64,000 bases of DNA from Pseudomonas synxantha BG33R. GTDB taxonomy: Bacteria; Pseudomonadota; Gammaproteobacteria; Pseudomonadales; Pseudomonadaceae. The position numbers were made by a program, and so were the translations under genes. Positions 1 through 64,000 of the stretch are shown here, one piece after another (position 1 is the stretch's first letter; each line of letters opens with the position of its first letter). The stretch lies in contig NZ_CM001514.1 in assembly GCF_000263715.2 (NCBI RefSeq), positions 1,350,936 to 1,414,935 of the forward strand. The letters run 5' to 3'. The notes beneath the pieces were generated by a model. The model saw nothing but the letters and a program-made list of their open reading frames with translations, did not search any database and had not been told where the DNA came from.

Positions 1-57
1 CTTGGCTACCGCAGCGCGGGCCTGACCAGATTTCTTGCCGAACATTTTACCGAGCAT
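1..57 (-). CDS. N-terminus of a prophage accessory protein, partial (TerB-like?)
   Basis: Only the first 19 codons are in the window, starting at the ATG complementary to 55-57 and running off the left edge. The start is preceded by a good Shine-Dalgarno (GAAAGGAAG, about 6 nt upstream). The basic start (MLGKMFGKKSGQ) resembles the opening of small TerB-like proteins carried by Pseudomonas prophages, but that is recollection from too little sequence to be secure. It is the most distal visible gene of the leftward operon that starts near 750. Confidence 0.5.
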   Translation of the reverse strand, partial: MLGKMFGKKSGQARAAVAK

Positions 58-59
58 GA

Positions 60-275
60 TTACTTCCTTTCAGTGGGTGCGCTTTTGCGCGGGGTTTGAA
101 TTACGTAAATCACGAGAGAGGCGGTGACGATCATCCAGACGCAGATGCCGAACACGCCGCCGATCAGCTCGAAGTCGCTGGGGTTATCGAAAATCACCGG
201 CACGGCCTCGGAGAACCAAATCAGCGTTGCGAACAGGTAGAGCACGAACGACAGCAGGTACTTGAACAGCTTCAT
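60..275 (-). CDS. Small inner-membrane protein
   Basis: A 71-residue protein. I chose the internal ATG at 275 because it has a strong ribosome-binding site (AGGAGAAAG) just upstream; the longer frame to 326 has none. Two hydrophobic segments (about residues 3-22 and 37-58) separated by a short polar loop predict a two-helix inner-membrane protein with a basic C-terminal tail. It lies in the leftward prophage operon between a LuxR-type HTH gene and the gene at the left edge. I do not recognise the family; position and size fit a lysogenic accessory (moron) protein. Confidence 0.65.
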   Translation of the reverse strand: MKLFKYLLSFVLYLFATLIWFSEAVPVIFDNPSDFELIGGVFGICVWMIVTASLVIYVIQTPRKSAPTERK

Positions 276-339
276 TTCACTTTCTCCTGGCCGAACGAAT
301 CCCGGCCGCGTTGTTGGCTTTCGCAAAAATCAGGTTGGG

Positions 340-720
340 TTAAGCGGTTTGAGCGGCCTCGATGCGGCGGACGGCCACGCGGGTTTCAATTCGGCGCTCA
401 CCTGTGCGGCGGATGCGGCTGAACTGTTCGGTGTTGGCTTGTTGGGCTGTCAGGATCATGCACAACATGATCACCAGCGGCGTGATGATCTGGCGCTTGA
501 AAGCTTCCAGCACCAGCCCGCGCATCGTCTTGACGCCCAACTTGAAGCGGGCGCTATCGAGGCGTTTCTCGGCAGTGATTGGGCTGATACCCATTGCGCG
601 AGCCACCTCCTTCACCGTCATATCGCAGGCAGCCCACAGGGTGGCTTCAAGCTCGCGAGGAGCCAGGCCCATCTTGAGATTGCCCTGCCAGTTGCCGGCG
701 GTGAGGGTGTTGGTGGTCAT
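340..720 (-). CDS. LuxR/GerE-type helix-turn-helix regulator
   Basis: A 126-residue protein. Residues 19-65 look like a GerE (LuxR C-terminal) DNA-binding domain: the L-x-x-R-E-L-E opening is followed by a helix-turn-helix around VKEVARAMGISPITAEKRL. A hydrophobic stretch near residues 77-91 may be a membrane helix. There is no receiver or autoinducer domain, so what it senses is unknown. It is the first gene of the leftward operon, directly downstream of the operator pair at 759-794, so the prophage repressor should control it. The start at 720 has a GGAG site about 11 nt upstream. Confidence 0.7.
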   Translation of the reverse strand: MTTNTLTAGNWQGNLKMGLAPRELEATLWAACDMTVKEVARAMGISPITAEKRLDSARFKLGVKTMRGLVLEAFKRQIITPLVIMLCMILTAQQANTEQFSRIRRTGERRIETRVAVRRIEAAQTA

Positions 721-758
721 GTCTGAAGCTCCATGCTGGGGTGCGATGGAGTAAAAAG

Positions 759-794
759 TACCAAAGGTAATTAATCAAGTAAATACCTTTGGCA
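759..794. promoter_or_regulatory. Left operator pair (OL-like) of the prophage repressor
   Basis: Two 11-bp palindromes, TACCAAAGGTA (759-769) and TACCTTTGGCA (784-794), lie 25 bp apart centre to centre, just upstream of the leftward operon. The same motif pair with the same 25-bp spacing flanks the repressor on its other side (1663-1698). By analogy with lambda OL/OR these are operators for the CI-like and Cro-like proteins encoded next to them. The binding protein is inferred; the repeat structure is seen directly. Confidence 0.75.
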
Positions 795-848
795 ATATTA
801 ATTTCGGCTAGCCAAAAAAACCGCCCAGCAGCGGCGGCTTTTTGCGAC

Positions 849-1625
849 TCAGGGTCTCGATACCCTCACACTTCCCCCGCGCCATACCACTCTTCCAATT
901 AACGGGAGATCTACGGCTGCTGAATTCGGGATAACCTCGTCGGGGAATAGCTGCTTGTCTTGGTTGTCACACCTCAGCACCCAGTTCCCCGAAATTTGCT
1001 GTGCTAACCGCCTAACGCTGGTCCTGCCGTCAGGCATGCGGATTAGATATATCTCGCCGTCTTTCAAGGACGGCTTGTACGTGTCAATCATAACCACGTC
1101 GCCGGACAAAATATGCGGGGCCATACTGTCATCTCCGGCGTAAACGATGTTGAGCCTATCAAACACAACCCCCATCTCCTGAAGCCAGCCCCGCCTAAAT
1201 ACCATGCCTTCCGTGAGCCCGCGATGCTCATCATTCACGCCCGGCACGAAGGAGTTGTCGTCCAAATACTGCGGTATTAGGACGTACTGCTCGCGGGGCG
1301 GAGTATCAATGATACGGGCAGTTTTAGCCCAGGTTGTCCGAAAAGAGTCTGCAGTGATGCGGGATGAGGCAACCATCTCAATGATTCCCGCTAGGCGCGG
1401 ACTGAACTCAGATACGGGCACATCCAAAATCTTGGCAAAGGCAGCCGCGATCTCGGTGTTTAACGGATTCACACCGTTCAGATAGTGCGATACGGAGCTT
1501 TGGTTGATTCCGAGCTGCTCAGCCAGCTTTTCCTGCGTGAGCTTCAACTGTTTCTTTTTTGCGGTGAAAATTGCCTTCAATCGGAGACATTCTTCTTTGC
1601 GGTCGGCGGGCAATGGTTTTTTCAT
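849..1625 (-). CDS. CI-like prophage repressor (XRE helix-turn-helix plus S24 domain)
   Basis: A 258-residue repressor. Residues about 26-70 form an XRE-type helix-turn-helix (LAEQLGINQSSVSHYLNG). The C-terminal half (about 115-258) is a LexA/S24-fold domain with the nucleophile region GDDSMAP (Ser167). At the position of the catalytic lysine (VKRL in LexA) the sequence reads VRRL, so the general base is replaced by Arg205, and no Ala-Gly cleavage site sits at the usual distance upstream of Ser167. Self-cleavage may thus be lost, which would leave induction to the antirepressor-type genes encoded downstream. It is divergent from cro and shares the operators at 1663-1698. There is no strong ribosome-binding site, as is common for maintenance-type transcription. 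Confidence 0.9.
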   Translation of the reverse strand: MKKPLPADRKEECLRLKAIFTAKKKQLKLTQEKLAEQLGINQSSVSHYLNGVNPLNTEIAAAFAKILDVPVSEFSPRLAGIIEMVASSRITADSFRTTWAKTARIIDTPPREQYVLIPQYLDDNSFVPGVNDEHRGLTEGMVFRRGWLQEMGVVFDRLNIVYAGDDSMAPHILSGDVVMIDTYKPSLKDGEIYLIRMPDGRTSVRRLAQQISGNWVLRCDNQDKQLFPDEVIPNSAAVDLPLIGRVVWRGGSVRVSRP

Positions 1626-1662
1626 CGGTCGATAATATTCCCATCAGTAATAGTTTAACAAA

Positions 1663-1698
1663 TGCCAAAGGTATTGCTTTATGAAAATGCCATAGGTA
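1663..1698. promoter_or_regulatory. Right operator pair (OR-like) between repressor and cro
   Basis: TGCCAAAGGTA (1663-1673) and TGCCATAGGTA (1688-1698) match the left operator pair in sequence and in the 25-bp centre spacing. They lie in the roughly 107-bp divergent region between the repressor (start 1625) and cro (start 1733), where bound dimers would cover both promoters. The combined consensus of the four sites is TRCCNNNGGYA. Confidence 0.8.
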
Positions 1699-1732
1699 CT
1701 ATTTTTCCAAAGTTTTGTTTGGAGATTTGGCC

Positions 1733-2035
1733 GTGAAACATATCAATCTGAAAGATTTTGCCAAAGATCGCGGTCAGCCCGAAGCGGCCTCAATTCTAGG
1801 AATGACTCAGGGAGCGCTTAGTAAGGCTATTCGAATCGGCCGGGATGTTCTTGTCATTGAGAAGCTTGACGGGACATTCACCGCTATAGAAATCAGAGGG
1901 TTCCCCTCGCGCATTGATCGTAACTCAGCGCCAGGCAACGTCCCGATGTTGAGTAAAACGATACGCCTATCGCTCATCTCTGAAGAGTCTGGCAAGCCAT
2001 CTGGTTATCCGTCCAGTACTGGGAGGGTGGCGTGA
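1733..2035 (+). CDS. cro: Cro-type repressor (lambda Cro family)
   Basis: A 100-residue protein from the GTG at 1733, which has GGAG about 8 nt upstream; a TTG at 1715 lacks a site. Residues 4-55 follow lambda Cro closely: the LKDFAKDRGQ opening, the helix-turn-helix AASILGMTQGALSKAI, then a GRDV beta strand and the D-G-T-F-T-A-x-E-I strand ending in FPS. It has a longer C-terminal tail than lambda Cro. It is the first gene of the rightward early operon and overlaps the KilA-N gene by one base (TGATG). It should compete with the CI-like protein at the shared operators to favour lytic growth. Confidence 0.88.
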   Translation: MKHINLKDFAKDRGQPEAASILGMTQGALSKAIRIGRDVLVIEKLDGTFTAIEIRGFPSRIDRNSAPGNVPMLSKTIRLSLISEESGKPSGYPSSTGRVA

Positions 2036-2571
2036 TGAATAACGTAATACGCCTGGATTTCGAAGGCCAGTTGGTGCGTTTCAATACAGACGGCTGGATC
2101 AATGCCACCGAAGTAGCAAAGCGCTTCGGAAAGAAGCCCATCAAATGGTTGGAGCTACCAAGCACCAAGAGCTACATGGCAGCCATGACCAGGCACCTCG
2201 TTAATGAGGTCCGATTTTCGGACCTCAAACTTGTCGAGACTGTCCGGGGGCGCGGCAAGGCAGGAACGTGGCTTCATCCGAAATTGGGCGTGCGTTTCGC
2301 GCAATGGCTCGATGACGACTTCGCTGTCTGGTGCGACACGCAGATTGATGCGCTGCTTCGTGGCTTCCCCTCGGCAATGGGGCGGTTCAACCACGCTTGC
2401 AAGCGGCTTGATGATCGCCAGTCACAGGCAAGTGCCAGCGGCCGCGATCTTGCTGAATGGAAGCGTGAGAAGCCCGGCTTGATCGCCGAGGTTGAGCGCG
2501 GTCGTAACCAACTGCAGATGATCCTCGCCCTGGACAACCCAGAAAACCACAGCTTGCAGGCCTCGTCATGA
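2035..2571 (+). CDS. KilA-N domain protein
   Basis: A 178-residue protein starting at the ATG fused to the cro stop (TGATG); the upstream GTG would add one residue. Residues 1-110 carry a KilA-N domain: the strand FNTDGWINATEVAKRFGK, a variable centre with a GRGKAGTWLHPKLG motif, and the AQWLDDDFAVWCDTQID helix that typically ends this fold. KilA-N proteins in temperate phages are DNA-binding proteins and often antirepressors. The remainder is polar and helical. Being co-transcribed directly after cro suits a role in the lysis-lysogeny switch, but its target is not known. Confidence 0.82.
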   Translation: MNNVIRLDFEGQLVRFNTDGWINATEVAKRFGKKPIKWLELPSTKSYMAAMTRHLVNEVRFSDLKLVETVRGRGKAGTWLHPKLGVRFAQWLDDDFAVWCDTQIDALLRGFPSAMGRFNHACKRLDDRQSQASASGRDLAEWKREKPGLIAEVERGRNQLQMILALDNPENHSLQASS

Positions 2572-2620
2572 GCGCCTGCCCATCCCTGTATTTGCTGTCC
2601 GGTTAAACCCCAGACAGCAA

Positions 2621-2648
2621 AAAGCCAGCTGTCGAGGCTGGCTTCTTA
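2621..2648 (+). terminator. Probable early terminator (tR1-like)
   Basis: The stem AAGCCAGC / GCTGGCTT (2622-2629 and 2637-2644) is followed by a weak T-rich tract (TCTT). It lies in the 126-bp gap after the KilA-N gene and before the next gene, where lambdoid phages place a terminator that limits early transcription. The T tract is poor, so termination may be partial. Confidence 0.5.
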
Positions 2649-2697
2649 ATCAGTCCCCTGCAAGGGACTTCTTTGAATCTTCGTCGGAGAAGACGAT

Positions 2698-3036
2698 ATG
2701 TCACACCCAAAAAATAGCAACAATCAACCCATAGCGCAAGACTCACTCACAACTGTGGTTGATTTTTGCAATACACCTATCAGCAACACAGGCGTCCAAA
2801 TGCTCCAGGTCGTTGCCGGTATTGAATCGCGCGATGCGATCCAAAAGGCCCGCACCCTCGCTTCGGGTCTCGGCCAGATCTGTCAGCACATGCACGACAG
2901 CCTGAATTACGGCGAGATGGTTTATTGCGACGGCATGGCCACTTTGCAATTCGTGGCCGATAGCGTCAGCGCGCTGCTGTGGTCTGTCCAGAAGGGCCTG
3001 CCCTCCGAGATCGAAAGCTCGGGGGGTGCCCAATGA
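2698..3036 (+). CDS. Small early prophage protein, DUF3077-like
   Basis: A 112-residue protein. The pattern of a short N-terminal tail, an F/V-rich segment (about 19-35) and two amphipathic helices around 40-100 resembles the small DUF3077-type proteins common in Pseudomonas, although I cannot confirm membership. A GGAG-containing site precedes the ATG. It starts a run of tightly overlapping small genes (ATGA overlaps at 3033, 3368 and 3658), so it is part of one translationally coupled early operon. Function unknown. Confidence 0.65.
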   Translation: MSHPKNSNNQPIAQDSLTTVVDFCNTPISNTGVQMLQVVAGIESRDAIQKARTLASGLGQICQHMHDSLNYGEMVYCDGMATLQFVADSVSALLWSVQKGLPSEIESSGGAQ

Positions 3037-3371
3037 AGCCTCCAATGTGGAACCAGCTACTTATTGATGTCGAGCGCGAATTCCCATCTACGCACGGCAA
3101 AGGGGCAAGGCTCAACCCAGCTCAAGTCGAGCAGCTCCAGGAAGTGGAAAACGCCAACGACAACTTCCAGATCAGCACCCTGCACGGGGTCGCGGCCATT
3201 GGCGAACTCATCGCTCATGCCGCGAATCACGGCGAGCTGACTGACGAGCTCGCCATGAGTACCGGATGGCTCATCAATTCACTGGCCCTTCTTTCGATGT
3301 CCATGGCCGAGGCCGGCGCAGCCGCTGCATACAAGCTGCAGAACATCCCGCACCAGGGAGCCGCCAAATGA
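3033..3371 (+). CDS. Small early prophage protein, unknown function
   Basis: A 112-residue protein starting at the ATG that overlaps the previous stop by 4 bases; a longer reading from 2979 would sit inside the upstream gene. It is predicted largely helical, with a hydrophobic, alanine-rich C-terminal helix (about 75-105) that could pack against a partner rather than span a membrane. Its general layout is like that of the genes on either side (helical, about 100 residues), which suggests distant paralogues. No motif was recognised. Confidence 0.65.
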   Translation: MKPPMWNQLLIDVEREFPSTHGKGARLNPAQVEQLQEVENANDNFQISTLHGVAAIGELIAHAANHGELTDELAMSTGWLINSLALLSMSMAEAGAAAAYKLQNIPHQGAAK

Positions 3372-3661
3372 ACAATCCATTACCGACCATGCAACAGGCT
3401 GCTCAAGAGGCAGAGTTTCAGCTGTGTGCAGCCAAAGATGTGCTCGAGTGGCAGCACGCATTGATCAAGGCCATCCATCTAGACCACCTGCACGGTGGCG
3501 GACAAGGTATTGGCACCTTGTTCGAGGTGGCGAAGTACTTCAGCGACACCGGCTTCGGCGGGGTTTATAGCGCCATCGACCAATTCAAGGAGCTTGGCGA
3601 ATCCGCGCCACAAAACGCGCAATACGAAAACGTGGCGCGGGAAAGTGGGGGTGATCAATGA
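3368..3661 (+). CDS. Small early prophage protein, unknown function
   Basis: A 97-residue protein from the ATG overlapping the previous stop by 4 bases. It is polar and mainly helical, with a glycine-rich HLHGGGQGIG turn in the middle. It ends in the ATGA overlap with the ORF6N antirepressor gene, so the two are translated together. No known domain was seen. Confidence 0.6.
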   Translation: MNNPLPTMQQAAQEAEFQLCAAKDVLEWQHALIKAIHLDHLHGGGQGIGTLFEVAKYFSDTGFGGVYSAIDQFKELGESAPQNAQYENVARESGGDQ

Positions 3662-4509
3662 CCATCGCCAAATTTCAAGGCGGCGATGCCGTCATCACCA
3701 TCCACAACACCCGACTGCCTATCGTGGAGTATCGCGGCCAGCGTGTTGTCACCCTCGCCATGATCGACCAAGTGCATGAGCGGCCGGAAGGCACCGCGCG
3801 CCGTAATTTCAACGAGCACCGGGAACGGTTCGTGGAGGGTCGGGATTACTTCGAGGTGACCGCGGACGAAATTCGTACGCAGTCGCTTGGCCAGGCTTTC
3901 GCGCCCAGGACAGCTCGCGGTGCTTTGCTCACTGAGCGCGGTTACATGCTGCTGACCAAGCCATTCAATGATGACTTGGCTTGGGAGGTTCAGTCGCGGC
4001 TCGTCGACGAGTACTTCTCGCCAGTTAAGGCTCCGGCGCTTCCTGAGGACCTACCGGCCGCACTGCGCCTGGCCGCTGACCTGGCAGAGGAAAAAGCTGT
4101 GCTGACCCTCGAAAACCAGCAGCAGGCCAAGAAGATCGAGGCGCTGGAAAACCTGTTCATGCCCGGCGAGACGGTCCCGCAGTTCGCTAAGCGCCTCAAC
4201 GGCGTCAACTCCCAGCAGATGCTGGCGTATCTCATCGAAATCAAGTGGGTGTTCAACGCCGAACGCGATCCCGACAGCTCGCCGAAATACCGGGTTTACG
4301 CCATCCCGCGCGACAAGCACTGGCTGACTGAGAAGCCGATCACGATCCGCGGCGAGGGGATTGTGCCGTTTATCAAGTACACGCCGGTGGTGCTGGAGGA
4401 GGGCGCCCGCCGGCTGCACGACATGTACATCGCCGAGAAGCTGCCCATGAAACAAACCTGGGACGGCAAATTCACCGTTAGCAAATTCACTTCGGAGTCA
4501 CCCCTATGA
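3658..4509 (+). CDS. ORF6N-domain phage antirepressor
   Basis: A 283-residue two-domain protein. Residues about 12-120 fit the ORF6N DNA-binding domain (VEYRGQRVVTLAMIDQVH, then a RNFNEHRERFVEGRDYF segment and an LLTERGYMLLTK strand). A coiled-coil-like linker (about 135-170) joins it to a C-terminal domain (about 175-280) of the kind found in phage antirepressors. Such proteins relieve repression by binding the repressor or its DNA. This matters here because the CI-like repressor lacks the normal catalytic lysine. The gene overlaps both neighbours by 4 bases in the early operon. Confidence 0.82.
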   Translation: MTIAKFQGGDAVITIHNTRLPIVEYRGQRVVTLAMIDQVHERPEGTARRNFNEHRERFVEGRDYFEVTADEIRTQSLGQAFAPRTARGALLTERGYMLLTKPFNDDLAWEVQSRLVDEYFSPVKAPALPEDLPAALRLAADLAEEKAVLTLENQQQAKKIEALENLFMPGETVPQFAKRLNGVNSQQMLAYLIEIKWVFNAERDPDSSPKYRVYAIPRDKHWLTEKPITIRGEGIVPFIKYTPVVLEEGARRLHDMYIAEKLPMKQTWDGKFTVSKFTSESPL

Positions 4510-4820
4510 GCAAGAAAACCACCTACGAAGAACTCATGGGGCAGATCGCCGAGGCCGCGGTTAAATACCAGCAGGCCGAGACCCAGCGCAACAGCCTGCG
4601 CCGCGAGCTGAATGCCCTTTACAAGACCTACTTCACTGCCTACGGGCACCCGTACCCCAACGAGCCTCGCAAGCGTATCGACCCCGAAGATTACCGGTTC
4701 AGCGGTGTGCTGCGCTTCACCGATGCAGCTTTCCAGCGCTGGATTGCCGCTCGCTACCTGACCACCAGCACCAAACGCAAAATGCGGACGCTCATTCAGC
4801 GCCTGGAGCGTGCGCTATGA
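4506..4820 (+). CDS. Early prophage protein, unknown function
   Basis: A 104-residue, strongly basic protein. Residues 5-40 form a long helix suggestive of a coiled coil, and the C-terminus (about 80-104) is Lys/Arg-rich, which would suit nucleic-acid contact. It is linked by 4-base overlaps to the antirepressor before it and the next gene after it. I do not recognise the family. Confidence 0.65.
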   Translation: MSKKTTYEELMGQIAEAAVKYQQAETQRNSLRRELNALYKTYFTAYGHPYPNEPRKRIDPEDYRFSGVLRFTDAAFQRWIAARYLTTSTKRKMRTLIQRLERAL

Positions 4821-5413
4821 GCAAAGCCTTGAATTTTCCAACACCGGCACCCGTTGAGATCATCAATGAGGCTCACTTCGAAAAATTCGATGAGGCGGCA
4901 CTGCTGCTCATGTGCTTTGAGGTGGCCGCAGACGCGGTAGAGGCGGTCTCTGAAGGTGAAGGAATCACCGAGCGGGATTGTAGCCACGTTGGGCTGATGG
5001 AGGTATGCATGGCGCTGGCTGTGATGTTCAGGCGCAGGACTGGGCATGAGGTTCAGCAAGTCTCGGTTGATCATCTTGCCCACGAGAGGAAGTGCTTGAT
5101 GGAAGGGCTGGAGTCCAAATCCCTGCCTATTCCCATTCGGCCTCCAGCGCTCAGCCCGTTACCAACCGCAGTATTCTCAGCCCTTGCGACTGCAGATCTG
5201 GCTCAAGTTGGATTCAACTACATCAGCCGATCGCATGAGCACATCAAGGGTAACTGCCCGAAACTCGTTGAGCTGGATCTCGCCCGCGCGCACTCGCTTG
5301 ACGCCATGGGAGCGCTCGTTGTCCTGATCGAGAGGCTGTCAGGCGGCGTAGCTTCGATTGCCAGCAGCGAGACGCCAATCGCCAATGCGCCAGGCTCGGA
5401 GACGCTGCAATGA
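4817..5413 (+). CDS. Early prophage protein, unknown function
   Basis: A 198-residue protein beginning in the ATGA overlap with its upstream neighbour. It seems to consist of two helical modules of roughly 90 residues (about 18-95 and 120-185) joined by a proline-rich linker (PIPIRPPALSPLPT). Both modules show the helical pattern of the small early proteins at 2698-3661, so it may be a fused pair of that type. This is a weak inference from composition. No catalytic motif. Confidence 0.6.
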   Translation: MSKALNFPTPAPVEIINEAHFEKFDEAALLLMCFEVAADAVEAVSEGEGITERDCSHVGLMEVCMALAVMFRRRTGHEVQQVSVDHLAHERKCLMEGLESKSLPIPIRPPALSPLPTAVFSALATADLAQVGFNYISRSHEHIKGNCPKLVELDLARAHSLDAMGALVVLIERLSGGVASIASSETPIANAPGSETLQ

Positions 5414-5637
5414 CCACCACCAACCCTCATGCCCCCCCCCAGGACGCCCGTACAGCGCCGGTAATCGTCGGTCCCTGGCCAACCTACGCCCACTTCAAGG
5501 ATCTGCCAGAGCGCGAGCGCTGGAAGATGTACAGCGGCGCCAAGGCCCACCGCGAGATGCTGGAACAGGCAGGCTTCGTCATGAGTGAGAGCTACGACGA
5601 CTTCATCCGCCGTGTGACGCGGGAGTTGAACGTATGA
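5410..5637 (+). CDS. Small early prophage protein, unknown function
   Basis: A 75-residue protein bracketed by 4-base overlaps with its neighbours, which supports the ATG at 5410. It is rich in charged residues, with a central WKMYSGAKAHREMLEQAG helix. It directly precedes the replication initiator gene. Function unknown. Confidence 0.6.
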   Translation: MTTTNPHAPPQDARTAPVIVGPWPTYAHFKDLPERERWKMYSGAKAHREMLEQAGFVMSESYDDFIRRVTRELNV

Positions 5638-6386
5638 GCATCATCCGCGCCCCTCGTCCCGAGGGTAACTTTTATCTGTTGAACAAGGCGATCAGCGAGG
5701 ATCAGCGCCTGAGCTGGGCTGCCAGGGGACTGCTGGTGTTCCTGCTGGGCAAGCCTGACCACTGGGAGGTGTCCACTCACCACCTGATCGGCCAGACCAA
5801 GGACTGCCTGGGCAAGGCATCTGGTCGCGACGCCGTACGCGGCTTGATCCGCGAACTGGAGCAGGCTGGATACCTGCAAATCTTCCTTGAGCGCGCCGAG
5901 GGTGGCGAGTTCGGAGGGCGATCCTACACCGTGTCGGAATCACCGGCGACGGATTATCCGGGCCCGGTGGAACCGTCGCCGGTAAATCCCCCCCTAGTAA
6001 GTATTGAAGGTAAGCAAGGACTGAATAAAGCAGCAAGGATTGAAAAACCTATGGCGGACAAGGACATGGCCGAAGCCTTCGAAGTTTTCTGGAAGCTGTA
6101 CCCCAATAAGAAATCGAAGAAAGACGCTCGAAAGGCTTGGGAAAAACTCAAGCCAGGCGCTGAGCTTCGCCTGACCCTGATGACCGCTCTCGGCAATCAC
6201 CGGATTTCCCGCGACTGGTCCAAGGACGACGGGCAATACGTGCCGATGGCGTCTACTTGGCTGAACGGGGAGCGCTGGACTGATGAACTGGTACCGGCGT
6301 CGGCTGCAAAGGCGAACGCTTTCAACAACCTGCCCACCCACACCCCGGATATGTACCAAGGAGGCGAAGATGGCCCAGCGTTCTAA
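5634..6386 (+). CDS. Phage replication initiation protein (lambda O-like role)
   Basis: A 250-residue protein. Residues about 1-105 look like a winged-helix domain of phage replication proteins: a WAARGLLVFLLGKPDHWEVS segment, then an RDAVRGLIRELEQAGYL recognition region. A Pro-rich linker (about 106-125) follows, and the C-terminal part (about 145-225) contains FEVFWKLYPNKKSKKDARKAWEKL, a pattern common in phage initiators. Its position just before DnaC-like and DnaB-like genes indicates that it binds the phage origin and recruits the helicase. The origin was not located; in related phages it may lie inside this gene. Confidence 0.8.
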   Translation: MSIIRAPRPEGNFYLLNKAISEDQRLSWAARGLLVFLLGKPDHWEVSTHHLIGQTKDCLGKASGRDAVRGLIRELEQAGYLQIFLERAEGGEFGGRSYTVSESPATDYPGPVEPSPVNPPLVSIEGKQGLNKAARIEKPMADKDMAEAFEVFWKLYPNKKSKKDARKAWEKLKPGAELRLTLMTALGNHRISRDWSKDDGQYVPMASTWLNGERWTDELVPASAAKANAFNNLPTHTPDMYQGGEDGPAF

Positions 6387-7167
6387 TTTCCGCCGCCAGC
6401 CTGAGCAGCGCACCTTCGCCGGCGAGTGCCCGGTCCACGGCACGGTGGATCGCTCCGAGGTGGAGCAGTTCGACGGCACCCTCGCTGTCCGCCCATGCAA
6501 GCAGTGCCAGTTCCACGGCCTGCGCGTAGCGCCTCGGGGTAGCGAAGAGCATTCCCAAGCGCTGGCCAACCTGCAGGCTGAGAGCGTCAACAACGCGCTT
6601 GTGGGCTCTGGCATCACGCCACGGTTTGCCGACAGCACCTTCGCGAGCTACCGCGCCGCGACACCGGCCATGACCCTCGCGCTGGAAACGTGCCAGGGCT
6701 ATGCCGAAAACTTCAGCGAGCACTTCCAGGCGGGCCGCAACCTGCTGCTGTGCGGCAACGTCGGTAACGGCAAGACGCACCTGGCCAGCGGCATCGTCCA
6801 GCAAGTCATACGCCAGCACCGGGCCGTGGCGGTGATCACCACGGCCGCCGAGATCATTCGCGTGTTCAAGCGCTCGATGGATCGCACTGCCGGTTACACC
6901 GAGGGCGACGTGATCAACGAACTGGCGAGTTTCGACCTTCTGGTGATCGATGAGGTTGGCGCCCAAGCGGGCACCCACTACGAGCTGTCGGTCCTGCATG
7001 AGGTGCTGGATCGGCGTTACAACCTGATCCGCCCCACGGTGGTGGTGTCGAATCTCAACGCCCAGGGCCTGAGCCAGTACATCGGCGAGCGAGCCCTCGA
7101 CCGCCTGCGCGAGAACAAGGCGCTGCTGGTCGGGTTCACCTGGGAATCTGCAAGGGGGCGCGCATGA
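6370..7167 (+). CDS. DnaC-like helicase loader (AAA+ ATPase)
   Basis: A 265-residue protein. The ATG at 6370 follows a good AAGGAGG site; the longer frame from 6283 lies within the upstream gene. Near the N-terminus Cys20 and a CKQC pair (residues 43-46) suggest a small zinc-binding module. The AAA+ core has Walker A GNVGNGKT (129-136), Walker B LLVIDEVGA near residue 195, and an arginine-containing RALDRLRENKA region as in DnaC/IstB-type loaders. It should load the DnaB-like helicase encoded immediately downstream (4-base overlap) at the phage origin. Confidence 0.9.
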   Translation: MAQRSNFRRQPEQRTFAGECPVHGTVDRSEVEQFDGTLAVRPCKQCQFHGLRVAPRGSEEHSQALANLQAESVNNALVGSGITPRFADSTFASYRAATPAMTLALETCQGYAENFSEHFQAGRNLLLCGNVGNGKTHLASGIVQQVIRQHRAVAVITTAAEIIRVFKRSMDRTAGYTEGDVINELASFDLLVIDEVGAQAGTHYELSVLHEVLDRRYNLIRPTVVVSNLNAQGLSQYIGERALDRLRENKALLVGFTWESARGRA

Positions 7168-8546
7168 ACGACTATCGCGAGCTGTACAGCGACGAGGCGG
7201 AACACGCGCTGCTCGGCGCTCTGATGCTGGATGGCGAGCTGTTTGACTCGATCACTGCCAGCGTTACCACGGCGGACTTCCACGATCCGGAAAACGCGGC
7301 GCTGTTCCAGGTGATGACTGAACTGCACGCCACCGGCGAGCCGGTAGACCCCGTCACCCTCCATAACTTCAAGCCGGTACTTCCGAGTGGCGGCACAACC
7401 ATCGCCTACGCTGCGGAACTGGCTAAGAACACGCCCAGCACCGCCAACTGGAAGGCATATGCCCGAACAGTGACCGAGCGGGCGGTACTCCGGCGCCTGG
7501 TTGACGCCGCTGATGCGGTACGCGATTCGGCAAACGAAAATCGTCCGGTGGCGGAGATTATCGCCAGCGCGCAGCAAGCCATGGCGGATCTGCGCGACCT
7601 GGATACTGGTGAGCCTGACTACAAGCGAATCGACGAGGTTGTCAGTCGCAACATCGACATCATCGACGCCAAGTACAACGGGAGCGTGCAGTCGGGGCTT
7701 TCCACCGGCCTGGTCGACCTGGACAAGCTGATCCGTGGACTGCGCAAAAAAACCGTGACGATCGTTGCCGGTCTCCCTGGCAGCGGCAAGACAACGCTCG
7801 GCCTGCAGATCGCCCAGCATATCGCTTGCACCGGCCTTGGTGTCGGCATGGTGTTCTCGTTGGAGATGCCTGAGGAGGAGTTGGCCAATCGCGCGCTGGC
7901 ATCACTTGGCAGCATAGACCTGCAGCTGCTCGACAACGGAAAGCTGGAGGACGACGACTGGCCGCGGCTGACGTCCGCCGTCAACAAGATCATGGACAAG
8001 CCCCTCTACGTCAGTGACAAATCGGGCCTGACCGTGCCGCGCATCCGTAGCATCTGCCGACAGGTCAAGCGCAAGCACGGTCTCGACGTGGTGGTTATCG
8101 ACTACATCGGCCTGATCGGCTCCGACGGCAAGGCGTTTAATCGCACCTCTGAGCTCGGGAAGATATCGACCGGCATTGTGAATATCGCCAAGGAACTCGA
8201 GGTGCCCGTGATCCTGCTGGCGCAGCTCAATCGCGACTCAACGAAGCGTCCGGGCAAGAAGCCGATCGCCTCCGACCTGCGCGACTCCGGCCAGATCGAG
8301 GCTGACGCTCACTGCATCATCCTGGTCCACCGCGACATGGACAGCGAGGAGGGCCAGAACGGAGCGACAGAGCTGCTTATGCCCAAGTGCAGGCACGCAC
8401 CGGTGGGCTCATGCATCGTTCAGCAGCAGGGCAAGTTCGCCAGGTTCGTGAACTTCGCTGGGCGGGAGCCCACCCAGGAAGAGGTGGAGATCAGCCGGCC
8501 CTTCGCCAGCCAGTACAAGGGGAGGAAGAGCAATGAGAAGTTTTAG
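7164..8546 (+). CDS. dnaB: Replicative DNA helicase, DnaB family
   Basis: A 460-residue phage DnaB. The N-terminal helical domain occupies about 1-140 (SDEAEHALLGALMLDGELFD). The RecA-like motor begins near 175, with STGLVDLDKLIRGLR, Walker A GLPGSGKT (203-210), the FSLEMPEEELANR motif, Walker B VVVIDYIGLI near 315, and the LAQLNRDS motif with the downstream DLRDSGQIEADA segment. Length and motif order are normal for an active hexameric 5'-3' helicase. It overlaps the loader gene by 4 bases and the next gene by 14. Confidence 0.95.
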   Translation: MNDYRELYSDEAEHALLGALMLDGELFDSITASVTTADFHDPENAALFQVMTELHATGEPVDPVTLHNFKPVLPSGGTTIAYAAELAKNTPSTANWKAYARTVTERAVLRRLVDAADAVRDSANENRPVAEIIASAQQAMADLRDLDTGEPDYKRIDEVVSRNIDIIDAKYNGSVQSGLSTGLVDLDKLIRGLRKKTVTIVAGLPGSGKTTLGLQIAQHIACTGLGVGMVFSLEMPEEELANRALASLGSIDLQLLDNGKLEDDDWPRLTSAVNKIMDKPLYVSDKSGLTVPRIRSICRQVKRKHGLDVVVIDYIGLIGSDGKAFNRTSELGKISTGIVNIAKELEVPVILLAQLNRDSTKRPGKKPIASDLRDSGQIEADAHCIILVHRDMDSEEGQNGATELLMPKCRHAPVGSCIVQQQGKFARFVNFAGREPTQEEVEISRPFASQYKGRKSNEKF

Positions 8547-9126
8547 GCTGCTGGATCGCCTGTTAGGCCGGCGAAACGAACAATTCGTACCCGGCGAATG
8601 CTTGGGTGCGCTGAATGCTTCGATGAAGACGGGCCAGGTCTGGATCGTCCCGGAGGGTGCCGTCGTTGTCCCGTCACCGCCAGAGCCGAAGTACCCGGAA
8701 GCCGAGCGAATCGCTGCGTCGATTCGGGATTTCCCCGAAGACTGGTGCTGGGCGCGCAAAGGCTATGACCTGATCCACATTCCCAGCGGGTTCAGGTTGT
8801 GGGTAGCCAACGAGGACTATGGGCTGGCCGAGGTCCACCCTAATAATGGGAAGACGAACTTCACAAAGCCTGAGCAGGCAATCATCTGGCCGGCGGTGGC
8901 CGATTGGCTTGGGCACCGCAAGGTTGGGTTCACTGGACGACTGCCCAAGGTGCACATCCACTTCGCCAACGGGCATTGGTGGTGCTTGGGCGAGGGGCAC
9001 CCCTGGGCGGGCGCCGGCGATTCGCCGGCCAGCGCTTATCGATCTTGGTCGCGCGCGGTATCAATCCAGGCTCGCACCTACACGACCCCCAACGAAGTTC
9101 TGCACGTATGGAGTGCCGCACGATGA
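8533..9126 (+). CDS. Early prophage protein, unknown function
   Basis: A 197-residue protein starting inside the dnaB-like gene, with GGGGAGGAAG just upstream. It is a soluble mixed alpha/beta protein with many Trp residues, including a WWCLGEGHPW segment around 150-160. It sits between replication genes and antiterminator Q, a position that in lambdoid phages holds nin-region genes. I do not recognise it. Confidence 0.65.
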   Translation: MRSFRLLDRLLGRRNEQFVPGECLGALNASMKTGQVWIVPEGAVVVPSPPEPKYPEAERIAASIRDFPEDWCWARKGYDLIHIPSGFRLWVANEDYGLAEVHPNNGKTNFTKPEQAIIWPAVADWLGHRKVGFTGRLPKVHIHFANGHWWCLGEGHPWAGAGDSPASAYRSWSRAVSIQARTYTTPNEVLHVWSAAR

Positions 9127-9407
9127 ATACAGTAACTGCGGCCTTGCCGCGCAAGAGCCTGACCTCTGACGAACGAGACTTTCTCAAGCAGGGCAACCGG
9201 CTGCTGCTCGACAAGCCGAATGGGCGCATCGCCGCCGCCGCCCTGATGGACCTGGTCGCCGACTGGGGCAACCATCGTGGCAGCCTTGGCTTCCAGGACT
9301 ACGCCCGCCGATGGATCACCGAAGGGCACGCAAAGAACAAAATCGCCGACAAGATGCTCCGTGAGCTATTTGGCCTGAACGAACCGACACCGAGGAAAGC
9401 GGCATGA
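9123..9407 (+). CDS. Small nin-region protein, unknown function
   Basis: A 94-residue protein. The ATG at 9123 overlaps the previous stop (ATGA); the longer frame from 8904 lies inside the upstream gene. It is basic and helical, with LLDKPNGRIAAAALMDLV and a W-G-N-H-R-G turn. It is coupled by another ATGA overlap to the Q gene. Function unknown. Confidence 0.65.
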   Translation: MNTVTAALPRKSLTSDERDFLKQGNRLLLDKPNGRIAAAALMDLVADWGNHRGSLGFQDYARRWITEGHAKNKIADKMLRELFGLNEPTPRKAA

Positions 9408-9787
9408 ATACAAGAAAACCATCGCGTCTGCCGCTGGGCGATACCGAGTACATGCTTGAGCAATGGGGCTTCTGGCGCATGGATGGCATGGGCGTGCCGA
9501 GCTATGTGTCACCGTCCTGGGCGATCATGCGGGACATGGTCCCATCGACGAGCAAGTCCTACGTCATCACCGACGAACTGGCCAGTGTTGTTGATGGAGC
9601 TGTCGCCAGGCTTTGCAAGCGTGCGCCAGAGATGGGCGACTTCATTTGGCTCTACTACGGAGCCAAGTGGCCAGCCAAGCGGATCGGCAACAAGTACGAA
9701 ATGAGCGAGGCGAAGGCCCGGGAGATTATCAAGACGGGCGTGGGATGGATCGATTGTTCTCTGGAGCGATTGATAGAAGCCGCATAA
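9404..9787 (+). CDS. Antiterminator Q-like protein
   Basis: A 127-residue protein matching the small phage antitermination protein Q family (Phage_antitermQ type). Features are the LEQWGFWRMDGMGVPSYVSP opening, a central helical region, and a C-terminal half with the helix-turn-helix-like KRIGNKYEMSEAKAREII. Q proteins load onto RNA polymerase at the late promoter and let it read through terminators. This fits the sequence just downstream, where two strong terminators (9861-9889 and 10074-10099) precede the late genes. It is the last gene of the early operon. Confidence 0.85.
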   Translation: MNTRKPSRLPLGDTEYMLEQWGFWRMDGMGVPSYVSPSWAIMRDMVPSTSKSYVITDELASVVDGAVARLCKRAPEMGDFIWLYYGAKWPAKRIGNKYEMSEAKAREIIKTGVGWIDCSLERLIEAA

Positions 9788-9860
9788 AAAACTTGCACAC
9801 GCGGAATAGCCCTGTTTTCATGGCACCGTGTTCAGCTTTACAAGCGCGACACCACAGAGA

Positions 9861-9889
9861 AAGCCCAGCCCACGCGCTGGGCTTTTTTT
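9861..9889 (+). terminator. Intrinsic terminator after Q
   Basis: The stem AGCCCAGC / GCTGGGCT with a short CACG-containing loop is followed by seven T residues (through 9889). It is a strong candidate that either ends the early operon or acts as the late-leader terminator overridden by Q. Confidence 0.85.
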
Positions 9890-10073
9890 ATGCCCAGAAT
9901 TTATGCGAGAGCGTGGAGCCATAGCCAGGATGGGCCTTCGGGCGGGCCTGGACGCGGTATCGCCGGTAGTCACGCGTTACGAAAGAACACCGGCAGCTTG
10001 AGCAGCTAATTCTGTGTGCTATTGGGGCTGGCTCAAGCGGACAGGCGTGGAGAGACACGCAAACCTATTTCGA

Positions 10074-10099
10074 GGCTCGCCATATTGGCGGGCCTTTTT
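10074..10099 (+). terminator. Intrinsic terminator in the late leader
   Basis: The nine-base stem GGCTCGCCA / TGGCGGGCC (one G-U pair) with a 3-nt loop is followed by TTTTT. It ends only 17 nt before the start of the next gene, so genes downstream need readthrough. This is consistent with Q-dependent control. Confidence 0.8.
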
Positions 10100-10115
10100 C
10101 ATTGAGGCACAGCAA

Positions 10116-11006
10116 ATGTCCGATCCTGAACTCCAATCCGTTCGCGCTCAGTTCTATGCACTCAGCGCCCAGATCCAGACCGAGTCGGTTGCGCGAGTGG
10201 CGGCGGACGCGGCATTGGCAGCGCGGATCGACTCAGTTGAAACAGCGCGCGTCGGTGATATCCAGAGCGCCAACTACGTGCCGGGCGCTTCCGGCTGGAA
10301 GCTGGAACAAGACGGTACCTTCGAGATCAACTCTTGCATCCTCGGTAGCGCTGCCAAAGCGCCTGAGCGCCAGATGGTGTCGGTCGAGGTGGCCAGCTGG
10401 AGCAAGTACGACTTGCCCAAGAATGCCGCCAACCTGCTCCAGTTCATGCAGGCCGAGCTGCAAAAGGTACCAGAGCAGTATCGCCACGCCGCCGAGTTCG
10501 AAGAGTTCGACGCGAGCTACGGCGATGAATCCTTCAATGCTCGCCTGTTTTTGAGCTACTCACGGCTCGAAACCGAGGAAGAGCTAGCTGATCGTCTGGA
10601 GAAGGCGAAGGTCGCCGGCACGCGCGTCAGCATCAAGAATGGTGAAATGATCGTTACGCATGACGGTGTTGTGCGGTTCAAGATCGGCAATCCGGATCAG
10701 CCAGAGCCTGAGAAACCCCAGCCCTTCAAGGTTGATGGCGATCAGGTCTACATCAACGAGGCCTTCATCGAGGATGCAGTGCTCGACAGCAAGCTCGCCG
10801 CCAGCTGGTCGGTGAATACGCAGGTCCTGGCCAACGGGCAGTACTACTCAGCCGGCGTTGGCCTGGGCCTGCCTTCGCGGTTCGTTGTGTCGGCTGATCG
10901 CTTCGGTGTGACCAGGGACGGACAGACCGATCTTGAGCGGGCTATCGCCAGTGGTGATGCCATCAAGATCCTCAAAGTGTTGGCTGGCAATATCGGCGAG
11001 ACCTAG
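10116..11006 (+). CDS. gpJ-C-terminus-like fibre/tip protein, interrupted by an amber codon
   Basis: A 296-residue product from the ATG at 10116 (GAGG site upstream). Two segments resemble the C-terminal part of lambda-type tip proteins in this window: IQSANYVPGASGWKLEQDGT (about 49-68; compare the YVAGVSGW stretch of the gpJ at 23281) and WSVNTQVLANGQYYSAGVG (about 231-249; compare the F-type gpJ). Reading continues in frame past the TAG at 11004-11006 for 38 more codons (LDQELKEQVDLL and on, ending PGGLLHRSR) to a TAA at 11121-11123. A GAG-to-TAG change would restore one 335-residue frame. The product may be truncated, or the amber may be partly suppressed. Its place between Q and holin, away from the tail genes, is unusual. 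Confidence 0.7.
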   Translation: MSDPELQSVRAQFYALSAQIQTESVARVAADAALAARIDSVETARVGDIQSANYVPGASGWKLEQDGTFEINSCILGSAAKAPERQMVSVEVASWSKYDLPKNAANLLQFMQAELQKVPEQYRHAAEFEEFDASYGDESFNARLFLSYSRLETEEELADRLEKAKVAGTRVSIKNGEMIVTHDGVVRFKIGNPDQPEPEKPQPFKVDGDQVYINEAFIEDAVLDSKLAASWSVNTQVLANGQYYSAGVGLGLPSRFVVSADRFGVTRDGQTDLERAIASGDAIKILKVLAGNIGET

Positions 11007-11159
11007 CTTGACCAAGAGCTGAAAGAGCAGGTTGACCTACTGGGTTCGAATCTCGCCGACCAGGTCAAAGCGGTGATCCGCCGCGAGCTCATGCCGGGCG
11101 GCCTGCTTCACCGCTCCCGCTAATCCATTCCTTCACTCCCTCACCGGGAGGATACCGAG

Positions 11160-11486
11160 ATGAACCCAATGCCAGAGAAAACCCCCGACTTCTGGGCGCA
11201 AGTCTGGCTGGTCCTCTCGAACCCACTGTGGCAGGGCGCAATCATGGCCTTCACGATCACATTGTTGCGCGTGCTGTACGACGCCAAAGAGCCGAACTAC
11301 TGGCGAACCTTGTTCGAAGCGCTGCTGTGCGGGGCCTTGAGCCTATCCGCCAGCAGCATCATCGAGTGGATGGAGTGGCCGCCAAGCCTTTCAGTGGCTG
11401 CCGGTGGCGCTATTGGCTTCATCGGCGTGACAGCGATCCGCGACCTGATCATCAGGTTCCTGGGCAGAAAGGCGGACTCAGCATGA
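11160..11486 (+). CDS. Lambda S-type holin
   Basis: A 108-residue protein aligning along its length with lambda S: the MPEK start after a second methionine, a first membrane segment (about 25-45), a second (about 55-72) and a third (about 78-97), then a basic tail (IIRFLGRK). Holins form lesions in the inner membrane and time lysis. GGGAGG precedes the ATG. As in lambda, there are two closely spaced starts (Met1 and Met4), which could produce holin and antiholin forms. It overlaps the Rz gene by 4 bases. Confidence 0.9.
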   Translation: MNPMPEKTPDFWAQVWLVLSNPLWQGAIMAFTITLLRVLYDAKEPNYWRTLFEALLCGALSLSASSIIEWMEWPPSLSVAAGGAIGFIGVTAIRDLIIRFLGRKADSA

Positions 11487-11869
11487 AGGCGATAGCAGTG
11501 GCAATCATCGTCGCCCTGGTTGGCCTGTTGCTCGTCGGCATCCAGCAGATGCGTGTTGAGGATCTGCGAAACGAAAAGCTCGTTGAGACCCAGGCCAAGG
11601 ACGAGGCGGTCAAGGCCAACACGGAGAGCCAGGCCACAATCACAACCCTTCGGGCCGAGGCCCAGCGCAACGCCGCTTACACCGCCGATCTGGCCAAGCG
11701 CATCAAGGCCAGCGAGAAGAAAGCCGAGAAGGCGAGGAAAGACTTTGAAGAACTCAAGCGCAACAGCAAGCCTGTTCGTGACTGGGCTGCTCAGCCTCTT
11801 CCTGACGGCCTGCGCGGCAAAGCCGGCGGTAGTAACAAAGACCCAGGCCGTAAGACTGGAGGCCCCTGA
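11483..11869 (+). CDS. Rz-type i-spanin
   Basis: A 128-residue protein from the ATG at 11483. One N-terminal membrane anchor (about 3-22, AVAIIVALVGLLLVGI) is followed by a long charged coiled coil (about 25-95) in the periplasm. This is the layout of lambda Rz. It pairs with the lipoprotein encoded in another frame inside and beyond its 3' end to fuse inner and outer membranes in the last step of lysis. It directly follows the holin; the endolysin of this prophage is unusually far away, at 29915. Confidence 0.85.
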   Translation: MKAIAVAIIVALVGLLLVGIQQMRVEDLRNEKLVETQAKDEAVKANTESQATITTLRAEAQRNAAYTADLAKRIKASEKKAEKARKDFEELKRNSKPVRDWAAQPLPDGLRGKAGGSNKDPGRKTGGP

Positions 11870-12017
11870 GCTGATCCCATGTGAGCGGGTCGACCAGGAA
11901 GACGCCGACCTTCACTTCAACGGCGACGTTTGGGAGCTGAAGGACAAGGCCATCAAGCTGCTCGATACGTGCGCTGACCAGGTCGACGCCCAGATCGTCC
12001 GCAGCCAGAGCAAGTAA
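11745..12017 (+). CDS. Rz1-type o-spanin lipoprotein
   Basis: A 90-residue lipoprotein in a different frame from Rz, overlapping its last 125 bases. I chose the TTG at 11745 because it has AGGAAAG just upstream and gives a compact signal peptide (MKNSSATASLFVTGLLSLF) with lipobox LTAC, where Cys23 is the acylated residue. The mature part is larger than lambda Rz1 and extends 148 bases past the Rz stop. It should be anchored in the outer membrane and bind the Rz coiled coil. Confidence 0.8.
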   Translation: MKNSSATASLFVTGLLSLFLTACAAKPAVVTKTQAVRLEAPELIPCERVDQEDADLHFNGDVWELKDKAIKLLDTCADQVDAQIVRSQSK

Positions 12018-12071
12018 TCCGCGCCACGTTTTCGAATGCGCCAAATCGTGGCGCGCGACAAGGACCACACC

Positions 12072-12248
12072 ATGAGCACAGTAAGCGCCGAGTACTACCA
12101 GATCAAAGGCATGGTCAGTGATATGCCAGCCGATGAGCAGGCCGAGGTCGCACGTGTTGAGGCGTTGGTAGTTGAGCTGGCCAAGTCATCCCAGGCTGCC
12201 GCGCTCGGCGTGATCCTAGGCTCGATCAAGCTTTCACTGGAAGGGTGA
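12072..12248 (+). CDS. Small prophage protein, unknown function
   Basis: A 58-residue acidic protein. The ATG at 12072 has AAGGA upstream; the longer frame starts inside a region with no site. It is predicted to be two helices (about 5-38 and 40-55). It is translationally coupled (TGATG) to the HNH gene. No known domain. Confidence 0.6.
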   Translation: MSTVSAEYYQIKGMVSDMPADEQAEVARVEALVVELAKSSQAAALGVILGSIKLSLEG

Positions 12249-12580
12249 TGGCTCGAATCAAGACCTTGGGCAATAGGGTCAGTACTCAAGGCAACAGGCT
12301 GGCAACTGCTGCTCCAGGCTCATGGCGTACCGGCAAGACCACGTCCAGTCAGCGTGGCTACAACTACGAATGGCAGAAGGCTCGGCTGGTCCACCTCAAT
12401 GACAACCCGCTCTGTGTGTACTGCGATCGCGAGGGAAGGGTGACAGCGGCCAACACGGTTGACCACGTCATCCCTCATCGAGGCGACATGACGCTGTTCT
12501 GGGACCGGACCAACTGGATGAGCCTGTGCGGCACCTGCCACTCCTCGAAGAAGCAGCGCGAGGAAGCGCAGGGCGCCTGA
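12248..12580 (+). CDS. HNH endonuclease
   Basis: A 110-residue protein with the full HNH signature: CVYC (residues about 56-59), DHVIPHRGD (about 73-81), an Asn in the DRTNWMSLC strand, and the second zinc pair LCGTCHSSK. In HK97-type phages such a gene sits immediately before cos and the terminase genes, and the nuclease assists terminase in cutting packaged DNA. Position and length match. The terminase genes it would serve are deleted (see 12729-14040). Confidence 0.92.
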   Translation: MARIKTLGNRVSTQGNRLATAAPGSWRTGKTTSSQRGYNYEWQKARLVHLNDNPLCVYCDREGRVTAANTVDHVIPHRGDMTLFWDRTNWMSLCGTCHSSKKQREEAQGA

Positions 12581-12728
12581 GTCGATCTGTAGCACGTCAC
12601 TCGCACCGTGAAGCACGCCAACTCCCCGGCCTGAGACCCGGGGGCGGTCAAAATATGGGGATCGACTTTTCCCCAGACCACTCCCCCTCTCACGCGCGAT
12701 TTTTTTCCCCTTTTTAAAGGTTTTGTTA
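12581..12728 (+). other. HNH-terminase intergenic region, expected cos location
   Basis: No gene was seen in this 148-bp gap. It contains a GC-rich stretch (near 12640-12650), a C-run-rich part and a long T tract ending at AAAGG before the small-terminase start. In HK97-type phages the cos site lies here, between HNH and the small terminase. I cannot identify the cut position from sequence alone. Confidence 0.35.
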
Positions 12729-12980
12729 ATGGCGTTAACAAACAAAAAACGCCGTTTTGTCGAATCAAAGGCTGATGGGGCCTCGAATCGCGAAGCGGCG
12801 GAGGCCGCTGGATACGCGGCCGCTAGCGCTTCGGCGGCTGGATCGAGGCTTGCCAAAGATCCTGATGTTGTTGCCGCTCTGGAGAAGTTAAAGGCCGGTC
12901 GGAATGTTAAAGGCTCGTCAGTTGCGCCAGTCCGCCAAGATGCTCCTGGAGGCAACAGGCGGTTTGACGTCGCGACCTGA
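12729..12980 (+). pseudogene. Small terminase subunit, C-terminus lost in a deletion
   Basis: An 83-residue reading frame from the ATG at 12729 (AAAGG upstream). Residues 1-55 are a normal small-terminase N-terminus (LTNKKRRFVESKADGASNRE, then AGYAAASASAAGSRLAKDPDV), the DNA-recognition helix-turn-helix part. After about residue 57 (near 12895) the sequence no longer looks like a small terminase and instead runs, out of frame, over the middle of the large-terminase gene. Family members are usually roughly twice this length. A 9-bp direct repeat, GTTAAAGGC (12887-12895 and 12906-12914), lies at the apparent join. Confidence 0.75.
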
Positions 12981-14040
12981 AGGCTTCGTCTTCTACTGCA
13001 CCACACAATCGGATGAGCCACCAGCGGGAGTGTTCAAGGCGAAACTCGACTACGCCCGTAATGTTCGCGACGGAAAAATAACGGACCTCCGCTTTCTTCC
13101 GGTGATTTACGAATTCCCGAAGGAAATGATTAAGCGGGGCGATCACCGCGACTTGGCAAACGCGCACGTCACCAACCCAAACTGGGGGCTTTCCGTCGAC
13201 CAGCAGGTTATCGAGCAGAAGTATCAGGAAGCCCAAGCAGAGGGTGAGGGCGCGGTTCGAGGATTTCTCGCAAAGCACCTAAACGTGGAGATTGGGCTTG
13301 ATCTGCGTTCCGATCGTTGGGCTGGCGCTGAGTTTTGGGAGGTTCAGGCGGCGCCAGGGGGCCTGACCTTCGAGCAACTGATTGACCGCTCAGAGGTTGT
13401 CGACATCGGCATTGACGGCGGCGGCCTCGACGACTTGCTCGGCTTCGCCGCCGCCGGCCGCGACAAGCTCACTCGGCAATGGCTTCTCTGGACCCATGCC
13501 TGGGCTCACCCGTCCGTCCTGGAGCGTCGCAAAAGTGAAGCGTCCCGATTTCTAGACTTCGCCGGAAATGGTGATTTGACCTTGGTCGAGACCATCGGTG
13601 ACGACGTGCAGGACGTCGCTGAGCTGGTGGCCAGAGTCGAGGCTGCCGGTTTGCTCGACAAGGTCGGAGTCGACCCCTCCGGTATCGGCGCAATTCTTGA
13701 CGCCCTCGCCGAGGCCGGTATTCCGGAAGAGAAGATCATCGGCATCAGCCAAGGCTGGAAGCTGAACGGTGCAATCAAGACCACTGAGCGAAAGCTCGCC
13801 GAGGGCGGCCTGGTCCATGGAGGCCAACCAATGATGGCCTGGTGCTGCGGCAATGCGCGGGTGGTACCAGCCGGAAACGCCATTTTGATCACCAAGCAGG
13901 CGTCGGGCCTGGCGAAGATCGACCCGTTGATGGCGGCCTTCAATGCCATCTCGCTGCTGTCGCTCAATCCTCAAGCCCAAAGCGGGCTCGACAATTACCT
14001 GGCTGATGGGTTCTTCGGACTCATCGGCTCGAACTCATAG
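12904..14040 (+). pseudogene. Large terminase subunit, ATPase half deleted
   Basis: This 378-residue frame begins in the middle of a phage large terminase (Terminase_1/HK97 type). The visible start corresponds to the end of the ATPase domain (coupling motif GFVFYCTTQSDEPP, residues about 27-40). The Walker A and Walker B regions that should precede it are absent. The RNase-H-like nuclease domain is intact, with VVDIGIDGGGLDD near 165, VGVDPSG near 258 and a third Asp in KIDPLMAAFNA. About 200 or more N-terminal residues are missing compared with complete homologues. Without the motor the product cannot package DNA; any nuclease activity would be uncoupled. Confidence 0.85.
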
Positions 14041-14047
14041 GCTGAAT

Positions 14048-15262
14048 ATGGCATCTCGTTGGTATAACCCGCTGTCATGGCGCATGTTCGGCTACACCGA
14101 CCCGAAGACCGGCGAATACACCGAGGTCGAAATGGTGGCCGGGGGTAAACGCACGAAGGCGGGCGTCACTATCACGTCCAAGGCTGCGATAACTATCCCC
14201 ATCGTCTGGGCGTGCGTGAAGATCCTGAGCGAATCTGCCGCTGGGCTGCCGCTCAAGATTTTTGAAGATACGCCGTCGGGTCGAGTGCTGGCCGACACCA
14301 AGTCGCGGCAAGCCAGGGTGCTGAGAAAGCCTAACCCGTACATGACCAAACTCAACTTTCTAAAGTGCGCCGTGGTGAACATGGCGCTACGGGGCAATGC
14401 GTACAGCATCATTGAGCGCGCCGATAACGGTGACTGGATCGGCTTCATCCCGGTAAGTGCTGACAACGTCGAGATCGATACGTCTGATGATTTGATCTAC
14501 TGGGTCACTATCGGCGGGGATCGTTCCCCGGTATCGCCAGAGAACATGCTGCATTTCAAGCTGTTCAGCATGGATGGAATCAACGGACTGTCGCCTGTTG
14601 AGTACCAGGCCGAAACGATGGGTCTCGCCAAGACCGCGCAAAACTGGTCAGCAATGTTCATGCGCAAAGGCGGCTTTACCGGTGGCTACGTCATCTATGA
14701 CCAGTTCCTGACCAAGGTCCAGCAAGCGCAGATCATGGAGAAGTTTCCTGATGTGCGTAAAGGCGACATCAACGATATCGGCTCAATGGGGATCTTGCAG
14801 GGCGGCCCGAAGATCGTGCCGGCCGGGCTGAGCCAGAAGGACAGTCAGTTCATTGAGTCCCAGCAATTTCAGGAGGAGGCGATTGCCGGCTGTTACGGCG
14901 TGCCTCTGTACCTGGCCAACCGTGCCGGCAAGACCTCAATCATGGGGTCGAACCTGGAGCAACAAACCAGCGGTTACGTGACCTTTGGCCTCAAGCCCTA
15001 CCTCGACGCAATTGAGGATGAAATCAACGACAAGCTCTTCCGCGATAAACCCCAGTTTGTGGAGTTCATCGTGGAGGGTTTGTTGCGTGCGGATAGCGCG
15101 GGCCGGGCAGCCTACTACAAGGCTGCGCTTGGCGGCTCTGGTGGCTCTGGCTGGTTAAGTATCAACGCCGTCCGCGAGAAAGAAAACGAGCCCCGCCTGG
15201 CTGGCGAAGAATACGACCGGGTCACCCGGTGGGAGATGCAGACCAATGCTAAGCAAGATTGA
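14048..15262 (+). CDS. HK97-family portal protein
   Basis: A 404-residue protein from the ATG at 14048; the longer frame runs inside the terminase gene. It shows the HK97 portal pattern: an N-terminal KAAITIPIVWACVKILSESA segment, LPLKIFED, NPYMTKLNFLKCAVVNMALRGNAY split over residues about 95-120, DGINGLSPVEY, and a C-terminal half with GVPLYLANRAGKTSIMGSNL and EQQTSGYVTFGLKPYL. Length is typical. Portal forms the dodecameric DNA entry channel at one capsid vertex. It appears complete and overlaps the protease gene by 17 bases. Confidence 0.93.
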   Translation: MASRWYNPLSWRMFGYTDPKTGEYTEVEMVAGGKRTKAGVTITSKAAITIPIVWACVKILSESAAGLPLKIFEDTPSGRVLADTKSRQARVLRKPNPYMTKLNFLKCAVVNMALRGNAYSIIERADNGDWIGFIPVSADNVEIDTSDDLIYWVTIGGDRSPVSPENMLHFKLFSMDGINGLSPVEYQAETMGLAKTAQNWSAMFMRKGGFTGGYVIYDQFLTKVQQAQIMEKFPDVRKGDINDIGSMGILQGGPKIVPAGLSQKDSQFIESQQFQEEAIAGCYGVPLYLANRAGKTSIMGSNLEQQTSGYVTFGLKPYLDAIEDEINDKLFRDKPQFVEFIVEGLLRADSAGRAAYYKAALGGSGGSGWLSINAVREKENEPRLAGEEYDRVTRWEMQTNAKQD

Positions 15263-15890
15263 GGTTCCCTTTGAGGTGAAGGCCAGCGATGAGCTCGGTA
15301 ACTTCGAGGGCTACGCTGCGGTGTTCAACAACATCGACCTGGGCGATGACGTGATCCTTCCCGGTGCATTCACCAAAGTGAAGACCACGCGAGCGGGCCG
15401 TTTGAAGCTGGCCCTGTTCCATGACTTGACGCGGCTTGTTGGCTCGGCCGAATTCACCCAGGACGACCACGGCCTCTACATCAAGGGCAAGGTCAACTTA
15501 GCGGTTAGTTACGCCCGTGACGCCTATGAGCTGATGAAGGAAGGCACGCTCGACAGCATGTCTATCGGCTTTAACACGATCCTGGCGGCCTACGAAGAAC
15601 GCGAAGGTCGAAGCGTGCGAATCATCAAACAGGCGGAGCTCTGGGAGGCATCCCTAGTGCCGTTCGGAATGAACCCGGCTGCACAAGTAACCGACGTGAA
15701 GTCGGATATCAGAATTTTTGAGAAGGCCCTGCGCGACCGCATGGGGCTCTCCCAAAAGGAGGCGGCAGCGGTCGCCTCGCTCGGCTACTCCGCAGTTCAC
15801 CGCGATGGTGAGACTGAGGCCACGGCGACCGTGGAAGAGCTGAAAAAACTCTCACACACATTTGACCAATTTTTTAAGGTGTCGCCATGA
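15246..15890 (+). CDS. HK97-type prohead protease
   Basis: A 214-residue protein. The herpesvirus/HK97-type serine protease fold is visible: FEGYAAVFNNIDLGDDVILP, the histidine in LALFHD (about residue 60), the nucleophile region GTLDSMSIGF (Ser about 100-102) and ELWEASLVPFGMNPAA. It cleaves the scaffolding delta domain of the major capsid protein and itself during head maturation. It overlaps the capsid gene by 4 bases. It seems intact. Confidence 0.93.
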   Translation: MLSKIEVPFEVKASDELGNFEGYAAVFNNIDLGDDVILPGAFTKVKTTRAGRLKLALFHDLTRLVGSAEFTQDDHGLYIKGKVNLAVSYARDAYELMKEGTLDSMSIGFNTILAAYEEREGRSVRIIKQAELWEASLVPFGMNPAAQVTDVKSDIRIFEKALRDRMGLSQKEAAAVASLGYSAVHRDGETEATATVEELKKLSHTFDQFFKVSP

Positions 15891-17095
15891 CCGATCCAAT
15901 CCAAGAAGTAAAAAGCTCGCTCGAAAACCAGCTGAAAGAAGGTTTCGGCGGCTTGCAGAAGAAGTACGACGCTGTTGCCGATGAGCTGCAGAAGGGCAAC
16001 ACCGTCACCGCCGAGATGAAGTCTCAGATCGAAAACCAAAAAGGTGAGATCGAGCGTGTCATCGAGCAGGTGCAGAAGCTCGAAGAAAAGGGCATCAAGC
16101 TGCGCAACCAGAACCCGGAAAAGAAAAGCTTCATCGACTTTGTTAAGGGTAACGATAACTACCAAGCCCTGACCAAAAAGACTCAGAGCTCGGCCGAAAT
16201 TGAGATCACCAAGTCCGATATGGCCAGCATGGCCGAAGTTAAGGTCACCAGCGCCGGCCTGGTTGCCCCTCAGTACGATCCTGTCATCCAGGGCGCTCCG
16301 CGCCAGAACCTGCTGATTCGCGACTTGATCCCGACCACGCCGGTAACCGGCCAGGCGTTTACCTACTACCGTGAACTGCTGCACACCCTGGGCGCGGGCA
16401 TGGTGCCAGAAGGTGGCGCCAAGCCAACCAGCAACGTGACCTTCGAGCAGGTCACCGACACCATCAAGAAGATTGCTGTATGGATGCCGGTGACCGACGA
16501 AGCGCTCGACGATGTTCCGCAGCTCTACAGCTACATTCAGGAATTGTTGCGCTTCGACCTGGAGCTGAAGCGCGAAGGTCAGTTGCTGAAGGGGGATGGC
16601 ACCGGTAATAACCTGAACGGCATCATGACCCAGGCGACCGTTTTCGACCCAGCGCTGAGCAAGGCCACTGACACGGCCATCGACACCGTGCGCCGTGCGA
16701 TCTACCAGGCGCGCAAGCAGTCTAAGCTGCCGGCCGATGCCGTGGTCATGTCCGATCTGGATTGGATGAACATCGAGCTGCAGAAGGACGGCGAGAACCG
16801 CTACCTGTTCGCCAACCTGCAAGGCCTTGTTACCCCGGTCCTGTGGGGCCGCCCAATCGTTGCCTCGGACAGCATGGACGAGGGTGACGGCGAAACGACC
16901 GGCGGCGAGTTCCTGACTGGCTCGTTCCAGCAAGGCGCGCGGATCTACGATCGCATGGGCTTCACCATCAAGGTCGGCATGATCAATGACGACTTCATCA
17001 AGAACCAGCGCGCCATCCTGGTGGAAGAGCGTCTCGGCCTGGCCGTGCGCAAGAAGTACGCCTTCGTCAAAGGCCGCTTCAAGCACGTCGCCTAA
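15887..17095 (+). CDS. HK97-type major capsid protein
   Basis: A 402-residue capsid protein. Residues about 1-90 form a charged helical delta (scaffold) domain; the HK97 fold follows from about 105, with GLVAPQYDPVIQGAPRQNLL, the E-loop region rich in Pro/Thr and ending VPEGGAKPTSNVTF, KIAVWMPVTDEALDD and a C-terminal DDFIKNQRAILVEERLGLAV strand. Length is normal for the family. The protease encoded just upstream would remove the N-terminal domain. The gene appears complete, so empty proheads could in principle still form. Confidence 0.95.
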   Translation: MTDPIQEVKSSLENQLKEGFGGLQKKYDAVADELQKGNTVTAEMKSQIENQKGEIERVIEQVQKLEEKGIKLRNQNPEKKSFIDFVKGNDNYQALTKKTQSSAEIEITKSDMASMAEVKVTSAGLVAPQYDPVIQGAPRQNLLIRDLIPTTPVTGQAFTYYRELLHTLGAGMVPEGGAKPTSNVTFEQVTDTIKKIAVWMPVTDEALDDVPQLYSYIQELLRFDLELKREGQLLKGDGTGNNLNGIMTQATVFDPALSKATDTAIDTVRRAIYQARKQSKLPADAVVMSDLDWMNIELQKDGENRYLFANLQGLVTPVLWGRPIVASDSMDEGDGETTGGEFLTGSFQQGARIYDRMGFTIKVGMINDDFIKNQRAILVEERLGLAVRKKYAFVKGRFKHVA

Positions 17096-17148
17096 CTCAA
17101 CCCAGCATCAGGGGCCTAACGGCCCCGAACAAAACTCAGGTGAATATC

Positions 17149-17340
17149 ATGGAAATTAAAGTTCTGTGGGGCTTCGAGGGCGATCCCGAAAAGCTCAAGG
17201 TTCCAAATGGCCGAGTATCGGCCGGCACCACCCTCGACGTTGAGGACGAAGAGTTGGCGCACGCGCTGATTGGTAAAGGCCTCGCAGAAAAGGCGAAACC
17301 GGCGGCGAATAAGTCGGCCAAGCCCAACGAGACCAAGTAA
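17149..17340 (+). CDS. Small head-region protein, unknown function
   Basis: A 63-residue protein; ATG at 17149 preferred (AGGTG site) over the GTG at 17140. It has a short beta-rich N-terminus and an Ala/Lys-rich tail. HK97-type phages often have such a small gene between the capsid and the head-tail connector. It lies directly against the connector gene (stop at 17340, next ATG at 17341). Function unknown. Confidence 0.65.
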   Translation: MEIKVLWGFEGDPEKLKVPNGRVSAGTTLDVEDEELAHALIGKGLAEKAKPAANKSAKPNETK

Positions 17341-17790
17341 ATGATCGACCTGGCGCGAGTGAAGAGTCACCTCAAGGTCGATGACGATGAAGAGGATGCT
17401 CTGATCGCCGGCTACTTGGAGGCGGCCAAGTCCCATGTGGGTATGCACTGCGACAGGGAACTGGTCGAGGCTGATCCTGTGGAGCCTGCTCAAATGGGGC
17501 TGACCCCTGATGTCGAGCAGGCCATCCTGCTTTTGGTTGGTCACTGGTACGCCAACCGCGAGGGCGTGGCGCTGGGCACCATATCAACCACCGTACCGCT
17601 GGCTGTTGGGCCAGAGCTATCTGCGGACCATCACCTCAGGCAATCGGGACGCCACAAGTTCTTGGCGCTCTCAAGAGGCCGCTGTGCGTGCGCAGGGCGC
17701 GGCAATGCAGTCTCTCACTTCCACAGTGGGCAGCTATGCCGCCGCAATGGCTGGTGCATTGGCAGTGGGCAACGTTGTTCACCAGGCTGA
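17341..17790 (+). pseudogene. Head-tail connector (gp6-like), 3' end replaced by a deletion join
   Basis: The first about 88 residues are a normal HK97 gp6-like connector: DLARVKSHLKVDDDEEDALI, LEAAKSHVGMHCDREL and an ILLLVGHWYANREGVALGTI helix, followed by TTVPLAVG. Family members then close with a short Leu-Pro-Tyr-Arg type ending. Here the frame instead crosses into tape-measure sequence, out of frame, and gives an unrelated Cys/Arg-rich tail to 17790. The join is near 17605. The missing block should hold head closure, head-tail joining, tail terminator, major tail tube and chaperone genes. Confidence 0.7.
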
Positions 17791-20700
17791 CGCCTGGAAC
17801 CAAGTAAATGCTAGGCTCAAACAGGCCACCACCAGCACTGAAGACTTCGCCGTAAGCCAGAAATCCTTGTTTGAACTGAGTCAGCGTACTGGCACTTCGT
17901 ATTCAGATAATGCCGGTTTGTTCAGCCGCTCGGCGTCATCGATGCGTGAATTTGGGTATTCAACATCTGAGGTGCTTGGAGTTACAGAAGCATTATCGGT
18001 GGGTCTGCAAGTATCCGGTGCGACCTCAGCTGAGGCTTCCTCTTCTATCACTCAGTTTGCTCAAGCACTTGCCCAGGGCGTGCTGCGCGGGGAGGAATTT
18101 AACTCCATCGCTGATAGCGGAGATCGTGTTCTACGCGCGCTTGCGGCAGGGATGGGCGTTGCTAGGAGCGAGCTCAAGGCCATGGCTGATAAAGGGCTGA
18201 TCACTATTGATAAGCTCGTGCCAGCGCTGATCAGCCAGCTTGGGGTCCTAAATGAAGAGTTCGGCAAAATGCCCCCTTCAGTCAGCCGCTCAACCACGGC
18301 CCTGACTAATGCCTTCCAGGCGTGGATTGGAGGAGCTGACTCAGCAACCGGCAGCACAGCGGTTCTCTCTGGTGCGATTGACCTTGTTGCAAAGAACATG
18401 GATGTATTGGCCGCGTCGGCGTTAACTGCGGGCGCCGCCTATGTCGGACTGAAGTCTGGCGAACTGATTAAGGGGTTGCGTGATCAGGTCGGCGCTTTGC
18501 GGGAAGCCCGATCTGCCGAAATTGGCCGGACTACCGCCCAGCTTGATGCGGCCACAGCCGCCGCCCGCCGTACCGCTGCAGAAGTGATCGCCGCAGAATC
18601 CCAGGTCGCAGCGACAAGATTTACCGATGGTCATACCGCAGCCCTCAGCCGCCTTCGACTCGCCAGGCTGGCTGATACCCAAGCAACCGTCGCGCAGACC
18701 GCCGCGCAAGCCGCCCAAACAGCCGCGACATCACTGGCTGGGCGGGCCGGATCGGCGCTGCTTGGGGTAATGGGTGGCCCGGCCGGGCTTGCTGTTACCG
18801 CCGGCGCCGTAGCGGCGAGCTATTTATTGTTCCGCGACAACAGCGATAAGGCCCGGCAAGCTACCGTCGACCTAAAGCGCCCCGTGGAGGAGTTGCGCAA
18901 AGAATTTTCCGAGCTTGGCAAAGAGCAGGCGCGGTATAAGCTTGACGGCGTTATCCAGCAGCAGGCGGACGCACAGGTCGCGGCACAGAAGGCGCTACGC
19001 GAGATCCGCGCCGCTGCCCAGGGCAATGACAAGTGGGGCGATACCTACTCGGCCAACCCGTTCCAGCGCGATCGGGCGGTGACAGACTTCAATCGTCGCA
19101 TTGCCGGCGGCCAGGATATTGATTCGGCCAGTCAGCAGTTGGTCGCGGCAATCGGTCCAAACAAGGAAATGACCAACGCCATCAACGCCTCGGCAGCAGC
19201 GTACGGTGAGGCCATCAAGGCCTCCGGCGATTACGGTGACGTCGCCAATATACTGACAGCACGATTAAACGATGTCGCTGACGCGGCCGACCAGGCCGGT
19301 GCGGGCCTGAAGAAGATAGAGGGGCCGGATCAGAAAACGATTGACGGCTGGACCAGTTACTCCAAGACGCTGGTGGAGCGACTGAATTCGGTGCGGGATG
19401 GCGGAGACCTGGTCGGTGAGGTGAATCGCCGTATTGAGCGTGAGGGCGTCGACCCAGCTACTGCGGAAGGCTGGCGCATTCTAGCCGGTGCTATCAAAGG
19501 TTCCGAGGCTGCGGCCAAGGCGTCGGAGGAAGCCCAGCAGAAGGCGAAGAAAGCGGCGGAGGATATTCACCGCCAAGCCGAACAACTCAACAACGCTTAC
19601 AAGCAGACCCTGGCCAACCTCACACAGCAGGTAGCGCTATATGGTGAAACTACCGAGATAGGGCGCCTCCGCTACGAGCTCACCACTGGCGAGCTTTCGA
19701 AGCTATCAGCGAAGAACAAGGTAATGCTCGAGGGCAAGGCCATTGAGCTCGACGCGCTCAATGCCAGAAAGGCCTATGACGGCTTGATGTCAGGCCTTCA
19801 AACCAAAGAGCAGGCCCTGCTTGCAACCACGAAAGAGCGGATGCAGGTCCTGGAAACAGCCAATCGCGCTGGGAAGCTGTCGTCAGACGACTATCGCGCC
19901 GGCGCTGATGCCATCTCGAAAGCCACCGTTACCGAGGCGCCAGAGTTTGGTGGCATCGACTCATCGGTGGGCGGGCCGTCCGGTGAGCTGGTCAAGATTG
20001 CAGAGGCCGAGGCCGCCCTGAAAAAGTGGCACGACAAGCAGATGTCGATGCAGGCCGAACTTCGCGATCAGATCCTGGCCGACCAGCAAAGCACCAACGA
20101 ACAGAAGCTCGCCGCCGAGCAGCAGTACTTGGACCGGGTGGTGGAAATCAACCAAACGAACCAGGCGAGGCTTTCTGACATTCAGGGCGCCTATAAAGTG
20201 GCCGTGATCGGCACCTTCAGCGAGTTGTCGGGCCAGGCCGCAGACATGGTTGGCAAGATCGCTGGCGAGCAGTCTGGCGCATACAAGGCGTTGTTTGTCG
20301 CGCAAAAGGCGTTCGCGGTGGCGTCGATCATCATGAACGCCCAGATAGCTGCAGCGAAGGCACCGGCGGAACTGACCATCCTGGGCGGTATACCGGTGGG
20401 CGCGGCGCTGCTGGCAGCGGGTTACGCAAATGCGGGCATGGTCGCCGGCATGGCGCTGGCCGGGTTCTCCGAAGGTGGTTTTACCGGCCCGGGTGGCAAG
20501 TTTGAGCCGAAGGGTGTGGTTCACGGCGGCGAGGTGGTCATCCGCAAGGAGGTGGTCGATCAGCCTGGAATGAAGGATTACCTCATCGGCCTGAACCGTA
20601 GCGGTAAGCCAGGCTATGCGAGCGGCGGATTCGTCGGAAGCCCAGGTATCACACCGGCCTTCACCGCTCCATCTGTCGCGGCGGGCGCCGGGTCAGGCTC

Positions 20701-20896
20701 TGCCCCAGAGATTCACCTTCACATCAATGGCGACGGATCTGGTGGATCTGTGAACGCGCCGGAAGGCTATGAGCAGATGGGGCTGGCGCTGCTTGCCACC
20801 GCACGCTCCGAAATGCCCAAGATCGCGCGCCAAGTGATCGTGCAAGAGAAAGGCCAAAACGGCCTGCTCGATCCAAACAACCGGAGAAATAGCTGA
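17510..20896 (+). CDS. Tape measure protein, N-terminus fused by deletion
   Basis: The frame is open for 1128 codons; recognisable tape-measure sequence starts only near 17610 (residues about 34 on, ATSSWRSQEAAVRAQGAAMQ), while the preceding codons are the connector gene in another frame. The true start is uncertain; an in-frame ATG at 17705 is another choice. Features are the tape-measure N-domain (GNVVHQADAWNQVNARLKQA), ALAQGVLRGEEFNSIADS, long Ala-rich helices, two hydrophobic segments (about 300-320 and 425-445) and a C-terminal GFSEGGFTGPGG turn. It sets tail length and is ejected with DNA. No tail-tube gene remains in this prophage to be measured. Confidence 0.8.
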   Translation: MSSRPSCFWLVTGTPTARAWRWAPYQPPYRWLLGQSYLRTITSGNRDATSSWRSQEAAVRAQGAAMQSLTSTVGSYAAAMAGALAVGNVVHQADAWNQVNARLKQATTSTEDFAVSQKSLFELSQRTGTSYSDNAGLFSRSASSMREFGYSTSEVLGVTEALSVGLQVSGATSAEASSSITQFAQALAQGVLRGEEFNSIADSGDRVLRALAAGMGVARSELKAMADKGLITIDKLVPALISQLGVLNEEFGKMPPSVSRSTTALTNAFQAWIGGADSATGSTAVLSGAIDLVAKNMDVLAASALTAGAAYVGLKSGELIKGLRDQVGALREARSAEIGRTTAQLDAATAAARRTAAEVIAAESQVAATRFTDGHTAALSRLRLARLADTQATVAQTAAQAAQTAATSLAGRAGSALLGVMGGPAGLAVTAGAVAASYLLFRDNSDKARQATVDLKRPVEELRKEFSELGKEQARYKLDGVIQQQADAQVAAQKALREIRAAAQGNDKWGDTYSANPFQRDRAVTDFNRRIAGGQDIDSASQQLVAAIGPNKEMTNAINASAAAYGEAIKASGDYGDVANILTARLNDVADAADQAGAGLKKIEGPDQKTIDGWTSYSKTLVERLNSVRDGGDLVGEVNRRIEREGVDPATAEGWRILAGAIKGSEAAAKASEEAQQKAKKAAEDIHRQAEQLNNAYKQTLANLTQQVALYGETTEIGRLRYELTTGELSKLSAKNKVMLEGKAIELDALNARKAYDGLMSGLQTKEQALLATTKERMQVLETANRAGKLSSDDYRAGADAISKATVTEAPEFGGIDSSVGGPSGELVKIAEAEAALKKWHDKQMSMQAELRDQILADQQSTNEQKLAAEQQYLDRVVEINQTNQARLSDIQGAYKVAVIGTFSELSGQAADMVGKIAGEQSGAYKALFVAQKAFAVASIIMNAQIAAAKAPAELTILGGIPVGAALLAAGYANAGMVAGMALAGFSEGGFTGPGGKFEPKGVVHGGEVVIRKEVVDQPGMKDYLIGLNRSGKPGYASGGFVGSPGITPAFTAPSVAAGAGSGSAPEIHLHINGDGSGGSVNAPEGYEQMGLALLATARSEMPKIARQVIVQEKGQNGLLDPNNRRNS

Positions 20897-21234
20897 TGGC
20901 AGAGGTATTCAACTGGTCGCCCCGGGTTGGCTCTTCCGGTGACGATCAACCTGACGTGCTTGAGTCGAAGTTCGGTAACGGCTACAGCCAGCGATTATCG
21001 GTCGGAATAAACAATGTTGCTGGCGCGTACACCGTTTCCTTCACGGGCGGGGAGGCTTACATCAAGCCGATCCGGGAGTTCTTCAAGCGGCACAAGGGGG
21101 CAAATCACTTTCTGTGGACCCCGCCGCTTGAGGTGCAAGGGGCGTTCATCACTACCGGTGGATGGCAACTGCAAACCCATGGCAACAAGAAGTACACCCT
21201 CAGCACCACTTTCCAGCAGGTATTTAACCCATGA
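20896..21234 (+). CDS. Minor tail protein, lambda gpM type
   Basis: A 112-residue protein of the Phage_min_tail family: EVFNWSPRVGSS, ESKFGNGYSQRLSVGINN, FFKRHKGANHFLWTPP and a C-terminal LSTTFQQVF strand. It overlaps the tape-measure stop (TGATG) and the gpL gene (ATGA). gpM joins the tail-tip complex beneath the tape measure. A second copy is encoded at 48083 in the F-type tailocin. Confidence 0.92.
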   Translation: MAEVFNWSPRVGSSGDDQPDVLESKFGNGYSQRLSVGINNVAGAYTVSFTGGEAYIKPIREFFKRHKGANHFLWTPPLEVQGAFITTGGWQLQTHGNKKYTLSTTFQQVFNP

Positions 21235-21917
21235 TCACTTTGGACGACCAGAAGCTCGAGCCGGGCGCGGTTATTCAGCTGATTGAGTTGGACGGCGAGG
21301 CGCGTGGAATGGGCATCTTGCGGTATCACGCGCATCAACAGTCCACGCCGATCATCTGGAAGGGCGACGTGTATCTACCACGTCCTTATGAGACCGGCGG
21401 GTTCGGGCGCAGCGTTGAAGGCAACAACTCCACACCCATGCTGAAGATCAGCAATATCGACGGAACGATTACAGCGCTATGCCGGCGATTCCAGGGGATG
21501 AGCGGGGTCAAGCTGACGGTTCGGCAGACCTACGTCAAATACCTAGACCCTGCGAATTTCCCAGAGGGCAACCCGACGGCCAGCACCATGGAAAGGCTCG
21601 ACATCTCATATATCAACCAGGTCACCAGCCTGTTGCGTGAAGAGGTGGTGTTTTCGTTGGCCCCTCCGACTGCTGTTAAGGGTCAGAGGTTGCCGGGCGG
21701 CCTGATCATGAACCGGTGCGAATGGTGCCTTTGGGGCGAGTACCGTGGCCCGGACTGCAACTACACCGGGATCAAGATGTTCGACCTCGACGGCAACCCA
21801 GTGGACGACCCGGCACTGGATCGCTGTGGCGGCCGGCCAAGTGACTGCGAAATCCGCTTTGGCAAGGGCAACCCGTTGTCGTTCGGCGGCGCCCCTGGCG
21901 CTGCGCTTATTGGATAG
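21231..21917 (+). CDS. Minor tail protein, lambda gpL type
   Basis: A 228-residue protein of the gpL family. The N-terminal barrel begins LEPGAVIQLIELDGEARGMG. The C-terminal domain has the four cysteines that hold an iron-sulphur cluster in lambda gpL: RCEWCLWGEYRGPDC (two of them), then DRCGGRPSDC. Order M-L-K-I-J is preserved downstream. Its paralogue is at 48473. Confidence 0.92.
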   Translation: MITLDDQKLEPGAVIQLIELDGEARGMGILRYHAHQQSTPIIWKGDVYLPRPYETGGFGRSVEGNNSTPMLKISNIDGTITALCRRFQGMSGVKLTVRQTYVKYLDPANFPEGNPTASTMERLDISYINQVTSLLREEVVFSLAPPTAVKGQRLPGGLIMNRCEWCLWGEYRGPDCNYTGIKMFDLDGNPVDDPALDRCGGRPSDCEIRFGKGNPLSFGGAPGAALIG

Positions 21918-21922
21918 ACCCC

Positions 21923-22675
21923 ATGAACAAGACGATGCTGAAACAAATTCAGGCGCACGCTGCGGCGGAGTTTCCGAAGGAAAGCTGCGGCGTGGTGATC
22001 CGTGAGGCCGGGCGGCTGAAGTACGTTGCCTGCCGCAACGATGCCAAGACCCCCAGCGAGCACTTCATCATCAACCCCGAGGATAAGTGTGACGCTGAGG
22101 ACCGTGGCGAGGTGACGATGATCATTCACTCTCATCCCGACGTTCCACCCATGCCGAGCATGACCGATCGTGTCAGCTGCGAATTGCATGAAAAGCCGTG
22201 GGGTATTGTGAGCTGGCCGTCTGGCGAGTACTTCGAATTCAAGCCTGATGGTTACCAGGCCCCGCTGGTTGGCCGCGAGTTCGGCCATGGTCTGCTGGAC
22301 TGCTATGCCCTGTGCCGCGATTACTACGAGCGCGAGCATGGGATTGAATTGCCGAACTACCCACGCCGGGACGGCTGGTGGAACGATGGTGAGAGCCTCT
22401 ACGAGAAGTACTACGAGGAGGCCGGTTTCTATCCGGTTTCGATGCCGCGCAAGGGTGACATGATCGTCATGCAGATCAACGCCGCTGCACCGAACCATGC
22501 AGGAATCTATCTGGGTGACGGCTTGCTGACCAGTGCCCCGGAGCTGCACCCGGCCCCGGGCACCTTCCTGCATCATCGCTACAGCAAGAAATCCACCCGC
22601 GACGTTTACGGCGGCATGTGGGCTGATTACACCGTGCTGATTCTTCGGCACCAACGAATGCCGGAGGTTGACTGA
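21923..22675 (+). CDS. Tail tip peptidase, lambda gpK type (JAMM plus NlpC/P60)
   Basis: A 250-residue two-domain protein. Residues about 1-85 form a JAB/MPN domain with metal motif HSHPDVPPMPSMTD and an upstream Glu in PKESCGVV. Residues about 110-245 are an NlpC/P60 cysteine peptidase with GLLDCYALCRDYY (catalytic Cys) and PNHAGIYLGDGLL (catalytic His). In lambda K the pair acts in tail-tip assembly, and the peptidase probably opens peptidoglycan during entry. Both active sites look intact. It overlaps gpI by one base (TGATG). Confidence 0.92.
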   Translation: MNKTMLKQIQAHAAAEFPKESCGVVIREAGRLKYVACRNDAKTPSEHFIINPEDKCDAEDRGEVTMIIHSHPDVPPMPSMTDRVSCELHEKPWGIVSWPSGEYFEFKPDGYQAPLVGREFGHGLLDCYALCRDYYEREHGIELPNYPRRDGWWNDGESLYEKYYEEAGFYPVSMPRKGDMIVMQINAAAPNHAGIYLGDGLLTSAPELHPAPGTFLHHRYSKKSTRDVYGGMWADYTVLILRHQRMPEVD

Positions 22676-23271
22676 TGGCAATGAAAACTACGGTTAACCC
22701 GCAGCCTTTGGTGGTGCTGGTGATGCTTTATGGTGTGCTTGGCGCCCGGTTCGGTCGCGTTCACCACCTGGCCGTAGCGTCATGCGCTGAGGCGATTCAT
22801 GCGTTGTGCGTGAAGATCCCCGGCTTCAGACGGTTCTTGCGCTTTTCGGAAGAGCGCGGCCTGACCTACGCAGTGTTCCGCGGGAAGAAGAACCTGAGCG
22901 ATACCGAGATTGAGATGCGCCAGGACACCGTTGAGCCGATCCGTATTGCGCCAATTGTGATTGGCAGCAAGGGAGGCGGCTTGTTCGCCACCATTGCAGG
23001 TCTTGCCCTGGTGGTGGTCGGTGCAATCACCCAGCAGTACTACTTGGTAGCAGCTGGTGCTGGCCTGATGATTGGCGGTATCGCCATGAGTATGTCCCCG
23101 TCACCGGTGGGCGTGCTGGACAAGGAGGGCGATGGCAACAGGCCGTCCTATGCGTTCGGCGGGGCGGTCACCACGATGGCCCAGGGGCGCTGCAAACCAC
23201 TTCTGTATGGCGAACGCGATATCGGTGGCGCCCTCATCTCGGCTGGCGTCTTTTCGGAAGATCAGCAGTAA
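22675..23271 (+). CDS. Tail assembly protein, lambda gpI type
   Basis: A 198-residue gpI homologue: an N-terminal ubiquitin-like part (VLGARFGRVHHLAVASCAEA, then IHALCVKIPGFRRFL), a central glycine-rich hydrophobic stretch (about 100-140) and the conserved ending YAFGGAVTTMAQG ... LLYGERDIGGALISAG. gpI helps assemble the gpJ tip and does not remain in the mature tail in lambda. Two further paralogues are encoded at 49966 and 50592. Confidence 0.9.
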   Translation: MAMKTTVNPQPLVVLVMLYGVLGARFGRVHHLAVASCAEAIHALCVKIPGFRRFLRFSEERGLTYAVFRGKKNLSDTEIEMRQDTVEPIRIAPIVIGSKGGGLFATIAGLALVVVGAITQQYYLVAAGAGLMIGGIAMSMSPSPVGVLDKEGDGNRPSYAFGGAVTTMAQGRCKPLLYGERDIGGALISAGVFSEDQQ

Positions 23272-23280
23272 GGAAAACCC

Positions 23281-26200
23281 ATGTCTAAAATCGCAACAGC
23301 GCCTGCTGCAAAGCATCGGCGCCGGCCTACTGCTGCCCGCGTTTTGGGCGCCAAGGGGGGCGAGCAGAAGCCATACACGCCCTACAAGGCACCCGATACT
23401 GCGCTTTCTGTTGCCACTGTAAAATTGCTCTATGCCTTGAGTGAGGGCCCAATCGTCGGCCTGGTCGATGATAAGAAGTCGGTAAAACTCAACGGCACGC
23501 CGCTGGTCTCGCCTGACGGTAGCGAGAACTTTCCCGGTACCGTTTGGGATTTCCGCCCGGGCACTGTGGACCAAGAACACATTCCAGGCTTTCCGGCCAT
23601 TGAGAACGAGGCGTCCCAGGGGCTGCCGGTTGAGTTGAAGTCGGATAACGCCTGGACGCGTGCGATCACTGATCAGCAGTTGTCGGCTGTGCGCATCCGT
23701 TTGTCCTGGCCGCAAATTTGGCAGGTCAAGACGAATGGCGACCAGATCGGCTACCGCATCGACTACGCCATTGATCTTTCCGTAGATGGCGGAAGCTATC
23801 AAACGGTTTTGTCGGCGACCCTGGACGACAAAGGGACAACCGAATACGAGCGCACCCATCGAATCGACCTCCCTGAGGGCTTCACCAGTGCGCTGGTTCG
23901 CGTGCGCCGACTCACCCCCAACCGAAACGATTCCAATTTTGCGGACCTGATGCGCATCAAGGGGCTGACGGAGGTAATCGACAAGAAGCTCCGCTATCCG
24001 AACCTGGCGCTGGGCGGCCTGCAGTTCGATGCCAAGCAATTCCAGGACACGCCAAAGGCCAGCTTCCTGATGCGCGGCCGAATTATTCAGGTACCGACGA
24101 ATTACAACCCAGAGACCCGGACCTATACAGGTGACTGGAACGGCACCTTTAAGCTTGCCTATACAAATAACCCGGTCTGGGTTTGGCGCGACCTGCTGTT
24201 GCATCGTCGCTATGGCTTGGGCCGCCGCATCACCGCTGACATGGTGGATCACTGGACGCTGTACGAGATCGGTCGCTATTGCGACGTGATGGTGCCAGAC
24301 GGCAAGGGCGGTATGCAGCCGCGTATGACCACCAATGTCTATATTCAGGATTCGATTGAGGGATACGCGCTCCTTTCGGATCTGGCCAGCGTGTTCCGTG
24401 GCAGCAGCTGCTGGAACGGCTCGCAGGTCACTATGGTGGCGGACATTCCCGGCAACGAGGACGGCTACGTTTTCACCCGCTCGAACATTATTGGCGAGTT
24501 CGAGATGGTGGGTGCCGCCTATCCTGATCGGCACACCAGGGCAAAAGTCGCATGGGATAACCCGGAAAACGAGTTCAAGACCCAACCGGCTCCGGTAACC
24601 AATGAGGAACTGATCGGCGCCCTCGGGCACCGGATGCTGGATATCTCGCGTTTCGGCTGTACCGTGGAGGGAGAAGCAATCCGTCACGGTATCTGGGCGC
24701 TCAAGTCTGAGCAGTATGAGGAGTGGTCGGTAAGCTTCACCACCGGCATGGAAGGCCGCAACGTCGAGCCTGGCCAGATTATCTGCGTGGCAGATGAAAC
24801 CTTCGCTGGCCGGCCAAATGGCGGTCGGATCAGTGCGGCCACCAGGCGCGTGATAACTCTCGACATTGACGCCGAGGTACACGAGGAGGACCGTCTGATC
24901 CTCAACTTGCCGAGCGGCAAATCCGAAGGTCGTATCGTAAAGTCGGTCTCCGGGCGCCTGGTCACCGTCATGGCAGACTATTCGGAGCTCCCAGAGGCTG
25001 AATGCAGTTGGTCCGTGGAAAGTGCTGATCTGGCCGTGATGCGCTTTCGTGTGCAGACCATCGAGCCGCAAGGGCTGCACCAGTTCAAGATAGCTGCCAC
25101 TCAACATGAGCCCCTTAAGTACCAGGCGATCGACACTGGCGCACGCATTGACCCACAGCCAACGAGCATCATTCCACCAGGGGTGATGTCTCCGCCGGAT
25201 AACGTCAGCATCGAGGCGCGCAGCGTCGTATCGCAAGGCATTGCTGTTACCAGTATGCGTATCACCTGGGACTCGGTACCGGGGGCCATTGCGTACAACG
25301 TGGAATGGCGCAAGGACAGCGGAAACTGGATCCGCTTGCCGCGCACGGGGAGCTTGGGTGCAGAAGTTGAGGGCATCTACAGCGGTCGCTACGTTGCTCG
25401 GGTTAGCTCGGTCAACGCAATGGACGTGGCCTCTATTTGGGGCGCCAGCCCTGAAGTGATGCTGACAGGCAAGACCGGCCTGCCACCGGCGGTGTCGTTC
25501 CTAACCACCACCAGCCTTGTATATGGCATTGGCATTCAGTGGGGATTCCCACCAGGTGCAGAGGACACTGAGCGCACGGAACTTTGGTACAGCCAAACGG
25601 CTGACCTGGCGACCGCGATAAAGCTGAGCGACTTCAGTTACCCGCAAGCCAAGCACGAAATGCACAGCCTGTTGGCTGGCGCGAGTCTGTTCTTCTGGGC
25701 TCGCCTGGTGGATCGGACCGGCAACGTCGGCCCATTCTTCCCTGTACCTGGTGCGGTCAATGGTCAGGCCAGTTCGGATCAATCCGAGTATGAAAAATAC
25801 TTTGCGGACAAGATCGGAAAGGGCGCCCTGTACCAAAGCCTTCGAGAAGAGATCGAGCTGATTACAGGTGATGGTCCAGGATCTGTGAATGAACGCCTGG
25901 AGGAGGCCAAGCAGGAACTTGAAGACCTGATCAAGAAAGTGAGCGATGCCCTCGCTTACGACCCGGCAAAGCCGTATTTGAAGGGCGAAATCGTGCGTCT
26001 GGATCAACGCCTCTACCAAGCGAAAGGCCCTGTGCCTGTCGGCGCAACGCCGCCCGACGCCACGTACTGGACCGATATTGGCACCATCATTGAGACCACT
26101 GACGCGCTGGTGTCGCAGGTCCAGATCATCGAAACCAAGATCGAGGAAATCGACGGCAAGGTGTTGGCCACCGCTACCTCCGTCGAGGCGTTGCGTTCTG

Positions 26201-27276
26201 CTGCTCGGGGTGATGATGGCGCTGGCGATCTTGCCGACGCAGTCAAGGGTTGGACATCCACGGCGGATCTTGCCGTTGAGCGTAAAACCCGAGCCAGCGA
26301 AAATGATGCGATGGCCCAGCAATTGCTGACCTTGGGCGCACAGGTTGGTGACAACAAGTCGTCGCTGACGGTGCTTGAGCAGGTTGTTGCCACCAACCGC
26401 GAAACGTCCGCAACGCAGATCACCCAACTCAAGAGTGACCTGTCTGCGGTTGATCAAAAGGCGATCGGCAATGCCCAAGCGATTAATGGCCTCGACACGA
26501 AGGTCACCAACTTGGACGGGCGGGTCACGGCCCAGGCATCCAGCAATGAATCACTGCGTGCTTCGGTGCGTGGTGACGACGGCGCCGGCGAACTGGCGGG
26601 GGCGTTGAAAGCGTATGAGTCCACCGCAAGTATCGCCCAGCAGATGCGTGTTGAAGCATCTCGCGAATTAGCAACTGCTGAGCGGCTGACTACCTTGCAG
26701 GCCGGGATTGATAGCGCGAAGGGGCTTATTCAGCAGGAGGAGCTGGTAAGAGCCACAGCGATAGAAGTGCAGTCCAAACGGACTGATACGGTCCAGGCCA
26801 GTCTGGGCCAGACCAATGCATCGGTTCAGCAGGTGAGTCAGGTCGTAGCGGGCCTTGACGGCAAGGTATCGGCACAGACAACCATCAAGGCCCAGACCAA
26901 TGTGGACGGAAAGAAAGTAATGGCGGGGCTCGCTCTGGGCAGCGATGGGGAGACGTCCGAAATTCTGGCGTTTGCTCAGCGATTCGCCATTATCGACGAG
27001 GTCAGTGGCGCTGCAACTTTCCCGTTTGTGGTTTCTGGCGGGCAGGTGTTCATTAGTTCGGCAGTAATTAAGACGGGCATGATCACCAATGCCATGATCG
27101 GTAATTACATTCAGTCAAATAACTACGTGGCAGGGGTCAGCGGGTGGAGGCTTTCATTCGACGGTACGTTTGAAATGAACGGGAATATTGCTGGCCTTGG
27201 CACCATGAGGCTAACCAATACATTCCTTAAATTCATTTACGCCAACGGTGTGGTTGGTATTGATCTGAGTCTCTAA
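23281..27276 (+). CDS. Central tail tip/host-specificity protein, lambda gpJ type
   Basis: A 1331-residue gpJ. The N-terminal part (about 25-600) has the conserved GAKGG start, LLYALSEGPIVGLVDDKKS, LLLHRRYGLGRRI and WSVSFTTGMEGRNVEPGQI. Fibronectin-III-like modules follow (about 630-850). The C-terminal stalk (about 880-1230) is helical with two imperfect repeats of about 50 residues, each opening with LRxxxRGDDGAGxLA. The tip ends with IQSNNYVAGVSGWRLSFDGT, the motif also seen in the gene at 10116. It should bind the host receptor. AAGGA precedes the ATG. Confidence 0.93.
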   Translation: MSKIATAPAAKHRRRPTAARVLGAKGGEQKPYTPYKAPDTALSVATVKLLYALSEGPIVGLVDDKKSVKLNGTPLVSPDGSENFPGTVWDFRPGTVDQEHIPGFPAIENEASQGLPVELKSDNAWTRAITDQQLSAVRIRLSWPQIWQVKTNGDQIGYRIDYAIDLSVDGGSYQTVLSATLDDKGTTEYERTHRIDLPEGFTSALVRVRRLTPNRNDSNFADLMRIKGLTEVIDKKLRYPNLALGGLQFDAKQFQDTPKASFLMRGRIIQVPTNYNPETRTYTGDWNGTFKLAYTNNPVWVWRDLLLHRRYGLGRRITADMVDHWTLYEIGRYCDVMVPDGKGGMQPRMTTNVYIQDSIEGYALLSDLASVFRGSSCWNGSQVTMVADIPGNEDGYVFTRSNIIGEFEMVGAAYPDRHTRAKVAWDNPENEFKTQPAPVTNEELIGALGHRMLDISRFGCTVEGEAIRHGIWALKSEQYEEWSVSFTTGMEGRNVEPGQIICVADETFAGRPNGGRISAATRRVITLDIDAEVHEEDRLILNLPSGKSEGRIVKSVSGRLVTVMADYSELPEAECSWSVESADLAVMRFRVQTIEPQGLHQFKIAATQHEPLKYQAIDTGARIDPQPTSIIPPGVMSPPDNVSIEARSVVSQGIAVTSMRITWDSVPGAIAYNVEWRKDSGNWIRLPRTGSLGAEVEGIYSGRYVARVSSVNAMDVASIWGASPEVMLTGKTGLPPAVSFLTTTSLVYGIGIQWGFPPGAEDTERTELWYSQTADLATAIKLSDFSYPQAKHEMHSLLAGASLFFWARLVDRTGNVGPFFPVPGAVNGQASSDQSEYEKYFADKIGKGALYQSLREEIELITGDGPGSVNERLEEAKQELEDLIKKVSDALAYDPAKPYLKGEIVRLDQRLYQAKGPVPVGATPPDATYWTDIGTIIETTDALVSQVQIIETKIEEIDGKVLATATSVEALRSAARGDDGAGDLADAVKGWTSTADLAVERKTRASENDAMAQQLLTLGAQVGDNKSSLTVLEQVVATNRETSATQITQLKSDLSAVDQKAIGNAQAINGLDTKVTNLDGRVTAQASSNESLRASVRGDDGAGELAGALKAYESTASIAQQMRVEASRELATAERLTTLQAGIDSAKGLIQQEELVRATAIEVQSKRTDTVQASLGQTNASVQQVSQVVAGLDGKVSAQTTIKAQTNVDGKKVMAGLALGSDGETSEILAFAQRFAIIDEVSGAATFPFVVSGGQVFISSAVIKTGMITNAMIGNYIQSNNYVAGVSGWRLSFDGTFEMNGNIAGLGTMRLTNTFLKFIYANGVVGIDLSL

Positions 27277-27277
27277 T

Positions 27278-27583
27278 ATGGTCGGATTAGTAATAAGGGA
27301 TCGCGATACGGGTCTGGTTAAAGTCGATATGACTATGAGTATTAGCCAGACCCAAGGATCAGTGGTTACCAACTCTGCGAATGGTTCAATAGCGATCCCG
27401 GCACCGCCCCCTGGAAAGGTCCAGTTTCCAATCGTCGTTCCTCTTCAGGACAGGCAGCTCGAAAAGGGAAAGGTCCCGTCGGTAACCATATCCAACGGGG
27501 TTCTCTCTTGGATCTACTCGTACAACACCAATGGCTGGGGTAATTTTTCAGCCAATTGCATTATTTACTACGGTTATTATTAA
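27278..27583 (+). CDS. Tail-tip accessory protein, unknown
   Basis: A 101-residue, beta-rich protein with a Pro-rich centre (IAIPAPPPGKVQFPIVVP) and an aromatic C-terminus. It starts 2 bases after the gpJ stop and overlaps the next gene by one base. The F-type tailocin has a small gene of similar size at the equivalent position (55164), which suggests a tip- or fibre-associated structural role. GC content falls from this gene onward. Confidence 0.6.
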   Translation: MVGLVIRDRDTGLVKVDMTMSISQTQGSVVTNSANGSIAIPAPPPGKVQFPIVVPLQDRQLEKGKVPSVTISNGVLSWIYSYNTNGWGNFSANCIIYYGYY

Positions 27584-28485
27584 TGGCTAATCTCGTAGTT
27601 AAAAAACAAGATGGCAGTCTTCTGTTTGATACGGCCAAAATTACCTATGGTCTTGTGAAAAGCGGAAACCTGAGCGTCATCGAGACCTGGTGGCGCCGGA
27701 GTTTTAAAGGAGGGAACGTAGATCCTAATTGGGGGGGGAACTGGACAAGCTCAGGTGTAAGTCCTAGCGTTGCCTTGTCAGATGTTATTTATGGCTTCAC
27801 TGTGGTTGGAGCCTCGTCGCCAATCGTGTTTCTCACTGGCAGCGGCTGCTTGCAGGGGACAAAGATTTCCGGCGATTCAATGACTTTTCTTTACACCAAC
27901 GCAAGCGTAAATACTAAGTTCTATTGCTTTGATTTGATGAAGGACGCTATTGCGGGGTCTCCGTACTTGAAAACCCGGCAAACGGACGGTGCAATGACGT
28001 TTAACTCTCTGCAACTGGCCTTGAATGTAGTTGCATCCATTCAAGCGCCTCCGCCGACGGGAACGCAGGAGTCGCAATATCCAATCCCATCGGGTAGCAG
28101 GCCATACGCGAATGCCGTCTTGAATGTTGAGCAGCGCGAAACACCTCCCAGTTACCAGTCAAATATATTTACCGCCAAGGTAACGATTAATATCAAGCCG
28201 GGCGTTGAGTACGCCGCGTACCTTCCCTGGAGTAGGGGGTGTCAGATCTGGTTGTACGGTCTCAATGAGTCGAAGCCGACCTATCGTTATGGGGGGAGCG
28301 AGGGGTGTGGCGGTGTCGTAGGAGGCATTCAGTTTATGTTCGGGCCTGCTGGGGGGACACCTCAAGATCACCCGACGGTTGTGAGTGGTACTCCAATGCC
28401 ACCAAACTTTTCGCAAGTTGCAACGGATAGGCTACCGACCGCGTTGGTGATCGAGACGGCCAACCTGCCATTTCCCTTCAACTGA
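27583..28485 (+). CDS. Tail-associated protein following gpJ, unknown
   Basis: A 300-residue protein from the ATG at 27583, which shares a base with the previous stop. It is beta-rich, with many Gly, Ser and Tyr residues and no membrane segment, as expected for an exposed virion protein. It has lower GC than its neighbours and runs of G unusual for the region, suggesting recent exchange. By position it corresponds to the gene at 55433 in the tailocin. I cannot assign a domain. Confidence 0.6.
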   Translation: MANLVVKKQDGSLLFDTAKITYGLVKSGNLSVIETWWRRSFKGGNVDPNWGGNWTSSGVSPSVALSDVIYGFTVVGASSPIVFLTGSGCLQGTKISGDSMTFLYTNASVNTKFYCFDLMKDAIAGSPYLKTRQTDGAMTFNSLQLALNVVASIQAPPPTGTQESQYPIPSGSRPYANAVLNVEQRETPPSYQSNIFTAKVTINIKPGVEYAAYLPWSRGCQIWLYGLNESKPTYRYGGSEGCGGVVGGIQFMFGPAGGTPQDHPTVVSGTPMPPNFSQVATDRLPTALVIETANLPFPFN

Positions 28486-28502
28486 TTTATTAGCTCAAAG
28501 AG

Positions 28503-28526
28503 CCCGCCGTGTGCGGGTAATTTTTT
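28503..28526 (+). terminator. Hairpin with T tract before the fibre gene
   Basis: CCCGC / GCGGG with a 5-nt loop, then AA and six T residues. The ribosome-binding site of the fibre gene (TGGAGAAA) follows immediately, so this may be a partial terminator or a module boundary rather than an operon end. Confidence 0.6.
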
Positions 28527-28540
28527 GTCTGGAGAAAAAT

Positions 28541-29302
28541 ATGGCTTCTTGGTTTTCAGAAGGAACCGTCACCGTCAATAACGGCAACACCGTTGTGACT
28601 GGTGTCGGTACGAAGTTTTCAAACTGCCGCTCTGGCGATATGTTTGTCGGTCCAGATAACGGCGTCTATCAGGTTATAAACCCGTCGAGCGATACCTCCG
28701 TGTCGATCTCGCCGGCTTATCGCGGAGCCAATGCCTCCGGCGCGTCCTACGGCATTGTCCCTGTAAACGGCTACCCAAAGGCCCTGGCCGATGCGGTCAA
28801 CCTGATGGTTCAGCAGTGGGGAGCCACGCTCGCAGGACTTGGTCCCGTCTCCAGTATGGCGGTTGTCCCGTTTGCAAATGGTGGTACAGGTACTACCACC
28901 AAGGCAGCAGCCAAGGTGGCACTGGACCTGGGTACCGCTTCTGCAAAAAACTTTGGCCTTACTAACGGCGACTTGATTCCGGCGGGCGTACTCAGCGGGA
29001 TGTTTTCCAATGTTGCCCCAGACGCCTATCAAATGGACAGACCTGGCGAGCCCGGGCAACAAGGAGCTTTCTACAAGTTTCTGAATAACGGATCTTCGTC
29101 TGGGCTGAGCTACTCAACCCTGATTCGAATTCCGTACAACGTTGGATATGAGGCGCAGATTTTCATTCCTGTGTCGCAAGGCACCGGTTCGCTGCTCTTC
29201 CGCACCACGCCTGGTGCCGCTGGAACCTTCGGCCCCACGTATAGCGTTTACCACACTGGAAACACCACTCGTGCCGCAGACGGCACCTTAAAGGCTATTT
29301 AA
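28541..29302 (+). CDS. Tail fibre protein
   Basis: A 253-residue protein; ATG at 28541 has TGGAGAAA upstream. Residues 1-90 look like the fibre attachment domain (ASWFSEGTVTVNNGNTVVTG, then SISPAYRGANASG). A FANGGTGTTTKAAAK turn follows, then a beta-rich C-terminal domain ending YHTGNTTRAADGTLKAI. That ending is shared in pattern with the tailocin fibre at 56210 (ADGSIKAI). It should bind the host surface, with its chaperone encoded next. Confidence 0.82.
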   Translation: MASWFSEGTVTVNNGNTVVTGVGTKFSNCRSGDMFVGPDNGVYQVINPSSDTSVSISPAYRGANASGASYGIVPVNGYPKALADAVNLMVQQWGATLAGLGPVSSMAVVPFANGGTGTTTKAAAKVALDLGTASAKNFGLTNGDLIPAGVLSGMFSNVAPDAYQMDRPGEPGQQGAFYKFLNNGSSSGLSYSTLIRIPYNVGYEAQIFIPVSQGTGSLLFRTTPGAAGTFGPTYSVYHTGNTTRAADGTLKAI

Positions 29303-29857
29303 ATGACTACTCGCGCAGCGGTAAACATTCTAGGCGCAACTGGCGCTGTCATTGACATCGCCTCCCTGGGTGTCGACTCCATTACCACAGAACACCCAGG
29401 CCCCGGCCAGTACCTGGTCTACGGCACGCTCGGGATGGCGCTGGCCCCTGAAGGTTGGGGCTACGTTTTGAACCAGATGGATGCGGCTTGCTCAGTAGCG
29501 ATCAGCTACCATGACGGAGTGCTGGCGGTGAGCGTTGCAAAAGACGGTGAGCCTGCAGATCTGGCACACAGTATTACTCTGCATGTGGCAGTTGACGCCC
29601 TGCCGGCCCAGGAGATTCCTCAATTGCCCCCAACTCCAGCCGATCCCCTGGAAGCCGCCCAGGAAGAAATCGCTAAGCTACGTTCAGCCGCCGACTACGC
29701 TATCGCGCCACTTCAGGATGCGGTTGATGTCGACGAAGCCACGGATGCGGAGCTCGCTGCCCTGAAGGTATGGAAGAAGTATCGGCTGGCGCTTAGCCGA
29801 GTGGTCGACCAGGCGGATTATCCGCAATCCATTGAATGGCCCGTCATTCCGGCTTAA
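29303..29857 (+). CDS. Tail fibre assembly chaperone
   Basis: A 184-residue protein abutting the fibre stop. The N-terminal half (about 1-100) has a small beta domain (GQYLVYGTLGMALAPEGWGY) that is also the whole of the tailocin protein at 57244. The C-terminal part (about 118-184) is the caudoviral tail-fibre-assembly domain, with AALKVWKKYRLALSRVVDQ and the ending YPQSIEWPVIPA. Such chaperones help fibre trimers fold and usually match their fibre specifically. Confidence 0.82.
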   Translation: MTTRAAVNILGATGAVIDIASLGVDSITTEHPGPGQYLVYGTLGMALAPEGWGYVLNQMDAACSVAISYHDGVLAVSVAKDGEPADLAHSITLHVAVDALPAQEIPQLPPTPADPLEAAQEEIAKLRSAADYAIAPLQDAVDVDEATDAELAALKVWKKYRLALSRVVDQADYPQSIEWPVIPA

Positions 29858-29877
29858 CGGGTACCGCGCACCACCAG

Positions 29878-29898
29878 CCGCCTTGAGCGGTATTTTTT
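29878..29898 (+). terminator. Hairpin with T tract before the endolysin gene
   Basis: A short CCGC / GCGG stem with a CTTGA loop, then TATTTTTT and the CGCCTGGAGAAA ribosome-binding region of the endolysin. Weak stem; probably a linker of the type repeated at other module boundaries in this window. Confidence 0.45.
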
Positions 29899-29914
29899 CG
29901 CCTGGAGAAAAGCC

Positions 29915-30448
29915 ATGCCTATCACCGAGCAGCAAATGCTGCAGATACTCCCGAACGCCGGCCGCAATGCCGGCGTTTTTGTTCCTGTGCTGAATGCGGC
30001 GATGAGTCGACACGCCATTGTCACCCCGCCGCGCATCGCGGCGTTCATCGCCCAGGTCGGGCATGAGTCGGGCCAGTTGCGTTACGTGCGGGAGATTTGG
30101 GGACCAACGCAGCAACAGGCCGGGTACGAAGGTCGTGCCGATCTGGGCAACACCGTGAAGGGTGACGGTTCCAGGTACCGTGGTCGTGGCCTGATCCAGG
30201 TCACTGGGCGTGCCAACTATGCCGCGTGCGGCGAGGCCCTGGGGCTGGACCTGATCAACAAGCCTGAATTGCTTGAGTTGCCCCAGCACGCCGCCATGTC
30301 AGCGGCCTGGTTCTGGTCGACCAAAGGCCTAAACACGCTGGCGGATCAGGGGCAGTTCGCGAAGATCACCCGACGTATCAACGGTGGGCTTACCGGCCAG
30401 GACGACCGCCAGGCGCTGTATGAAAAAGCGCTAAAGATCATGGGGTGA
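29915..30448 (+). CDS. Endolysin, glycoside hydrolase family 19 (chitinase-like)
   Basis: A 177-residue muramidase of the GH19 type. Motifs are AAFIAQVGHESGQLRYVRE (the Glu in GHESG is the expected acid), YRGRGLIQVTGRANY, and the terminal ITRRINGGLTGQDDRQ. No signal peptide, so it depends on the holin at 11160, which lies 18 kb upstream in the same late operon. A closely similar enzyme ends the tailocin cluster (59266). The start follows CTGGAGAAAAGCC. Confidence 0.92.
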   Translation: MPITEQQMLQILPNAGRNAGVFVPVLNAAMSRHAIVTPPRIAAFIAQVGHESGQLRYVREIWGPTQQQAGYEGRADLGNTVKGDGSRYRGRGLIQVTGRANYAACGEALGLDLINKPELLELPQHAAMSAAWFWSTKGLNTLADQGQFAKITRRINGGLTGQDDRQALYEKALKIMG

Positions 30449-30547
30449 AGCTGTCGCAGAAGATCTGCGAAAGGGTCGTGGTACACAAATATGCACTGAA
30501 AGTACTGGCGTTAATTGCGTGAGGTAGTTTTATATCTGTATAAAGCT

Positions 30548-31594
30548 CTACTGGAAATACCTCCTAATTGAAATCGAACCCAACTCGTTAAACCAGAACG
30601 GGTTGCCGTTGACTTCTACCATCTGATTAATCATCTTGCCCATGAGTCCAGATGGTATTTCGGAGTTTTTTCCCTCTGATACTCGCTGAAACTCACGAGC
30701 CATGCAGAAACTTATGAAGTCAGCTATTTCTAAGAGGAAATGACTTCCGGGTTGAACAAACTTTGGAGGATGGACTGCAATTCCTGCGCACAAATAAGTG
30801 AAAAGTCGAGTGTACTGGAGTCCTAAAAAGCACTCGTCAGCCCATCCCTCTTTTTTCGTTCCGTCTGTTGTGTCTTTAATGTTGTCAAACGTCCATCTTA
30901 TGCCCTTGTTATTTTCTCTGAATATTGATAGCGTGGTAAGTAATGCCTGTTTGTAGATGTCTTGCTTTTGATGTTTTAACGCAGAGGCTCGGTCTTTTTT
31001 GTTTTCTGGTAAAATTATCGCGTTTGAAAAGTTAAATGTTGAAAGGTGCGGCTTTAGGTTTTTAATTAGCTTCGAGAGTTTTTGGCCGTAAAATATTTTT
31101 TCTTGAACACTGCTGAAGCTAAAAACTCTATCTTCTCCGCTATCACTCCAAATTTGAGTGAAGTGGTGGGGCCAAAGCTCTGGTGCCACATCTGGACGTG
31201 CAACTAGTTTTAGCTTTTGAATTTTGTTTTTAGCGATATCGTGCTTGTCCTTGTGCAGTCCGACCAGTGATATGCAAAAGAAGCTAATCTGTTTGCCATT
31301 GCGGGTTATTATTCTTGCTGCCTCGTCTCCGAATAAATTCCAAGTGCTCTCTTTCTCTTTGATTGGGGTGTTGAAATGAAAGTCTTTTTTGCAATCTAAG
31401 CATGTTATTGGGAATGAGACAGGTACCCAGTGCCCTGAAGCGTCGGATAATTCAATTGGCTCCTTTGGGAAAAGTAAATCCTCAACCCAGTTAATATCAT
31501 TTTTGAAGCCGCAGTAGATGCATGTGGCCTTGACAGTATCTAAATCAACTGGGACGACGCCTGGGTTTTTTCTAAATGGCCTTTTGTCTACCAT
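30548..31594 (-). CDS. AT-rich moron protein with CxxC pairs, unknown function
   Basis: A 348-residue protein on the strand opposite to the late genes, with clearly lower GC than everything around it and its own strong site (AAGGAGGA). Two cysteine pairs near the N-terminus (CIYC about 26-29 and CLDC about 64-67) suggest a zinc-binding head. The rest is soluble and mixed alpha/beta, with a helical C-terminal third containing LQYTRLFTYLCAGIAV and FISFCMAREF. No family recognised. An independent, foreign gene at a prophage's right end beside the attachment site is the classic place for a lysogenic-conversion or phage-exclusion gene; that role is inferred from position only. Confidence 0.75.
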   Translation of the reverse strand: MVDKRPFRKNPGVVPVDLDTVKATCIYCGFKNDINWVEDLLFPKEPIELSDASGHWVPVSFPITCLDCKKDFHFNTPIKEKESTWNLFGDEAARIITRNGKQISFFCISLVGLHKDKHDIAKNKIQKLKLVARPDVAPELWPHHFTQIWSDSGEDRVFSFSSVQEKIFYGQKLSKLIKNLKPHLSTFNFSNAIILPENKKDRASALKHQKQDIYKQALLTTLSIFRENNKGIRWTFDNIKDTTDGTKKEGWADECFLGLQYTRLFTYLCAGIAVHPPKFVQPGSHFLLEIADFISFCMAREFQRVSEGKNSEIPSGLMGKMINQMVEVNGNPFWFNELGSISIRRYFQ

Positions 31595-31636
31595 ATACAG
31601 ATCCTCCTTTTCATAGTTGGTTTCGGCGCCCGAGCT

Positions 31637-31665
31637 GCGCCAAATACAAAAGTCGGATTTGGCGC
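31637..31665. repeat. Perfect 9-bp inverted repeat near the prophage end
   Basis: GCGCCAAAT (31637-31645) and ATTTGGCGC (31657-31665), separated by 11 bp. It lies just upstream of the moron gene and could be an operator for it or part of the attachment region. There is no T tract on either side that would make it a terminator. Confidence 0.6.
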
Positions 31666-31724
31666 TGCATCGATTCTTGCCATAATTTTGCCCGTTGGAT
31701 ATGTGGCGTAATATGGCAAGAAAG

Positions 31725-31800
31725 CTGTCTAATACTAGGTCGGGCTATCCCGGTTTTACAGGCCCTCCCACGCACTTCCTTTCTCATTAGTTTTAGACAG
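31725..31800. repeat. 13-bp inverted repeats, candidate integrase/excisionase arm sites
   Basis: CTGTCTAATACTA (31725-31737) is the inverse complement of TAGTTTTAGACAG (31788-31800) at 12 of 13 positions. The pair lies about 50 to 115 bp from the phage-mutS junction in non-coding phage DNA, where arm-type sites for tyrosine integrases usually occur. Identification is inferred from position and symmetry. Confidence 0.4.
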
Positions 31801-31825
31801 TGATTGGTTGGAAGCCAATGAACAC

Positions 31826-31850
31826 GTAGTCTTTAGGCTACTCAAGCCCA
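31826..31850. other. Prophage right attachment junction (attR) inside mutS
   Basis: Bases 31850 and above read as mutS codons 1-18; below about 31850 the sequence leaves mutS. An imperfect palindrome GTAGTC-TTTA-GGCTAC (31826-31841) sits at the junction and could be the core integrase site. The exact crossover cannot be fixed without the left junction, which lies outside the window. Confidence 0.65.
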
Positions 31851-31903
31851 TACTGCTGCATCATCGGGGTGTGGGAGGACAGGTCTGAAGTGTTTTTACT
31901 CAT
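31838..31903 (-). pseudogene. mutS: 5' fragment of mutS separated by prophage integration
   Basis: From the ATG complementary to 31901-31903 the frame reads MSKNTSDLSSHTPMMQQY, matching the conserved start of Pseudomonas MutS (which continues with Trp-Arg/Lys-Leu-Lys), then Gly-Leu-Glu and a TAG. The remaining more than 800 codons of this mismatch-repair ATPase must lie beyond the other prophage end. mutS upstream of the tailocin and cinA-recA is the known order in the P. fluorescens group, which supports the identification. No strong ribosome-binding site precedes this ATG, so the native start could be slightly different. Confidence 0.85.
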
Positions 31904-32044
31904 TGGGTAGTAGGCAAATTCGTTGAAAGTGATGGGGCAAAGGGGGCGCTTGGCCCAGCATTTTTTGCGATGGCGGCAAGGTTAACACGCGAGGTCGGCC
32001 CTTCGCAGGTCGCAAACGGCTAGGTAAAACGCAAATTAACCCAA

Positions 32045-32076
32045 TAAAAAGCCCGGCACAGGGCCGGGCTTCGAAA
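32045..32076 (-). terminator. Intrinsic terminator of the zeta-toxin locus (leftward)
   Basis: Read on the minus strand: AAGCCCGGC(C) / GCCGGGCTT with a short loop followed by TTTTA. It lies 13 bases after the stop of the small gene at 32089-32256 and before the mutS start, so it insulates mutS from the upstream locus. Confidence 0.8.
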
Positions 32077-32088
32077 GGCGGTGTGCAA

Positions 32089-32256
32089 TCAAGCTCTTTT
32101 CGCTTCTGCCTTCATCATCACGAGATTCTGCTGCTTGGTCGCTTCAGTCAGAACCTCACTGTAGACGCGCTTTTTCTGCTCGGATTTTGCGTCACGGATA
32201 AAGTCGGCAAAGGAGCTTTTTGCACCTTTGGACAAGCCCAGCTTGATCGATATCAT
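32089..32256 (-). CDS. Small helical protein next to zeta-toxin remnant (possible antitoxin)
   Basis: A 55-residue protein, MISIKLGLSKGAKSSFADF at the start and KAEAKRA at the end, too short to show up among longer reading frames. It is highly charged and predicted helical (FADFIRDAKSEQKKRVY). It directly follows the broken zeta-type kinase gene in the same direction and is closed by the terminator at 32045. Position and size suit the antitoxin or accessory partner of a toxin-antitoxin pair, but I cannot confirm the family. Confidence 0.45.
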   Translation of the reverse strand: MISIKLGLSKGAKSSFADFIRDAKSEQKKRVYSEVLTEATKQQNLVMMKAEAKRA

Positions 32257-32283
32257 CAACGCGCTCCTGATGGTGGCCCGAGC

Positions 32284-32762
32284 TTAGCCGCTAGATCGGC
32301 CGAAATCCCAAGCAAGCATGGGGTTTTGATACACGTACAAGATCTGTACGATCTGCCCTTTCTCAATGAGCGTTCCACATTGCTTCTAGCTATTTCTAGA
32401 TTCGAAAAGGTGCCATCGAGCAGGAAGGATTGTCGTTGATCCAATGCGAGGTCGACGATTTTTTCGACCAAAATAGATACGCCTTGTTGAAACAGCCACG
32501 AGTTCGCCCCCTGATACGCGGCAAACTCCTTGCGAAGCTCATCGGGGTCGATCTTTAGGATGGGGGTGTCGGCGAACAGGTTCACGAGAGCGATTGAGGC
32601 CTCGGTTTTTCCTGCTCCGGGTGATCCTGCCATGAAGACGGACACCGGTGACTCTTCTGATGGATAGATAGCTTTGTCTGTCAGCCGTTTGGCAATTGAT
32701 TTTTTATTTGAGCGGGCAAAGCGCAGTGCTTCTTCTGAAATATCAATCTCTGCCGGTGTCAT
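32284..32762 (-). pseudogene. Zeta-toxin-like kinase, frameshifted and truncated
   Basis: Residues from the ATG at 32762 show a P-loop kinase of the zeta/PezT type: VSVFMAGSPGAGKTEASIAL (Walker A), LKIDPDELRKEF and FLLDGTFSNLEIARSNVERS. The frame then goes wrong after SLRKG: in the +1-base register the next codons read GQIVQILYVYQNPMLAWDF, the expected continuation. Restoring one A in the GAGAAAGGG run (near 32350) joins the two. Even so, a stop follows soon (32284) and the usual C-terminal part is missing. Zeta toxins phosphorylate UDP-N-acetylglucosamine; this copy is unlikely to be active. A TTG at 32798 is an alternative start. Confidence 0.7.
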
Positions 32763-32898
32763 CCTGCCTGCTTCGGGAAATGCGGTCTCTTCAATCAAAC
32801 ATCCCCATCTGTTTCGGTGGTGAGGTAGAGACTATCACGCGAGTCCAGCTCCTTTACTGGCCGAAACGTCACTTAATACATCCGTTTTATGTAGATAT

Positions 32899-32912
32899 AT
32901 GCAAATTAGCAT
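32899..32912. promoter_or_regulatory. Putative PrtR operator at the prtR promoter
   Basis: ATGCAAATTAGCAT has the same 14-bp layout (ATGCA-N4-TGCAT, one mismatch) as the three sites at 33771-33838. It lies 37 bp upstream of the repressor start, indicating autoregulation. Confidence 0.6.
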
Positions 32913-32948
32913 TTGCCAACCTCAAAAACTCCCGTCACTATCCGCGTT

Positions 32949-33683
32949 ATGCAAAAACGCAATGTTTCTATCGTCTTAAGAGAGCTGCTGGATCGCGACC
33001 GGATCTCCCCCACGGAGCTTCATCGGCGCACCGGCGTGCCTCAATCCACACTGTCCCGGATCCTCAGCGGCAAGATCGTTGATCCGTCGGATAAACACAT
33101 CTCCCGTATCGCCGAGTATTTTCGCGTGAGCACCGACCAACTGCGCGGGCGCGCTGCGGTTGGAGCCTTGCGCGATGACGGGCGCGACCCGATGCATTCG
33201 GAACTCAAGGACATAAGCCTGTGGGACGATGACACCCCCGTCAATGATGACGAGGTGTCGATCCCTTTTCTGCGCGAGGTTGAATTGGCTGCTGGATCAG
33301 GAAGATTCGTCATCGAGGAAAGCGAGAAGGCCAGCCTGCGGTTCGGCAAGCGCAGTCTGCGGCACAACGGCGTGCAGTTCGACCAGGCCAAGTGCGTGAC
33401 GGTACGCGGCAACAGCATGTTGCCGGTATTGCGCGACGGTGCCACGGTTGGCGTGAACGCCGGTAAAAGCGGCATTGGCGATATCGTCGATGGTGATCTG
33501 TATGCCATCAATCACAACGGCCAGCTGCGAGTTAAACAGCTCTACCGCCTGCCTTCCGGGATTCGCCTGCGCAGTTTCAATCGTGATGAGCATCCGGATG
33601 AGGACTACAGCTTCCAGGATATACAGGATGAGCAGATCAGCATCCTCGGTCATGTTTTCTGGTGGGGCATGTACGCCCGCTAA
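32949..33683 (+). CDS. prtR: PrtR-like repressor of the tailocin cluster (XRE plus S24)
   Basis: A 244-residue repressor from the ATG at 32949. It has an N-terminal helix-turn-helix (about 16-58, ELHRRTGVPQSTLSRILSG) and a C-terminal S24 domain with an intact dyad: Ser156 in GNSMLP and Lys196 in LRVKQL. An Ala-Gly in ELAAGSG (114-115) is a candidate cleavage site. RecA-stimulated cleavage would therefore relieve repression after DNA damage, as known for PrtR and pyocins. In contrast, the prophage repressor at 849-1625 lacks the lysine. No PrtN activator gene is present in the window. It ends in a strong terminator at 33699. Confidence 0.88.
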   Translation: MQKRNVSIVLRELLDRDRISPTELHRRTGVPQSTLSRILSGKIVDPSDKHISRIAEYFRVSTDQLRGRAAVGALRDDGRDPMHSELKDISLWDDDTPVNDDEVSIPFLREVELAAGSGRFVIEESEKASLRFGKRSLRHNGVQFDQAKCVTVRGNSMLPVLRDGATVGVNAGKSGIGDIVDGDLYAINHNGQLRVKQLYRLPSGIRLRSFNRDEHPDEDYSFQDIQDEQISILGHVFWWGMYAR

Positions 33684-33698
33684 CCCCCTCGCGTAAGA

Positions 33699-33728
33699 CG
33701 AAACCCGCCTATGAGCGGGTTTTTTTTC
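33699..33728 (+). terminator. Terminator of prtR
   Basis: AACCCGC / GCGGGTT with a 6-nt loop followed by at least seven T residues. It separates prtR from the tailocin promoter region. Confidence 0.9.
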
Positions 33729-33770
33729 GCCCCGAAAAAACCGGCAAACCCCATGCTGGCAAGGCCTCAA

Positions 33771-33838
33771 ATGCATTCGTGCATTTCCATAGCAAAAATA
33801 AATGCATTGATGCATTGACTGTATATGCATACATGCAT
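33771..33838. promoter_or_regulatory. Triple operator array of the tailocin promoter
   Basis: Three perfect palindromes with the layout ATGCA-N4-TGCAT: ATGCATTCGTGCAT (33771-33784), ATGCATTGATGCAT (33802-33815) and ATGCATACATGCAT (33825-33838). Centres are 31 and 23 bp apart. They lie between the prtR terminator and the first tailocin gene, with a fourth, near-perfect copy at the prtR promoter. They are the obvious binding sites for the PrtR-like repressor; the binding itself is inferred. Confidence 0.8.
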
Positions 33839-33844
33839 ATTCTT

Positions 33845-34178
33845 CACCTCAAGCCAGCCAACAAGGCCTGGTGGAGGCGGCAAGGATGCTGCCAAGGAAG
33901 ACAAGGAAGGCACGCAACATCGGCAAGGACGCCATCGAAGCGATGGCAGGGATGCCAGGCAACACCGGCAAGGATGCCGACGCTCTTTAGTTTCAACGCT
34001 TCAAAAACAGGCAGCGATGAACCGGCCTTGACGGTTCAGAGGGTTGGCAACTGACCCGGGTGTGCAGCGTAAAGCACCAGAAGCAGTTATCCGGCAGACA
34101 GGGATCGTGGTCGGAAAAACATCGAGGAAAGGACCGTACCGCGCCAGTAGCGCCGAAAGTCCGAGGACCGCATTACTG
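33845..34178 (+). other. Tailocin operon leader region
   Basis: About 330 bp between the operators and a terminator contain no convincing long gene. The first half has four spaced copies of a GGCARGGAYGC-like unit (about 33879 to 33976). A small basic frame of 34 codons (33886-33990) runs through them but has no good ribosome-binding site. The region may be an untranslated leader carrying a control element. Confidence 0.4.
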
Positions 34179-34204
34179 AAAAGCCCGGGCAACCGGGCTT
34201 TTTG
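34179..34204 (+). terminator. Intrinsic terminator inside the tailocin leader
   Basis: AAGCCCGG / CCGGGCTT with a GCAA loop followed by TTTT. It lies downstream of the operator array and 70 bp before the first gene (holin), so full expression needs readthrough or antitermination, or a second promoter after it. Confidence 0.8.
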
Positions 34205-34273
34205 GAATGCCTACCTATCGAAGCATCTGTAAATGAAATATGGATTATTAAATGCTCAGCCAGGAGGCGTGAC

Positions 34274-34612
34274 ATGACAAATGAACAGCAAGCGTTAGCG
34301 GAAATGCCTATCTGGCTGGTCATCGTACTGGCCGTGATCGGCGGCGTATCCGGCGAGATGTGGCGGGCCGATAAGGAAGGGGCTCGCGGTTGGTCGCTGA
34401 TTCGACGCCTGGCCCTGCGTTCCGGGGCGTGCATGGTCTGCGGGGTTTCGGCTCTGATGCTGTGCTACGCAGCGGGGATGTCGATCTGGACCGCCGGCGC
34501 CATTGGTTGCCTGACCGCCATGGCCGGTGCCGACGTGGCTATCGGCCTTTATGAGCGGTGGGCGGCCAAGCGCATCGGGATCAACCAAGGCTCCCGCCAG
34601 GACCCGCAGTAA
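34274..34612 (+). CDS. Holin of the tailocin cluster
   Basis: A 112-residue membrane protein from the ATG at 34274 (CAGGAGG site). Hydrophobic segments lie near residues 12-28, 52-70 and 72-92, with charged ends (WAAKRIGINQ), as in phage holins of the third-class, three-helix type. It is the first gene of the tailocin operon and would release particles by permeabilising the inner membrane. The matching endolysin and spanins are the last genes of the same operon, 25 kb away. Confidence 0.8.
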   Translation: MTNEQQALAEMPIWLVIVLAVIGGVSGEMWRADKEGARGWSLIRRLALRSGACMVCGVSALMLCYAAGMSIWTAGAIGCLTAMAGADVAIGLYERWAAKRIGINQGSRQDPQ

Positions 34613-34635
34613 TCGTTGCAAGGACGCTACATAAA

Positions 34636-35151
34636 ATGACGCTTATCGAAAAGCCATCCCAACTGCCCCAGGCCGTGGGCGCTGCGCTGCATGCAGCTTT
34701 CCCGGACCTCAAGGTCGGCAGTCATCAGGACTTCCAGGACGACACTGAAAAAACCGGTGTGCAGGTCACAGTCGAAGGCAATGGCCCGGGCATTCGCTCT
34801 CGCGAAGGGCGCAAGGCTCACGTGCTGAGCATTTCACTCAGGGCCATGGTCGCCCCCGGGGCATTGCCGTTCGATGCCTGCGACCTGGCCAGCCAACTCA
34901 TGGATCTTGTGCTGGATAACCGTTGGGACCTGCCCCAGGCACAGTGCGATTTGCCCGCAAATATCGTCGCCGCTCCGGCTGTGCGCAGCACCCTTGATGC
35001 GGACTACGACACCTGGACAGTTTCGTTTACTCAAACCCTCTATCTGGGGCCGCCGTTACTTGAAGATCCTACAGGCCAGCCGCTGTTTGCCTGCACCTGG
35101 GACGTCTCCAACATCGACGATCCAGCCCAATACAAACCACTGGCAGAGTAG
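34636..35151 (+). CDS. R-tailocin tail protein, Mu gp37-like
   Basis: A 171-residue soluble protein; ATG at 34636, as the upstream extension lies within the holin gene. It precedes the baseplate genes in a position taken in Mu-like and R-tailocin clusters by a gp37-type protein, and the fold pattern (LPQAVGAALHAAFPDLKVGS, central beta strands, WTVSFTQTLYLG) is compatible. Its precise role, perhaps as a tail-completion protein, is not clear. The next gene starts 3 bases after its stop. Confidence 0.6.
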   Translation: MTLIEKPSQLPQAVGAALHAAFPDLKVGSHQDFQDDTEKTGVQVTVEGNGPGIRSREGRKAHVLSISLRAMVAPGALPFDACDLASQLMDLVLDNRWDLPQAQCDLPANIVAAPAVRSTLDADYDTWTVSFTQTLYLGPPLLEDPTGQPLFACTWDVSNIDDPAQYKPLAE

Positions 35152-35154
35152 CCC

Positions 35155-35766
35155 ATGTTCGACGCGCTGTTACGCATGCAATTGGGACCGATCGTCGAAC
35201 GCCTGGCAGAGATGGAGACCCAACTCGAAGACCTTTACCGCCGCGCTGAAAGCTTCTGCCGGATTGGCATTTGCCAGCAGGTCGACGCGGCCAGCAACAC
35301 CTGCAAGGTCAGCCACGGTGATTTGCTGACCCCGGCGATCCGCTTTTTCAACCCCAGCGCCGGTGCGCAAACGGAAACCCGCATTCCAACGGTGGGCGAG
35401 CAATGCCTGTTGCTTAACTACGGTGGCGGGGAGGGCGGCGTGCAGTCAGTGGCGCTGTTCGGCCTCAACAGTGATCGCTTTCCGCCGGTCTCCAGCGTTG
35501 CGACGCTGACCCGGCGTCGCCATCACGACGGCACCCAAAGCGACTACGACGACGCCAGCCATACCTTCAACTGGGTCAACGGCCCAACCACCGTCAGCGG
35601 CTCCCGTGAACAGGTCGACATTAAAGTCGGCGCCGCCAGCCTGACCATGAATGCCCAGAGCATCACTTTGCAAATCGGCGGCACCAGCCTGTTGCTGGAT
35701 GTTGGCGGAGCTCACTTCAGCGGCCCGGTAGTGGACCATCAAGGACGCGTCATCAGCCCCCGATAA
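35155..35766 (+). CDS. Baseplate spike protein, P2 gpV type
   Basis: A 203-residue protein of the gpV family. An N-terminal helix (about 1-35) is followed by an OB-like domain (about 40-120; IGICQQVDAASNTCKVSHGD, then IPTVGEQCLLLNYGGGEGG) and a C-terminal triple-beta-helix spike of short repeats (about 130-203; VDIKVGAASLTMNAQSITLQ). It should form the needle of the contractile tail that pierces the outer membrane. The HxH iron-binding tip seen in P2 gpV was not obvious. Confidence 0.9.
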   Translation: MFDALLRMQLGPIVERLAEMETQLEDLYRRAESFCRIGICQQVDAASNTCKVSHGDLLTPAIRFFNPSAGAQTETRIPTVGEQCLLLNYGGGEGGVQSVALFGLNSDRFPPVSSVATLTRRRHHDGTQSDYDDASHTFNWVNGPTTVSGSREQVDIKVGAASLTMNAQSITLQIGGTSLLLDVGGAHFSGPVVDHQGRVISPR

Positions 35767-35775
35767 GGACATCCC

Positions 35776-36108
35776 ATGCTCGGAATCGAGAGGAACACCG
35801 GCGCAGCCGTCGATGACTGGCTGCAATTTGTGCAGCGCGCCACCCGAGCGCTGACCACCCCCGTGGGCACCCGGCAAAAGCGTCCGTTGTATGGCTCGCT
35901 GATCCCGCAGTTGCTCGGGCAAAACCTCGGCGACGACCTGCTGATTCTCGCCCAGAGCCATGCCGCCCAGGCGTTCTACAACACCCATAACGGCATCAGC
36001 GATTTTGACCCCCAGGTCATCGTCGCCACTCGCCAAGGCGCCGGCCTGTTGCTGCGGTTTGCCGGCACCTGGAAAAACCGCCAACAATCCTTCGAGGTCG
36101 TGACATGA
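35776..36108 (+). CDS. Baseplate wedge protein, P2 gpW/T4 gp25 type
   Basis: A 110-residue protein of the GPW_gp25 family: GTRQKRPLYGSLIPQLLGQN and the EV-T ending. It is a core wedge component to which the sheath attaches. ATGA overlap with gpJ. The order V-W-J-I-fibre is that of P2 and R-type pyocins. Confidence 0.9.
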   Translation: MLGIERNTGAAVDDWLQFVQRATRALTTPVGTRQKRPLYGSLIPQLLGQNLGDDLLILAQSHAAQAFYNTHNGISDFDPQVIVATRQGAGLLLRFAGTWKNRQQSFEVVT

Positions 36109-37100
36109 GCATGTTGATCCCCGGCCAGAACCAACTGGCGGAACCGACCATCATCAAGGTGGATGAGTTCGAACCGTTGCTGGCCGAGTTCAAGACGTTT
36201 GTCATCGACTACGTCGCCACCCGCGCGCCGCAAAGTGCGGCCAAACTCAGGGCCAGCCTCGACAACGAAAGCGAACTGCTGACCCTGGCCCTGGAAGCGT
36301 TTTGCGTGCGTCTGCAAACCCACGAGCGTAAATACAACGCCCGCATCAAGCAGATGCTGGCGTGGTGGGCCACCGGCAGCAACCTGGATGCGCGCCTGGC
36401 CGATATGGGCCTGGAGCGCCAAGTGCTCGACCCTGGCGACTCGGCGGCGTTCCCGCCCGTGCCGCCCACCCTGGAAAGCGACGACGACGCTCGCCTGCGT
36501 TACTACCTGGCCCCCCACGCCCCGGCAGCGGGCTCGCGGATGCAGTATCGCCGCGAAGTGTTCACCCTTGGCGAGCGCCCGGCGGTGAAAGTGCAAAGCG
36601 CGACGCCGGGTGTGGTGACGGTCACCTACACCTTCGATCCAGATGGTTATGCAGCCCAGGTCAAGGACGGCAACGCCCGACGCACCGCACCGGGTGAAGT
36701 CATGGTCACTGTGCTTTCCCGCGAGGGCGACGGCACGCCGTCTGCGGACTTGCTTGACGGTGTGCGTCGACATTTCGCACGGCCGGATGTAAGGCCCGAA
36801 ACCGATCTTGTCAGCGTCCAAGGCGCACAGATTCAACCCTACAAAATTCGCGTGGTGGCCAAGATCAACGCTGGCCCGGACTCGGGGCTGACCCAAGTGG
36901 CGGCGCAGAAGCTGCTGCAAGACTACGCAGAGTCCTGCCATCGCCTGGAAGGGCGGGTCGACCCCAGCTGGATCGACTACGCCATTCATAGCGCGGGTGC
37001 TGCGCAACTGCAGATCCTGGAACCGCTGGCGCCGATTGTCAGCACCGCGTTCCAGGCCCCGTATTGCACGGGTGTCGAGGTGGAGGTGCGCACGCTATGA
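36105..37100 (+). CDS. Baseplate assembly protein, P2 gpJ type
   Basis: A 331-residue wedge protein (Baseplate_J family). Recognisable segments are LKASLDNESELL-like N-terminal helices (residues about 45-65), AWWATGSNLDARLADMGLER and the C-terminal half with AVKVQSATPGVVTVTYT and an ending around GVEVEVRTL. It joins gpI to form the iris-like wedge that opens when the tail contracts. Overlaps gpI by 4 bases. Confidence 0.92.
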   Translation: MSMLIPGQNQLAEPTIIKVDEFEPLLAEFKTFVIDYVATRAPQSAAKLRASLDNESELLTLALEAFCVRLQTHERKYNARIKQMLAWWATGSNLDARLADMGLERQVLDPGDSAAFPPVPPTLESDDDARLRYYLAPHAPAAGSRMQYRREVFTLGERPAVKVQSATPGVVTVTYTFDPDGYAAQVKDGNARRTAPGEVMVTVLSREGDGTPSADLLDGVRRHFARPDVRPETDLVSVQGAQIQPYKIRVVAKINAGPDSGLTQVAAQKLLQDYAESCHRLEGRVDPSWIDYAIHSAGAAQLQILEPLAPIVSTAFQAPYCTGVEVEVRTL

Positions 37101-37735
37101 GTGAACCCAACGCGAGTCTGTTGCCGGCCAACAGTTCACCGCTGGAAAAGGCCCTGGACCTGGGCTTCGGCACATTGCTTGAGCGCGTCACGCCGCCGTT
37201 TCCAGCGCTGATGAACCCACTTCAAACCCCCAGCGAATTCCTCCCGTACCTGGCCGCCGACCGCGGCGTCAGCGAATGGGATGCCGAGGCCAGCGAGGCC
37301 GAAAAGCGCCTGACCGTGGCCTTGTCCTGGCAGATCCAGCGCCAGGCTGGTACGCCCAAGGCGCTGAGTCATGCGGTGGAGTCATTGGGCTTCACTCCCA
37401 ACATCAGCGCCTGGTATCAGCAGCGTCCCTTGGGTGTGCCTTACACCTTCGACGTACAGGCGATCATCGGGCGCAGTTGGTCCAGCGGTGATCACAACCG
37501 GCTGATCCGGCGTATCAATGCGGCCAAGAGTGAGCGCGATCAGGCGACGATCACCATCGTGCATGAAACCGAAGGTCAGCTTGCGTTCACGCAAGTGCTC
37601 GACGCCCCTTTAAGCGACGGCGAGTTTTATCTAAACGGCGCGTTGCCGGAATGGGCGCTGGTTGCTCGGCTTAACAGTGCCGGGGTTGCCCAGCACTACA
37701 CCATTAACGACTACGACCTCAGGGCGCAGCCATGA
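37097..37735 (+). CDS. Baseplate/tail protein, P2 gpI type
   Basis: A 212-residue protein from the ATG at 37097 (ATGA overlap). The tail protein I pattern is clear: SSPLEKALDLGFGTLLERV, NPLQTPSEFLPYLAADRGVS, WQIQRQAGTPKALSHAVESL. It completes the wedge and holds the fibre attachment site. The fibre gene follows with another 4-base overlap. Confidence 0.92.
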   Translation: MSEPNASLLPANSSPLEKALDLGFGTLLERVTPPFPALMNPLQTPSEFLPYLAADRGVSEWDAEASEAEKRLTVALSWQIQRQAGTPKALSHAVESLGFTPNISAWYQQRPLGVPYTFDVQAIIGRSWSSGDHNRLIRRINAAKSERDQATITIVHETEGQLAFTQVLDAPLSDGEFYLNGALPEWALVARLNSAGVAQHYTINDYDLRAQP

Positions 37736-38262
37736 CAGATGAAATCACGCGCCTGGTGCGCTTCACTTCCAAAGGTTTGGATGAAGTGCTGCAGGCAAAG
37801 AACCAGGGCCTCAAAGGCGAAATCACCCACATCGGCGCCGGCACCGGCCGCTACAACCCCGACGGCACAGAAGTGGCCTTGCGTGACGAGCGACAACGGG
37901 TGGCCATCGTCGATTACGAAGACCTGGGCGAGCGCCAACTCAGGATGGCCGCGCTGTTTGATGGCGACGGCGAATATGAGATTGGCGAGTTCGGTTTTTA
38001 CCTCGCAAGCGGGACTTTGCTGGCGGTGTATTCCGTGGCGGGGAAGTTGCTGACGTATAAGGCGGCGGCGGCTCGGGTGCTGCAGAAGTTTACGTTGGAT
38101 GTTTCGCCGTTGCCGACGGATAGCGTGACGATTGTGGTGGGTAGCGACAATTTGAATGTGCTATTGACTGATGAAATTGCGGCCTTATCAGCTGCGAGCA
38201 TAGACAATATGGCACGCGGTGTAGGGGTTCTATTTCGAGTGATGGAAGTCGAAAGAAAATAG
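37732..38262 (+). CDS. R-tailocin tail fibre, N-terminal attachment half
   Basis: A 176-residue protein with the fibre attachment domain of P2 gpH-like proteins (DEITRLVRFTSKGLDEVLQA, GEITHIGAGTGRYNPDGTEV, GEFGFYLASGTLLAVYS, about 1-150). In most tailocins this is fused to a long receptor-binding stalk and tip. Here the protein stops soon after, in a segment of lower GC, and a second protein with its own start follows (38316). The fibre may therefore be built from two polypeptides, or this is a broken fibre gene whose tip was replaced. Confidence 0.85.
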   Translation: MTDEITRLVRFTSKGLDEVLQAKNQGLKGEITHIGAGTGRYNPDGTEVALRDERQRVAIVDYEDLGERQLRMAALFDGDGEYEIGEFGFYLASGTLLAVYSVAGKLLTYKAAAARVLQKFTLDVSPLPTDSVTIVVGSDNLNVLLTDEIAALSAASIDNMARGVGVLFRVMEVERK

Positions 38263-38315
38263 AACGTTTTCAATTTATTTTACATGACGCTATCCAGGCG
38301 TTTAGGAGCATTCAT

Positions 38316-39068
38316 TTGAGTACCGAACAGCAACTTGCTGCCGTTGTAAGCGCGGCAAATAACTTGACTAACGTCATTACCGGAAAAGTCGGAGAAATTG
38401 ACAAGGCGATAGTCGATGCCCGCCAGGCGTACGACGCTCAATTGTCGGAGTTGAAAAATAGACTCCCAAGATTGGCGGTCACCAAGAACTTCAATTTGTC
38501 CCCGAATGCCGATGGAACACTGATTGAAAATTGGGGGATTCACGCTGAAGTGACGCCGACTAAGCTGCGAACTATCACCACTGCCTCTCAAGCGGCCGGA
38601 CGCCCGCAAGCTGATGTGGATTTCTTGCTTCAGGTGCAGGCAGATGTGCGTGAGCAATATCCAAATTTTGAAATCAGGGCCAGCGACTATTGGCGCACGT
38701 TGGTACATCTGTGGCAAATGAAGTGGTCGGTGTCAGACGCTAGTCCTTGGCTCGCGTTCCCTTACACTGTCGATATGGCGCTCGCGAATGGCTCTGGTGC
38801 AGTACCGCAGAACTCCTACCTTACCGTTGGTGCCTTCGTACGTCTTTTGGAGGGTAACGTGTCTGGAGCATGGAGTAATGGCGTTGAAAAAGGCAAATGG
38901 CGCTGGTGCTCCAGTGTTATTTCTCCTACAGAGCTGTTTGGAACTTATTACCATCTGCACCCGATGCGCACCTCGTCAACTGGCGTTGTTGAGGTGATGC
39001 TCGCAGGGGCATGCACAGGCGTTGTAACCAACCCAGGTGATTGGGGAACGATGTTGGCCCTAGGCTGA
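38316..39068 (+). CDS. R-tailocin receptor-binding fibre, separate C-terminal half
   Basis: A 250-residue protein from a TTG at 38316, chosen because TAGGAG lies about 9 nt upstream. Residues 1-55 form a helical, coiled-coil-like start (EQQLAAVVSAANNLTNVITG) of a kind used in Pseudomonas phage fibres; the remainder is beta-rich and variable, ending in a globular tip-like domain. GC is lower than in the surrounding operon, as expected for exchanged host-range DNA. It should recognise lipopolysaccharide or another surface receptor. Confidence 0.75.
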   Translation: MSTEQQLAAVVSAANNLTNVITGKVGEIDKAIVDARQAYDAQLSELKNRLPRLAVTKNFNLSPNADGTLIENWGIHAEVTPTKLRTITTASQAAGRPQADVDFLLQVQADVREQYPNFEIRASDYWRTLVHLWQMKWSVSDASPWLAFPYTVDMALANGSGAVPQNSYLTVGAFVRLLEGNVSGAWSNGVEKGKWRWCSSVISPTELFGTYYHLHPMRTSSTGVVEVMLAGACTGVVTNPGDWGTMLALG

Positions 39069-39077
39069 GGAGAGAAT

Positions 39078-39314
39078 ATGAAACCACTATTTATACCTGC
39101 TGAACTTCATCCGATTATCAAGTGGGAAATGATTCGTAAGGCAAGGGATCAAGACTTGTCGGCGAGTGATTATGCAGCAATGCCAGACTATCCGATGCTC
39201 GACACCCATAAGCTCTTGTTCGCTGAGTATCGTCAAAAACTGCGTGATATTCCAGATCAGGGAGAAAACCCTGATGCAGTGCTCTGGCCATCCAAACCAG
39301 ATTTCCTGAAATAA
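39078..39314 (+). CDS. Small fibre assembly chaperone
   Basis: A 78-residue protein (GAGGAG site upstream) with the ending typical of caudoviral fibre-assembly proteins: LLFAEYRQKLRDIPDQGENP and a Trp-Pro-Ser-Lys-Pro close. It follows the fibre gene and shares its AT-rich composition, so the two were probably acquired together. Confidence 0.75.
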   Translation: MKPLFIPAELHPIIKWEMIRKARDQDLSASDYAAMPDYPMLDTHKLLFAEYRQKLRDIPDQGENPDAVLWPSKPDFLK

Positions 39315-39320
39315 CTGATA

Positions 39321-39377
39321 ACCGCGAAAGCGGTTTTTTTTCGCCTCCTCCAAAGCCCCTCCTCAACAGGGGCTTTT
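39321..39377 (+). terminator. Two consecutive hairpins after the R-fibre cassette
   Basis: First ACCGC-GAAA-GCGGT followed by about eight T residues (39321-39341), then AAGCCCCT / AGGGGCTTTT (39353-39377). Both face the sheath genes, so they could attenuate tail-tube expression relative to baseplate expression, or mark a recombination boundary of the fibre cassette. Confidence 0.7.
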
Positions 39378-39405
39378 GCATTTTCCACCCGGAGATTTTT
39401 CACCC

Positions 39406-39579
39406 ATGCCCACCCGCCAAACCTACACCGTCCTCATCCCATTCCCCATCGGTAACGGCCATTGGTCCATCGCCGGCGAAGAACTGGAACTGCTGGACGT
39501 CGAAGCATCCGCCTTGCGCACCGCTGGCCGCCTGGAACTGTCCAGCGTCCTCAACTCCACCCCCAAGAAGGCTGAATAA
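39406..39579 (+). CDS. Small protein before the sheath gene, unknown
   Basis: A 57-residue protein from the ATG at 39406 (CCGGAG site). The pattern PIGNGHWSIAGEELELLDVE ending in a basic tail is compact and mixed. In Mu-like clusters a small gp38-type gene sits just before the sheath gene; position suggests an equivalent, but similarity is not established. Confidence 0.6.
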   Translation: MPTRQTYTVLIPFPIGNGHWSIAGEELELLDVEASALRTAGRLELSSVLNSTPKKAE

Positions 39580-39581
39580 TC

Positions 39582-40748
39582 ATGGCTGAGGTTTTGAACT
39601 TCGAGCACAACGGCATCACTGTGAATGCCACCGAATCTCCCGAGGCCATGGGTGGCCTTGGCGATAACGTGATTGGCCTGGTCGGCACTGCGCCGAATGC
39701 CCACGTATCGATCCCGAAAAACGCCCCGTTTCGTATCAACAGCTTCACCACCCAGGCGCTGCTGGACCCTACGGGCACCGAGTCGGGCACCTTGTTCCAG
39801 GCGGTGTATCAGATCCTCAAAGTGGTCAAGGTGCCGGTCTATGTGGTCATCGTCGAAGAAGGCGCCACCCCGGCCGATACGATCAACAATGTGATCGGTG
39901 GCAATGACCCGGTCACCGGCCGCAAGCTGGGCCTGGCTGCCCTGAGCAGCGTGCCTGAAGACCTGACCATCATCGGCGCCCCAGGCTTTACCGGCACCAA
40001 GGCCGTGGCCGGTGAGTTTGCCTCTTTCGGCAAGCGCATCAAGGCGCGTGTGGTACTGGATGGCAAGGACGCTTCGGTGGCCGATCAAGTGACCTACAGC
40101 GGCGAGCTGGGCGGTGCCGACCTCGGTTTCGACCGTTGCCTGCTGGTGCACAACATGCCTTCGGTGTACTCCAAGGCTGCGAAGAAAAACGTGTTCCTGT
40201 CGCCATCCTCGTTGGCCATCGCCGCACTGGCCAAGGTCAAACAGTGGGAAAGCCCGGGCAACCAGGTGACCTTCGCTGAGGACGTTTCCCGCGTGGTCGA
40301 GTACAACATCCTCGACACCTCCACCGAAGGCGACCTGCTCAACCGCCATGGCGTGAGCTACTACGCCCGCACCATCCTCGGCGGTTTTTCATTGCTGGGT
40401 AACCGCTCCATCACCGGCAAGTTCATCAGCTACGTCGGCCTGGAAGATGCCATCAGCCGCAAGCTGGTCAAGGCCGGCCAGAAAGCCATGGCCAAGAACC
40501 TCACCAAGTCCTTCATGGACCAGGAGGTCAAGCGCATCAACGACTGGCTGCAAACCCTGGTGGCCGACGAAACCATCCCCGGCGGCAGCGTGTACCTGCA
40601 CCCGGAACTGAACAGCGTCGAGAAGTACAAGAACGGCACCTGGTTCATCGTTATCGACTACGGCCGCTACGCGCCTAACGAACACATGGTTTATCAACTC
40701 AACGCCCGCGATGAAATCATCGAGCAGTTCCTGGAGGATGTTCTCTAA
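39582..40748 (+). CDS. Contractile tail sheath protein, P2 gpFI type
   Basis: A 388-residue sheath protein. Landmarks: N-terminal NVIGLVGTAPNAH, the middle ADLGFDRCLLVHNMPSVYSK, SPGNQVTFAEDVSRVVEYNI, and the C-terminal assembly domain with GSVYLHPELNSVEKYKNGTW and VYQLNARDEIIEQFLEDVL. Length is normal. Sheath subunits contract around the tube to drive it through the target envelope. The gene overlaps the tube gene by one base. Confidence 0.95.
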   Translation: MAEVLNFEHNGITVNATESPEAMGGLGDNVIGLVGTAPNAHVSIPKNAPFRINSFTTQALLDPTGTESGTLFQAVYQILKVVKVPVYVVIVEEGATPADTINNVIGGNDPVTGRKLGLAALSSVPEDLTIIGAPGFTGTKAVAGEFASFGKRIKARVVLDGKDASVADQVTYSGELGGADLGFDRCLLVHNMPSVYSKAAKKNVFLSPSSLAIAALAKVKQWESPGNQVTFAEDVSRVVEYNILDTSTEGDLLNRHGVSYYARTILGGFSLLGNRSITGKFISYVGLEDAISRKLVKAGQKAMAKNLTKSFMDQEVKRINDWLQTLVADETIPGGSVYLHPELNSVEKYKNGTWFIVIDYGRYAPNEHMVYQLNARDEIIEQFLEDVL

Positions 40749-41254
40749 TGTTTACAAACCGAGTCAGACAGGCCATTGCGGCCACCCTTCAAGGCCTGCC
40801 GTTGTCCGCAACCGTGGAAGAGTTCACCCCGCCAAAGATCGAGTTCGACATGGAGCCCATGTCCGGCGGTCGCTTTATCGCCGAGGAAATGGCCAAGAGC
40901 GGCAAGGTGCTCAATGCCAAGCTGGTGCTGCAAGGTGCCGGTCCGGAAATCATGCTGGCCCTGGGCGTGCGCATGGGCGACGACATCCTGCTGAACGTGC
41001 GTGAAGCCGGCCAGGACCAGGACGGCAAGACCTACTTCACCTACCACACCGTCGGCGGCAAGCTCAAATCCCTGGAGGAGGCGAAGCTGAAAATGGGCGA
41101 CAAGGCTACCACTACATTGGAACTGTCCTGCCGCACCTACAACCGTCTGGAAAATGGCGTTTCGGTGATCGACATCGACGTGCGCACCCAGAAGTTCGTG
41201 CTCAACGGCGTCGACATTCTGGGCGATGCGCGCCGCGCCGTGCTGATGCCGTAA
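40748..41254 (+). CDS. Tail tube protein, P2 gpFII type
   Basis: A 168-residue tube protein: LSATVEEFTPPKIEFDMEPM, GGRFIAEEMAKSGKVLNAKL, and the ending DIDVRTQKFVLNGVDILGDA. It polymerises into the rigid inner tube whose length is set by the tape measure at 42135. Complete. Confidence 0.95.
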   Translation: MFTNRVRQAIAATLQGLPLSATVEEFTPPKIEFDMEPMSGGRFIAEEMAKSGKVLNAKLVLQGAGPEIMLALGVRMGDDILLNVREAGQDQDGKTYFTYHTVGGKLKSLEEAKLKMGDKATTTLELSCRTYNRLENGVSVIDIDVRTQKFVLNGVDILGDARRAVLMP

Positions 41255-41285
41255 GGATAACTGCAATCGAAGCGGGCACGGTCAA

Positions 41286-41373
41286 TGTGGGAGCCGGGCT
41301 TGCCCGCGATGCAGGCGACTCGGTGCGTCTGGAGCACCGAGTTGATGCTATCGCAGGCAAGCCAGCTCCCACA
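41286..41373. repeat. REPIN (two inverted REP sequences)
   Basis: The left arm TGTGGGAGC-C-GGGCTTGCCCG and the right arm GCAGGCAAGC-CA-GCTCCCACA are the palindromic REP repeats characteristic of fluorescent pseudomonads. Between them is a second inverted repeat, CTCGGTGC / GCACCGAG. The 88-bp element can fold into one long hairpin. It lies in the tailocin operon between the tube gene and the chaperone gene, the only intergenic gap over 150 bp in that part of the operon. Confidence 0.85.
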
Positions 41374-41434
41374 GAGACCGCGCTCAGATTGGGATTCCCG
41401 TGCTTTTCAATACCGCTCTACAAGGAATTGCCCC

Positions 41435-42007
41435 ATGGCCTGGATGCCACCGTTGCATATCCTGCTGGCTCCGATCACCGCCGACACCGGCGCGACGATC
41501 CAGCAGGTTCAGCTAAAACCGTTGTTCTACGCCGCGCAAAAAGACGCGCTGGCCCGGGCCGGTGATGACGAGGACGATCAGTTTTTCGAACTGGCGAAAC
41601 TCGCCACTGGCCTGTCGGAAAAAGAGCTCGACCAGCTCAAGCGCCCTGATTACGTGAGCATTGCCCAGTACGTACACGAGATGTCGACGCGCCCGACGTC
41701 GTTCTTCCTGAATGCGGATGAAGTGACACCCCAGGACCAACCCGTCCAGTTGCTATTGCCCCTAAATGCAGCCGGCCGAACCCTGACCGAACTGCCGCTG
41801 GAAATGCCTGCCCTGCGCGCCACCAAGGTGATGAAAAAGCTCGCCACCAACAAAGAGCGCGCCGAATTCATCACCGCCCATTGCACCGGCCTGATGATCC
41901 CTGACCTGGCCGGTTTGACCGTGCCCGACTGGACGGAACTGCAGGAGCGTATCGACGATTTTTTAAATCAACCGGCGGACTTCTTTCGCAGCGCGACATC
42001 GAAGTAA
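41435..42007 (+). CDS. Tail assembly chaperone, P2 gpE type (short form)
   Basis: A 190-residue protein; the ATG at 41435 has AAGGAAT upstream, while the open frame further upstream runs through the REPIN. It is larger than P2 gpE and resembles tailocin versions with a long N-terminal domain (TGATIQQVQLKPLFYAAQKD). Near its 3' end the T-TTT-TTA heptamer at 41959-41965 is in the correct register for -1 slippage, giving a longer product (next entry). The chaperone coats the tape measure before tube assembly. Confidence 0.8.
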   Translation: MAWMPPLHILLAPITADTGATIQQVQLKPLFYAAQKDALARAGDDEDDQFFELAKLATGLSEKELDQLKRPDYVSIAQYVHEMSTRPTSFFLNADEVTPQDQPVQLLLPLNAAGRTLTELPLEMPALRATKVMKKLATNKERAEFITAHCTGLMIPDLAGLTVPDWTELQERIDDFLNQPADFFRSATSK

Positions 42008-42129
42008 TCCTCGATGTGGTGCCGCTGATCTACTCGGTCAATGAGGCGGAGATCCTCGACTGGGACGCCGGAAAAGCATTGCGCCGCTACGACATTGCGA
42101 TCACTCGCCTTGGCGTTAAACAGGAGTAA
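41965..42129 (+). CDS. gpE' extension reached by -1 frameshift
   Basis: After slipping one base back at TTTTTTA (41959-41965), translation would read KSTGGLLSQRDIEVILDVVP, then IYSVNEAEILDWDAGKALRR and stop at 42127-42129. This region has no start codon of its own in a useful place. It matches the way P2 makes E+E' from a T6G slippery site and lies directly between E and the tape measure as required. The frameshift product spans 41435-42129. Confidence 0.75.
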   Translation, partial: KSTGGLLSQRDIEVILDVVPLIYSVNEAEILDWDAGKALRRYDIAITRLGVKQE

Positions 42130-42134
42130 GCGGG

Positions 42135-43673
42135 ATGCAAGAAACTCAATTTGGGACCAGGCTCGTCCAGGAGGACAAGCGTTGGCTGCTTGGCGATGCG
42201 GACCTGGGCAATGTGCTGGCGCCGTTTTCCGCAGACCTCGCCGCGCCTGTCAGCCTTGAATCGGTACCACAGTCGGCGCCGTTATTGTTGCCGCAGCCGC
42301 AGCCGCAACCGCAACCGCAACCGCAACTCCAACCCCAGCCGCAACCACTGCCGGAGCTGACCTCGGCGCTGATCACCGTCAGTGTGGACATCAACGCTCT
42401 GGCCCAAGAGCAAATTCGGTTGCGCGAATCGCTGGAAACGCTCACCAGCACGCTGTTCATTAGCGCCAATTCCCTGGCAACCAAGACGGCAGAGGTCCGC
42501 GCGGGAGTCGCAGAAAGCAAGCAGGACAAGCCTGCGTCTGCTACCCCGTCCTGGGGGGAAAAAAGTGTTGAACTGGCCACGGATGCCGTCAAGTTCGTCG
42601 GCAAGGAAGTGTTCACCGGTTTGTGGGATAAAGCCAAAGACCGTCTTTCAGGCAAGGCGATTGATGCGGTGGCTGCCAGGTATCCGAAGGGTGCCAAGTG
42701 GCTCAAGGACGATAACGGCAAGGGCGCTGAAAAAGGCAAGGACTGTTGCTGCACGGGAGCACTGCCTGCGCAGATTCGCGGCCCGCTTGATAGCGCTGCC
42801 GCACAGTTGCCAGAGAGTGTCGGTGAGACCGCCAGGAAAGAAGAGAAGGCACGCCCCAAAGATAATCCCAGGAGGCCGCGCGGCAAGCGTAACAAGGCCC
42901 GTCAAATAAAATCGCGCGAGGTCAAAATCCCAGAGGTCAGAAGGCGGACGGATCTCAAATCGCAGCCTACTGTCACGCCAGCCCCTGCTGCGCCGCCAGT
43001 CAATATCATGGGCCAGCCGCAGCTAGCGTTCGACAGCAAACGGGTGAGCGAGACTACACGCAGTATTTCCGGCAACTCATTGACCTCTTACGCAGCCGCT
43101 TCGGCAGACCGAGTCGCAGCACAGGGTGGGCCCAAGGGTTTGGCCCCTGGACTGTCGGGGACGCTCGCAAAGCTTGAATCGTCCGCCGTACGTCGCCTTG
43201 GCCCGCTGAAGTATGTCGACACCGCCGTGGATGTGATCCAGGGCGTACGCAATGGCGACGCCAAGGCCGTTGGTGCTGGCCTTAGCACTGCTGGCGGCGC
43301 CTGGGCGGGAGCATCCGCCGGCGCCGCGCTCGGCACGCTGGTTTTCCCTGGCATTGGCACCGCAGTCGGTGGCGCCATCGGTGGCTTGCTCGGCAGCGAA
43401 GCCGGCAGCTGGCTTGGGGACAAGTTGTTCGGTTCAGGCGATCGTCTACCTGCGCCGAACGCGCTGAGTAAAGAGCTCAACAGCGCGCGAACGGACAACG
43501 TCCAGGTCACGCTCTCACCGAGCATCCAGATCACCGGCGTTAATCCGGCGGACGCCCAGCAAGTGGTCAATCAGGTGATCCAGGCCCTGCAATTTCAATG
43601 CGTGCCGATGGTCACCGATTCCCTGGGCATCCGGCGCAACGCGGCACTGGCCGATCCTTCAGGAGGTGATTGA
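42135..43673 (+). CDS. R-tailocin tape measure protein, P2 gpT role
   Basis: A 512-residue protein. It has an N-terminal part, a Pro-Gln repeat (about 52-72), a helical region, a basic middle (about 230-280, many Lys/Arg) and a C-terminal part with glycine-zipper-like hydrophobic stretches (GGAWAGASAGAALGTLVFPG and AVGGAIGGLLGSEAGSWLGD, about 385-435). These are usual for contractile-tail tape measures. At roughly 0.15 nm per residue, 512 residues would specify a tube near 77 nm. It is much shorter than P2 gpT. Confidence 0.85.
   Translation: MQETQFGTRLVQEDKRWLLGDADLGNVLAPFSADLAAPVSLESVPQSAPLLLPQPQPQPQPQPQLQPQPQPLPELTSALITVSVDINALAQEQIRLRESLETLTSTLFISANSLATKTAEVRAGVAESKQDKPASATPSWGEKSVELATDAVKFVGKEVFTGLWDKAKDRLSGKAIDAVAARYPKGAKWLKDDNGKGAEKGKDCCCTGALPAQIRGPLDSAAAQLPESVGETARKEEKARPKDNPRRPRGKRNKARQIKSREVKIPEVRRRTDLKSQPTVTPAPAAPPVNIMGQPQLAFDSKRVSETTRSISGNSLTSYAAASADRVAAQGGPKGLAPGLSGTLAKLESSAVRRLGPLKYVDTAVDVIQGVRNGDAKAVGAGLSTAGGAWAGASAGAALGTLVFPGIGTAVGGAIGGLLGSEAGSWLGDKLFGSGDRLPAPNALSKELNSARTDNVQVTLSPSIQITGVNPADAQQVVNQVIQALQFQCVPMVTDSLGIRRNAALADPSGGD
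42291..42355 (+). repeat. Pro-Gln dipeptide repeat tract in the tape measure gene
   Basis: Successive CCGCAG/CCGCAA hexamers, partly degenerate, encode an alternating Pro-Gln run of about 20 residues. Such hexamer tracts can change length by slippage without breaking the frame and would alter a flexible linker in the tape measure. Confidence 0.75.
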
Positions 43674-44056
43674 TGCGACAACAAATGGTGCTGGGCGACT
43701 TTATTTTTGGGTTATCCCGAGGGTTCGCCTATTCCACACTGGCCCGCAACAGCGACGGCGGCTGGAGTGACCTGGCGATTATTGCCAGCAAGCCGCAGTC
43801 GCGTCAGAGCGGCCAGAAGCTGGAAAAACTCACCTTCAGCGGCACGGCCATGTACGCCGTTGGCATGCAGCGCCTGGACGAATTGCGCGCTCTGCAAAAT
43901 GCGCGGGCGCCGTTGCCGCTGGTCGACGGTATCGGCCGTAACTGGGGCCTGTGGCGGATCAATTCGGTGGTGGAAGCCCAAAGCAATGTGATCGATGACG
44001 GCACTGCCATGGTCATGACCTGGACCCTTGAGCTGGAGGAGTACGTCAATGCGTAG
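43673..44056 (+). CDS. Tail terminator/completion protein, P2 gpU type
   Basis: A 127-residue protein from the ATG at 43673 (AGGAGG site; TGATG overlap with the tape measure). The gpU pattern is MVLGDFIFGLSRGFAYSTLA-like, then TFSGTAMYAVGMQRLDELRA and the WTLELEEY ending. It probably caps the tube and sheath end. It overlaps gpX by 8 bases. Confidence 0.88.
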   Translation: MRQQMVLGDFIFGLSRGFAYSTLARNSDGGWSDLAIIASKPQSRQSGQKLEKLTFSGTAMYAVGMQRLDELRALQNARAPLPLVDGIGRNWGLWRINSVVEAQSNVIDDGTAMVMTWTLELEEYVNA

Positions 44057-44261
44057 AGTGCGAAGTATTGCCGGTGATTCGGTCAACCTGCTGCTCTACC
44101 GCGAACTGGGGCGTTGCGATGACGCGGCGGAAGAAACCCTCTGGCGCTTGAACCCTGAACTGGCTGAATACGGCCCGGTACTGCCGGCAGGCGTATGGGT
44201 GGTCGTGCCTGAGATGCAAGCCCGGCCGGCTGCTGTACGGCCCGTTCTGGCCTGGGATTAA
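44049..44261 (+). CDS. Tail protein X (LysM-like)
   Basis: A 70-residue protein from the ATG at 44049, inside the end of gpU. The GDSVNLLLYRELGR and NPELAEYGPVLPAGVWVVVP segments are those of the small LysM-like gpX proteins that accompany gpU and gpD in P2-like tails. Confidence 0.88.
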   Translation: MRRVRSIAGDSVNLLLYRELGRCDDAAEETLWRLNPELAEYGPVLPAGVWVVVPEMQARPAAVRPVLAWD

Positions 44262-44270
44262 GGAGGCTGC

Positions 44271-45281
44271 ATGGCACAGGGATTTACCCCGATCGTAGAG
44301 TTCTACGGCGCCAACGCGGCGCTGCTCAATCAACGCCTGATGCACTGGAGCCACACCGACGCCGCGGGTATCCAGACTGACCGCCTGGAACTGACCCTTA
44401 ATATAGAAGGGTTGGAGGGCTTGCCCAGCCTCAGTGGCAAGATTGGCCTGCGCGTCGGTTACCAGGAAACCGGCTTGGTGGAAAAAGGCGAGTTTGTTGT
44501 CACCCAACGCACCCCAGTGTTGTTTCCGATGCGCCTGATGATCGTGGCGACCGCCGCGCCCTTCAGCGAGGCGGATAAAAGCGGCTATCGCCAGCGCCGC
44601 TCTGCCAGCCATGGGCCGACTACCTTGGGGGCATTGTTTCGCCAAGTGGTCAGCCGCCATGGTTTTTCACCGCGAGTGGCACCGACACTGGACGGCATTG
44701 CGATTGCGCACATCGACCAGTCCAACGAAAGCGACATGGCCTTCATCACCCGCCTGGCCAAGCGTTACAACGCGGTCACCAAGCCGTTTAACGAGCTTTA
44801 CGTGCTGGCCGAAGCGGGGCAGGCCAAGTCCCTTACCGGCCAGTTGCTGCCCGAAGTGAAGCTGTCTGTGACACACGACAACCGCCCGGGAGACCAGGCC
44901 TTTATCACCGCCAAGCTCGACGAAAAATCGCGCTCCAAGTACATGGGCAGCCGCGTCAGCTGGTGGGATTCCGGGGCTGGCAAGCAGCGCATGGTCCAGG
45001 TCGGGATTGCCCCGTTCAAGACCTTGCGCCAGCGCTGCCAGAACGAAGCCGAAGCCCGCGCCGTGGCCGAAGGCGAACTGCGCCGGGTGGGCCGTGAAGG
45101 TTTGAAGCTGCAGATCGATTGCCCCGGTAACCCTTTGCTCGCTGCCGAAGGCTTGCTGGTGCTGGATGAAACCTGGCCTTCGTATATGCAGGGGCGCTGG
45201 TCGATTACTCAAGTGACCCACGTTGGCGACCCGGCGACGGGATATCGCAGCTCGATCATGGCCAGTGGACTGGCGTCTTGA
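44271..45281 (+). CDS. Baseplate hub protein, P2 gpD type
   Basis: A 336-residue protein of the phage late-control gpD family, now understood as the baseplate hub joining tube and spike. Motifs are [60 protein letters not shown] and a C-terminal [21 protein letters not shown] precedes the ATG. It is the last clearly R-type gene. Confidence 0.93.
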
Positions 45282-45343
45282 TCGTCACTACTGCGCGCCG
45301 TTGAAGCTCCCCATTACCGACCTGAAGCGATACAGGAACCAAG

Positions 45344-45541
45344 ATGCCTATGAACGACGAAGAATTGGCCGCGATCAACCGCTTGATCGCCGCCCTGCAA
45401 ACCCAGACCGATGGCCAGGTGGCGCTCAACGCGGCCATTCGACTGTTGGCCCAGAGCAACCAGGCGTTGGTCGACCTGATCAAGAGCCGAGAGCCGGACC
45501 CGAATGCGCCGCCTTATCTGGATGGCAAACCGGCCCCCTGA
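45344..45541 (+). CDS. Small helical protein between R- and F-type modules, unknown
   Basis: A 65-residue protein (AGGA about 8 nt upstream of the ATG; a second ATG two codons on). It is mostly one amphipathic helix with heptad-like Leu/Ile spacing ([18 protein letters not shown]) and a Pro-rich tail. No known family. A terminator-like hairpin follows, which makes it the end of the R-type block. Confidence 0.6.
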
Positions 45542-45591
45542 TCCCGTCTCGACCTGCCTTGCACGCAGCAACACAGCCGTTGCACCCCACA

Positions 45592-45613
45592 GCCCGCCTT
45601 CGCGGGTTTTTTA
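45592..45613 (+). terminator. Hairpin between R-type and F-type blocks
   Basis: GCCCGC-CTT-CGCGGG-type stem followed by TTTTTTA. It could lower F-type expression relative to R-type. The F-type tube gene starts 21 bp later. Confidence 0.75.
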
Positions 45614-45633
45614 TTGTTCATGGAGAACATTCG

Positions 45634-46125
45634 ATGTCGATTCTTACCCAAGGTACCCAGATTTTTGCCCTCGTCCCGCCGGTCTCCGGCACCGGGCCCT
45701 ACACCGTGCTGGAAGTCGAGCACGCCACTTCGTTCGAACCGGGCGGTGCCCCGGCCGAGCAGATTGAAGACACCAGCCTCAATGCCGAAGAGCGCAGCTA
45801 CAAGAAAGGTTTGCGTACCCCTGGCACGGCGAGCCTGGGCCTGAACGCCGACCCGACCAACGCCAGCCATATCCGCCTGCACCAGCTCTCCGAGGCCAAG
45901 GGCGATACCGGCGTGAAGTGGGCGGTGGGCTGGTCCGACGGCAAGGACGTGCTGCCAACCGTCAACGCCAAGGGCGATGGCTTTGAGCTGCCGGCAACCC
46001 GCACCTGGTTCACATTCGACGGCTACGTCTCGGACTTCCCGTTCAACTTCGCACTGAACGCAGTCGTGACCACCACCGTCACCATCCAACGCACCGGCGC
46101 CAGCGCCTGGATCAAGAAAGTCTGA
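45634..46125 (+). CDS. F-tailocin tail tube protein, lambda gpV role
   Basis: A 163-residue protein from the ATG at 45634 (TGGAGAA site). The longer frame from 45223 overlaps gpD and an unrelated gene and is not credible. It has the pattern of flexible-tail tube proteins: [53 protein letters not shown] and [11 protein letters not shown]. It begins the lambda-like order V-G-GT-H-M-L-K-I-J. No tail terminator (gpU/gpZ) gene precedes it. Confidence 0.88.
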
Positions 46126-46133
46126 GAGACGCC

Positions 46134-46484
46134 ATGAACCTCAAACAACTGAAAGCCAAGGGCGGCATCGTCGATGCCCAGCCGGTGAAGAAAGACATCA
46201 GCTGGACGCACCTGGACAGCAAAACCGGCAAGCAAGTGACTGACACCTTCACGGTGCACATCCGTCGCCAGTCGTTCGGTGTGATCGAACGTCTGTTCAG
46301 CCAGGGCGAGTCGGCACAGAGCCGCAACGCCAGCTACCTCGCCGCCTCAGTGTCATTGGGGGCCGAGGGTGATGAAGCCCTGAGTTACGACGATGCGTTC
46401 GGTCTTGAGCCGTCATTGGGGTTTGTGATCCTCAATGCAGTCAATGAGGTCAATGGCACCCAGGGTGGTGGCGCAAAGAGCTGA
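46134..46484 (+). CDS. F-tailocin tail assembly chaperone, gpG role
   Basis: A 116-residue protein 8 bp after the tube gene (GAGAGACGCC upstream). It has the fold pattern of gpG-like chaperones (DISWTHLDSKTGKQVTDTFT, then SLGFVILNAVNEVNG at the end). The stop at 46482-46484 overlaps an open -1 frame that continues into a conserved gpT-like domain, as in lambda. The chaperone pair prevents premature tube polymerisation on the tape measure. Confidence 0.85.
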   Translation: MNLKQLKAKGGIVDAQPVKKDISWTHLDSKTGKQVTDTFTVHIRRQSFGVIERLFSQGESAQSRNASYLAASVSLGAEGDEALSYDDAFGLEPSLGFVILNAVNEVNGTQGGGAKS

Positions 46485-46768
46485 CGGCCGCCGATGAGTT
46501 CTGGCACGAACTGGTGCTGAACGGAGTGGGCGGCCGCACGATCGCCGAAGCCAAGGAACGCATGACCTACCACGAAGCCCTGGCCTGGGGACGCTATATC
46601 GACCGATATGGCTCCCTGCACGCCGGTAGGCGGCTGGAGGCGGGCAGCGCGTTGGTGGCGCTGCAGACCCACCGGCTGGGCGGCGGCACGGCCGAGATGA
46701 TTGACTTCATGCCCCACGAGCTGCGCCGGGGTGTGTCGCTTGAACGTGCGATGAACGAGTGGCGTTAA
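46475..46768 (+). CDS. gpT extension of the chaperone, reached by -1 frameshift
   Basis: In the -1 frame relative to gpG the sequence reads KELTAADEFWHELVLNGVGG from 46475 and continues about 97 codons to 46768 (SLHAGRRLEAGSALVALQTH, MNEWR end). No start codon lies where the conserved part begins; the only internal one (GTG, 46514) would cut the domain. The shift site is probably CGC-AAAG (46472-46478) or the GGGTGG just before, neither a textbook heptamer. Confidence 0.7.
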   Translation, partial: KELTAADEFWHELVLNGVGGRTIAEAKERMTYHEALAWGRYIDRYGSLHAGRRLEAGSALVALQTHRLGGGTAEMIDFMPHELRRGVSLERAMNEWR

Positions 46769-46788
46769 GGACGACGCCACTTTCCTTG

Positions 46789-46810
46789 AAACCCGTTTCG
46801 ACGGGTTTTA
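46789..46810 (+). terminator. Short hairpin before the F-type tape measure
   Basis: AAACCCGT-TTCG-ACGGGTTT with a stable UUCG loop, followed by a single A after the last T run. It resembles the linker hairpins at other module borders in this cluster. Confidence 0.55.
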
Positions 46811-46830
46811 TCCATGACCCGGAGAAACCT

Positions 46831-48054
46831 ATGGCAACTGCTTCCCAGGGTAATCTGACGCTCAACCTCGGCAGCCTGGAGCAGGCCCTGGCGAAGGCGT
46901 CGCGGATTACCGAAAACAGCATGCGCGAGATGCAGCAGAAGATCGAGGACGCCAGTAAAAAGGTCAGCGCCTCTGCTGCAGCTGCGCTACAGGTCACGTC
47001 CGGTCAGTTCAAGGGCTTTCAAAGGGCCTATGACCCGGCCACGGATGCGGCGGAAAAATTTATCCAGAAAAATGCGCAACTGGTGCAAGTGCTCAAGCAG
47101 AGTCAGGGTGCGCAGAATGATTTTGTTGGCGCGCTGGATGCGCAGTCCAGTTACACCGAGCGGGCGGGGCTGAAGTTTCCAGTGGGTGGGCCGTACGCAG
47201 AGGCTGTACCGACGCCTTCGGGTGACGACGCGGCGATGGCATTTCTGGACGACGCAAAGACCCGGCAGGTAAAGAGCAACTTCGCCGAAATGACGCAGTT
47301 GCTTGATGACTGGCGCCAGGGGGCGAGCAGCGCATTCGAAGAGTATTCGACCAAGGCAGGCACGGCGGCCGAGCAGTCGAAGGCAGTGTTTAGCAGTGCT
47401 TTCGAAAAGATGGACCAGGCTGTTCTGACGTTCGCGACCACGGGGAAATTCAACTTCTCAGATTTTGCTACCTCGGTTCTCAAGGACATGGCCACGATGG
47501 CGGCGAAGACCGCGGCATCCAGTGCGCTGAGTTCGTTGTTCGGGCTGGCCAGTTCGGCAGTGGGCGCCTGGTTGGGCAGCAGCACGCCCGCTCCGACAAC
47601 CACCAGTGTCGGTGCTAACAGCTACACCTTTAACCCCCAGCTCAACACGGCGGGTATTCATTACAACGCGAAAGGGAGCGCCTGGAACTACGGTGTTCAA
47701 GCCTTCGCCAACGGCGGCACCTTCACCAATTCCGTCGCCTCAGGCCCAACCCTGGCCCCCATGGCCCTCTTCGGCGAAGCCGGCCCCGAAGCCATCATGC
47801 CTCTGAGCCGTGGCTCCGACGGCTCCCTCGGTGTGCGCGCACTGGGCGGCGGTCAGTCAGGCAGCACCAGCAGCAACCAGGTGGTGATCCAGCAAACCAT
47901 CAACGTTGCCGACGGCCAGGGCTCAGGCACCGACACCAACGCCCAGAACGTTGCCCGCGCCTACGCCGGCTCTGCCCGTCAGGGCGCCGCCGAGCAGATC
48001 GCCCGCGACCTCAAGCCGGGCGGGCAAATCTGGTCGGCCATCAACGGCCGCTGA
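46831..48054 (+). CDS. F-tailocin tape measure protein, unusually short
   Basis: A 407-residue protein from the ATG at 46831 (CCGGAGAAA site). The N-terminus is helical (LEQALAKASRITENSMREMQ). The C-terminal part is recognisable as a lambda gpH C-domain: LTFATTGKFNFSDFATSVLK, then TAASSALSSLFGLASSAVGA, FGEAGPEAIMPLSRGSDGSL and a closing coiled stretch. Lambda H has 853 residues; here most of the central rod is absent. By the usual 0.15 nm per residue the tail would be about 60 nm. Confidence 0.82.
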   Translation: MATASQGNLTLNLGSLEQALAKASRITENSMREMQQKIEDASKKVSASAAAALQVTSGQFKGFQRAYDPATDAAEKFIQKNAQLVQVLKQSQGAQNDFVGALDAQSSYTERAGLKFPVGGPYAEAVPTPSGDDAAMAFLDDAKTRQVKSNFAEMTQLLDDWRQGASSAFEEYSTKAGTAAEQSKAVFSSAFEKMDQAVLTFATTGKFNFSDFATSVLKDMATMAAKTAASSALSSLFGLASSAVGAWLGSSTPAPTTTSVGANSYTFNPQLNTAGIHYNAKGSAWNYGVQAFANGGTFTNSVASGPTLAPMALFGEAGPEAIMPLSRGSDGSLGVRALGGGQSGSTSSNQVVIQQTINVADGQGSGTDTNAQNVARAYAGSARQGAAEQIARDLKPGGQIWSAINGR

Positions 48055-48082
48055 CCACCAACGGCTTACGCCTGGAGAAAAC

Positions 48083-48421
48083 ATGAGCACAGAAACTTTC
48101 ACATGGGTGCCCAAGGTGGAGCCCGTCGGCAGCGTCGAGTTTCGTCTTAAGACGGCCAAATTCGGCGATGGCTACCAGCAAACGGCAGCGGACGGGATCA
48201 ACAACAAGACCCAGTCCTGGCCACTGACGTTCGTGGGTGACGAAGCGCGCATCAAAGCGATCGTTGCTTTCCTTGATCGCCATGCCGGCGCCAAGGCGTT
48301 CAACTGGACCGCACCACTGGCAGCGCCTGCGTTGTATCGCTGCAAGGGTTACCAGCCAACGCCCATGGGCGCCGGGCTCTACTCCCTGACGGCAACGTTC
48401 GAGCAAGCCTTCCACCCCTAG
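48083..48421 (+). CDS. F-tailocin minor tail protein, gpM type
   Basis: A 112-residue protein with the Phage_min_tail pattern: TFTWVPKVEPVGSVEFRLKT, AKFGDGYQQTAADGINNKTQ, and LTATFEQAF at the end. The ATG at 48083 has CTGGAGAAAAC upstream. Same length as the prophage copy at 20896. Confidence 0.92.
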   Translation: MSTETFTWVPKVEPVGSVEFRLKTAKFGDGYQQTAADGINNKTQSWPLTFVGDEARIKAIVAFLDRHAGAKAFNWTAPLAAPALYRCKGYQPTPMGAGLYSLTATFEQAFHP

Positions 48422-48432
48422 CGCCGCCTCCA

Positions 48433-48458
48433 CCCCGCCGTAGTGCGGGGTTTTCTTT
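48433..48458 (+). terminator. Hairpin with T-rich tract before gpL
   Basis: CCCCGC / GCGGGG with a 6-nt loop and TTTTCTTT, followed at once by the gpL ribosome-binding site (CCGGAGAATC). Confidence 0.6.
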
Positions 48459-48472
48459 GCCCGGAGAATCAT

Positions 48473-49156
48473 ATGTCCATCACTGCAGATATCCAGACCC
48501 TGGAGCCCGGGGCCTGGGTGGAGCTTTTCGAGCTCGATGCCACCCACCTGGGTGCCGAGTTGTACCGATTTCACGGTTACCCCCAGGAGTCATCGATCTT
48601 CTGGCAGGGCCACGAATATTCACCCTGGCCGATCCAGGCCGAGGGCTTCGAAATGTCGGGGCAGGGCACCCAACCGACGCCGACACTGGCCGTAGGCAAC
48701 GTCGGCGGTTTCATCACGGCGCTGGTGCTGTATTTCGAAGACCTGGTAGGCGCGCGCCTGATCCGCCATCGGACTTTGGCCAAGTACCTCGACGGCCAGC
48801 CCGAAGCTGACCCGGAAGAGGAACTGCCGCCAGACATCTGGTACGTCGAGCGCAAGGTTGCCGAAAGCAGTGAGACGGTGAAGTTCGAACTGGCCAGCGC
48901 GCTGGACTTCAACGGCGTGCAACTGCCCCGTCGACAGATCGTTGCCAACGTATGTTGGTGGCTCAGCTGCGGCGGTTATCGCGGCCCCTATTGCGGCTAC
49001 AACGGCGGCCCGGTGGCGGATGCCAATGACGTGATTGTCACCGACGCGGCCAAGGATAAATGTGGTGGGCGGCTGACCAGCTGCAAGCTGCGTTTCGGCG
49101 AAAACAACCCACTGCCCTACGGCTCATTCCCGGCAGCCGGACTGTTGCGGAGCTGA
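48473..49156 (+). CDS. F-tailocin minor tail protein, gpL type
   Basis: A 227-residue gpL homologue. N-terminal TLEPGAWVELFELDATHLGA barrel, central YLDGQPEADPEEELPPDIW insertion, and the C-terminal cysteine set NVCWWLSCGGYRGPYCGYNG plus KDKCGGRLTSCKL expected to hold an iron-sulphur cluster. Paralogue of 21231. Confidence 0.92.
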   Translation: MSITADIQTLEPGAWVELFELDATHLGAELYRFHGYPQESSIFWQGHEYSPWPIQAEGFEMSGQGTQPTPTLAVGNVGGFITALVLYFEDLVGARLIRHRTLAKYLDGQPEADPEEELPPDIWYVERKVAESSETVKFELASALDFNGVQLPRRQIVANVCWWLSCGGYRGPYCGYNGGPVADANDVIVTDAAKDKCGGRLTSCKLRFGENNPLPYGSFPAAGLLRS

Positions 49157-49158
49157 GC

Positions 49159-49932
49159 ATGAACAAGACCAACCTGGCGGCGATTGCCCGGCACGCCGTG
49201 GCCGCGTATCCCCATGAGTGCTGCGGCCTGCTGATTCGTGAAGGGCGCAAGCGTGTGTATGTGCCGTGTCGAAATACGGCGAGCACGCCCAGCGAACATT
49301 TTCGTCTGGCGCCCGAGGACTACGCTGGCGCCGAAGAGCGGGGCGAGATTCTCGCGGTGGTGCACAGCCATCCGGATTGTCCGGCGACACCCAGTGAAGC
49401 AGACCGCGTGGCGTGCGAAGCCTCCGGGTTGCCCTGGCACATTGTTGAAGTACGCACCGACGACGACGGACAGGTGCGTACCGGTGAATGGGCCAGTTGC
49501 ACGCCAAACGGCTACCAGGCGCCCCTGATCGGTCGTGCCTTCGCCCACGGCGTGCATGACTGCCTGAGCATCATCCTCGACTACTACCGGCGCGAGCTGG
49601 GCATCGAGCTTGGCGACTATCAGCGTGAAGACGGTTGGTGGGACAAGGGCGGCAACCTCTACCTGGACAACCTGCCGGCCGCCGGTTTCGTGCAGGTCAG
49701 CCAACTGCAACAGGGCGATATCGTGCTGATGCAGATCCGGTCGCCAGTGCCCAACCATGCCGCGATCTACCTGGCCGACGGCGTGCTGCAAAGCGAACCC
49801 GAGCATTACCCGGCCCCAGGTTCCATCCTGCACCACCTGTATGGTCGCGACAGCAAGCGCGATACCTACGGTGGCTATTGGGGCGAGGTGACGGTCAGCT
49901 ATTGGCGACATGGCCTGCGGGCCAAACACTAA
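49159..49932 (+). CDS. F-tailocin tip peptidase, gpK type (JAMM plus NlpC/P60)
   Basis: A 257-residue protein from the ATG at 49159, 2 bp after gpL; the longer frame overlaps gpL. JAMM domain with PHECCGLL and VHSHPDCPATPSEAD; NlpC/P60 domain with GVHDCLSIILDYYR (Cys) and PNHAAIYLADGVL (His). Both active sites intact. It would help the non-contractile particle cross or loosen the wall. Confidence 0.92.
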   Translation: MNKTNLAAIARHAVAAYPHECCGLLIREGRKRVYVPCRNTASTPSEHFRLAPEDYAGAEERGEILAVVHSHPDCPATPSEADRVACEASGLPWHIVEVRTDDDGQVRTGEWASCTPNGYQAPLIGRAFAHGVHDCLSIILDYYRRELGIELGDYQREDGWWDKGGNLYLDNLPAAGFVQVSQLQQGDIVLMQIRSPVPNHAAIYLADGVLQSEPEHYPAPGSILHHLYGRDSKRDTYGGYWGEVTVSYWRHGLRAKH

Positions 49933-49965
49933 CCACATCGGCGGATCATTCGCCTGGAGGATGCC

Positions 49966-50595
49966 ATGCATCATGAAAAAGTCAGGACGGTGCGCCTCTA
50001 CGGCAGCCTGGGCGCGAGCTTCGGGCGTGTGCATCGGCTGGCGGTGAGCAATGCTTCGGAAGCGATCCATGCGCTGTGCATTCTGGTGCCGGGGTTCGAG
50101 CGTTTCTTGATGGAGTCCAAGGACCGGGGCGTGACGTATTCGATTTTCCTGGGCCGCGACAACATTGGCCAGGATCGCCTCAAGGCACCTCCAGGCGCTG
50201 CGGATATCCGTATCGCACCGGTGCTGATGGGCAGCAAGCGCGCAGGGTCGATGCAAACCATTATTGGTGTGGCGCTGATTGTGGCTGCGTCGTACTTCTC
50301 TGGCGGTCTGGCCTCGGGCAGTTCCTCTGCCTTGATCGGTGCTTCATCCACCACCGGTTGGACCTTCGCCGCGAGCATGGGGATTTCCATGGCCATGGGT
50401 GGCGTCGCGCAGTTGATGTCACCCATGGCCAAAGGCCTGGGCACCATGGACCGTCCGGAAAACCGTGCGAGTTACAGCTTTAATGGGCCGGTCAATACCA
50501 GCATTCAAGGCAGCCCGGTGGGTCTGCTTTATGGTCAGTTGACGGTAGGCAGCGCGGTAATCAGCGCAGGCATTTATGCACAGGACCAACTATGA
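49966..50595 (+). CDS. F-tailocin gpI, first copy
   Basis: A 209-residue gpI: VRTVRLYGSLGASFGRVHRL, a glycine/alanine-rich central hydrophobic region (about 90-145), and the ending YSFNGPVNTSIQGSPVGLLY ... AVISAGIYAQDQL. CTGGAGG precedes the ATG. It overlaps the second gpI gene by 4 bases. In lambda, gpI is an assembly factor for the gpJ tip. Confidence 0.9.
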   Translation: MHHEKVRTVRLYGSLGASFGRVHRLAVSNASEAIHALCILVPGFERFLMESKDRGVTYSIFLGRDNIGQDRLKAPPGAADIRIAPVLMGSKRAGSMQTIIGVALIVAASYFSGGLASGSSSALIGASSTTGWTFAASMGISMAMGGVAQLMSPMAKGLGTMDRPENRASYSFNGPVNTSIQGSPVGLLYGQLTVGSAVISAGIYAQDQL

Positions 50596-51251
50596 GGAAG
50601 ATTGCGGTGACTCCCTATTCCCCAACGTGCGTGCCAGCCATACAACAAGCCGCCACTGAAAAGGTGCGCACGGTTCGCCTGTACGGCGTGCTGGGTGCGC
50701 GCTTTGGCAGAGTACATCGATTGGCGGTCAGTAGCGTTTCAGAAGCCATCCGGGCCCTGAGCATCCTCCTGCCTGGCTTTGAACGTTTCCTGATGGAATC
50801 CAAAGACAACGGGCTGACCTATTCGGTGTTCATGGGCAAGCAAAACATTGCCCAGGAGCGCCTCAGTGCCCCTGTCGGCGATGATGACATCCGCCTGGCG
50901 CCGGTGCTGATCGGCAGCAAGCGCGCAGGTGCCCTGCAGACCATTGTCGGTGCGGTGCTGATCGTCGTTGGCGCGATTATCACGGGCGGCACCTTTGGTG
51001 CCGGCGCACCGTTTGGTTCGAGTCTGATCATGATGGGCGCCTCCATGGTAATGGGCGGGGTAATGCAAATGTTGTCACCCGTACCCAAGGGCCTGGCGGC
51101 GCAAGATGGCCCCAACAACCGCGCCAGCTACAGCTTCAACGGCCCGGTCAACACCAGTGCCCAGGGCAACCCGGTCGGCCTGCTTTACGGCCAACTGATC
51201 GTCGGCAGCTCCGTGATCAGCGCCGGGATCTACACCCAGGATCAACTCTAA
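50592..51251 (+). CDS. F-tailocin gpI, second tandem copy
   Basis: A 219-residue paralogue of the preceding gene, with a 20-residue N-terminal extension and then the same blocks: VRTVRLYGVLGARFGRVHRL, LLPGFERFLMESKDNGLTYS, and the ending VISAGIYTQDQL. The first and last thirds are nearly the same as in the first copy while the hydrophobic centre differs, which indicates an old tandem duplication. Whether both are needed is unknown. Confidence 0.9.
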   Translation: MRKIAVTPYSPTCVPAIQQAATEKVRTVRLYGVLGARFGRVHRLAVSSVSEAIRALSILLPGFERFLMESKDNGLTYSVFMGKQNIAQERLSAPVGDDDIRLAPVLIGSKRAGALQTIVGAVLIVVGAIITGGTFGAGAPFGSSLIMMGASMVMGGVMQMLSPVPKGLAAQDGPNNRASYSFNGPVNTSAQGNPVGLLYGQLIVGSSVISAGIYTQDQL

Positions 51252-51270
51252 CGTTCCTGCTCTTCAACCA

Positions 51271-51294
51271 GCCCGCCGCGTGCGGGCTTTATTT
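51271..51294 (+). terminator. Hairpin with T-rich tract before gpJ
   Basis: GCCCGC / GCGGGC with a CGCGT loop and TTTATTT, followed by the CGCCTGAAGGAAAGCC start region of gpJ. Confidence 0.6.
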
Positions 51295-51310
51295 CGCCTG
51301 AAGGAAAGCC

Positions 51311-54300
51311 ATGACTGACCTCACTCTCGCTGGCAGCAAAGGCGGCGCGTCCAAGCCCCGTCCCTCCGTGGAGGCGCCAGACAGCCTGCAAAGTACGGCC
51401 TATGCCCGTATCCTCGATCTCGTCAGCGAAGGCGAGATTGTCGGTTTGAAAAACGATAAGCGCTCGGTGTTTCTCGACGAGACCCCGCTGGCCAACGCCG
51501 ATGGCAGCCTCAACTTCAGTGGCGTGACCCTCGACACCCGCAATGGCAGCCAGGACCAGTCACACATCCCTGGCTTCCCGGCAGTGGAAAACGAAAGCCC
51601 GGTGTCCATCGAGCTGCGCAGCGATCAGCCCTGGACCAAGTCCTACTCCAACCTGCAATTGTCGGCAGTGCGGATACGCCTGGCGGTCACGCGACTGTCG
51701 CAGACCAACACCAGCAATGGCGACACCAACGGTTATACAGTGCAGTACGCCATTGACCTGTCTACCGACGGCGGTGCGTTTACAGAGGTGCTGGCCGCCG
51801 CGTTCAGCGGTAAAACCACCACCAAGTACGAACGTTCCCACCGCGTTGACTTGCCCCCTGCCAAAGTGGGCTGGGCCCTGCGCGTGCGGCGGATCACACC
51901 GAACTCCACCAGTGGCGCGATTGCCGATACCACCACCGTGGAGTCTTCCACTGAGGTGATTGATGCCAAGCTGCGCTACCCGGGCTCGGCGTTGATCGGT
52001 CTGCAATTCGATGCCGCGCAATTCCAGTCGATCCCCTCGCGCTCTTTCGAACTGCGTGGGCGAATTATCAAGGTGCCGAGTAACTACGACCCGCAAACCC
52101 GTGTGTACAGCGGCGTGTGGGACGGCACGTTCAAATCCGCCTGGACCGACAATCCGGCATGGATTTACTACGATCTGCTGTTGCACCAACGCTATGGCCT
52201 GGGCCACCTGCTCAACGCCGGCCAAGTGGACAAGTGGGAGCTGTACCGCATCGGCCAGTACTGCGACCAGCCGGTGTCCGACGGCAAGGGCGGCACCGAA
52301 CCGCGCTTCACCTGCAACCTGTACCTGTCGGTGCGCGCCGACGCCTTGAAGGTGCTGCAAGACCTGGCGACCACCTTCCGTGGCATGTCCTATTGGGGCG
52401 CGGGTTCGGTGATGGCGGTGGCGGACATGCCGGAAGACCCGGTCTACACCTACTCCAACGCCAACGTCATCGGCGGCCAATTCATCTACGGCGGCTCGGC
52501 GAAAAAGACCCGCTACACCGTCGCCCTGGTCAGTTGGAATGACCCGACGGATTTCTATCGCCAGAAGGTGCAGTACGTCGACGACGCCGAAGGCATCGCG
52601 CGCTATGGCATCCAGCAAACCGAAATCAGTGCCACCGGTTGTACCTCCCAGGCGCAAGCCCAACGCATCGGCAAATGGGCGTTGCTGACCAACCGTCTGG
52701 AAACCGAAAGCGTAACCTTCTCGGTTGGCCTCGACGGCACCCTGGCCCGCCCCGGCCAGATCATCCGCGTGGCCGACAACGACCGCGCCGGCCGCCGCAT
52801 TGGCGGGCGCCTGCGTGCTGCCACACTCGACAGCCTGACCCTGGATGCCGAAGTCACCGCCACTGCCGGCGACACCATCACCCTGGTAATGCCCAACGGC
52901 AAGGCGGTGTCCCGGGCGGTCAAGTCCGTCAGCGCCGCAGGTGCGGATGAGCAGTTGGTAGTGCTGCAAACCAGGCTCGACGAACTCCCGCCGGCCCAAT
53001 CGATCTGGGCTATCGATTCGGCGACCCTGGCTTTGCAACAGTTTCGCGTACTGTCGATATCCGAAGACTTTTCGGATGACGAAATCAAATACAGCCTCAG
53101 CGCGGTCAAGCACGTACCGAGCAAATTTGCCGCCATCGACAACGGCGCCAAAATCGACAGCCCGCCGATCACCGTGATCCCGCCGAGCGTGCAAGCAGCA
53201 CCTACCGGCGTGACGGTCAGCAATGACCATTTCGTCGAGCAAGGCAGTGCGGTCAATGTCATGACCATCGAGTGGCAGCGGGCGGCCAATGCCATCGCCT
53301 ATGAGGCTTACTGGCGCAAGAACGACGGTGAGTGGGTCTACGCTGGCCGCACGGGCGGCAGTTCTATCGAGGTGTCCGGCATTTATGCCGGGCGTTATGT
53401 GGCCAAGGTGCGGGCGATCAACGCGCTGGATATCGGCTCCCTGTATAGCGAGTCCGTGGAGACCGTCCTTAACGGCAAGACCACACTGCCGCCGACCGTG
53501 GCAGCGCTGACGACGGAGTCGTTGGTGTTTGCGATCAAGGTCAAATGGCAGATTCCGCAGGGGGTGAGCACAGCGGATTTGCAGCGCACGGAGATCTGGT
53601 ACGGGAAAACCGCTGATTTGGCGATGGCAACCAAGCTGGGGGATTACGCCTATCCGCAGACCGATTTGACCATGATGGGGCTGGCGGCGGGGACGTCGTT
53701 GTTTTTCTGGGCACGGTTGGTGGATCGCACGGGCAATATCGGGCCGTGGTTTCCAAGCGGGTCGGGCGTCAACGGGCAAGCGAGTTCGGATGCGTCGCCG
53801 ATTCTGGATCTGATCGCAGGGCAAATCAGCGAGACGGAACTGGGCAAGCACTTGCTCGACCGTATCGAGTTGATTGATGGATCTGGCTCGGGTTCGGTCA
53901 ACGACCGATTGGACAATACCCGTAAAGAACTGCAAGCACTGGTTGATCAAGTCACGGATGCGTTGCTGTACGACGCGGCCAGGGCATATGCCAGTGGCGA
54001 GTTTGTACGCCAGGAGAGTCATCTTTACCAGGCTATCCAGGCAGTACCGGCTAACAGCCCACCGCCTAACGCGGCTTATTGGCTGGACATTGGCTCCCTG
54101 GTGCAAACCAGCAATGCACTGGCGTTGCAGATCCAGCAGAACAAAACGGCGATTGAGACGGTGGACGGCAAGGTCACCAGTACTGCCCAGAAAACCGACG
54201 GGGTGTATGCCCAGGTCAACCCGAAGATGGCAGGTGACGAGCAAACCTCATTCGCGGGCGATGACGTTTCCATGGCTGGCACTTGGTCGGTGATGTCGGC

Positions 54301-55135
54301 GATTGCCGAGGGTGATATTGCCCAGGCGATGAAGACGGATGCGTTGGAGGTGAGGGTCAATCAGAACCGAGCCAGTATTACCACCGTAGACAGCGCTTCT
54401 GCTTCCCGGGATGAAGCCCTTGCCCAGCGGGTTACGCGGCTGGATGCAAGGGTCAGTCAGAACCAGGCCAGTATCACCAACGTAGACAGCGCTTCTGCCT
54501 CCCGAGATGAAGCCCTTGGCCAGCGGGTTACGCAGCTGGATGCAAAGGTCAATAACAACTCGGCATCGATCGATACGCGACTGACGACCTTGGCCACTGC
54601 GGATAAAACGCTGGCCCAAAGCATTGAAACGGTACAGACCAAAGTTAACCAACAGTCAGTGAGTATCCAGACCAATGCCTCGGCGATTGCGGATACCAAT
54701 GGGAAGTTGGCGGCGAATTGGTCAGTGCGGATGCAAGTTGCTGCGGGTGGTGGTTATAAGTTCGCCGGTATTGGGTTGGGCATCGAGAATGGTCCAGGTG
54801 GGTTGCAAAGTCAGTTTCTGATTTCAGCGGATCAGTTTGCGATTTATAACGAAAATACCCCGGGTAAGCCGACAACGCCCTTCGCAGTCAGGGGGACTGA
54901 GACGTTTATCGATAGTGCATTCATTCAGAACGGCACGATCACTAACGCCAAAATTGGTCAGGTTATTCAGTCCAATGATTATCAGCCGGGTGTCCGTGGT
55001 TGGAAGCTTGACAAGGCGGGGGGGTTGGAACTTAACGGGGTAGGGGGCGGTGGCCGGATGACCATCAGCAATCAATTGGTTCAAGTGTTTGATGCTAACC
55101 AGGTATTGCGTGTTCGATTCGGGATCTGGGGTTAA
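51311..55135 (+). CDS. F-tailocin central tip protein, gpJ type
   Basis: A 1274-residue gpJ. It follows the prophage gpJ through the first 900 residues: GSKGGASKPRPSVEAPDSLQ, LDLVSEGEIVGLKNDKRSVF, LLLHQRYGLGHLLNAGQVDK, FSVGLDGTLARPGQIIRVAD and fibronectin-like modules (about 640-860). The stalk (about 890-1150) contains a 32-residue repeat, and the tip domain ends around IQSNDYQPGVRGWKLDKAGG. It should determine target range together with the fibres downstream. AAGGAAAGCC precedes the ATG. Confidence 0.93.
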   Translation: MTDLTLAGSKGGASKPRPSVEAPDSLQSTAYARILDLVSEGEIVGLKNDKRSVFLDETPLANADGSLNFSGVTLDTRNGSQDQSHIPGFPAVENESPVSIELRSDQPWTKSYSNLQLSAVRIRLAVTRLSQTNTSNGDTNGYTVQYAIDLSTDGGAFTEVLAAAFSGKTTTKYERSHRVDLPPAKVGWALRVRRITPNSTSGAIADTTTVESSTEVIDAKLRYPGSALIGLQFDAAQFQSIPSRSFELRGRIIKVPSNYDPQTRVYSGVWDGTFKSAWTDNPAWIYYDLLLHQRYGLGHLLNAGQVDKWELYRIGQYCDQPVSDGKGGTEPRFTCNLYLSVRADALKVLQDLATTFRGMSYWGAGSVMAVADMPEDPVYTYSNANVIGGQFIYGGSAKKTRYTVALVSWNDPTDFYRQKVQYVDDAEGIARYGIQQTEISATGCTSQAQAQRIGKWALLTNRLETESVTFSVGLDGTLARPGQIIRVADNDRAGRRIGGRLRAATLDSLTLDAEVTATAGDTITLVMPNGKAVSRAVKSVSAAGADEQLVVLQTRLDELPPAQSIWAIDSATLALQQFRVLSISEDFSDDEIKYSLSAVKHVPSKFAAIDNGAKIDSPPITVIPPSVQAAPTGVTVSNDHFVEQGSAVNVMTIEWQRAANAIAYEAYWRKNDGEWVYAGRTGGSSIEVSGIYAGRYVAKVRAINALDIGSLYSESVETVLNGKTTLPPTVAALTTESLVFAIKVKWQIPQGVSTADLQRTEIWYGKTADLAMATKLGDYAYPQTDLTMMGLAAGTSLFFWARLVDRTGNIGPWFPSGSGVNGQASSDASPILDLIAGQISETELGKHLLDRIELIDGSGSGSVNDRLDNTRKELQALVDQVTDALLYDAARAYASGEFVRQESHLYQAIQAVPANSPPPNAAYWLDIGSLVQTSNALALQIQQNKTAIETVDGKVTSTAQKTDGVYAQVNPKMAGDEQTSFAGDDVSMAGTWSVMSAIAEGDIAQAMKTDALEVRVNQNRASITTVDSASASRDEALAQRVTRLDARVSQNQASITNVDSASASRDEALGQRVTQLDAKVNNNSASIDTRLTTLATADKTLAQSIETVQTKVNQQSVSIQTNASAIADTNGKLAANWSVRMQVAAGGGYKFAGIGLGIENGPGGLQSQFLISADQFAIYNENTPGKPTTPFAVRGTETFIDSAFIQNGTITNAKIGQVIQSNDYQPGVRGWKLDKAGGLELNGVGGGGRMTISNQLVQVFDANQVLRVRFGIWG
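54355..54546 (+). repeat. 96-bp tandem repeat in the gpJ stalk
   Basis: Two nearly identical 96-bp units (54355-54450 and 54451-54546) encode 32-residue helical repeats containing SITxVDSASASRDEALxQRV; a third, diverged unit follows in the same register. Period 32 keeps the reading frame, so copy number can change stalk length. Confidence 0.8.
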
Positions 55136-55163
55136 TCACCAACCCATCAACAGGAGAGAGGCT

Positions 55164-55433
55164 ATGGCAGCAGGATTTCAAGCGTTCAATGCACAGGGCG
55201 GAGTGCTGGTCGATGTAAATACTCGGCTTGCCCGGGTCATTGGCAGAATAAGCAGCGGCACGGGAGCAGGTTCGTTGGTGGTCGATGCATTTGCCCAAGG
55301 TCGTCCTTGGTATATGGTCACACTTGAGGCCGGCATCAATGTTACTGATGGGCCCCAATGCCGTATTTCGCAGAACACCTTGATGTGGAGTGCCTCTGTC
55401 AATCCAGGGCTTATTACGTACGGTATTTCATGA
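55164..55433 (+). CDS. Small protein after gpJ, tip-associated, unknown
   Basis: An 89-residue beta-rich protein from the ATG at 55164 (CAGGAGAG site). The start MAAGFQAFNAQGGVLVDVNT is similar in pattern to the next gene (MAIGFQVLNDDRSVLLDQNF), so the two share an N-terminal module. Position matches the small gene at 27278 in the prophage. Probably a tip decoration protein. Confidence 0.65.
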   Translation: MAAGFQAFNAQGGVLVDVNTRLARVIGRISSGTGAGSLVVDAFAQGRPWYMVTLEAGINVTDGPQCRISQNTLMWSASVNPGLITYGIS

Positions 55434-56143
55434 TGGCTATTGGCTTTCAAGTTTTAAACGATGACCGTAGTGTCCTCCTTGATCAAAACTTTAAAACCTA
55501 CGGTTTTGTGAGTAAGACAACTCAGGTGAGTACTGCCACCAGCAGTAACCCGGCGTGGGGGCAGTACTTGGATGTCTGGATACCGGATGCCGAGGAAATT
55601 GTGGCTGTACGCGCCCAGAATGAAGCTCACTCAGTGTGCCTGGCGAATGTATCGCGCAGTGGCGGCGGTTACATCCAGCGTTACGTCACGGATGGTTCAA
55701 CGATCGTCAACTTGGATGTATATCGTTTCCGGCCGGGCGTGTCTGCGGGAGGTGCCTTTGGCATGCAGATATTCAATGACCATGGCGAGTTGGTGTATGA
55801 CGCGACGACGCCTCAGTTAATTGTAAGAGACGTATTGGTCGGAACGGATAATTTTGAGGCGGTGGTCGGCGATCATAATTATGAAGCAGGCAAGAAATAT
55901 GCAGTTGTGTTTGGAGGCCGATGTGGGCGAAGTTGGCGCACCACGCAATTTACAGGTGGCGGTGGGAACTTTAGGATTAATGAGTATGCGAGCACCAACT
56001 TCTTCACTCACGGCCCAGGTAAAATAAATTTCAAGGTCAAATATTATTATTATTTTGGTTATACCAAGCAGCATCAGGTGAAAGAGTTTAATTATCGAGC
56101 TGAAGCCTACAGCTACCTCGTAGTAGACGTAAGCGGGATATGA
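55433..56143 (+). CDS. Tip-associated protein with shared N-terminal module, unknown
   Basis: A 236-residue protein. The ATG at 55433 overlaps the previous stop (an ATG one codon earlier is possible). The N-terminal about 35 residues resemble the preceding protein. The rest is beta-rich and aromatic (KINFKVKYYYYFGYTKQ near 205) with GC falling toward the 3' end, a sign of exchanged sequence. It occupies the same position as the gene at 27583. No domain recognised. Confidence 0.65.
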   Translation: MAIGFQVLNDDRSVLLDQNFKTYGFVSKTTQVSTATSSNPAWGQYLDVWIPDAEEIVAVRAQNEAHSVCLANVSRSGGGYIQRYVTDGSTIVNLDVYRFRPGVSAGGAFGMQIFNDHGELVYDATTPQLIVRDVLVGTDNFEAVVGDHNYEAGKKYAVVFGGRCGRSWRTTQFTGGGGNFRINEYASTNFFTHGPGKINFKVKYYYYFGYTKQHQVKEFNYRAEAYSYLVVDVSGI

Positions 56144-56209
56144 CTACGAGAGATAACAAGATAAGGATATTGCTGAGCTTGAAATGGATTTTCAATTTGG
56201 AGGTGAAGG

Positions 56210-57241
56210 ATGTCACGACAAGAAATTGATCTCGGTACGCGCCCCAGCGGCGTAGGGGGTGATACTCCGCGTAGCGCTAACTTTAAAATCAACGCAATGA
56301 CTCAAGAGCTATATAGCCGGATGGATGCACTTGGCTCGGCGGCTTCCGGCATATTGACGACAAGCGCCGATGACCATACTCCAGGCCGAGTCGTTCGCGT
56401 GGGCGACTTCGGCGTGGGTGCCTACAATCCCCTCCCGGAAGCAGACCTTGATGGTGTGCGCAAAGCGGGCACCTATTATTCAATATCCGGCTTGCATACC
56501 CCCACAGGCCAAAACGGTTGGTTGACCGTCAATGAGGCCGGCGCCGGCTATACCATGCAAGAGTACTTCGTCGTCAACGACGCTTCGAGGTGGGTTCGTG
56601 TGGAGGTTGTGGGTGTTTGGCAACCCTGGCAAAAAGTCCTCACCGACGGCCCGGGCCTGGCTTCCACCCAGCAACGGCTGGGTCTCAAGTCGCGTGCCTT
56701 CCAGGCCGATGGTGAGCGCCTGCTTGGGCAAAACACCACGGAGGCGGGGAGGGCCAGTGGTTCTCTGGTTTCCTCGCTGACCATCCACACCACCATGCCC
56801 TACACCGAGAGCGAGTCACCGTTGATTCGGTGTGTGGGCTGCATAAACGGCTACACGTCGCCATTTACGCTCGACCTGTCCTGGTACTACTACCAAGGCT
56901 CGTTCAATTCCGGCGTTGCGCTGTTGAATGCGGCATCCCCGGCCATCGGCAGCGTGCAAAGCGGTGCATCGTTGAAAGTCAGCGTATACCGCCGTCCAGA
57001 GACCGGCCTGATGTCCATTTACATCGGTTTTCCCGGAGTGGTCTACCTGCCCCGGTTTGCGATGTACTCAATTCAGACCGGCACCCTTGAAGTGCCTGCA
57101 GCCTTTGCATCGAACTGGATCACGGAGGCGGACATCGCACCGCCTACCGCCGGCATGAACATGGGCGCGCTGAATGTCATCACCACTCTGAACACGGCCA
57201 ACTGCGCAAAGCAGGCCGATGGCTCGATAAAGGCGATTTGA
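56210..57241 (+). CDS. F-tailocin tail fibre A
   Basis: A 343-residue fibre (GGAGGTGAAGG site). The N-terminal segment SRQEIDLGTRPSGVGGDTPR and KINAMTQELYSRM is an attachment module shared with fibre B at 57641. A pyocin-knob-like domain follows (about 85-150; NEAGAGYTMQEYFVVND, then WQPWQKVLTDG), then a distinct C-terminal receptor domain ending CAKQADGSIKAI. Its small partner is encoded next. Confidence 0.82.
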   Translation: MSRQEIDLGTRPSGVGGDTPRSANFKINAMTQELYSRMDALGSAASGILTTSADDHTPGRVVRVGDFGVGAYNPLPEADLDGVRKAGTYYSISGLHTPTGQNGWLTVNEAGAGYTMQEYFVVNDASRWVRVEVVGVWQPWQKVLTDGPGLASTQQRLGLKSRAFQADGERLLGQNTTEAGRASGSLVSSLTIHTTMPYTESESPLIRCVGCINGYTSPFTLDLSWYYYQGSFNSGVALLNAASPAIGSVQSGASLKVSVYRRPETGLMSIYIGFPGVVYLPRFAMYSIQTGTLEVPAAFASNWITEADIAPPTAGMNMGALNVITTLNTANCAKQADGSIKAI

Positions 57242-57243
57242 AA

Positions 57244-57570
57244 ATGAGAGCAGTCATTGAACTACGCGGGGCTGAGGGGACTTGTACGGTTGTTCCGTTC
57301 AGCAATCAGAAAGTCACCTCGAAGCGAAAGGCTCAAGGTGTCTATGAAGTGCGCGGTACGTTGGGCCTTATCCCGCTGGCGCCTGAAGGAAGTGGGTGGG
57401 GCTACAGCATGGGAGTGGGTGAGAAAGAGGTTTCGGCAGTTGTCACGTACTCCCGAAAAATCATGACCGTTAAATTGCAAAAAGATGGGCAACCCTACGA
57501 GTTGGTGGGGGCCGTCTCTTTGCATTGTGAAATCGCTGATTCGGCTCCGGTGGTCGTGCCAGTTTTTTGA
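57244..57570 (+). CDS. Fibre A partner/chaperone, N-domain only
   Basis: A 108-residue protein (ATG at 57244, 2 bp after fibre A). It corresponds to the N-terminal domain of the prophage chaperone at 29303 (VYEVRGTLGLIPLAPEGSGW; SLHCEIAD near the end) but lacks the fibre-assembly C-terminal domain. It is probably an assembly factor or small tip subunit for fibre A. Confidence 0.65.
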   Translation: MRAVIELRGAEGTCTVVPFSNQKVTSKRKAQGVYEVRGTLGLIPLAPEGSGWGYSMGVGEKEVSAVVTYSRKIMTVKLQKDGQPYELVGAVSLHCEIADSAPVVVPVF

Positions 57571-57592
57571 ATAGTTGACTGGCGTTTCCGGT

Positions 57593-57616
57593 GCCCGCCT
57601 TTGTGCGGGCTTTTTA
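57593..57616 (+). terminator. Hairpin between the two fibre cassettes
   Basis: GCCCGC / GCGGGC with a CTTTGT loop followed by TTTTTA; the start of fibre B comes 25 bp later. Confidence 0.7.
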
Positions 57617-57640
57617 TTGAAATGACTATGGAGAGTCCAC

Positions 57641-58735
57641 ATGGCACGACAGGAAATCAATATTGGTGCGGCACCCACTGGCGTCGGCGGTGACACACCG
57701 CGCAGCGCCAGTATCAAGATCAACGCAATGACCCAGGAGCTGTTCGCCCGCCAGGCTCAGTTGGGCACTGCAGCCACTCAAAACGTGGTGAGCGGCAGCG
57801 ACGACTTCACCCCAGGGCGGGTGTCAATGATGGGTCATGCGGGCTGGGGTGCCGAGCCCATTTCGAAACAGCCCACCGACGATGCCAACGAACTGCCGCG
57901 TGTCAGTGGGTTGTTTCAGTTTGGTAATGGGGGCGCCAACCTCCCCAATCCTTATGTGCAGATCCTGCAGATTGCCAACTCGGGTGGCTATATCTGGCAA
58001 ACCGCGAAAGCCATGCTGGATGAGTCGGTTTTCACCCGTGGTCGACGGGCTGATGGCCAGTGGACGCCGTGGCGCGCCGAAATCAATACCTCGGTTTTCG
58101 CTCTGGGGACTGCGCCAGGCGCGACGCCGGGAGAATTGATGGGACTATCGGCGGCGCAAACCGCTTCGCCCAACAAAGCCAATACCGGCCTGTACAGCTA
58201 CTACCTACACCCCGACGGTGTGCCGGGCTTTGGTGCGATCAGTGTGCTGTCCCAGGCGTGGGGCCATGACCCGCAATGGCGTGCGCAGTTGTCGATGGCG
58301 GTATCGGGGGACGGTATTCACTTCCGCCAGTTCAGTGTCAACCCAGGCGCGGCTGCGCCCAACTGGCGCAGCATTCTTCATAACGGCAACGCGATTTCCG
58401 GGGTACTCAACGCTGGCCCTTCGGGTGCCCTGCCGATTAATTCGGGGCTCATCGAGCGCGGTGGTTCGCTTGATAATTGGTACTTCCGCTTTGCCGGCGG
58501 TTTGCAAATCTGTCAGCAGCGCTTCACCGGCTACACCGCTGGTGTCACGCGCAACGTTGCATGGCTGGCGGCTTTCGCGGATACGCCTGTGGCGGTGTTC
58601 CCCAACATTTACCCGTCGATTGACTGGGACATGTCGGCCAGGTGCTACGGCAATAGTGGTTCCTACTTTTTTATGTCTGACCGGACGCTGAACAATATCG
58701 TGACAGTGACGGCAATCGGGAGATGGCACGCATGA
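57641..58735 (+). CDS. F-tailocin tail fibre B
   Basis: A 364-residue fibre. The N-terminus ARQEINIGAAPTGVGGDTPR and KINAMTQELFARQ is almost the same as in fibre A. A knob-like domain (about 85-150; YVQILQIANSGGYIWQTAKA, then GQWTPWRAEINT) and a different C-terminal domain (about 190-364) follow. The two fibres therefore share an attachment site on the tip but present different receptor-binding ends. Confidence 0.82.
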   Translation: MARQEINIGAAPTGVGGDTPRSASIKINAMTQELFARQAQLGTAATQNVVSGSDDFTPGRVSMMGHAGWGAEPISKQPTDDANELPRVSGLFQFGNGGANLPNPYVQILQIANSGGYIWQTAKAMLDESVFTRGRRADGQWTPWRAEINTSVFALGTAPGATPGELMGLSAAQTASPNKANTGLYSYYLHPDGVPGFGAISVLSQAWGHDPQWRAQLSMAVSGDGIHFRQFSVNPGAAAPNWRSILHNGNAISGVLNAGPSGALPINSGLIERGGSLDNWYFRFAGGLQICQQRFTGYTAGVTRNVAWLAAFADTPVAVFPNIYPSIDWDMSARCYGNSGSYFFMSDRTLNNIVTVTAIGRWHA

Positions 58736-59085
58736 TTATTCACCATGTTCCTTTTCGGCCTCTTGGCACCGCGACTCCCACGACAGCCTTTGTCGAAGGT
58801 GAAATATTGATCCTGAATGACCAGAGGATTGACCTTTCGCTGATCCCTGACGGGATGACCCTGCCGATGTCCGCCATCGGGCATGAATTGTTCGCAGGGC
58901 CCGTCAGCCGTCGTAATGGCGAGATCGAATTGACCTTGAAGCTGGCCGTCAACGCGGATGCGCCAGCTTACATGTGGCAGAACGGCAGGCTCCAGGTATC
59001 GGCGGGGCCGGTTCCCTTTCCGGTCGAGCCGATTGATCTGCCCACTCACTTAGCCAACCCCGCGGAGGGCTTGAGCGATGTTTGA
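58732..59085 (+). CDS. Fibre B partner, unknown
   Basis: A 117-residue beta-rich protein; the ATG at 58732 overlaps the fibre B stop (ATGA), and an ATG three codons upstream is possible. It has the ILILNDQRIDLSLIPDGMTL and RRNGEIELTLKLAVNADAPA strands of small fibre-associated proteins. It overlaps the next gene by 8 bases. Likely an assembly partner of fibre B. Confidence 0.65.
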   Translation: MIIHHVPFRPLGTATPTTAFVEGEILILNDQRIDLSLIPDGMTLPMSAIGHELFAGPVSRRNGEIELTLKLAVNADAPAYMWQNGRLQVSAGPVPFPVEPIDLPTHLANPAEGLSDV

Positions 59086-59269
59086 TTTGTCGAAGCTTGA
59101 ACAAAACCAGACGCCCCAAGACCTCCAGGCACAGGCGGACTCGCGTGAGGCCCTCGCTTATCTGGCGTCTACCGACTGGTACAGTTTGCGGTTCCTTGAA
59201 GAGAACACGCCCGTACCCGCAGAGATTCTGGCGGCCAGGGCGGTGGCTCGTGGCAAGGTCATCCCATGA
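59078..59269 (+). CDS. Small fibre-assembly-type protein
   Basis: A 63-residue protein starting inside its neighbour. The segment SREALAYLASTDWYSLRFLE and VPAEILAARAVARGKV is typical of the C-terminal part of phage fibre accessory proteins. With 58732 it may make up the two halves that are fused in the prophage chaperone (29303). It overlaps the endolysin gene by 4 bases. Confidence 0.7.
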   Translation: MFDLSKLEQNQTPQDLQAQADSREALAYLASTDWYSLRFLEENTPVPAEILAARAVARGKVIP

Positions 59270-59817
59270 CGCTCACGCAACTTCAGCAAGTCTTCCCACG
59301 CGCCCGCTCTCTAGCGGGCGTTTTCATATCCTCACTCAACTTGGCAATGCTGAATCGGCAAATCAGCACTCCCCAACGCGCCGCAGCCTTCCTCGCTCAA
59401 ATCGGTCACGAGTCCGGTGAACTGCACTACGTGCGCGAGCTGGGCAGTGATCAATACCTGAGCAAATACGACACCGGCGTCTTGGCGGCGCGCCTGGGTA
59501 ACACTCCCGAAGCGGACGCAGATGGACAAAAGTATCGTGGCAGAGGGTTGATCCAGATAACCGGCCGCCGTAATTACCTTGCGTGCAGCCAAGCGCTGTT
59601 CGGTGACGATCGCCTGCTGCGACAACCGCAGTTGCTTGAGCAGCCGCAATGGGCCTGCGAATCCGCCGCCTGGTTCTGGCAAAGCAACGGCCTCAACGAG
59701 CTCGCCGACAAAGACCAGTTCACCACCATCACCCGGCGTATCAACGGCGGCCTCAACGGTCTGGACGACCGTTTGCAGTTGTGGGCCCGGGCGAAGGCGG
59801 TGCTATGCGTTTCCTAG
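59266..59817 (+). CDS. Tailocin endolysin, glycoside hydrolase family 19
   Basis: A 183-residue GH19-type muramidase: AAFLAQIGHESGELHYVREL, YRGRGLIQITGRRNY, ITRRINGGLNGLDDR. No signal peptide, so it relies on the holin at 34274. It is similar in length and motif order to the prophage endolysin (29915). It overlaps Rz by 13 bases. Confidence 0.93.
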   Translation: MTLTQLQQVFPRARSLAGVFISSLNLAMLNRQISTPQRAAAFLAQIGHESGELHYVRELGSDQYLSKYDTGVLAARLGNTPEADADGQKYRGRGLIQITGRRNYLACSQALFGDDRLLRQPQLLEQPQWACESAAWFWQSNGLNELADKDQFTTITRRINGGLNGLDDRLQLWARAKAVLCVS

Positions 59818-60299
59818 GTGTGTTTCGCTTGATTGGTGTGTGTCTGCTCATGGCGTTGGTCTGGCAGGTACAGGCGTGGCGATACAGGGCGCAGTTGGAG
59901 CTGCAATCGGTGGTCCACGCGCAAGCGCTCAGCCAACAAAGCCAGGCAATCCTTCGCCAGCAACAGGCCGAACAGACCAAACGCCTGGCCCTTGAACAAC
60001 AGCTCTCGACTAGCGACCACCAACACATTCAGGAATTGAACGATGCCCAACGCAACCAAGCGGCTCTGCGCGATCGCCTGGCCACTGCTGATGTGCGGCT
60101 GTCAGTCCTTCTCGACAGCGCCGCCACTGGCTGCACAGTGCCTGCCACCTCCGCCGCCGGCAGCATGGTTCATGCAGCCCCGCGAGCCCGACTTGACCCG
60201 GCGCATGCTCAGCGAATTATCCGCATCACCGACGACGGCGACAGCGCCCTGATCGCCTTGCGCGCTTGCCAGGCCTATGTGCAGGCCGTCGCGCGTTAG
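59805..60299 (+). CDS. Tailocin Rz-type i-spanin
   Basis: A 164-residue protein from the ATG at 59805. N-terminal membrane anchor (about 7-24, FRLIGVCLLMALVWQVQAW) and a long Gln-rich coiled coil (about 27-105), as in Rz. The 3' half encodes a second protein in another frame (60043-60252). Confidence 0.82.
   Translation: MRFLGVFRLIGVCLLMALVWQVQAWRYRAQLELQSVVHAQALSQQSQAILRQQQAEQTKRLALEQQLSTSDHQHIQELNDAQRNQAALRDRLATADVRLSVLLDSAATGCTVPATSAAGSMVHAAPRARLDPAHAQRIIRITDDGDSALIALRACQAYVQAVAR
60043..60252 (+). CDS. Tailocin Rz1-type o-spanin, nested inside Rz
   Basis: A 69-residue lipoprotein in the +1 register, wholly inside the Rz gene. It has a short basic start, a hydrophobic stretch and a Cys after MCG (LLMCGC, Cys20) as lipobox. 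The proline-rich mature part AAQCLPPPPPAAWFMQPREP parallels lambda Rz1 (PPPPPAWIMQP). AGGA lies about 10 nt before the ATG. It should link Rz to the outer membrane. Confidence 0.82.
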   Translation: MPNATKRLCAIAWPLLMCGCQSFSTAPPLAAQCLPPPPPAAWFMQPREPDLTRRMLSELSASPTTATAP

Positions 60300-60380
60300 C
60301 CTCTTGATGCACTCTGTATCTTGCATGGCCGATAGGCTCCTGTAGGGTAGGCGAACCCCCGCCCACTCCTGGAGACGACC

Positions 60381-60881
60381 GTGAAGGAAATCACTCAACT
60401 GGCTGCTGAACTGGGTCGCCGTTTGCAGGTGCTCAGTGCCCACGTCACCACTGCCGAGTCCTGTACCGGCGGCGGCATTGCCGAGGCCATCACGCGGATC
60501 CCGGGCAGTTCGGCCTGGTTCGAGGCGGGCTATGTCACCTATTCCAACCGGCAGAAGACCCGGCAGTTGAACGTGCCGGAAAAACTCTTCTCCAAAGTAG
60601 GCGCCGTCAGCCAGGAAGTGGTGGAGGCGATGGCCCGCGGCGCGCAGGAAAAAAGCCTGGCGCGATTTGCCGTGGCGGTCAGCGGTGTGGCCGGCCCCGA
60701 TGGCGGCTCGCCAGACAAGCCGGTGGGCACCGTTTGGTTGGCCTTTGCAGTGGGCGACGAGGTGACAGCCGAGCTTGCGCACTTCCCCGGCAACCGCGAC
60801 GAGGTGCGCCGACAAACGGTAAAAGCCGCACTGGAGGGCTTGTTGCGACGAGCTGCAGCAGAAATCGAGAAACAGGGGTAG
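60381..60881 (+). CDS. cinA: CinA C-terminal domain protein, NMN amidohydrolase (PncC)
   Basis: A 166-residue protein from a GTG with CTGGAGACG upstream. It is the stand-alone CinA C-terminal domain: [64 protein letters not shown]. The enzyme deamidates nicotinamide mononucleotide to nicotinate mononucleotide in NAD recycling. The cinA-recA-recX order is standard in pseudomonads and marks the right border of the tailocin cluster. Confidence 0.93.
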
Positions 60882-60908
60882 GCGATCACCGATCTTTGTG
60901 GAACAATA

Positions 60909-60924
60909 CTGTCTACTTATACAG
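60909..60924. promoter_or_regulatory. LexA (SOS) box of recA
   Basis: CTGTCTACTTATACAG matches the CTGT-N8-ACAG consensus perfectly, 40 bp upstream of the recA start. It is the only such site noticed in the window, so the tailocin is not directly under LexA but responds through RecA and its own repressor. Confidence 0.93.
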
Positions 60925-60964
60925 GTGTTGGCCGTCAGGCCTTATTGATTACGTGAGGACTTTA

Positions 60965-62023
60965 ATGGACGACAACAAGAAGAAAGCCTTGGCTGCGGCC
61001 CTGGGTCAGATCGAACGTCAATTCGGCAAGGGTGCCGTAATGCGTATGGGCGATCACGACCGTCAGGCGATCCCGGCTATTTCCACTGGCTCTCTGGGTC
61101 TGGACATCGCGCTCGGCATTGGCGGCCTGCCAAAAGGCCGTATCGTTGAAATCTACGGTCCTGAATCTTCCGGTAAGACCACCCTGACCCTGTCGGTGAT
61201 TGCCCAGGCACAAAAGATGGGCGCCACCTGCGCGTTCGTCGACGCCGAGCACGCCCTGGATCCTGAGTACGCCGGCAAGCTGGGCGTCAACGTCGATGAC
61301 CTGCTGGTTTCCCAGCCGGACACCGGCGAGCAAGCCCTGGAAATCACCGACATGCTGGTGCGCTCCAACGCCATCGACGTGATCGTGGTCGACTCCGTGG
61401 CTGCCCTGGTACCCAAGGCTGAAATCGAAGGCGAAATGGGTGACATGCACGTGGGCCTGCAAGCCCGCCTGATGTCCCAGGCGCTGCGTAAAATCACCGG
61501 TAACATCAAAAACGCCAACTGCCTGGTGATCTTCATCAACCAGATCCGCATGAAGATCGGCGTGATGTTCGGCAGCCCGGAAACCACCACCGGTGGTAAC
61601 GCGCTGAAGTTCTACGCTTCGGTCCGTCTGGATATCCGCCGTACTGGCGCGGTGAAGGAAGGTGACGAGGTTGTCGGTAGCGAAACTCGCGTCAAGGTTG
61701 TGAAGAACAAAGTGGCCCCGCCATTCCGTCAGGCTGAGTTCCAGATTCTCTACGGCAAGGGTATCTACCTGAACGGCGAGATGATCGACCTGGGTGTACT
61801 GCACGGTTTCGTCGAGAAGTCCGGTGCCTGGTATGCCTATAACGGCAGCAAGATCGGTCAGGGCAAGGCCAACTCGGCCAAGTTCCTGGCGGACAACCCG
61901 GATATCGCTGCCACGCTTGAGAAGCAGATTCGCGACAAGCTGCTGACCCCGGCGCCGGACGTGAAAGCTGCCGCTAACCGCGAGCCGGTTGACGAGATGG
62001 AAGAAGCCGACACTGACATCTGA
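60965..62023 (+). CDS. recA: Recombinase RecA
   Basis: A 352-residue RecA from the ATG at 60965; the open frame upstream runs through cinA. Walker A GPESSGKT (65-72), Walker B region [20 protein letters not shown], loop L2 area [20 protein letters not shown] and an acidic C-terminus ([10 protein letters not shown]). It catalyses strand exchange and acts as co-protease for LexA and phage-type repressors, so it couples DNA damage to release of the neighbouring tailocin. Confidence 0.99.
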
Positions 62024-62031
62024 AGCAAACG

Positions 62032-62499
62032 ATGACTGTTGTACTGGATACACTCGTTGCCGTTCGGCGCACTGCAATGGACCTGCTCGCTCGCCGCGAG
62101 CATGGCCGAGTCGAGCTGACGCGTAAATTGCGTCAGCGCGGCGCAGAGCCTGAGATGATCGAAACAGCCCTCGACCGTTTGACAGAAGAAGGGCTGTTGT
62201 CGGAAGCCCGTTACCTTGAAAGTTTTGTGTCCTATCGAGCGCGCTCCGGTTACGGCCCTGCGCGGATTCGTGAAGAGCTGAGCCAGCGTGGTCTGCAACG
62301 TGCCGATATCGACCTTGCCCTGCGTGAGTGCGGTATCAACTGGCAGTCGCAGTTGGAAGACACTTGGCGCCGCAAGTTTGCGGGGCACCTTCCGATTGAC
62401 GCCAGGGAGCGTGCGAAGCAAGGGCGCTTTCTGAGCTATCGCGGGTTTTCGATGGACATGATCAGCCGCTTGTTGAGCGGCCGCGATATGGACGACTGA
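62032..62499 (+). CDS. recX: RecA regulator RecX
   Basis: A 155-residue protein 8 bp after recA. The RecX three-helix repeats are visible: [60 protein letters not shown], with the last repeat near [15 protein letters not shown]. It limits RecA filament growth and activity. It ends in a strong terminator. Confidence 0.95.
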
Positions 62500-62512
62500 A
62501 CGCCCCAAAACG

Positions 62513-62548
62513 AAAAGGCCCACTATGAAAATAGTGGGCCTTTTTTTT
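62513..62548. terminator. Bidirectional terminator between recX and the LOG gene
   Basis: AAGGCCCACTAT-GAAA-ATAGTGGGCCTT, a 12-bp perfect stem, with T runs on the plus side and an AAAA tract on the other, so it can serve both converging genes. Confidence 0.92.
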
Positions 62549-62561
62549 CGCCTGCAAAAAA

Positions 62562-63674
62562 CTACGCCGGCAGTGATGTCACGCGTTGCTGCGTCTTGCC
62601 TTGGGCCTGTGCCCAGTTTTCCGGCAGGTTGATGTAATCCACCAATTCACGCAGTCGCCCCTGGTCGCGGCCATTGAAGTTGAACACCAGGCGGGTCAAG
62701 TGACTGAACCTTGGTTCGTCATGGTCTTCGCCTGTATAGGCGAGTTGTTGAAACTCGCCACTGAGCCGCAGGCTGGCAAACTCTTGCTGCAAATGGGCCA
62801 GAGCACGCTCACTGAGAGGATGGTTCATGCGCACCACAAACTCGCGTTTCAACCAACGGGTGGAGTGGAAGTTAGCATAGAACTGGTTGATTTCATCCAC
62901 TGCTTCTTCGGCGCTGTAGACCAGGCGTATCAGCTTGAGGTCAGTGGGCAGGATATAGCGGTTGGCTTCCAACTGGCTGCGGATAAAGTCCAGGGCACCT
63001 TGCCAGAACCCGCCGCCCGGCGCATCCAGCAACACCACTGGCACCAGCGGGCTCTTGCCAGTCTGGATCAGGGTCAGTACTTCCAAAGCCTCGTCCAGGG
63101 TGCCGAAACCGCCTGGGCACAACACCAGCGCGTCGGCTTCCTTGACGAAGAACAGCTTGCGAGTAAAGAAGAAGTGGAATGACAGCAGGTTTTCGGTGCC
63201 ATCGATGGTGGGGTTGGCGTGCTGTTCAAAGGGTAGCGTGATATTGAACCCCAGGCTGTGCGCCAGGCCCGCGCCTTCGTGGGCTGCCGCCATGATGCCG
63301 CCGCCACCGCCGGTGATCACCATCAGGTCGGAGCGCGCCAATGCTGCACCCACCTCTCGGGCCAGCGCATACAGTGGGCTTTCCACAGGTGTACGTGCTG
63401 AGCCGAACACCGTCACCTTGCGCCGGTCCTTGAATTGTTCGAGTACGCGAAATGCATGGTCCAATTCACGAATGGCGCGCAGGGTGATCTTGGCATTCCA
63501 GCGATCCCGGTCGTCCTGGGCCATGCGCAGAACGGTAAGGATCATGTCGCGATAAAGGGGGATATTCGGGCTGTTGGGGGCGATCAACTGGATTTGCGCG
63601 TCGACCTGCTGCGTGAGGTCGGTCCCGTTTTCTTCAAAATGACGAAGCAACTGATCATTGGATTCATAAGGCAT
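62562..63674 (-). CDS. LOG family protein (TIGR00730/PpnN-like)
   Basis: A 370-residue protein of the lysine-decarboxylase-like LOG fold. VTVFGSARTP, VITGGGGGIMAAAHEGAG and the signature PGGFGTLDEALEVLTLIQTG are all present (about 90-215). An N-terminal domain of about 80 residues and a C-terminal extension of about 110 residues flank the core. Relatives are nucleotide 5'-monophosphate nucleosidases; those with such extra domains resemble the PpnN type, but substrate is not certain. GAAGGAGAAG precedes the ATG. It converges on recX. Confidence 0.9.
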   Translation of the reverse strand: MPYESNDQLLRHFEENGTDLTQQVDAQIQLIAPNSPNIPLYRDMILTVLRMAQDDRDRWNAKITLRAIRELDHAFRVLEQFKDRRKVTVFGSARTPVESPLYALAREVGAALARSDLMVITGGGGGIMAAAHEGAGLAHSLGFNITLPFEQHANPTIDGTENLLSFHFFFTRKLFFVKEADALVLCPGGFGTLDEALEVLTLIQTGKSPLVPVVLLDAPGGGFWQGALDFIRSQLEANRYILPTDLKLIRLVYSAEEAVDEINQFYANFHSTRWLKREFVVRMNHPLSERALAHLQQEFASLRLSGEFQQLAYTGEDHDEPRFSHLTRLVFNFNGRDQGRLRELVDYINLPENWAQAQGKTQQRVTSLPA

Positions 63675-63966
63675 TCAACTTCTCCTTCTTTACAGGGCCG
63701 GATAGTCGACGAGAGCGTCGTCGGGGCCACGACACTGCATGTGTCGTTGCATGCCACAGGAGGGCAGGCCGCTTATGCCCTGAAAGTGTTACTGAACAGC
63801 ATTGAAATAGCTGTGGGCGGGCGTATGGGATGGCTTGATCATGGGCCGAAAAACCCTTGGCTGGCAACCGCTTATTGGTTACGCATCAGAGCGTTCAGTC
63901 GTTGGCAGAAAACGGATCGAAGGATTGCGCGCCGCTGGACAGCCGCGCGCGAGGGTTTAGCAGTGG
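63675..63966. other. Intergenic region, no gene seen
   Basis: About 290 bp upstream of the LOG gene contain only short, unsupported frames. It should carry the LOG promoter. No repeat or RNA structure stood out. Confidence 0.4.
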
Positions 63967-64000
63967 TTACTTTTTCTTCTTTGTCGGAGCCGGGCAATCG
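63967..64000 (-). CDS. Possible C-terminus of the next chromosomal gene, partial
   Basis: Read on the minus strand, the last 11 codons before a TAA at 63967-63969 give DCPAPTKKKK, a plausible lysine-rich protein end. Only the stop end is visible at the window edge, so the identity cannot be judged. Confidence 0.2.
   Translation of the reverse strand, partial: DCPAPTKKKK

Follow-up and report, generated by a model that had tools for sequence, protein, structure and literature searches.

A 35.6-kb prophage lies within the start of mutS in Pseudomonas synxantha BG33R, and the explanation that best covers the data as a whole, which we regard as very probable, is that the mutS-like sequence at its right end is the attR of a temperate-phage element that re-heads this gene. 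In the proposed mechanism, a tyrosine integrase would act on a short stretch of attP and on the HTPMMQQ codons close to the mutS start, recombining the two. The phage would carry, beside its integrase gene, a stand-in mutS start consisting of a leader, a start codon and the codons for MTDLSSHTP, which integration would join to the rest of mutS at attL, so that the lysogen would read a full-length MutS with a slightly altered N-terminus. The native leader and first codons would be left stranded at attR, and precise excision would return the native start in frame. The window, i.e. the whole stretch of 64,000 nucleotides analysed, corresponds to G000:C1:1350936-1414935, where G000 is the genome under study (Table 1).

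Table 1. Features of the prophage and of its junctions with mutS. Positions refer to the window unless a contig is given.
Feature	Position	Strand	Remarks
Remaining 3.8 kb of the prophage: excisionase-like gene, integrase, attL, then mutS	G000:C1:1347144-1350935 (L004)		left of the window
Right-hand 31.9 kb of the 35.6-kb prophage	1..31850	.	
CI-like repressor	849..1625	-	phrog_4, E 1.1e-34
Large terminase	12904..14040	+	378 aa, N-terminal part absent; homologues 99% identical have 565 aa
Portal, head maturation protease and major head protein genes	13943..17095	+	
gp6-like head-tail connector	17341..17790	+	leaves the family after ~90 residues; overlaps the tape-measure frame
Tape-measure gene, nearly whole	17510..20896	+	joined to the connector; no major tail or tail terminator gene in between
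ORF adjoining attR, 348 aa	30548..31594	-	no PHROGs, Pfam or PADLOC match
Arm-type-like motif CTGTCTAATACTA, phage side of attR	31725..31737	+	64-nt spacing as in phiAH14a attP
Second arm-type-like motif TAGTTTTAGACAG, phage side of attR	31788..31800	+	inverted relative to CTGTCTAATACTA
Orphan native mutS start, attR	31838..31903	-	from sequence; second partial match is mutS-side; N-terminus shared with empty-site relatives
Common core ATGATGCAGCAGTA	31851..31864	-	mutS codons 14-17 plus two bases; 14 bp identical at attL and attR (junction comparison)
Native mutS leader, stranded upstream of the orphan start	31904..32035	-	~130 bp aligned with empty-site relatives

On the minus strand, positions 31903-31850 read 18 mutS codons, ATG AGT AAA AAC ACT TCA GAC CTG TCC TCC CAC ACC CCG ATG ATG CAG CAG TAT, that translate as MSKNTSDLSSHTPMMQQY. 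They are followed by GGG CTT GAG TAG, that is three phage codons (GLE) and a stop ending at 31838. The interval 31903-31838 is attR of the prophage, the opposite end of which is found 3.8 kb beyond the left window edge. The preliminary description had placed a prophage within the first 18 codons of mutS and had assigned everything left of 31838 in the window to it. The sequence, the two core copies and the relatives with an empty site bear this out, and the prophage continues for ~3.8 kb past the window edge. In the empty-site relatives L114, L115, L117 and L118 the 18 residues are identical or differ by one residue and lead directly into WRLKNQHPDQL. Of 398 genomes examined in the genus, 395 contain a match to a codon pattern for HTPMMQQY (CAYACNCCNATGATGCARCARTA), and 376 of them contain exactly one by hand count; the reversed-pattern control gave 0 in every row listed. 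The match at 31903-31850 is not due to chance. BG33R carries two copies, at G000:C1:1382786-1382808 (attR) and at G000:C1:1347144-1347166, the head of a complete mutS. We give practically no credence to the reading, named beforehand as one that would undo the proposal, that the 18-codon peptide is the start of an unrelated small gene or a chance resemblance: no support for it was found, and it is contradicted by the matching half sites, the integrase at the other half, the empty sites and the attP of a related phage. With L114, L115 and L117 the stranded native leader aligns from ~130 bp before the ATG onward. A consensus scan of this leader found no sigma-70-like site in the mutS direction, and no obvious Shine-Dalgarno sequence was seen by eye at the usual distance before either the native or the phage-supplied mutS start.

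Left of the window, where the preliminary description had advised looking and had cautioned that a new start might be supplied, we found the integrase, attL and the continuation of mutS. Here mutS is an open frame of 859 aa (L004:3670-6249, minus) beginning MTDLSSHTPMMQQYWRL. The prophage provides an in-frame start codon and the codons up to the 14-bp core at attL, and because it brings its own copy of the first codons, mutS is still a full gene. The re-headed protein matched five MutS Pfam domains; it is 99.7% identical to that of L006, and MutS identity places the host near P. lactis. On the same strand, 51 bp separate the end of the tyrosine integrase gene (329 aa, L004:6301-7290) from the mutS start downstream of it, and an excisionase-like gene precedes the integrase gene. 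A second mutS elsewhere in the genome, which had also been named as a finding that would overturn the proposal, was sought and rejected: MutS_V has one match in the single 6.30-Mb contig, at the left junction, and this is the sole mutS.

These results bear on the earlier suggestion that the lysogen, with the gene parted from its promoter and start, is a mutator without working MutS. The separation from the native leader and start is real, and a consensus scan of the phage leader and integrase region yielded no sigma-70-like promoter against 0.5 expected, a result that is not decisive; expression of mutS from its new head is thus unproven. The part of the claim that concerned loss of MutS did not stand at the sequence level, however, given the complete open frame, the new start and the five domains, and the same re-heading recurs in many relatives. 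We therefore consider a mutator state very unlikely. The phage leader presumably drives enough mutS expression, and MutS with the new N-terminus is presumably active.

The copies of ATGATGCAGCAGTA at attL and attR differ in their flanks on both sides, and the crossover most likely falls inside the identical 14 bp. Upstream of the core, DLSSHTP is encoded by GACCTTTCAAGCCACACTCCA on the phage side and by GACCTGTCCTCCCACACCCCG on the host side, with six base differences, all synonymous. Joining the host halves in silico, with the crossover assumed in the identical core, produced an in-frame mutS of 863 aa (MSKNTSDLSSHTPMMQQYWRL), which aligned with each of the empty sites in L114, L115, L117 and L118 in one alignment across the junction, at 89-90% over ~1.6 kb. 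Since the joined flanks give an open frame, integration and precise excision should both keep mutS in frame. A frameshift on excision of the kind known from V. splendidus 12B01 was considered and rejected, as the in-silico junction retains the 863-aa frame under the same assumption. The preliminary description had further likened the element to SpyCI of Streptococcus pyogenes as an on/off switch of mismatch repair; this analogy fails, because mutS keeps an unbroken coding frame whether or not the prophage is present.

The integrase is 95% identical over its length to that of phage phiAH14a (KU708004), which was reported to be induced and packaged (PMC4936722). The genome record of this phage holds an attP of the same layout, including a mutS-like start, and its motifs TATTAGACA, GTCAAATA, GTCTAAAA and TATTAGACA have spacings of 19 and 64 nt, equal to those of attL and attR here; the word 'mutS' is absent from the accessible text of the phiAH14a paper. 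In BG33R the present, phage-derived leader of mutS contains the arm-type-like TATTAGACA and TGTCAAATAGACA, TGTCAAATAGACA ending ~20 bp before the start codon. We infer that these motifs, CTGTCTAATACTA, TAGTTTTAGACAG and those of phiAH14a are arm sites of the integrase. By their sequence, the integrase gene, the excisionase-like gene and the att sites with their arms look whole, and integrase and excisionase are probably still functional in this prophage.

What would change between the lysogen and the excised state is the leader and the first MutS residues. This leads to an extension of the preferred reading and compatible with it, a promoter-swap switch of the active-lysogeny type, in which the mutS leader is exchanged on integration and excision and MutS level and mutation rate differ by state while the gene stays unbroken. 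The true difference in leader and first codons between the states argues for it, as do the intact integrase and excisionase-like genes, the att arms spaced as in phiAH14a, and the scarless excision in P. putida F1 seen by Chu et al. 2017 (PMC5296598), who, as far as the accessible text goes, propose a promoter or leader change on excision for this strain and others. However, a full-length re-headed gene is also what a phage needs simply to spare its host, and we hold such a switch to be possible at most as a tentative addition. It appears improbable to us that the damaged element is retained in the role of a mutS regulator. On that reading, because arm-type-like motifs lie inside the mutS leader, binding of integrase there and excision could reduce or exchange mutS expression and so couple the mutation rate to induction of the prophage, in the neighbourhood of a tailocin cluster whose repressor is of the S24 type.

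As the preliminary description had stated, the element is defective, and the damage can be placed in the terminase and in the connector and tape-measure genes: judged by its genes, it has a truncated large terminase and a connector fused into the tape measure. The two top homologues of the terminase, taken from the best 120 of 8000 matches, carry PF03354, a domain that was not found in the protein here. Among the 40 prophage ORFs scanned with PHROGs none was named as major tail or tail terminator protein, and the packaging and head-tail gene set is incomplete compared with that of an intact temperate phage. Virions of its own are unlikely to be formed by this prophage. A close DNA relative of the structural module was not found: three phage records, phiAH14a not being one of them, match window 10000-31900, none above 80% and the best with 11% coverage. 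For window 15887-18500, two of 57 relatives gave a match, namely the genome itself and one match of 31 bases (E 8e-4).

Relatives of the integrase were found at 74 loci, nine in genome contigs and 65 in viral contigs. Within the fetched DNA, 56 of the 74 have a mutS match downstream of the integrase gene; it follows the end of the integrase match at a distance of 54-60 bp, or after a further 0.6-2.4 kb. The remaining 18 show no mutS match, and most of these end before the mutS position or are attP-like. In L034, L049, L059, L065 and L076 a mutS-like start is followed by other DNA, the attP-like form; in L041 and L075 neither mutS nor a mutS start was seen. Records of the P. aeruginosa phages F_TK1718sp/PAK (integrase 55% identical) and Y8 show a mutS-like start and then a stop, and no mutS-like start occurs in the ~90-110 downstream bases on record for Bordetella phage PHB09 (integrase 43%) and Burkholderia phage KS5 (32%). 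A survey of the same 398 genomes found the integrase in 15 (E <= 1e-60) and two or more matches of CAYACNCCNATGATGCARCARTA in 19 by hand count, with both present in 11; at least three of the 19 have a copy that is not mutS (L137, L143 and L146). Where it could be measured, the core-to-core length is smallest in G087 (16.4 kb) and largest in G118 (57.0 kb), and the 55,060 bp measured in G030 equal the length of the phiAH14a record.

Several of these relatives have peculiarities of their own. The 16.4-kb mutS element at G087:C19:63221-79684 has a related integrase and is perhaps a satellite or a remnant. Variable cargo of 0.6-2.4 kb is inserted between integrase and re-headed mutS in L006:7179-7973, L018, L024, L025, L032, L043, L050, L058 and others, mostly on the opposite strand and with the short leader before mutS kept. 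Two of ten cargo ORFs had a Pfam match (Zeta toxin and SDH-type protease) and eight had none. PADLOC returned nothing for eight ORFs between integrase and mutS or for two uncharacterised ORFs of the window (0 of 10). In L023:7000-7536 and L038 a 178-aa ORF follows the integrase gene and its first residues resemble the integrase N-terminus, as if the integrase start had been duplicated. In G358 (L088, L094, L127, L149) the integrase is matched twice, both times over residues 1-249 only, and the start on the mutS side does not resemble the other phage leaders; this genome possibly holds two elements or one decayed one. In the integrase group of L013, L066, L067, L069, L071 and L072 the phage leader would lengthen the MutS N-terminus (MSIRQK...), the ATG lying within a repeated TATTAGACAG region.

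Conservation of the phage-borne start was examined in 89 loci, of which 79 hold the site and 77 of these also an arm motif upstream; 60 distinct leaders with at least 150 bases upstream were retained. Each of the 60 has a start codon, ATG in 58 and GTG in two, from which the frame reaches HTP without meeting a stop, compared with any start codon in 32 of 120 cases for the two other frames of the same leaders. The start codon lies ~27 bases from the core, a position not easily explained by the needs of the integrase alone. Comparing phage and host copies of the seven codons in ten genomes gave 43 synonymous and 11 non-synonymous base differences, in which a non-synonymous change in HTP could not appear because these three codons are fixed by the search pattern. 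For the four free codons the ten pairs show 31 synonymous versus 11 non-synonymous differences, and ~23% of random changes would be synonymous. Seven of the ten pairs lack a non-synonymous difference, and two (G307 and G339) have only non-synonymous ones. G358, one of the 11 genomes with integrase and two cores, was dropped because its mutS-side copy lacks phage-leader features. Across the family, pairwise comparison of 22 distinct four-codon segments gave 239 synonymous versus 948 non-synonymous differences and no synonymous excess; the seven-codon comparison gave 1583 and 2294, respectively. A copy acquired from the mutS of another species would also give the synonymous pattern within pairs. 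The leader sequences thus lend good support to the view that open frame and start are kept in the phage, and selection on the protein sequence is not settled by them.

The prophage insertion in the mutS start is a further member of the type of element described by Chu et al. 2017 (PMC5296598), the only publication that a full-text search found to join mutS with the HTPMMQQ motif. In the accessible text, these authors report elements in this motif in hundreds of Beta- and Gammaproteobacteria that provide a new mutS start and promoter, scarless excision in P. putida F1, E. coli 536 and B. multivorans CF2, and an excision in V. splendidus 12B01 that leaves a 2-bp deletion and yields a hypermutator. 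The BG33R element shares with them the insertion in HTPMMQQ, the integrase gene adjoining mutS (at 51 bp, within the 300 bp expected of such elements), the element-given start, the orphan native start at the far end and, here in silico, a mutS in frame after precise excision; it differs from the 2-bp-deletion type of 12B01. It is a damaged lambda-like prophage, and the likeness seen is one of site and layout. With phiAH14a it shares an integrase of 95% identity, the attP with a mutS-like start and equal motif spacings, but its structural genes are damaged and have no close DNA match to that phage. SpyCI (PMC4129442) likewise derives from a phage and sits at the 5' end of a gene for mismatch repair, but as described in the accessible text it interrupts expression of mutL, whereas here the target is mutS and its frame is whole at the sequence level. 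A literature search at title level, with most subscription papers outside its reach, found no paper title naming this Pseudomonas mutS element.

To the right of attR, window 32913-62499 holds a tailocin-like cluster with both contractile sheath/baseplate genes and lambda-like tail genes, then recA and recX, with its S24-type repressor at 32913-33683. It is of the same sort as the mutS/cinA tailocin locus that Mavrodi et al. 2009 (PMC2647930, accessible text) describe in fluorescent pseudomonads, having sheath and lambda-like tail genes followed by recA and recX, and it lies outside the att sites and is no part of the mutS prophage. A 180-aa ORF with a Zeta-toxin-type domain, at 32256-32798 on the minus strand, lies in the interval that separates the orphan mutS start from the repressor of the tailocin cluster.

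In phages that enter a conserved repair gene and re-head it, nature offers an example of a virus equipped with a usable version of a host gene's start. The 60 distinct leaders and the ten matched pairs of phage and host junctions provide material for examining whether selection on such phages keeps mutS working and whether mutation rate depends on the state of the prophage. For BG33R, the lesson is that a mutS start found split off next to a prophage does not by itself make the strain a mutator.
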